A stretch of 29,424 bases of DNA. Origin: Pleurotus ostreatus/Saccharomyces cerevisiae fusant. Its lineage: Eukaryota > Opisthokonta. The notes under the pieces are model-generated. The model was given only the letters and a program-made list of their open reading frames with translations, was not told where the DNA came from and did no database searches. The position numbers were made by a program, and so were the translations under genes. Positions 1 through 29,424 of this stretch are shown piece by piece (position 1 is the first letter of the stretch; every line of letters starts with the position of its first letter). Location: assembly GCA_024196135.1 (NCBI GenBank), contig JAMQCK010000306.1, positions 1 through 29,424 on the forward strand, in the 5' to 3' direction.

Positions 1-184
1 GCTCCCAGAGGCGCACACAACTGCAGAGGGGACAACCAAAGATAAATATCCTATATAATACAACTGAGAAGGGGCGCACCTGCAGAGGGGACAACCAAAG
101 AAAACAAGTCTAAGGTGTGCCTCTGCGTGTGACGCCCATAACTACTGCGGCCACGGTCATGTGATGGAGAAAAAGAAAAAGAAA
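1..184. repeat. short direct repeat at window edge (21-42 and 80-101)
   Basis: A 22-bp sequence beginning CTGCAGAGGGGACAACC occurs at 21-42 and again, identical, at 80-101. Read on the minus strand, the orientation of gene A1, each copy is pyrimidine-rich and ends in TCTGCAG. It therefore looks like a duplicated 3' splice acceptor. This sequence lies just beyond the point where A1 loses similarity to its paralogues. It could belong to a last exon outside the window or to an insertion that removed the A1 3' end. Confidence 0.5.
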
Positions 185-1709
185 TCAATAAGTACAAATA
201 CCATCAGTCCACATCCAAACACGAGCAAATAGGAACAATCCACAAGTCCCCTTACACAGAGCCTGCACGTCCACCTCGCTTATGCTCGTCAAGATCTCGA
301 GAATGCGCAGCTTTCCCAAAGGGAAGCTTGACAATCGCGCGGCAGATGTCTTGCCTTCCAGTCGCAAATGGTGCAGGTGCGAGAAGCTATCGCTCACCGA
401 TTTCTGCGCTCTACCGAACAAATTCACTTTGTCAGGTTTGACGAAGAGTGCAGAGACGGTGCGGACATAGGGCAGGAATGGCTTGAGAGTGAGCGTCATT
501 ATATCGAGTGCGTCCCCATCATTGAAGGGGCCACCGGAAACCAAAGATTGATGGAATTCCAGGCGAAGTCGAGTGATGTCGAAGCGACGAGCGCTGCAAG
601 CGCGAATAATTTTCTCTAGCCCTGCGTCAAAGAGGGCAAAGTCTCCCAGCTGCGACCTCGTCCCGATACGGACGAAGAGCTCGCGGTCGATGAAAGGACC
701 GTCTTTAATCACCGTGTCCGAGAACTGAAGACGCGTCAAGTCTCCTTCGCCGAGCGCGCCGCTCAGAGCGTTTGCTAGCAGCCTGCCACCACGGGAGGAC
801 TCGTTGGAGTTGTCAGAGGAAGACTGATGAGGTGCGCGAGAGAAATAGTGAGGACCTGCTGCTTGCGCAGAGGATCCAGGCTGAGTAGACGCAGGCTGCT
901 GCTGTTCCGCTTCGGCGCCGCGCTGGACCGCGCGAATGGCCCCCTCCGTAAATCGCTGGTGGGAATCCTGTTCCGTGTCTCCATCGTCAGACGGCCTTTG
1001 AGCGGCCGCCGCAAGTCCGTTCACCGCTGCCTGCAGGTCATCTCGCTTGCAAGGCTTGCGACGTAGCATGGTGCAGTTCACGGAAGTAGCAGGACCCGGC
1101 GATACTTGAGGTACGGTGGGCGCGCTACTGACAGTGGAAATGGTCGGCAAAGCACCTGGATATTCGTGGGACGGCGCGTTGGTGATGGATGGCCCTGGCG
1201 TGGGATGGGCGCCTGAAGCGGAAGAAGGCGGATAGATGATACGGGTGACTGCGGGGCTGGTTTGAGAGTCTCCAACGTTGTCGTCGTCGCGCGCTTGGTG
1301 TAAATCTTCTTCACCGTCGCCATGGCCCGCATACTCTTCTCTAGCTTGAGGCGGCGTCGTGTGGGCGCCATGCCGCAAGATGTGATTCGTCTCCTCGAGC
1401 TCGTGCAGGACGCCGTCTACAAGGGCTACCAGAGTTTGCGTGGTCTGCGCAATATAGTCGATGGCTGTGTTCGTGGCAATCGGGTCACGCAAGGAGCGGG
1501 GAAGGAGCATGTCGAACAGAGCTGTGCCTGCGCCGCGTATGTGGCGCATAAGGTTGCCGCGGACGCCCCGTCTCCTGGTCGCAGGCGGTGTCGTGAGTAG
1601 ATGCACCGTGGGCGCTGGACCAGCCGGTGCGGTGTTGGTTGTCTGTCGAGGGTCCACTGGATTTTGGAGAGATTAGCAGGTACACAGGGTCACAAAAGGG
1701 ATACGCACT
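185..1709 (-). CDS. A1: family A protein, N-terminal half and most of the C-terminal domain, 3' end lost or displaced
   Basis: First copy of an unrecognised family (A) with five members here. The coding start is split: A at 1709, TG at 1656-1655, with a GT-AG intron at 1708-1657. The leader back to the TATA box contains no ATG. The protein has a basic N-terminus, a helical heptad-like stretch (about residues 60-95), a long Ser/Pro/Gln-rich middle, and from about residue 325 the conserved domain, including HLHHLRLEGKTSAARL. Similarity to A2-A4 stops after the motif SEVDVQAL near position 255. The remaining 25 or so residues match nothing in the family, and the last 110 residues or so, including the FTLTDA motif, are missing. 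A GTAAGG at this point could be a new splice donor to an exon outside the window; otherwise the gene is truncated. The convergent F-box partner seen with A2, A3 and A4 would lie left of the window. Confidence 0.65.
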
Positions 1710-1861
1710 GTCGTACGAGGCGTGCGTAAGAGCAAACCACGATGCAGCAGCAAGTAAAAGTCGTTCAAGACGTCGATGAGCGTCTGAGCGGTCGTGAAGG
1801 TGCCAGGCCGTTCGTGATTCCGTGAAGTACTAGTTGGTGCTACTGGATGGAAAGTGCTGAG

Positions 1862-2028
1862 TTTATAAGCGCGATTGCCCTCGTGCGAGATATTCTGGCC
1901 GACAATAAGGTCGAACAATAAGCATATGCCCTATTCTTCTCGTTCATGCACCCAATTGTCCGAGTAAAAGCCGGTCATGCCCGTAGGAAACACTCTCGGC
2001 GGAGAGAACAAAACGCCCGGGGCCACAT
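1862..2028 (-). promoter_or_regulatory. A1 promoter: TATA box, ACAATA motifs, GTGGCCCC box
   Basis: On the minus strand this contains ATGTGGCCCC (2028-2019), TATTGT twice (near 1919 and 1907) and CGCTTATAAA (1871-1862). The TATA box is about 150 bp before the split start codon. The same elements in the same order lie upstream of A2, A3, A4 and A5, so this is a shared family promoter. A GGCCTGGCACCTTCACG leader block (1810-1793) is shared with A2 and A3. Confidence 0.6.
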
Positions 2029-2271
2029 ATCTGGTCTTCCCGGCAAAGCTGCCGGATGCTGAGGCAAGAGTAGGAGATGGAGGCGTGTCATTGAAGGTGT
2101 AGTATTCCATCAGTCATTCGACCTAGAGAATTCAGTCGAGTGCAGCGAAGAAAGGCGGTCATTACTTTGTCTCCATTCGTCTCCGGCATCAGCGCGTCTG
2201 AACCATCACACTTTGGTCACATGAAGTATCGCTGGCTTCTTGCCCAGCCAACCGAGGTCAGTTCCTATGAA

Positions 2272-2820
2272 TGATGCAACAGTCCCCTGAGGGCTCAGGG
2301 GAAACTGATGCATCACTGGCCTGAACTTGTAGGATTGAGCTTGTAGGGCCTTGATGCATCAGCTGATGCAACAACTGACTGAGAAAGCTACTACAGCTAC
2401 AGCTACTCGGAAAATGCCGTCCCCGCCTACGTTCTCGGTCATCGCCGGGCTCCCGTCATCGCCGCCAGCAGCGCGCTCGCCGTCGTCGTCCCGCCCTCCC
2501 GCTCCCCGACGCGCAGCCCGCCTCCCGATCCCGCGCCTTCCCACGCTCCTCCTGCCGCGCCGTCCCGCTCTCCTGCCGCACGCGCTCACGACGCGTTCCT
2601 CCGCCTCCCGCTCGCCGCATCGTCGCCCACCCTGCCCCGCGCTTGCGATAGCACGTGCGCTCGCAAGCTCACCGTTCTCGCGCGCACTCTCGGTAGATGC
2701 CGAAACTACGCCGACACGCAGCCGCGGGCACGCGCGCGCTCCCCTCCACTCGCACCGGCCGTCGGGCTGCGCATACCCGGCCATTGCCAGATACGCCAGC
2801 TCGCCCGTCGGATAGCGCCG
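2272..2820 (+). repeat. Left terminal inverted repeat of the transposon
   Basis: This is the inverted counterpart of 5231-5786. Matching landmarks, in order, are the 44-nt hairpin, the TGATGCATCAGCTG motif, a run ACTACAGCTAC, then very GC-rich sequence ending in a well-conserved block that begins CTCGGTAGATGCCGAA and ends with CCCGTCGG. The long open frames on both strands here are by-products of the GC-rich composition. Confidence 0.85.
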
Positions 2821-5230
2821 CGCTCGCGCAGCTCAGCCCCAGTGCACACCGGCCCGGTACATGTGGACACGCGCGAGCGAGCAGCTCGCGACGTGTCGCA
2901 TGTGGCCGCGACCAATGCGGCTATCACATGCGCGGCTCGGACAGCGCCAGAACACGGGACACATCACGAAGCGAGGCGACGCGCGAGTTGCTGCGCTATC
3001 ATCGCCATAGTGGCGACGACAACGAGCAATTATGCGCGCGCGGACAGCGGCGGCCACGACGTGGTCGCCATGGCGACCACGTTGACGGTGCGAGCGGACA
3101 CACGTTCGTGGCGAGGGCATGGAATGGAATGGGGAGTGGGAGGCCGGCTCATGTTGCGTCCATGTCGCGCCCGACACGCGGATGGCGGCTGTAGCGAGCG
3201 CGGTGGTCGGTGGTCAGGAGTGATACAGCCTGCTCAGCGCCGGCGTCATTGGACGTCGGCGATGACGTGGCAGGAAGGGCGCGCGGGTGGCGGTCGCGAG
3301 GAGGGAGAGAGGAGCAGGACGAGATGAGCACTGGGTGCTCACCTCGCACGTAGCTGACCGAGCGACGCGCAGGAATGGTGGTGGTTGAGAGCGAAGAGCA
3401 TGATCGGCTGCGGACGGAAATTCACTCCGCGCGATCACGTGCTCGGCAATTGCCGACGACGCGTCGTTCCGCGCGCGCGTGTGCCCCGTTCTCCTGTCCA
3501 CACCTCCTGCCCGTGCCTCTTGTCTGCCCGCACCCAAATGTAGAGTATATATCAGTGCTATATGCGATATATGTACTGCTGCTTTTGCTATAGCATAATG
3601 AGTAACGTTGAATTTTGATAAGTGCAGCTAGTACTCGGGACAAGATCTGTGAAGGAGCGCGTGACCAGGATAGATCGACGGCTTTAAGCGGCATAAAACT
3701 CATGTAGAGCTACTCAAACAGATATATTTCCTGCCACTACAGCTTGGATAGCAAAGGGGATACATGCAATATACTCAAATTCATATGTAGCCATACTTCT
3801 AGATGCCCTGCAGTAGGAACAATGTCCCAATTCAAAGGGCATACATACTTCTTACTTGCATTCCAGTACAGCTATATACAGAGTGAGGCCTCATTAGCTC
3901 AGTACTTGGCTCAGAATTGCAGGGGGGCAGTGAGAGGAGGTCCCAAAGCAACTCAAGTGCTTGGTGAGATATGAAAGAGCAGAATGTGCTCAATTGCTCG
4001 CTGACTATGACGAGATTCATATTTCTGAGCGTGTTTTATGCATAACAAATGTGGTTTGAACCCGGTATGCCCTGTTTTCAAGGACGCTCTACACGTCTAT
4101 GCAGAAACCGAGGCGACGGGCGTCCATCGCGAAGCTCTATTTGCCGTCGAGCGCGACGTCGAGCACGAGCCGGATCTCGGCCCGGCATGCCTTGGCGCCC
4201 CAACTCACGAATATCATCTGCAGAATGAGGTTTTTCGTAACAGGAGTCAGTTCACATAGTTTTTCTACTACTACTCTGTGAGTAAGCAATGTTTTCGATG
4301 TCTTCCTACATTGAATAGGTACGGAAATCCAGAAAAAAGCGAGATCTGGGGTAGTCAAGCAAATATCGGATTTTGCAGGACTCCTATATTAGCTGGTACT
4401 TCAGCAAGCACTCTATCTAGAAGCCCCCCTTGCTTTGGCACCCTGTTCAAGTAGCTGGAAAATTGTGGTGATTGCGAGGACTGGCAGCAGTGGCAAAGGG
4501 CGGCGAGGCGCGGCTCGCCGGGCCGCGCTTCCGGACCACGTGCCAAGGCCGGAAAAAATCGGTTGCTGCGGCGCGCCGCCTCTTCGTCTCGACCACCACC
4601 ATCACCACCGCTGTCCACCGCTCGCCTTGGCGAGCACTTCGCCCTCCACCGCCTCCTCCCTTGCGCCCCCGTCCGACCCTCCGCTCTTGCGTATTCCCGC
4701 CTCCTCACCCCAAGAGCGCATCCGTGCGCATGGCCGACGTCAGGGCATTGCCCGCCTACCTCACCATCGCCATCTCGCCTGGGCATCCACCGCAGCCGTG
4801 CACGCGTCCCTTCCGGCGCACGTCCCTCCCCGCACCCTCCACGTACCCCCTCGCCCGCTACGCTCGTGCGCGGCCACGTCGTCACCTACGTGTCACGTCA
4901 CGTGATGCGCTCGACGATCGGCGCGGACGTGGCCAATGCGAATGCGGCATGCTTTGCTCGCCGCGTTTGCGCAGCCCCCTCCCTTGCGCGTCCTGGATGC
5001 GCGCGAAGGCGGTGGCTGCCAGCGTGGGCGAGAGCGCGCCGTCGTCATGACAATGGTGGTGCAGCTCCGCAAGCGTTAGCATCACCTCGCGAACGTCGAC
5101 GTCAGCGCGCATGCGCAGACGCAGTGTATGGGGTAAGGAGCAGGCTCGTCCGGCATTGGCTTGGCGAGCTGCTTACTCCTGCAACCGCGGCGGCCGCGAC
5201 GGGAGCGCGTGGGCAGAAGCAGGGGTGGGG
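2821..5230. other. Transposon interior, no gene recognised
   Basis: Two GC-rich flanks (about 2821-3530 and 4480-5230) surround a distinctly more AT-rich core (about 3535-4440). Open frames in the core are under 90 codons and show no transposase, helicase or other motif I recognise. The GC-rich parts have overlapping frames on both strands without recognisable domains. I see nothing here that supports a gene. Confidence 0.6.
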
Positions 5231-5786
5231 AGCGCCACCCGACGGGTGAGCTGGCGTACCCGGCAATAGCTGGGTACGCGCAACCCGACGGCCGGTGTGC
5301 GCGGAGGGGAGCGGGGAGCCCGCGCGTGCCCGCGGCTACGTTTCGGCGCGCGTTCGGCATCTACCGAGAGCGCGCGCGTGCACGTGTGTCCGCGAGCGCG
5401 GGTCGGGGTGGACGACGGCGCGACGAGCTCACCGTGGGAACGCAGCGAGCGCGCGCGTCGGGGCGGCGGGGAGCGGGAGGGCACGGCGGCAAGAGCGTGG
5501 GAAGGAACGGGTCAGGAGGCGGGCTGCACGTGGGTGCGCGTCGGGGAGCGGGAAGGCGGGACAACGGCGGCAGTGGTGGCGAGCGCGCTGCCGACGACAA
5601 CGTCGGGGACGCGGGGACGGCCGAGGAGGGGATGGGCACGGCATCGTCCGAGTAGTCGTAGCTGTAGTAGATTTTTCAGCAGGCTGTTGCAACAGCTGAT
5701 GCATCAAAGCCCTACGAGCTCAATCCTACGAGTTCAGGCCAGTGATGCATCAGTTTCCCCTGAGGGCTCAGGGGACTGTTGCATCA
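5231..5786 (-). repeat. Right terminal inverted repeat of the transposon
   Basis: Inverted copy of 2272-2820. Its outer end is the 44-nt hairpin at 5743-5786 and its inner end is the block around CACCCGACGGGTGAG. The two arms differ by substitutions and several small indels, so they are not a recent duplication. Confidence 0.85.
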
Positions 5787-5998
5787 GTGGTCTTGTCAGT
5801 GGTGGCCAACCGAGAAGCAGAGCGTCGGCATTCCGGCGCCAGCGATGGCTGCGCTGCTCCCTTCGCCAGATGACTGGGAGATGAAGTTCAACATTGATTT
5901 CGTGTGCTTGCCATTTTGTCATCGGACATCTCCGGTTGTCACCGCGACGGGATCTCCGCAGCCGTTCTAGGCCCTTTCCTTCCTTGTACACAATTACC

Positions 5999-7818
5999 AT
6001 GTTCGTGATGAATAGGTCTCCCACCCCGGTCTCGTATAAGCGAGTGATCATTTGCCGAGAGGCCCTTACTGAACACCTTGATCAAGACTGCGCTCCTGTC
6101 GCGGAGAGCAACGGTCTCGAGTTGAAGCGCGGCTACAGGTGAGCATTATTTGTTCACGAGACCACAGCCAGTCCATTCTGACTAGCTTGTGTAGTGATGA
6201 GTACGAGGAATAGGGCAGCGCGGGCTTCAGGCGCTCAGGGTGTGGGACAGGGACCGAATCACGCTGGTAAGCCCGAGCTTTCTGGATCACAACAATCATT
6301 CTGACTCTTAGATAGGTCGTGCAAAATGTGATGATACCATCCCTTCGAACGCTCACAACGTCGCGGCGCGCGTCGGTAAGGCATACCCTCAAATTTCTTG
6401 AACTTTGACTGACAATCTGCAAGACTTCGAGCGAGGCTCTCAAGGTGACCACGCTGCCTACACTCGCGCTGGACGCAAGATTCATGCCGTCGAAAGGCCA
6501 GAGAACGCCCTCCCTCACCCTTTCGGTACGTGAGCCGCATTGTATGGCCGCATAGCTCGTACTCACCCCCTCCGAAGTGCTCACAACGACACGCCCGATG
6601 TCCCCTTGTGTCCAATCACATATCGACCGCCTTCCGAACGAGTTACTCTGCGCGATTTTTCTCCTCACTGGCGATCCATCTCCCGCATCTGGCTTCCCCC
6701 GTGATCATGATATGCACGACACCGGTCTGTATCCGGGCGCGGTACGACTGTACAGCAAAGCTGCGGTTCTCCTCGGTCGCGTCTGTTCTCGATGGTTGCA
6801 CGTGACACGTGGCTTTCCTGCGCTGTGGACCGCCGTAGACGTGACCTTTCCGGGGGCGAGAGCTACCGCCATATTGAAACGCTGCCTTGAGTACTCCGCC
6901 GGTCTTCCTCTCGTACTGTGGATCAGCAAGAGCGTGAATCCGAACGACGATTATTACGGGGTCGATCCTCGTTTCATGCGCCTCGTTGCTGCCAACGCCC
7001 ATCGATGGGTCGAAATATCCATCCAATTGGGCGATGAGTGTCACACTTTGCAGCCCCTCATCTCACTGCCGTCTGGCTCCTTCATCGCACTGAGGAGGGC
7101 CCGCATAGAGTTCATGCGGATCCATGTAACCGACAACAGCTTGGATACACTCTTGTGGCGGTCTTTCTATACGTCCCCGCACTTGGTCGCTCTGGATTGG
7201 AACCGCACTCAATACATCCAGTATAGTCTCTCCTCGGCCCCCTTACGACAACTCACCGAGATCGGCGTATATTCCACTGAGCCTGGAATGCTCCTCCCCA
7301 TCCTCCTCAACTGCACCGCCCTTGAGGTTCTGTTCGTCCATGTAGACTGGCCGTGGGGCCCAGAGGAGGATAACGGAACAATCCCCCTGGCGTCGCCAAT
7401 ATGCCTTCCGCGCCTACAAGCACTGGCATTGCGTGGACCTTACGATTGGGCACCGCTCTTTTCTGCATTGGAAGTCCCGTCGCTCAACCGGCTCGACTTG
7501 TCGCATATGGACATCGAGCATGTTGTCATAGAGAAAATGCTCCGTCGGTCGTCTGCTCGCCTGATGATGCTCACTGTCTATTGGCCTGCGATGGGTCAAG
7601 GCGATAATATAGTCGCTCTTTTGCACAGCCCGGCAACGCGTCACCTTCAGGTCGTGCGGTATGAATGTGCTTATCCTGGGGCGTCTGAATTTGGATGGGA
7701 GGAATCATTCGACTTGTGTCCTTCAGTTCCATCACATATCTACTATACTACAAGATATGCAGAGGCGGAAAAGTACTACAGGATGATATGTACAACGACA
7801 AACTCTAGAGTAGTGTAG
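5999..7818 (+). CDS. F1: F-box protein with Leu-rich C-terminal part
   Basis: Predicted five-exon gene: 5999-6138, 6208-6266, 6316-6375, 6424-6525 and 6578-7818, giving 533 aa in one open frame. All four introns (48-69 bp) are GT-AG. The model is supported because exons 2-4 of F1 and F3 have nearly the same lengths (59, 60 and 102-105 nt) and phases. The F-box starts at IDRLPNELLCAIF (about residues 136-148) and ends with VCSRWLHVTRGFPALW (about 189-204), separated by a GDPSP-containing insertion. The rest has Leu-rich units such as LPRLQALALRGP and RSSARLMMLTVYWP. By family knowledge, F-box proteins recruit substrates to SCF (Skp1-Cullin-F-box) ubiquitin ligases; the substrate is unknown. 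The gene is convergent with A2, with 41 bp between stop codons. Confidence 0.85.
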
Positions 7819-7859
7819 CCGAGACAATATGTAGCCCCAGAAAGGCTGTATGTACCCCG

Positions 7860-10210
7860 TCAGTCTAATCGCATAGTCCACGTCGGATGAGCATTCATAA
7901 TGGCTCGAAGTTTGTCAAGCCCACGCGTGTCAGTGAGCGTGAAATGTACAACGGCATTTCCCGGAACACGCTTGAGCGCTTGCTCGCAAGGGAACGCGGA
8001 CTTCAGGTGCATGACAAATGTGCGTGCTTCGTCTACAACAGGGGAGCCATGCGCAAAAACCGATAGGTAAGTTGGCTGGAGGGAATCGATAGGCCCCGCC
8101 GCCAGAAAAGCCAGTCGGCCACTGCAATGCGTCACGAGGATCTTGATATCCGTCTCTGAAGTGGGGAAGAGAGCCTCAAGGATGCACAAATCCTGGATCG
8201 GAAACGTGATAAGTCGTGCTGCTGAGGTCATTCCTTCGATCCGAACGTGGTGAAGGTGAGAGAAGTCCTTCACAATCGAGCGTCGAGCCTGCTGTGCCGC
8301 CTTGGTGACTTGCACGTCGTCGTATGCCTTGAATAAGACTACTGCCGTGTTGAAGCTGCTCAAGTAGGTCCGAATTGCAAGCAGGATAGCATCCAGCGCG
8401 TCTTGGCCATCCCATTGACCTCCAAAGACAAGGACTTGATGAACCTCCACATAAAGCTGCGTGAGATCATGCTGACGCGCTTCACAGACACCAATTAGGC
8501 TCCTAAGCCCTTCATCAAAGGGCTCAGATGGGACCGGAAGCTGCGACTTCTTCCCAACGGAGATCAGCAGCCTGCGTCCGAGGAAGACCCCGTCTGTTAC
8601 AATGAAGTCGCGGTAGTGGATGTACGTCGAGTCGGAGCTTTCTTCGCTGACGTCGCGGGCAGCACGAGCAGGACCCTCGTCCGCGACATCGCTAGAGTGC
8701 TCCAAATTGTCGTCCGGGGGAGTCTCCTCTTGAGCCAGCGAAGATGCTTGAGGAGCTTCTCCGCGCGTGGCTGACGCGGCCTCCGAGGCGACCCTCTGCT
8801 GCTGCTGTCCCGCGTCACCCTCCTGGTCAACGACTCGACGAGGCGGATCCGACATCATGGCAGCCAACTCGCGCCTCGCAAGCCCCTCGTCGTAATGCCT
8901 CGCCTCCGCTTCAGCCGCAGGACTGTAGTGCAGCAAGGCAGAGCTTGCGGAATGAGTGGAACTTGTCTCGAGCGAGGGGAAGGAGAGCAGGGCACCGGTC
9001 GTCTGCGCAGCATCCGCGTTCCCGGAGGACGACGCGGCAGGGCCGGACTGCGCCGGCGCGACACCAGGACCCTGATGGTCGAGAGCGGGTAGAGGTACCG
9101 TACGACTCAGAGGCGCGTACAAGGCCGGATGTAACGGGTCGGGAGAGGGCGCCAACTGAGGATATGGGTCGTCCTTCGGGGAGTTGAAACTCAACATTTA
9201 TCTGGTAAGCTTCCGGATGGGCAAGTATATCGTTGAGAGTGTCGCGGTCGTGAGTGGACAAGACAAACGCCGAGTCCCCTTCGCCAGAGGTAGCGCCGGT
9301 AGCATTGATAGAGTCGCCAATGCCGTAGTGCTCCTGAGAAGAGCTCGCCTGAGGAGTGTTGTCCTCCTGCGGCGCTGCGATCGCCTGCTGCTCGCGCGAG
9401 GTAGCCTCTCTAGCGTCATCTCGCTGCCCGTCTCCGACGACCTCATGAGCTTGGGCTAGATTGCCCAAGGGTGCATGGGAAGGGCCAGCGCCGCTTTCTG
9501 CGAGCTCGCGCGAAACGCGCTCTCTCTGCGAGCGTCATCCAGACTCGGCGGCCTGCATCGTCTCGTTGTCTCCATTCGTGTCATAATCGCGCGAGACACG
9601 CGGGCTCCTAGGATCGTTAGATGGACGTATCTCATGCGAGGGCGACACAGGCCTGAGCGGGCGGACAAGCGGGCGGGAGGGTTGACCGACCAGGTCGGGG
9701 TTCGGAAAGTTCAGCATATCATCGTTCGGGCTTGAAGCTTCGTGGGTCGGGAAAGATGTGTATGGCTGGTGGTCGTCGAGTTCGGGTGGGTCTGGTGCGA
9801 TCCCGGGTGGGAACCCACCAGGACCGCCGCCGTGGCCCGCGAGACCCAGTGCAGCTTGAGCGATGGCATCCGCGATTCTATTGAAGCCTTGCTCTGTGGT
9901 CTCGCGGTGCCGCTCGATCGCATCTAGGATGTCGTCCGTACGCCCGGGATGAGCAGTAGCGTGCGTGGGATTGTCGTTCGTGAGGATGAAATCGTGAGAA
10001 GCGCGAGAACGCCGAAACAGTGTCGAGCGCAGAGCATGAATGTGGCGTGCGATGGAGCGACGAATCCGCTGTCTCCGTGTCGCGTGCGGCGTCGTGGAAG
10101 AGTGCTCGGAGGGCACCGGACCAGCCGGTGGATTGTTGGTCGTATCGTGCGGGTCCACTAGGAATTTGAGTAATCAGCAGGGATATGTGGTCACGGGAAG
10201 CATACGCACT
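7860..10210 (-). pseudogene. A2: family A gene, disrupted reading frame
   Basis: Family A copy with a split start (A at 10210, TG at 10157-10156, intron 10209-10158). The first part (to 9535) encodes the basic N-terminus, the heptad-like helix and Pro-rich sequence, then meets an in-frame TGA (9537-9535). The same frame stays open after the TGA to about 9200. There the family frame shifts by one: the C-terminal part (9197-7860) is in another frame. A 40-bp GT-AG segment (9195-9156) would restore the frame if it is an intron, but that is very short. The C-terminal domain itself is complete (DFSHLHHVRIEGMTSAARL, VHFTLTDTR) and ends in LRLD like A3. Either this is a pseudogene, an unrecognised intron removes the stop, or there is an assembly error. 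Confidence 0.6.
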
Positions 10211-10298
10211 GTCTTTAAGGCGTGCTCGATAGCGAAGTAAGACGTGACAAGGAGTAAAGCGTTCAAGACGTCGAAAAGGTCGTGAGCGTACAAGGAAT

Positions 10299-10316
10299 CG
10301 TGAAGGCGCCAGGCCG
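10299..10316 (-). promoter_or_regulatory. Conserved leader block of A2 (also 1793-1810 in A1, 16714-16731 in A3)
   Basis: The minus strand reads CGGCCTGGCGCCTTCACG between the TATA box and the splice-split start codon. The same 18-mer occurs in A3 and, with one change, in A1. Related sequence (CCTGGCGCCTCTCA) is in the A4 leader. The leaders of A2-A5 also share a reading frame starting A/S-W-R/C without any ATG. This could be a conserved regulatory leader or simply the trace of recent common ancestry. Confidence 0.45.
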
Positions 10317-10369
10317 TTCGTAAGTCCGTAAGAAATGCGTGTTGATGCTGTTTGAAGGAATGCGCAGAG

Positions 10370-10528
10370 CTTATAAGCGCGCCCTTGCGTGGGCGAGTGA
10401 TCCCGGCGTACAATAGCGCAGAACAAAAAAGCGGGGACGCTATTGTACCTGGGCACTTCAGTGGCTGCGGGATGTCGGTTGTCGAGTCGCTCGCTTCGCC
10501 GCATACAACAACATTCCCGGGGCCACAT
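10370..10528 (-). promoter_or_regulatory. A2 promoter: GTGGCCCC box, perfect ACAATAGCG inverted repeat, TATA box
   Basis: Minus-strand order is ATGTGGCCCC (10528-10519), then a perfect 11-bp inverted repeat GTACAATAGCG/CGCTATTGTAC (10408-10418 with 10438-10448), then CGCTTATAAG (10379-10370), 160 bp before the start-codon A. ATTGT is the core bound by HMG-box factors in general; whether such a factor acts here is inference. Confidence 0.6.
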
Positions 10529-10986
10529 TTGCGTGCCGCCAAATCCCGTGAGAGCGCGATATTCCAGACAAGTGACGGTCGGCGGCGTCTGAGGGAAGAT
10601 ACCCAGTGTTCGGGTGTGTATGTGGCGTCGGTAATTGTGTGGCGGTCCTTTGGGAAAGTGGCGAGGACAACAAGCGAGGAAGAAGCACTCATACTTCTCA
10701 CAGAAGAACAGCCTGGATGAGCGGCCTGAGGCCGGCTTCAATAAGAGATCAGAACTTCCAAAGTACGTGGCGGATGCGCATGCTTGAGCATCCCAGTTGG
10801 CCCTCGCCCTAAAGCGCAGGCGGGGTCGCGAGCATGAGAAGCTGCGCAGAGAATGATCATTGTCTGATAGTTGATCCGAGTATGGATCGATGATACGAAG
10901 GAAGGACAGCCGCTTGGGTTAAATTCGAGGTCATCGTCGTTGAGAGCAAGTTGAAGCAGCGGCAATCACCGGCTTGGCCAATACTG
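10529..10986. other. Divergent intergenic region between A2 and F2
   Basis: This separates the divergently transcribed A2 and F2. Apart from the A2 promoter elements on its left edge and the F-type upstream block on its right edge, I see no gene, RNA or repeat. Open frames crossing it on the minus strand run through the A2 promoter and leader and are not supported as genes. Confidence 0.5.
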
Positions 10987-11054
10987 TCACGTGCCATCAA
11001 AAAGCGGCCCAATCTCGACTCCTTCCTTTCTTGTTTACAATCGCCTTGCCCGAC
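10987..11054 (+). promoter_or_regulatory. F-type upstream block of F2
   Basis: A segment starting TCACGTGCCATCAAAAAGCG and running through CGACTCCTTCC and ACAATCGCC to the F2 start codon. Near-identical blocks lie directly upstream of F3 (12970-13043) and F4 (26793-26880, minus), with a weaker version before F1 (about 5915-5998). It is a shared F-family promoter or leader with a CACGTG (E-box-like) core in F2 and F3; no factor can be named. Confidence 0.5.
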
Positions 11055-12821
11055 ATGAATAGGCTTCCCACCGCAGCGTCGTATATACCAATGTTCCATC
11101 CCAATGGAACCATACTTCCTCAACACTTTCCCCAACCACAGTCGAAGACGAGGGATCCCGCGCTGCGCCGCGACAGGTGCGTTGAACGCGTCCCTTCGAC
11201 GAATCCGAGTACTTGCTGACCGTTGATTAGATGAACTCGACTGAGAAGAGCGAGCATGCGCCATGCGCGCAAAATCCTGCTTATGTGCCGAAGTGTGCAG
11301 GTGCGTTCACTAGTCAGAATGGTTGGAAGCTTTGCCGATCTCATCATAGAGCGTGTGTTCCCCCATGACGCCCACGATGTTGCAACGGACGTAGGTGAGG
11401 CACATCCAACATGTTCAACGAACTCATACTCACAAATCTCAAGAACTTGCCCAGGTCGCGCAAAGTGACCGCGCCGCCTTCGCTCGTGCTGAACAAGGCA
11501 ACTACGCCGTCGGAAAGCTGGAGAGCGCGCGCTGCCGTGCTCTACGTAAGTCCTCCTTGTACGTCCTGCCGCGTCGTTCAAGCTCACGCCTTCTAAAGTG
11601 TCCTTGATAACGCGCAAGCCGTCCTGTTATACCCCACCTCCAATCGATCATCTTCCTAACGAGATACTCTGCGCAATTTTCCTTCTCACTGGCGACCCGA
11701 GTCCCGCGGCCGTCTTCCCTCGCGACCCTATGATGCATCCATACGAACTGGACCACCGTAAGGTACAGCTTTATAGCAAGTGTGTAGTTCTCCTCGGGAG
11801 GGTCTGCGTACGATGGAGGGCCGTAACGCACAGCTACCCGCCATTGTGGACCATCGTCGACGTCGATGTGCCTGGAAAGAAAGCCACGCGCCGCCTACAG
11901 CAGTGCTTGGACCACTCTGCTGGCTTACCTCTCACCCTCTGCATCAGCAGGAGTCTCAAATTCGGCGGCGACAAGTCTGTTGATTCCCGCTTCATGTCTC
12001 TCGTCGCTTCGAATGCCCACCGATGGGAAGAGATCTCCATCGAGCTTTGGAGAGAGCACGACTGCCTACAGCCCTTGATCTCCCTACCTCCCGGGACCTT
12101 CATATCTCTCCGCCGGGCGCGTATATGCTTCTGGGGTGCAGGAGCGCAAGCATCGACCCCGGATACCTTGCTGTGGCGGTTGTTCTGCACGTCCCCAAGC
12201 CTTGATACGGTGGACTGGATACGCAAGGACTACATCCAAGCCGGGCTTGCCGACGCCCCTTTGCGCCAACTTACGAGGCTGGGTCTACACTGGATTGAAC
12301 CGAGTGTGCTCTACCCCTTTCTCAGTTCATGCACCGGTCTCGAGGAACTGCTCGTCAGTATTGATCAAACGGTCCTTGATCAGCAGCATGCGGGACCGCT
12401 TCCCATCCCGTCTCCTCTCCGACTACCCCACCTGAGAGTCCTGATGCTATGTGGACCCGCCAATTGGGAGCGACTTTTCTCTTCCCTGACCGTCCTGTCG
12501 CTCGAGCGCCTAGATGTGTCGCGCATGAACATACACGGCAGCGCTATAGAGCGCATGCTTCGTACATCGAACGCGCGCCTGAGGATGCTCGCAATCCATT
12601 GGCCTGCGAAGGACGAGGGCAACATCATTCTCGCTCTCCTCCGCAGCTCATGTATGCAACACCTCCGGATCTTGCGATATGAGCGATATCTGCCAGACGG
12701 CTGGGCCTTGGGATGGGAGGATACGTTTGATCTACGGCCATTCGTTCCGAATCACATCGCTTTCACAGAGAGTGCGGTCCAGGCGGAGCTGTATTATGCC
12801 CAGATGGTGCCTGATGCGTAG
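11055..12821 (+). CDS. F2: F-box protein with Leu-rich C-terminal part, unpaired copy
   Basis: Predicted exons 11055-11176, 11251-11300, 11350-11394, 11444-11545 and 11599-12821 give 513 aa in one frame; introns are 49-74 bp. Exon 4 is 102 nt as in F1 and encodes a related segment (AAFARAEQGNYAV against AAYTRAGRKIHAV in F1). The F-box starts at IDHLPNEILCAIFLL (about residue 122) and continues to VCVRWRAVTHSYPPLW. The C-terminal part keeps the family units LPHLRVLMLCGP and RTSNARLRMLAIHWP. Unlike F1, F3 and F4 it is not followed by a convergent family A gene: F3 starts about 220 bp after its stop, in the same direction. Its role is inferred to be an SCF substrate receptor; the substrate is unknown. 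Confidence 0.82.
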
Positions 12822-12969
12822 ATTTAGTACTAGACTTGTAGCGTATAGTCGAGCATGGATAGGCACGTTTCTATCACTCTCTTACCACACGAGATACTTG
12901 AGCTGATAAGAATGACCGCCGACAGCGCGAAGAAGATGCGCGGGGAACAGACGGACAAGTTGAACATGA

Positions 12970-13043
12970 GTCACGTGCATGTCGCGTGCCATCAAGAAGC
13001 GCCGGCCCGATCGCGACTCCTTCCCTTCTCGTCCACAATCGCC
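12970..13043 (+). promoter_or_regulatory. F-type upstream block of F3
   Basis: Contains GTCACGTGCATG and GCGTGCCATCAAGAAGCG, followed by CGCGACTCCTTCCC and ACAATCGCC just before the ATG at 13044, as in F2 and F4. It sits in the roughly 220-bp gap after F2. Confidence 0.5.
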
Positions 13044-13056
13044 ATGTACGACCTGA

Positions 13057-14851
13057 ATGGACCTCCCACGCCGGCACCATATATATCAATGCGCCATCCC
13101 AACCAAGGAATTCCTACCTGACACCCCTTCTCCACTTGCCACCTTGCTAAGACCGTTACGTGCGTTGGATCGCCATAGGTGAGCTGGATATATCCGCGAC
13201 CATTTGACCGAGCTTTCTGACCAGACCATGCAGGGATGTACTCCGAGAAGAGACCCATGTGCGCATCAGACGCGCAGGATGTCTACGACGGGGTGAACTC
13301 CGCGAGCAAGTCTCTTACTCAGCGTTATCGCTACTAGGCTTACCGACAGCATCACAGGTCGGCCCTCACCGCGTAATTATATCCCTGCCAATACGGGCGT
13401 TGTCGTATCGCACGAAGGTGAGCACTCCTCATTCTTCCGCATGAATGGTGCTCACGACCTCCGAGAAGGACCTGACCTAACCACCCACGAGAAGCACGGC
13501 CCCCACCTCACTCGCGCTGGACGCAAGATTGACGCTGTCTACGGGTGTGAAAACGCGCCTTTCCGCCCTTCTCGTACGCTTATATCTGACCCTTGCATGA
13601 TAAAGCGTTTTGACTCTTTTGGCAGCGCCCGAAGTCACGGTAGCGCGCCAAGATCTCATTCACGCCCAGCCTTCCATCGACCGTCTCCCGAATGAGTTGC
13701 TCTGTGCGATCTTCCTCCTCACAGGCGACCCGAGTCCCATATCTGGCTTCCCCCGTGATCGCGATATGCACGACAACGGCAAGAATTCCTTCGCGGTGCA
13801 ATTTCACAGCAAGGCCGCAGTCATCCTGGGACGCGTCTGTTCTCGATGGATGAACGTAACGCGCGGATTTCCTGCGTTGTGGACTCTCGTCGATGTGTCC
13901 TATCCGGGAACGGAAGCTACCGCCATACTTAAGCGCTGTCTCGTGTACTCTGCCGGCCTTCCTCTTGTCTTGTGGATCAGCAAGAGCGTGAACCCAGACG
14001 CGGGCTACTACGGAATCGATCCTCGCTTCATGCGTCTCGTCGCTGCCCACGCCCATCGGTGGAGCGAAATATCCATCGAGATGTGCGATGAGCGCGACGC
14101 TCTGCAGCCTCTGGTTGCGCTACCACCCAACTCCTTCACTGTGCTCAGGAGAGCCCGCATAGAGTTCTGGCGCGGGAGGGCAGGCCCCGACAGCGCCGAC
14201 AGGCTGCTGTGGAAGTCATTTCTTGCATCCCCGCAAATCACTGCCGTCGATTGGGAACATCAGTACATTCGAACCGGCCTGACTTTGGCGCCCCTGCGAC
14301 AACTGACAGAGATCGGCCTCCACTCTGCTGAACCCGATATGCTTCCTCCCATACTCAGTACTTGTACCGCCCTTGAGGTACTCTACATTGGTATAGACCC
14401 GCTGCGGCTTGAAATCGGAAGTGCGGGGCTTAAGTCAATTCAGTCTACCTTTCATCTTCCACAGCTGCGCGTTTTGATGTTATGTGGGCCGACGGACTGG
14501 ACACCGCTCTTTGCTTCTTTGACCGTCCCCGCCCTGGATCGGCTGGACGTCTCGCACACGGACGTCTACCACGTCGACATAGAAGCTATGCTTTGGCGGT
14601 CGTCAGCTCGAGTGAGGATGCTCACTATCTTCTGGCCAACCATCAATCAGGAGAAGAACATTCCCGCTCTTTTGCAGAGCTCGGTCATGCAAAACTTGCA
14701 GATCGTGCGTTACGAGCATGCTTTTCCTGGCTATTCTAGGCTGGGATGGGAGGATAAATTCGACTTGTGTCCGCTGGTCCCATCGCATATCCTATATACC
14801 ACAGAGTACACAAAGGCAGAAGGATACTACAGACATACGCAGACGACATAA
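13057..14851 (+). CDS. F3: F-box protein, start region frame-shifted relative to its paralogues
   Basis: Predicted exons 13057-13178, 13234-13292, 13358-13417, 13469-13573 and 13626-14851 give 523 aa in one frame, with introns of 51-65 bp. Exons 2 and 3 are 59 and 60 nt, as in F1. The family start equivalent is ATG 13044, whose frame (PPTPAPYIS, like PTPVSY in F1) stops at TGA 13119-13121. ATG 13057, one frame over, stays open through exon 1 and joins exon 2 in the correct phase. So either the start has moved or exon 1 has a one-base frameshift. The F-box begins at SIDRLPNELLCAIFLL (about residue 132); Leu-rich units include LPQLRVLMLCGP and RSSARVRMLTIFWP. It is convergent with A3, with 52 bp between stops. 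Confidence 0.78.
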
Positions 14852-14903
14852 ATATCACAGCAATCTATACGGATCATAGATACATAGGTCTTCACGGACG
14901 CAG

Positions 14904-16619
14904 TCACTCGAGTCGCAGAGTCCATCCAGAGTGCCGAACAACAATGTCACGAAGCTTCTTCACACTACGCGCGTCGGTGAGCGTGAAGTGTACGACTACG
15001 GAGCTGCTTTGAAGTAGACCTAAAAGCCGCTCGCAGGGGGCATCGGATTTGATGTGCAGCACGAAAGTATAATTTTCAGTTACGGCCTGATTTCCAGGGT
15101 TCTGCGCGGACTTCGAGAGGGGGTTCCTGTCTGAACCCCTGTCTATGAGTCCTGCCACAAGAAAGGTTAGCTGATTGCTGCACATCCGTACAAGCGCCAT
15201 CATGTCGGCCTCAGTGATGCGGCTGAGGACCTCAAGAGCGCGCAGATTTTGCAATGGAAACGCAAGAAGCCGTGCTGCCGAAGTCTCGCCTTGAACCCGA
15301 ACATGGGTAAGATGTGTGAAATCCTGAGCAATCAGTAGTCGCGCTTGCTGCACCGCCTTATCATCTGGCGCGCTGTCTTCTGTCTTGAAAGAGAGGACAA
15401 CCGCGAGGAAGGCCGCCAGATGCGGGCGAAGGGCATACAGTATGGCGTCTAGCGCATCTTGGAATTTGTAACCGCCGTCGGTGACCTGGACTTGGTGAAT
15501 TTCCACGTCCAGCTGCGTAAGGTCATGGCGACGTTCCTGGCACACACGGACAAGCGTCTCGATCCCTTGAGCGAAGGGCTGCGACGATAGGTCTTGCAGC
15601 GACGACTTTCGCGCAACGCGAATCGTCAGCTTGCGTCCAAAGTAGAGACCGTCAGCAAGAGAATCGCGGCAGACAATGTGCGTCGAGTCTCGGTCTTGTT
15701 CGAATGAACCGCGAAGAGCATTGCTAGGTCCCCCATTGGCGCCGTCGCGAGACTGCTCGAGACCGTCATCCGGAAGGGGTCCATCTTCCATAGGCGAAGA
15801 AGGACCAGGAAGTTCTCCTTGCGAAGAAGCTCCTGCATCAGCAGAAAAGACGCCGGGCTGCTGTCCCGCTTCAGCATCCGGGCTAGCGTTCGGAGTAGAA
15901 TGCGGGGCAGAAAGATCATCAGATAGAAGCGACGTGCGAGGCGAGTGGCTCAAGTCACTCGGAAGTGACGAAGAGGAAGGCGTCAGCCGGTCAGCTGCAA
16001 GCTCTTCCGGATGGCCGTCGGTTGCGTCTGAAGCTTCGCCGTCGATCTGGTGACCCTTTGGACTTCTCATGACAGCGGCAAGGGCTACGCGCGCGGACTG
16101 GTCGAAGAGCGAATGAGGGCCTTCGCCGTATGAAGCACGACTCTGGTCGGGCGGAAGAGAGATGGGCGTGTGTGCGGCTTGGCCGATGACTTCGGGCGGC
16201 TCTGGTCTCAGCCCGGGTGGAAGCAAGTTGGGGTCGACGTCGGGACCTGCGAGCCCTTTCCCACCTTGAAAAAGAGTGAGCATCAGTCTTTCAAAGCCTT
16301 GCACCAGGATTTCGTTCGTCTGCTCGACCGCGTGCAGGGCATCGTCCGTACGAGTCAACAAAGCTGCCGTGTTGTGTGCGATGATATCGAGGGCGGAGTC
16401 GTTCGTGGCGATGAGGTCGTAGGATGCGCGAGAGGAATGCGCAAGAAGAGAGCGTGATCCGGAAATGTGGCGCCTAAGGGGGTCGCTAATATTCGGTTCC
16501 CGGGACGAGGACGACGTTGCAGGTGCCGGACCAGCCGTCGAATTGTTGTCCGTGTCATCGAGATTCACTGCAGATTATGAGAGTCAGGAGGATCCAAGGT
16601 TAAGGGAGGTCTACGCACT
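14904..16619 (-). CDS. A3: family A protein, intact reference copy
   Basis: Start codon split by an intron: A at 16619, TG at 16567-16566, intron 16618-16568. The protein is 554 aa in one uninterrupted frame. N-terminal features are a basic Arg/Ser-rich start, then a helical stretch with heptad-like Leu/Ile spacing (about residues 50-95, including ALDIIAHNTAALL). The middle (about 110-290) is Pro/Ser/Asp-rich and low in complexity. The C-terminal domain (about 300-554) contains HDLTQLDVEIHQVQV, QDALDAILYALRPHL, HLTHVRVQGETSAARL, a Leu-rich unit (LRALEVLSRITEADM) and VVHFTLTDAR, ending TLRLE. I do not recognise the domain; the Leu-rich units resemble those of the neighbouring F-box proteins. 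No signal peptide or membrane segment is evident. Confidence 0.8.
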
Positions 16620-16785
16620 GTCGTATGAGGTGTGTGTGCGGTAGCGGGGAGACGTGGCTGCGAATTTTGACGGTAGTTCAGGACGTCGGCGAAGTTGTGA
16701 GCGTGTAGGAGGACGTGAAGGCGCCAGGCCGATCGTGAGTCCGTGAGCGTATGAGGGGCGTTGCTGCTGGACAAATTGTGCAGAC

Positions 16786-16956
16786 CTTATAAGCGCGGGG
16801 TTTCTTGAGGTAGGTGTCCCGGCAGACAATAGTGCTCAACAAAAGACGTAGGTGCTATTGTTCCTTGAATATTTCCAGCCGCTGTGGGGAGCCCCGGTTG
16901 TACCATCCCTACCCGGAAGCGCTTCGCCCCGCAACACAATATGACCGGAGCCACAT
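16786..16956 (-). promoter_or_regulatory. A3 promoter: GTGGCTCC box, ACAATAG/CTATTGT pair, TATA box
   Basis: On the minus strand: ATGTGGCTCC (16956-16947), an inverted pair ACAATAG...CTATTGT (16861-16855 and 16832-16826), and CGCTTATAAG (16795-16786), 167 bp before the start-codon A. Order and spacing match A1, A2, A4 and A5. Confidence 0.6.
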
Positions 16957-17916
16957 TTGCTTATTACCGCTTACTGGAAGCGAGCAGAGAGGTTAACTCT
17001 GTATATCTCACAGTAAGACGAATGGTGCTCACCTTTCAAGATGTCCTTACGTACGAGTTTGAGCCCAGAGCTGGGAAGGCGCCGCATGTGCGGAGCTGGT
17101 TTTCAATCAAAAGTATAGTCTGTCAACAAAGTGGGGCTCGTTCATAGCAACAGCTTTTCAATTGTAGTCAAGCGACAGCCTGCCACAATTTCGAGGAAAG
17201 TGGGCGCCTCGAAGCATGGGATCGAACCCAACGGTCCGGAGAGAATGAAGCCCACCCGTTGATTGAGGTTGAGAGTAGGACGAATAAGCTCAAATTTGCA
17301 TCATCAAAGTCACCCAGTATGTATGGTGGAATGCGGAGGGATCGCTAGAAGGGCGAGTCGGCTCAAGGTGATGGTTGAAGACAGAAGGCGGCAAGTGCCG
17401 AACGTGCCGCACTCGTGGTATCGGTGACCGTCACCATGTCACGCTATTGTTCTTTGGCCGAGCCTCTCGCCGCCCGCCGATAATCTGCTTCGAGCGCAGT
17501 GCTGAGGTACAGTGTGCGGCCCTTACCTGGTACTGGGAAAACTCCATCGCCCAAGAAACTGGGCGCCAAATTAGGTGGCCAGCGGCGAAAATTTCGAACT
17601 TGAATCCCTTATGGCCAAAGGAGCTGACACTACTTTCCAGTCGAGCTCATCTTTCCCAGGCTATTGTACCAAATGGGGTATGCGAGGAACAAAGTTATTT
17701 CACCAGATTTTCCTTTAGCGGCCACAAACGGGCTACATCCCATTGGCAGGTCCTCTTCGGGTATCTCACACAATCGGACTCGAGTCGTCATCACAAGCGT
17801 CGTTAGCAGAGGAATCAACAGCGAACCAATTTCACTGCATGTCTATGGTGTGCGTACGAGTACAACATTATTTTTCTACTTCCACAAAGTCCATCCCGTC
17901 AGTAAGGTACAACATT
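16957..17916. other. Intergenic gap between the A3 promoter and the enolase 3' end
   Basis: About 960 bp in which I see no convincing gene. The longest open frame (17375-17806, +) has no recognisable domain, paralogue in the window or obvious splice context. It should hold the enolase 3' UTR on its right edge. This gap separates the accessory cluster from the housekeeping pair. Confidence 0.5.
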
Positions 17917-19513
<1,597 letters not shown>

Positions 19514-19871
19514 GGTGGTTGTGGGAGAGGCTGATGGGGAGCGTCGGAGCGGATTGCGCGCCTTTTATCGTGACGCCAACCGTGACCAGGCCGAGGTCCG
19601 CGTGCGCCCATCCGCCAATCACCGCGCGGGAGCTGGGTCGGGAATCGGGCGGCGCCTCACGCCCGCCGTCGGCAGCGCAAATTCGATCCTGCGGCCTTGC
19701 CTGTCTGCACCCCTCGAACGCAGTCTGGGCTTGCGCGCGCCCCTTCGCACGCCGCCACCGATCCAGAACAGGGCACTAGTGGGCACTCGCTGCGCGTCCG
19801 TTCACCACGAACTACACACACAATATGTATATAGCGACCGACGTGTGCTACCAGGCGTCTCGCACAGTCTC
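19514..19871 (-). promoter_or_regulatory. Intergenic region holding the enolase promoter and the NOG2 3' end
   Basis: 358 bp between the enolase start and the NOG2 stop, both genes on the minus strand. The minus strand carries GATAAAAGG near 19570-19562, a plausible TATA element for strongly expressed enolase. Sequence further up is GC-rich with a short TATGTATATA run near 19820-19835, in the NOG2 3' UTR side. No other gene is seen. Confidence 0.5.
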
Positions 19872-22128
19872 TCACCGCCTCGCCTTGGCCTTCGGGCCCT
19901 CCCTCCCAGTGCGCTTGCCAGTTGGCAGGCTCTTCATGTGCGCCGCCTTGGCCCTATTTTTGTTCTTGACGTTCGCCTCAGAGTAGAAATTCGTGGCTTT
20001 GCGCTGAGGATCACGATCGTCAGCCGTGAAGAGGAGAAGAGGGTGCCCGTGACGTACCTTATTTGTCTTCATGCGCGAAGCCTTTTCCTGCGTCTTGCCT
20101 TCTTGACCCTCCTCGTCTGAATCGAGTAAATCAGCTTGAATGGATTCGTCAACAATCACGGTGGTGAGTCTACCTTGAGTATCAGCACGCGCGGAAGATG
20201 TGTCTTCCGCAGGAGCGGCGGGCTCCGCGGTGAATCCGGTCCAGACGTCGTCCCAGGTCATCTCTTCGTCCTCTTCGTCCTCCGCGCCCACTTCTTCCGC
20301 ATCTTCCCCTGACGACTGTTCGTCATCATTTTCCGCCGCCTCTACATCTTCTTCCTCCCCTACGGTATCCTCCACCTCGAGCGGCCGGACATCGTCGTCG
20401 ACGAACGTGTTCTTCTGCATGATGGACCCCAAGTTTTGCTTGACGCCGGGCACGACACGTTCGTCCTCCTCGACCGCCTTCTCCTTCCCCTTGCCCTCCT
20501 TGATGGCCTTGACCTTCGCCGCCTTCGCCTCGGCCTTGTTCAGCTCATCCGGCCGCTCGGGCGGCGGTACGAAGAACGGTATCCGCCCGCGCACCCAGTC
20601 GCTCAGGATGATCTTCGCAACCGAGTCCAAGTCCGGCTCGCCCTGCTTCAACAACCGCCCCTTCATCCTCGCCAGCTTGTCCAGCAACTCCTCCGGCTCC
20701 CAGCTCTTCGAGTGGTCGTTCTCATCCGGGAGTGGCACGCCGTACGTTCGCGACAGGTAGATCGGCTTCACGCGCTCCATAAGCGCCGGGATGTGCTCGG
20801 AGGGTGTTGGCAGCGCTTCTACGCGCACGACACCCTTCAGCACGGTCGACGTCTGCGAGTCGTGCGCGGAGGTCGGGACGACACCCGGGCAGTCGATGAG
20901 GTAGATGCGCCGGGTGAGCGTGATGTACTGCCAGACCTTCGTCTCGCCGGGTACGGGCGCCACGCGGCAGACCTTGCCACTCTTGAGCGTGTTAATGACG
21001 CTCGACTTGCCGACGTTGGGGTAGCCGACGAAGCCGACGGAGATCTGCTTCTTGTCGGAGTGTAGCTGGGAGAACTGGCGGAGGAGCTGGATGAGCGAGC
21101 CCTTGCCAAAGGAGTGGTTGGGGGAGGCATGGAAGGCGATGGTAGGGTAACGTGGGGTGAGGTGCTGAATGTAGCGAGCCTGCATATGAGTTAGTACAGT
21201 GTACGAAGGGAAGTACGAGCGACATACAGTAACCCAGTTCGGGACCAAGTCGCACTTGTTGATGACGAGAACGACCTGCTTGTGCGCCTTCTCCTTCTTG
21301 ATGAACTCGAGGATAGACTCGCACATGGTGCCGAGGGGGTCGCGAGCGTCAAGGACGTGGAGGATAACATCGGAGGAGTCGATGACCTTGTAGAGCTCGC
21401 CGTAGATGCGGCGGGAGGTCCCCTTTGCGTAGATGGGCTCGAAGAAGTCGGCGTGGGTTTGCGGCTCGAGAACTTCAACGGGGGCAGCGGCCGATCCCTC
21501 TTCGGGCTCCGCGGCGGCCTCGTTTGCGGCATCTGCGAGCTCGGCGAATGAGCCGACTTCGACGCGGGGGCGCTTGCGCTGCGCCTTGGGACCAAAGGTA
21601 TCGGAGAAGGGCTCGGTCTCGACAATGTGGGAGCGCTGAGATGGATCAGTGAGGATTCGTAGATTGGGGAAAGTATGCGCACCTTGCGAGTATTGGGGTT
21701 GGCCGCATCGTCGAGAAACGCCATGGGGAGCTTGTTCCTCCGCAACAGCACGGAGTAGGGGTCATCCTTCTTCGTTGCAAGGCTCGTCCTGAAGTGATCG
21801 AGGGCAGTTTGGGAGATCACCCTGGTGTTCCCTGCGCAAAGTTCAGCAAGGGGAGTGATCGGTGGGTGTACGACCACTCACCAAACCACCGCCGGTCGGG
21901 CTGCACCCTCCCCGGCTTCGTCTCGTCCTCCCCCTTCTGGAACGCCGCCGCCTCGATGATCTTGCCGTCCTTGTCGCGCACCGGCTTGCCGCCGTTGAGC
22001 ATCTTCAATCGCGCGACCTGCTTCGCATTGCGGTAAAAATTCTCTCCCTTCACGCGCTTCAGGGAGATCTGGGAGGCAGAGGAGCGCGGCTTGGATGAAT
22101 ATCCTGCATTTTTGGATGGGGGAGCCAT
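19872..22128 (-). CDS. NOG2: Nucleolar GTP-binding protein 2 (NOG2/NUG2/NGP-1 family)
   Basis: Circularly permuted GTPase of late nuclear 60S ribosomal subunit assembly (established role of Nog2/Nug2). Exons: 22128-21882, 21831-21683, 21635-21228, 21179-20058 and 20003-19872, giving 685 aa. The start is ATG 22128 (MAPPSKNAG); an upstream in-frame ATG adds a non-conserved extension. The N-terminal region includes KGENFYRNAK and VEVLEPQTHADFFEPIY. The permuted G motifs run G4 NKCDLVP (about residue 258), G1 GYPNVGKSS (about 320) and G3 DCPGV (about 364). They are followed by the acidic, low-complexity tail usual for the family and a basic C-terminus. Intron 3 (48 bp) and the last intron (54 bp) are multiples of three and lack stops, so they could be misread as coding. 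Its 5' half has been duplicated at 27045-27810. Confidence 0.95.
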
Positions 22129-22742
22129 CGCCGGCAACGATGATGAGCGCGAGTTTTTGGTCAAAAAAGAAATGTCCAAATCAGGCAAAAAATGAGTGTG
22201 ACAAGTGTGACAAATCGGCGTGGCGTGACGAACCGGTGGTGTTCCATTAAATTTCCATCTTTTTTCCTACCTTCATGCGCACCTTGTCACAATCAAATCC
22301 GCCTGGATGCGGACTGCTCTTGCGGATATCATATGCTGTATGGTCTCTGAATGGTGAAGTTTATTGAGGGAATTTCACCGGGGGCAGCGAAAATGTGGCC
22401 CCGCGCCGTTTTGTTTTCACCTCCGAATGTGCTTCGGAAACATAGGGCTATCGCCATGCACACGGCTGCTCAACAGCTGCTCACAATAACGCCTACTATC
22501 TTATTGTCTACTATCAATTGTTCAGCAGGAAGCTTCGCGCGAGCGAGGGCGCGCTTATAAGCTTCCGACATTCCATCTACAGGTCAGCATCTCCAGACAC
22601 GAACTTCAATACGCATCTCGCCCTACCTCCTGGCGCCTCTCATTACTTCTTGACCCTCTCGACCTTACCGACCTCTTGTACGAGTGCTCTACTTCCATCC
22701 TCTCGCGTCCTTCTTGCTGCCCTACCGTGCCTCATAACCTCA
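21310..22742. repeat. Segmental duplication, copy 1 (NOG2 5' half to A4 leader)
   Basis: The 5' half of NOG2, its upstream region and the A4 promoter and leader are all matched, in the same order and orientation, by 27045-28399. Intergenic matches include TGTGAC(A/G)AGTGTGAC, CTTCATG(C/T)GCACC, GAATGG(T/C)GAAGTTT and AATTCACCGG. This copy carries the intact NOG2, so it is taken as the source. Confidence 0.8.
22393..22561 (+). promoter_or_regulatory. A4 promoter: GTGGCCCC box, ACAATA/TATTGT motifs, TATA box
   Basis: ATGTGGCCCC at 22393-22402, ACAATAACGCC from 22483, TATTGT at 22502-22507, CAATTGTTC near 22516, and CGCTTATAAG at 22552-22561, 181 bp before the start-codon A. It shares the layout of the other A promoters. 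The following leader has no ATG. Confidence 0.6.
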
Positions 22743-24636
22743 GTGCGTGTCACGGTTAATTTCTCCACGGAATTCTGGAATGCTGAATACGTCTATTACA
22801 GTGCCTGCTCCTGATGAGTCTGCCCATAGTGGCACCAGGACCTCGTCGGCTGGTCCGACTGGCCCTAGTGGTTCGACTGGCTTGGATAATCCTCGTTCTG
22901 GTTCTGCAGCGAGCCAGGCTGATTCTGGTCCCCTTAACTCGGCTGCCCCTTCTATTGATTCTGCTCACTCAACCCACTCAACCCATCCAACCCGTGCAGC
23001 TGAGCTCGCTAGCCTTGCCGGTTCGGCCGATATAATGGATCTGGATATAGCTGTGACTGAAGATCGCCGTCGTGGCATTATCGCGCGCCTCCTTGGTCGC
23101 AGCCGCACCCCTCCGGCTCGTTTTTTCACCGTTCATGTGGATCCTGAAGACTTGGCCTTCGTCCTCGGGCGCGCTCAGCATCGCGTCCGAACCACGCCAC
23201 GACTGCGGCATGCCGCCTCCGTCCTTCATCTGAATCGGGCTTACCGGGAGCATGCCCTCGATAACGCTGACGAGCAAGGCAGTCCCCGTCACGATGTCGA
23301 TGACGGACATTCGCATGGACCGACTTGCGCGGATGCTCAGACCAGTCCGGTGCCTACCGTTCTGACATATCCATCGCCGGACCACGTCTCTCTTAACGGC
23401 AGCGCGCCGCTGGACGTCACCATGAATCAGAACATACCCACCATCCCCTCCGAAAGCTCTGGCGGGTCGCCCAGAAATTGGTCTGCATCCAATGGCCGGG
23501 CGTCTACGAGGTCTCTGACGCGAAGTATTCCCCTTCGTTCGGCATTCTATTCTCTTCGTGGGACGGGGCTCTCGCGCCCGTCGGAACCGTCCGCGAGTCG
23601 GCCAGCTGGGCTGCTCCTTGCTTTGGGCGATCCGGGTCCGAGCACTCTTGGCCTTGGTCGTGCGAGGGCCAACAATCAGCAGCCATCGAACGCCCCAACC
23701 GACCATCGCAACGCCTCAGGTGCGGAAACGGGACCTTTTGGGGGCAACACTTCGTCGCACGGCGCGGTAGCCTCGCAGCCTCCTTTTACGGACGCCCGAC
23801 CTGCATCCTCCCCAGACATTAACTATCGTTCCGAGTCGGACGCGGTTCCGGACGTCATTCAGGCAGGCGACTTCACGTACCTATCCTTCCAGATCTCCGA
23901 AGTCGACAATGGGCTTTCCGTCGAGCTCAAGCTTTCCATCCGCGTTGGAAGAAAGACCCAGCTGCTTGGAAACTCGCTCGGGCTGTTCAGCGAAAGGCTT
24001 CGCGATGTCTGCTTCCTCTGCGAAAAGCATCGTTCTAAGCTGGAGCTGCTTGAACTCGGGTTCCACGAAAGCCCCATTATTGGCGGTCCCGCCGCCGGAC
24101 AAGATGCGCTGGACACTGTCTTGCTGTCTTTGACTCCGTTTGTCAGCAGTGTACATAAGGTTTTCATCATTTTTAACGCGGACGACGACACGCAAAGCCG
24201 AATGGCGGCTACCGGGAACTCTCGGAGGGAGATCAGAGACGCTCTGTCTGGCCTTCGCTTTCTTAGACTCGAAGGCAACACTACGGCCGCGCGCCTACAC
24301 ACGTTTCCTCTCGAGAGCTTGCGCGTTCTCGAGCTTGTCGCGGAGGCTACTGAACGGGACATTGGGGCTATACTCGTGCAATGCAGCAAGTTGGCTGTCT
24401 TGTTCGCAGGGCCTGTCATGTCCAGTGCCAGTCAGAATTACTTTCCCCGTTCAAGGGACCCAAACATCAGCTACCCGTCCGTCATACAACTACACTCTGC
24501 TTATCCGTGCGAAGAATTGCTAGCTGATCTACCGTCCTCTATCGACCTTCGCTTCACGCTCACGGACGCTCATAGTCTACCAAAAATCCAGAAATATTTC
24601 AGTACAGACAATGAATGGTCTTTGATTATCATTTGA
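22742..24636 (+). CDS. A4: family A protein, divergent subfamily, intact
   Basis: Split start: A at 22742, intron 22743-22801, TG at 22802-22803; the spliced protein is 611 aa (starting MPAPDESAHSGT). If the intron is retained, an in-frame ATG at 22780 gives a start seven codons longer. The N-terminus differs from A1-A3 and shares with A5 the block VTEDRRRGIIARLLGRSRTP. The middle is Ser/Pro/Thr-rich. The conserved C-terminal domain begins at about residue 370 (FTYLSFQISEVDNG, LSIRVGRKTQL) and contains GQDALDTVLLSLTPFV, LRFLRLEGNTTAARL, a Leu-rich unit LRVLELVAEATERDI and LRFTLTDAHSL. It is convergent with F4, with 73 bp between stops. Function unknown. Confidence 0.8.
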
Positions 24637-24709
24637 GAGCTAATGTTCGTATATGTATCACCAATGTTACTCCAAAAACTCTCGCTATAGTACAGTAGAG
24701 AACGAGAAT

Positions 24710-26792
24710 TCATATCGTACCATCACATACTCTGACATACCATTGTTGTGCCTCTGTAGCGTTCCTGGTGAATAAGGCTCCCGGCGGGAGATACGACTGT
24801 GGATCAAAGTCATCCTCCCTCACTCCGTTCGAACCACCGCAATAGAAGGTCCTAAATCGCAAAATCCGCAGGCTTTTCAATGCCGGGCTACGAAGGAGAG
24901 CCGGAAAACCGTCCGCTTGACCCAATGCTGGCCAATGAACAGCGAGCATTCTCATGCGCGCAGACGAGCGCACAAGCATGTTTTCTATGTCATAATGCGG
25001 AATTCTCATGCTCGACATATCAAGGCGGTCGATTGCAGGCGCCGTGAGGGCAGTGAAGAGGGGTGTCCAGTTGATCATCCCGCATAGCATCAGAACGCGC
25101 AGACGCGGTAGATGAACGGCGGATGGCATGGACGGAGTAACGCTCCCCGGGCCCAGGTGCATCACGTCGGCCTTGATGTAAAGGTGCTCGAGATTGGTGC
25201 AAGTGCTGAGAATAGGAGAGATCATAGCAGGCTCCGTACAATGCAGACCGATGCTGGTGAGCTGCTGCAGCGGCGCGAGAGCAAGCCCTGATCGTATGTA
25301 CTCCTTTCGCACAAGGTCTGCGCAGCTGAGCTTCGGGGACGTAAAAAACAAATTCCAAAGGTGGGTGTCTGCAGTGTTTTCCTTGGTATTCGAAGCGTAA
25401 ATGTCGATACGAGCTCGTTCTAGGGCTTTAAAAGCGCCAGACGAAAGCATATCCAGAGGCTTCAGGACGTCGACCCCTCCGTTAGTCAACTCGATAGAGA
25501 TATCCCTCCACCGGTGAGCATATCCGGCGACGAGAGACATGAAGCGCGGATCAATCCGGTTCTGGCGCGCGTCCAGCTTGAAGCAGTTGCTGATCCATAG
25601 GGCGAGAGGGAGACCAGCAGAGTACTTTAAGCAGAGCTTCAAGATGCTCGTGGCCGCCCTTGTGGGGTAAATGACGTCCACGGTTGTCCACAACGCAGGA
25701 AAGCTGCGCGTCACGGCGTACCAGCGCGCGCAGACGCGGCCGAGAATGACGGCGGATTTGCTGTAGTATTTATGGGCTCTCGTTGCCTCCATATCGTACG
25801 CGTGCATCTCGGCGTCGCGAGGATATATAGAGGTAGGACTCGGGTCGCCGCAGATGAAGAAAATTGCGCAGAGGATCTCATTCGGAAGACGGTTGATTGG
25901 GGGTTGAGTATGCATGGACATCCTCGGAGTCATTTCGAACACTACAGAGGGAGGTCAGTATGTACTACAACGATGTGATATTAGTCTAAACGCACGCAAA
26001 GAACGCAGGATTGCATTGTCCAGGGTGTCGTGATACTCCAGGACACTAGGATAGGAAGCTTCTTGTTTGTTAGCATTGTTTGCGTGAAGTGAGCAGAGGT
26101 GCTCCCTACTGGAGTACTTGAGAGCCTCTTCCTCTTCCGGAGGATGAAGGCCACGGGGGAAGGTACGACCTGTCATAGGCTTGGTCAATCTAATGGCGCG
26201 TCTGATCACGGGACTCACGCGCGTCAGAGAAGAAGAAATCCCCCACTGCGCGCATGGTTGGACGCGCACCTGGCGCCTGAATGACCCTGTTGCCCGTATC
26301 CCTCGCTGCACAAATAATCAGAAGGCTCCGTCAACCCGATGGAGCGTTGATCAAGAGACTCACGCGCGTCAGAGAAGAACCAGCTCCCCGCTGCACGCCT
26401 AGTTGGTTGCGCGCCTGGCGCGTGTACGGCCCTGTTGCCCGTTTCCCTCGCTACACAGAACATCAGAAGTTATCTCGGCTTCATCAACCCAATGGCGCAT
26501 CTGATCTAGGGACTCACGCGCGTCAGAGAAGAACCAACTGCCCGCTGCACGCCTGGTTGGTCGCGCGCCTGGCGCGTGGACGGCCCTGTTGCCCGTATCC
26601 CTCGCTGCACAGAACATCAGTAGGGATTCAACACAGGTTTACTGTGATCACACCTGCAAGACTGCGATCCATTTATACGGTCCTTGGCTATCAGTGTCAA
26701 GAGAAGGGGGAGCGTTAGGAGGAGGCCATCTCGCAGTGAAGGCGCGTCAACTTATACGACCTCAGGGTGGGAAGTTCATTCATCGCGTACAT
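24710..26792 (-). CDS. F4: F-box protein, 5' exons rearranged
   Basis: The large exon is 25941-24710, with F-box INRLPNEILCAIFFI and VCARWYAVTRSFPALW, and Leu-rich units LPRLRVLMLCGM and RSSARMRMLAVHWP. Upstream, 26169-25996 (174 nt) combines what are exons 3 and 4 in F1-F3, with no intron between them. A 59-nt exon 2 at 26305-26247 fits the phases and the F1 exon length, but its donor (A|GTGGGG) is weak; a 36-nt version ending at GTGCGC also keeps an open frame. Exon 1 homology lies at 26792-26654 (MYAMNELPTL, like F1), but that frame hits a stop after 24 codons, so the true start is unresolved (ATG 26672 is an alternative). Two further copies of the exon-2 region lie in intron 1. Convergent with A4. 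The F-box core is certain; the 5' structure is not. Confidence 0.72.
26173..26627 (-). repeat. Tandem triplication of the F4 exon-2 region (units of 145-154 bp)
   Basis: Three head-to-tail copies, each with the landmark GACTCACGCGCGTCAGAGAAG (starts 26212, 26357 and 26511, the first base of each). On the minus strand each contains an acceptor-like TGTGYAG followed by an exon-2-like segment reading EGYGQQG or EGNGQQG (26305, 26450 and 26604 downward). Only the copy nearest the next exon keeps a GT donor at the F1-like position. In the other two it is GC, and the middle copy also has an in-frame TAG. Confidence 0.85.
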
Positions 26793-26880
26793 GGCAATTG
26801 TGGACAAGACGGGAAGGAGCCGCGACCGGTCGACGCTTCTTGATGGCACGTGCTATTCATGTGACCCATGTTGAAGTTTC
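26793..26880 (-). promoter_or_regulatory. F-type upstream block of F4
   Basis: Minus strand: GGGTCACATGAATAGCACG, then GTGCCATCAAGAAGCG, then a CGGCTCCTTCCCGTC stretch and CACAATTGCC before ATG 26792. It matches the blocks before F2 and F3 and shows that the F4 transcription unit begins here. Confidence 0.5.
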
Positions 26881-27044
26881 CGTGACGACCTGCACAGTTG
26901 TCTTCCCATCCATTCTGGGCGTGTTCTCGGCCCCACAAGACGAGAGGTAGAGATTGTTCCAACAAAGGTCGTTAGCTTGCCATTCCATTCGGGAAGTACC
27001 TACTACGTTGTACTCAGTTTCCATGACAGCGTCTTCGAGTCATG

Positions 27045-27810
27045 AGATGAGGACTAGAATCGAGCATTATAGGATTGCGCAGGGGGTCCCCAATGCCGAG
27101 AACGTAAAGGGTGATATCCAACGACTCAGTGACCTTGTACAGCTCGCTGTATATGCGACAAGAGATTCCCTTCCCGTTGATGGCCATCGGGAAGTCAGCA
27201 TGCGTTTGCGGCTCGAGAACTTCAACGGAAGCAGCGGACGATCCCTTTTCGGGCTCCGCGTCGGCCTCGTTCGTGGCATCCGCAAGTTTGGGGAGCAACC
27301 CATCCTCGACGCAAGGATGCTTGCGATGAGCCCTGGGGCTGATGGTGTCGAAGGAAGGTTCGCCCTCGAACGCTAGGGGGAGACTTAGCGAATGTTCCAC
27401 ACGAAGGGGAAGGTTGCGCACCTTGCGAGCATCATGGATGGCGACATCGTCAAGAAGCGCCGTAAGGAGCCTGATCTTTCGCAGAAGAGCGGAGGAGGGG
27501 TCATCCTTCGTCTTCGCAAGGCTCATCCCGAAGTGATCAAAGGCAGTCTGAATAACCCGGTAGCCCCTGCCGGGGTTCAGAGAGGGAGCGATTGACGACC
27601 ATACTGCCACTTACCAAGCCACCTGCGGTCGTTCTACACCGTCTCCCGCTTCGTTTCTTTACGTCGTCGTCTCGGCGATCTTCTCGTCCTTGACGGGTCC
27701 AGCATCTTCAGGTGCGCGAGCTGCTTCACATTGCGGTAGGAGTTCTCCTCTTTCACGTGCTCGGGAAGATCTGGAACTCGGAGTATCGGGGCGTATGTGA
27801 GGTCCACCAT
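27045..27810 (-). pseudogene. Truncated NOG2 pseudogene (5' half only)
   Basis: Degenerate copy of NOG2 exons 1-3. Exon 1 keeps VKEENSYRNVKQLAHLKML (NOG2: VKGENFYRNAKQVARLKML), then shifts frame and stops. The exon 2 equivalent keeps LAKTKDDPSSALLRKIRLL against LATKKDDPYSVLLRRNKLP. The exon 3 equivalent keeps VEVLEPQTHADF and ELYKVTESLDITLYVLG. Similarity ends at about 27045, before the G4 motif NKCD, so no GTPase motif is present. The intron positions are retained (for example GTAAGT after the RRW/RWL codons of exon 1), showing a DNA-level copy and not a retrocopy. Confidence 0.9.
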
Positions 27811-28062
27811 TGTCCGCGAGCATGATGGGCGCAGGCTCGGAGAGGAACAGCCCAAATCGGGCAGAATATTGGTGTGACGAGTGTGACCGGAAGGCACGGG
27901 GTGACGCGGGGACAAGCGGCAATTCCACCTTTTCTCCTCCCTTCATGTGCACCCACAGATAATGACATACTCCGGGCGGCGCACTATCCTTGTCGTAACA
28001 CTGGGTGGTCTAGGGCTATTGAATGGCGAAGTTTGCTGAGAGAAATTCACCGGTAACAGCGA

Positions 28063-28229
28063 TTGTGGCCCCGGCGCGCCGTTTTGTTCTCATCTTCGAA
28101 TGTGCATTGGAGAAAAAAACAATTCGTGTCCGTGACTTTTCGAAGGCTGCGCACAATAACGCCTACGCGTATTGTCTACGGCTGATTGTCCATCGATAAG
28201 CTTCGCACGAGCATGATCACGCTTATAAG
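28063..28229 (+). promoter_or_regulatory. A5 promoter: GTGGCCCC box, ACAATA/TATTGT pair, TATA box
   Basis: TTGTGGCCCC (28063-28072), ACAATAACGCC from 28153, TATTGT (28170-28175) and CGCTTATAAG (28220-28229), 170 bp before the leader splice donor. The core motifs are retained although the adjacent NOG2 copy has decayed, which suggests that A5 is still expressed. Confidence 0.6.
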
Positions 28230-28501
28230 CCCAGTCTCCGAGCCCGCATCTTCAGACACGCCTCGACACGCATCTCACCCCGCGGCCTGGTGCCGTTCAC
28301 TGATTCCTGACGCTTACGACCTCACCCACGTCTTGGACGACCATTCGCTTGCCTTTTCGCGCGCTTCCTTCTCGCTCTTTTGCGTGCCACATAACTTGAG
28401 TGAGTATGCTGTCCCCCCTCTTTCGTGTTGATACTGACCACGCTGCCTTCAGTACTTCACTCCAATACGTTCGACACAGAGTCTCTTCATCAGCTGGTTC
28501 A

Positions 28502-29424
28502 ATGGAACCCCAGGACTTGGCAGTAACCGTAACTGAAGACCGGCGTCGCGGCACTATCGCGCGCTTCCTCGGTCGCAGTCGCACCCCTTCACACCGCTTC
28601 TTCACGGCTCGCGTGAACTCCCAGAATGTGGCGGCCGTTGCGCGGGCTATGACCAACCACCGAGCCATGTCGCCTGACCCCTTGGACGAAGCACAATCTG
28701 GCGACAACAATGACCCTGGTGACTTGCCGGGCCACAATGCCGCTGGAGAACGCTCGCAAAGGGCGATCAGCGAGGCCAGTGGTGAAAGTCCAACCAGTCC
28801 TGTGGTCACCAATGTGCCGTATCCTCCTACCGACTCTGCCTCGAGGTCCAATACCGCTTCTCACACCCCTCCTCCTACCGCTCAGACCGACACTGATGAC
28901 GCGTCCGCCATCTCCTCAGAAAGCGATATCGAATCGCACTCTCCCCCTTCGGGATCTACTGGGAGCTCGGTGCTGACTTTGACGGCGAGTTCCCCGCTGT
29001 CGACCTTCTCCATCATTCGCCATTCGCGCGTTACGCAGCCGCTGCAGTCTCCTGCTACTCAGGCAGCTAGGTTTCGCGGATATCTCGAGGACCCGGGTCC
29101 GAGCACTGGTCGCTCCTGGACTTATGCGGACGGCGGTGACCATCGGCCCTCGAACGTCACGACCGACCCGACGGGTACACCTATCGGTCAGCAGCGGCTG
29201 AACTCGATATCTGAGGACGACTCTTCTTCGCAAGAGGAAGTAGCCTCGCAGCCTCCTCCCCCCACCGAGCCCGCGTCTCCTGTCCACGACTGCGAGGCTA
29301 GCGGTTCCGCTCAGGCTGCGAACCACCATGGCCACGAAGACGACCTGACATACCTCTCGTTCGAGGTGCAGAAAGTCAATCATGGTCCCTTCGTCGACCA
29401 CAGGCTTCTGATCCGTGTAGGAAA
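28502..29424 (+). CDS. A5: family A protein, 3' partial at the window end
   Basis: Open frame of at least 307 codons that runs off the window. The leader intron is at 28400-28452 (GTGAGT...TTCAG), but here the splice junction reads A|TA, so the split ATG of A1-A4 is lost. The first ATG after splicing is 28502. It aligns with an internal Met of A4 (residue 79): MEPQDLAVTVTEDRRRGTI against MDLDIAVTEDRRRGII. The protein is Ser/Pro/Thr-rich and enters the conserved domain just before the edge (LTYLSFEVQKVNHGPF, LLIRVGK). By analogy with A4, a convergent F-box gene should follow outside the window. Confidence 0.72.
   Translation, partial: MEPQDLAVTVTEDRRRGTIARFLGRSRTPSHRFFTARVNSQNVAAVARAMTNHRAMSPDPLDEAQSGDNNDPGDLPGHNAAGERSQRAISEASGESPTSPVVTNVPYPPTDSASRSNTASHTPPPTAQTDTDDASAISSESDIESHSPPSGSTGSSVLTLTASSPLSTFSIIRHSRVTQPLQSPATQAARFRGYLEDPGPSTGRSWTYADGGDHRPSNVTTDPTGTPIGQQRLNSISEDDSSSQEEVASQPPPPTEPASPVHDCEASGSAQAANHHGHEDDLTYLSFEVQKVNHGPFVDHRLLIRVG

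What the first reader, a model, noticed from the sequence alone, without database searches (positions are those of the whole stretch)
5999..26792. A repeated tail-to-tail two-gene module: F-box gene plus unknown Leu-rich family A gene
Three times (F1/A2, F3/A3, A4/F4) an F-box gene faces a family A gene with only 41, 52 and 73 bp between stop codons, and the third pair is in the opposite overall orientation. Repeated retention of this pairing, through inversion and duplication, suggests a functional unit and not chance. Family A is not one I recognise. Options (inference): A is a partner or target of the F-box protein, or the overlapping 3' transcript ends make natural antisense RNA that links their expression. 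This is the best candidate for an undescribed system in the window.
Basis: partly seen in the sequence, partly recalled or inferred. Interest (0 to 1): 0.85.

Follow-up and report, generated by a model that had tools for sequence, protein, structure and literature searches.

The report
Paired F-box and LRR recognition genes

Summary
In detail: three tail-to-tail F/A pairs, 41, 52 and 73 bp between stops. In the same genome (Schizophyllum commune) I found 27 pair copies on 13 contigs, at most 21 loci once allelic contigs are merged. Of 30 A copies, 27 are paired, 2 run off a contig end, 1 has no F. Ten F copies stand alone. F is an F-box/LRR (FBXL-like) protein; A is a coiled coil, disordered linker and LRR-like domain without F-box. 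A and F trees agree (Mantel r 0.85).

Main new result: the assembly holds two haplotypes of several loci. In 4 of 6 allelic comparisons A's LRR half and F diverge together (synonymous divergence 0.5-1.9), while the N-terminal half of the same A gene stays at 0.08-0.24. Other strains carry the same discrete versions, and A and F versions match in 5 of 5 assignable strain-locus cases. This supports a co-inherited specificity cassette kept by long-term balancing selection.

Best mechanism (inferred): F brings an allele-matched partner, probably A, to an SCF ubiquitin ligase in a recognition system. Protein interaction, phenotype and antisense RNA are untested.

The parts
185..1672 (-). A1 (frame with linker and part of the LRR); 3' end at the left contig end, partner not seen
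   Evidence: frame; one search match to A3 E 9.7e-34
6556..7818 (+). F1, F-box/LRR exon; paired with A2 (41 bp between stops)
7860..10173 (-). A2 in two frames (7860-9197 LRR half; 9538-10173 N-terminal part)
11550..12821 (+). F2, F-box/LRR gene without an A at its 3' side
13604..14851 (+). F3, F-box/LRR exon; lies in the divergent cassette
14904..15690 (-). A3 LRR half (C-terminal); other half of the divergent cassette
15691..16574 (-). A3 linker and coiled coil; 81-100% identical (nt) to the other haplotype
13604..15690 (.). divergent cassette F3 + A3-LRR (52-75% nt identity between haplotypes). A3 linker/coil 81-100%; enolase 93%; the non-coding stretch between A3 and enolase is 55-87% and the stretch upstream of F3 71-83%
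22738..24636 (+). A4; paired with F4 (73 bp between stops), inverted relative to the other two pairs
24710..25954 (-). F4, F-box/LRR exon; its allele is C1172:1-816
28400..29424 (+). A5, cut by contig end; on the allelic contig C1172 the same gene is tail-to-tail with an F (A 3276-4991 / F 5047-6483)

Best explanation
F and A form a two-gene recognition cassette. Shown: (1) tail-to-tail pairs recur at up to 21 loci; (2) F has an FBXL-type fold, an F-box followed by an LRR solenoid; (3) A has a coiled coil (near-invariant between the alleles compared), a disordered linker and an LRR-like domain; (4) at four of six allelic comparisons the A-LRR half and F have diverged together, strongly in three and moderately in one, while the N-terminal half of the same A gene has not; (5) several strains carry the same versions, and A and F versions match wherever both could be assigned. 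Inferred: F is a substrate receptor of an SCF ubiquitin ligase, and its LRR reads its partner, most likely the LRR of A, in an allele-specific way. A's coiled coil and linker form a constant effector or assembly part and its LRR is the variable label. Tail-to-tail order puts the two variable halves within about 70 bp, so a matched combination is rarely split by recombination, while A's constant half recombines freely. Selection favouring rare versions would keep old versions, as at mating-type, self-incompatibility and fungal incompatibility loci. The likeliest biological use is self/non-self recognition between mycelia or nuclei; that last step is the least certain.
Confidence: 0.5

Rival explanations
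1. Plain block duplication: the A-F segment was copied many times as a piece of DNA and the two genes are neighbours without working together.
For: Trees are congruent as block copying predicts. A decayed piece of the NOG2-like neighbour lies in front of A5 and on C1172, showing that a block including neighbour DNA was copied. Some pair members lie in two frames and may be broken.
Against: Solo genes are lopsided: 10 F copies without A against 1 A without F. In that copied block A and F stay open on C1172 while the NOG2 piece decayed. The divergent block ends inside A, near its linker/LRR boundary, and not at a gene border.
Confidence: 0.2
2. Selfish toxin-antidote element: A is harmful and F, as in nematode F-box antidotes, sends it to degradation.
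For: A is rarely without F while F is often without A. F-box antidotes are known: KSS-1 binds its linked toxin and targets it through an SCF complex in Caenorhabditis tropicalis (PMC12680543, passages).
Against: Killing of non-carriers pushes toward fixation, not toward old versions shared among strains (inference). One A lacks F. A has no toxin-like domain among its Pfam matches.
Confidence: 0.15
3. Immune pair: the variable LRRs detect viruses or other parasites, and diversity follows an arms race.
For: LRR-like domains in both proteins, only Schizophyllum among the named homologues listed, old divergent versions.
Against: No nucleotide-binding or death-fold domain among Pfam matches; no concentration of differences on the concave face.
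Confidence: 0.15
4. Natural antisense regulation through overlapping 3' ends.
For: Stops are 18-135 bp apart in 24 of 26 pairs, and in one pair the frames overlap, so transcripts probably overlap (inference).
Against: It does not explain why A's LRR half but not its linker diverges with F. Any close convergent pair would show such overlap.
Confidence: 0.05
5. Artefact: C846, C515 and C455 are paralogous segments of one haploid genome, so there is no allelic polymorphism.
For: The contigs come from one unnamed assembly and no read depth is available.
Against: Enolase is duplicated with its flank. Among listed hits, each of five other strains shows only one of the two A3-locus versions.
Confidence: 0.08

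Closest known systems
S-locus of plants (S-RNase with linked S-locus F-box genes; PMC4106197 and PMC12403065, starts of abstracts in the listing)
   Same: An F-box gene is tightly linked to a highly polymorphic partner; versions are inherited as haplotypes; the F-box protein acts through SCF ligases.
   Different: The partner here is an LRR-like protein and not a ribonuclease; there are many pairs; fungus; no phenotype known.
Homeodomain mating-type pairs (HD1/HD2) of mushrooms (recalled)
   Same: Two adjacent genes in opposite orientation with their variable ends next to each other; many old versions.
   Different: No homeodomain; convergent and not divergent; F-box/LRR and LRR-like proteins.
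KSS-1/KLMT-1 toxin-antidote elements, C. tropicalis (PMC12680543, passages)
   Same: A rapidly evolving, clustered F-box/solenoid gene linked to its partner.
   Different: The partner there is a duplicated tRNA synthetase subunit; toxicity was shown there and not here.
Ascomycete het/vic incompatibility loci (PMC8229728, passages)
   Same: Polymorphic loci with signs of balancing selection, several per genome.
   Different: No domain of those loci was found here; for basidiomycetes that paper says the mechanisms remain completely unknown.
FBXL F-box/LRR proteins (FBXL2, FBXL17, SKP2)
   Same: F has the same fold along nearly its whole length.
   Different: Sequence similarity is below Pfam cut-offs in the window copies; the pairing with A is not known from them (recalled).

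Membership tests
FBXL-type SCF substrate receptor (for F) | F-box at the N-terminus | tested here: met
   34 of 49 family members match PF12937 at E<=0.01, best 2.9e-6; the four window copies match below the curated cut-off; invariant or near-invariant F-box columns; model residues from 22 align to FBXL2 from residue 9
FBXL-type SCF substrate receptor (for F) | LRR solenoid after the F-box | tested here: met
FBXL-type SCF substrate receptor (for F) | binds Skp1 and ubiquitinates a substrate | not testable with these tools
   no complex prediction or assay was available
F-box family (for A) | F-box | tested here: not met
   no F-box hit in 31 of 31 members at E<=0.1; the N-terminal part has a coiled coil, residues 59-103
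LRR fold (for A) | beta-alpha solenoid | tested here: met
S-RNase/SLF self-incompatibility locus | T2 ribonuclease partner | tested here: not met
   no such Pfam match in 31 A members
S-RNase/SLF-like recognition locus (works like) | linked F-box and partner co-inherited as discrete versions | tested here: met
   few strains and loci
HD mating-type pair | homeodomain | tested here: not met
   no homeodomain among Pfam matches of either family
NLR-type het gene | NACHT or NB-ARC domain | tested here: not met
   no such Pfam match
toxin-antidote element | toxic protein neutralised by linked antidote | not testable with these tools
   no assay; lopsided solo genes only
multi-allelic locus under balancing selection | old discrete versions shared across strains beside ordinary sequence | tested here: met
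   for the F3/A3 and C389b loci; small strain sample, no allele frequencies; flanks clean on both sides only at C389b

The most novel reading that the evidence does not exclude
The F/A cassettes are the determinants of non-self recognition (somatic incompatibility, or recognition between nuclei or mates beyond the known mating-type loci) in a mushroom. Matched F and A from one haplotype cancel through SCF-driven turnover, and a foreign A that no resident F can read triggers rejection. This would be the first molecularly defined basidiomycete allorecognition system, built from a two-LRR tail-to-tail specificity cassette.
Probability: 0.25. Interest if true: 0.93.

Novelty: new variant of a known kind. 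Interest (0 to 1): 0.78.

Why it matters
The mechanism of somatic incompatibility in basidiomycetes is stated to be completely unknown (PMC8229728, passages). Here is a set of up to 21 two-gene loci, several of them with sharply different versions, in a genetic model mushroom, with a likely E3-ligase receptor on one side. The halves that should carry specificity are predicted, so the idea can be tested by deletion and by pairing matched and mismatched strains. It also suggests how gene orientation can hold two interacting variable domains together while the rest of one gene recombines. A scan for balanced regions in S. commune reported that part of the genome could not be analysed for poor alignment or low SNP density (PMC9187340, passages); loci this divergent may have been missed for that reason (inference).

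Tried and rejected
Rejected or led nowhere. (1) A as a relative of known domains: no Pfam match for the window copies; 4 of 31 members touch an LRR model weakly, best E 0.006; no useful sequence match in the PDB. (2) A as an F that lost its F-box: profile comparison of clean alignments gives only probability 62% over the LRR part, so common descent of the two LRRs is undecided. The F profile had absorbed A sequences and its A hits were discarded. (3) Concentration of allelic differences on the concave LRR face: not seen (a rough split by predicted strand/helix and residue type). (4) A triplicated NOG2-A-F block: first read, dropped when one search showed that C1172:1-4294 is most likely the other haplotype of C510:25139-29424. 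(5) Counting 27 pairs as 27 loci: dropped. Allelic status is supported by flanks for C510/C846, C510/C1172, C389/C515+C989 and C449/C455 (pairs a and b); for C449c/C455a by order only; for C86/C453 and C512/C1090/C780 it was not settled. (6) Literature: the ten searches listed no paper on this gene pair or on an F-box expansion in S. commune; subscription journals are mostly not held.

Limits of the counts. Trees used 26 of 27 pairs (C515:315-593 left out as truncated), and genes split over two frames entered by their largest piece. dN/dS left out codons in stretches under 25% identity, so LRR divergence is understated; the F of C449a/C455c rests on 182 codons. Linkage in other strains is matched by strain name and contig length, apart from EV121. 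A weak F-like match at C453:7568-8074 and the remote F-box genes were not examined for neighbours. The S-RNase papers were seen only as the start of their abstracts.
Full report
WHAT IS THERE. The window is contig C510 of a 40.05 Mb genome in 1277 contigs. Its A and F proteins, and those of sister contigs, match Schizophyllum commune proteins at up to 94-99%. Four F-box/LRR genes (F1-F4) and five family-A genes (A1-A5, the last cut by the contig end) lie around an enolase gene and a NOG2-like GTPase gene (named by eye).

HOW GENERAL IT IS. Searching the same genome with A3 and F3 found the two families on the same 13 contigs, F with additional weak matches elsewhere. I laid the fetched loci on contig coordinates and searched all frames with profiles. 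This gave 27 tail-to-tail F/A pairs: C1090 3, C1172 1, C389 2, C449 3, C453 2, C455 3, C510 3, C512 2, C515 2, C780 1, C846 3, C86 1, C989 1. Stop-to-stop distances in 26 of them run from -16 to 457 bp, median 70. Four more searches with divergent A proteins added one A copy, C1090:56620-57219. Its 3' neighbourhood shows no F, so it counts against strict pairing. Of 30 A copies, then, 27 are paired, 2 (A1, A5) are cut by contig ends and 1 has no F. Ten F copies have no A at their 3' side (C510:11550; C1090:62695, 65071, 72509, 80475; C1172:7507; C389:7787; C512:15819; C515:3052; C989:3880), two of which (C389:7787, C989:3880) are probably alleles of each other; three more F copies lie at or within 0.5 kb of contig ends. 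A few paired copies lie in two frames (F of C455c, with stops; A of C1090c and C449c; A2), by intron or breakage.

CO-DIVERGENCE OF THE PAIRS. Trees of 26 A and 26 paired F genes give the same main groups. Their distances correlate with r 0.85, reached by 0 of 5000 permutations. This shows that pairs travel together; block duplication alone would give it too. Some placements differ between the trees (C449c/C455a, A4/F4, the C1090-C512-C780 group). All 22 whole-gene dN/dS values lie between 0.16 and 0.57, A above F in 10 of 11 pairs of comparisons.

TWO HAPLOTYPES. One search showed long matches between C846 and the left half of the window, and one search showed enolase twice, on C510 and C846, 99% identical over 403 aa (one stop in the C846 frame, probably in an intron that the query reads through). 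C846 is therefore most likely the other haplotype of this locus, C1172:1-4294 that of C510:25139-29424 (94%), C515 plus C989 that of C389, and C455 that of C449. This lowers 27 pairs to at most 21 loci (20 if C449c and C455a, matched by order only, are one). It also gives A5 its partner: the same gene on C1172 is tail-to-tail with an F.

THE CASSETTE. Along F3/A3 the haplotypes are 54-75% identical (nt, 150-bp windows) through F3 and 52-73% through A3's LRR half, then rise within about 450 bp to 96-100% in A3's linker; enolase is 93%. The non-coding DNA between A3 and enolase is uneven (55-87%), and that upstream of F3 is 71-83%, so the outer limits are not sharp there. At C389b against C515b they are: 92-99% before A, 80-97% in A's N-terminal half, 47-65% in A-LRR, 48-71% in F, 52-71% for about 600 bp beyond F, then 85-95%. 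C449b against C455b behaves alike (A N-half 90-92%, A-LRR 55-78%, F 69-84%), and F1/A2 more weakly. Synonymous divergence (A N-half / A-LRR / F) is 0.08/0.99/1.49 (F3A3), 0.22/0.62/0.48 (F1A2), 0.24/1.36/1.87 (C389b) and 0.24/1.09/0.94 (C449b). In the two allelic pairs of like version, C389a-C989 and C449a-C455c, it is 0.14/0.07/0.07 and 0.05/0.05/0.10. Because synonymous sites show the pattern, it reflects different ages of the two halves of A, not only amino-acid selection. Over seven comparisons (the six above plus C453b-C86, whose allelic status is unsettled) F dS follows A-LRR dS (r 0.86) more than A N-half dS (r 0.40). The inner boundary lies inside A, which a plain block-copying account does not predict.

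VERSIONS IN OTHER STRAINS. At the A3 locus two strains have LRRs 99% and 79% identical to A3, and three have LRRs 92-95% identical to the C846 version; the versions are 47-49% identical, yet the linker is 87-98% identical in all. A sixth protein, P0003, belongs to neither (35% and 50%); it is closest to C846b. At the C389b locus four strains have an A-LRR 77-95% identical to C389b and one 99% to C515b, the two being 40% identical. Where A and F of one strain could both be assigned to a locus, versions agree in 5 of 5: EV714, FB107 and H4-8 at C389b, K525 at F3/A3, and EV121 at C846b. The EV121 case is direct: its A protein P0007 is 94% identical to C846b's A, and the tail of the gene model reads the antisense strand of an F, 86% identical over 125 aa to the antisense of C846b's F (E 5e-71), so A and F are tail-to-tail in that strain too. 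Three F proteins (P0013, P0016, P0020) could not be assigned. Among listed hits no strain of five shows both A3-locus versions, which favours alleles over paralogues.

READING. Shown: a recurrent pair, an SCF-type receptor fold, an LRR-like partner with a constant N-terminal half, and at several loci a co-inherited variable block. Inferred: allele-specific recognition between F and A, or of a shared target, and rare-version advantage. Old shared versions argue for negative frequency dependence and against a simple killer element. The tail-to-tail order has a natural explanation: it brings the two variable 3' halves within about 70 bp. Known analogues in logic are the plant S-locus (an F-box gene linked to its target, starts of abstracts) and mushroom homeodomain mating-type pairs (recalled). 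F-box antidotes of nematodes (PMC12680543, passages) show that F-box genes can be tied to linked partners. For basidiomycetes, incompatibility mechanisms are called completely unknown (PMC8229728, passages).

AGAINST. There is no sign that differences collect on the concave LRR face. One A has no F, and some paired copies may be broken. Strain numbers are small and, EV121 apart, linkage in other strains is read from contig lengths. S. commune has balanced haploblocks over about 10% of its genome (PMC9187340, passages), so a divergent block alone is not unique there; what stands out is the depth, the match between two genes, and the repeated place of the inner boundary.

Noticed in passing
window 2256-5807: About 3.5 kb insert with inverted terminal repeats of about 550 bp (75% identical; 2272-2818 and 5232-5786), absent from the other haplotype C846. 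The 9-mer CCAACCGAG lies near both edges, possibly a target-site repeat.
   Followed up: partly
window 27023-27792; C1172:1997-2233: Decayed partial copy of the NOG2-like gene (about 54% amino-acid identity, two frames) in front of A5, left by a block duplication.
   Followed up: partly
window 26177-26624: About 150-bp repeat units between F4 and the NOG2 fragment, shared with C1172 in shifted registers.
   Followed up: no
upstream of A1-A5 (e.g. 1860-1925, 10375-10440, 16795-16860, 22500-22560, 28150-28225): By eye, a shared promoter arrangement: a TATA-like TTATAAGC element, an ACAATA motif and a GGCCACA/TGTGGCC element.
   Followed up: no
C846:7717-11278 against window 11550-12821: Apparent copy-number difference between haplotypes: a full F/A pair on C846 between the F1/A2 and F3/A3 alleles, where the window has the solo gene F2.
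   Followed up: partly
C1090:55501-57219: The one A copy without F is convergent with an ORF that by eye resembles a class-II DAHP synthase.
   Followed up: partly
C449:2717-3101: About 390 bp present in C449 but not in its allele C455, between F and A; it accounts for the widest gap (457 bp) in the set.
   Followed up: no
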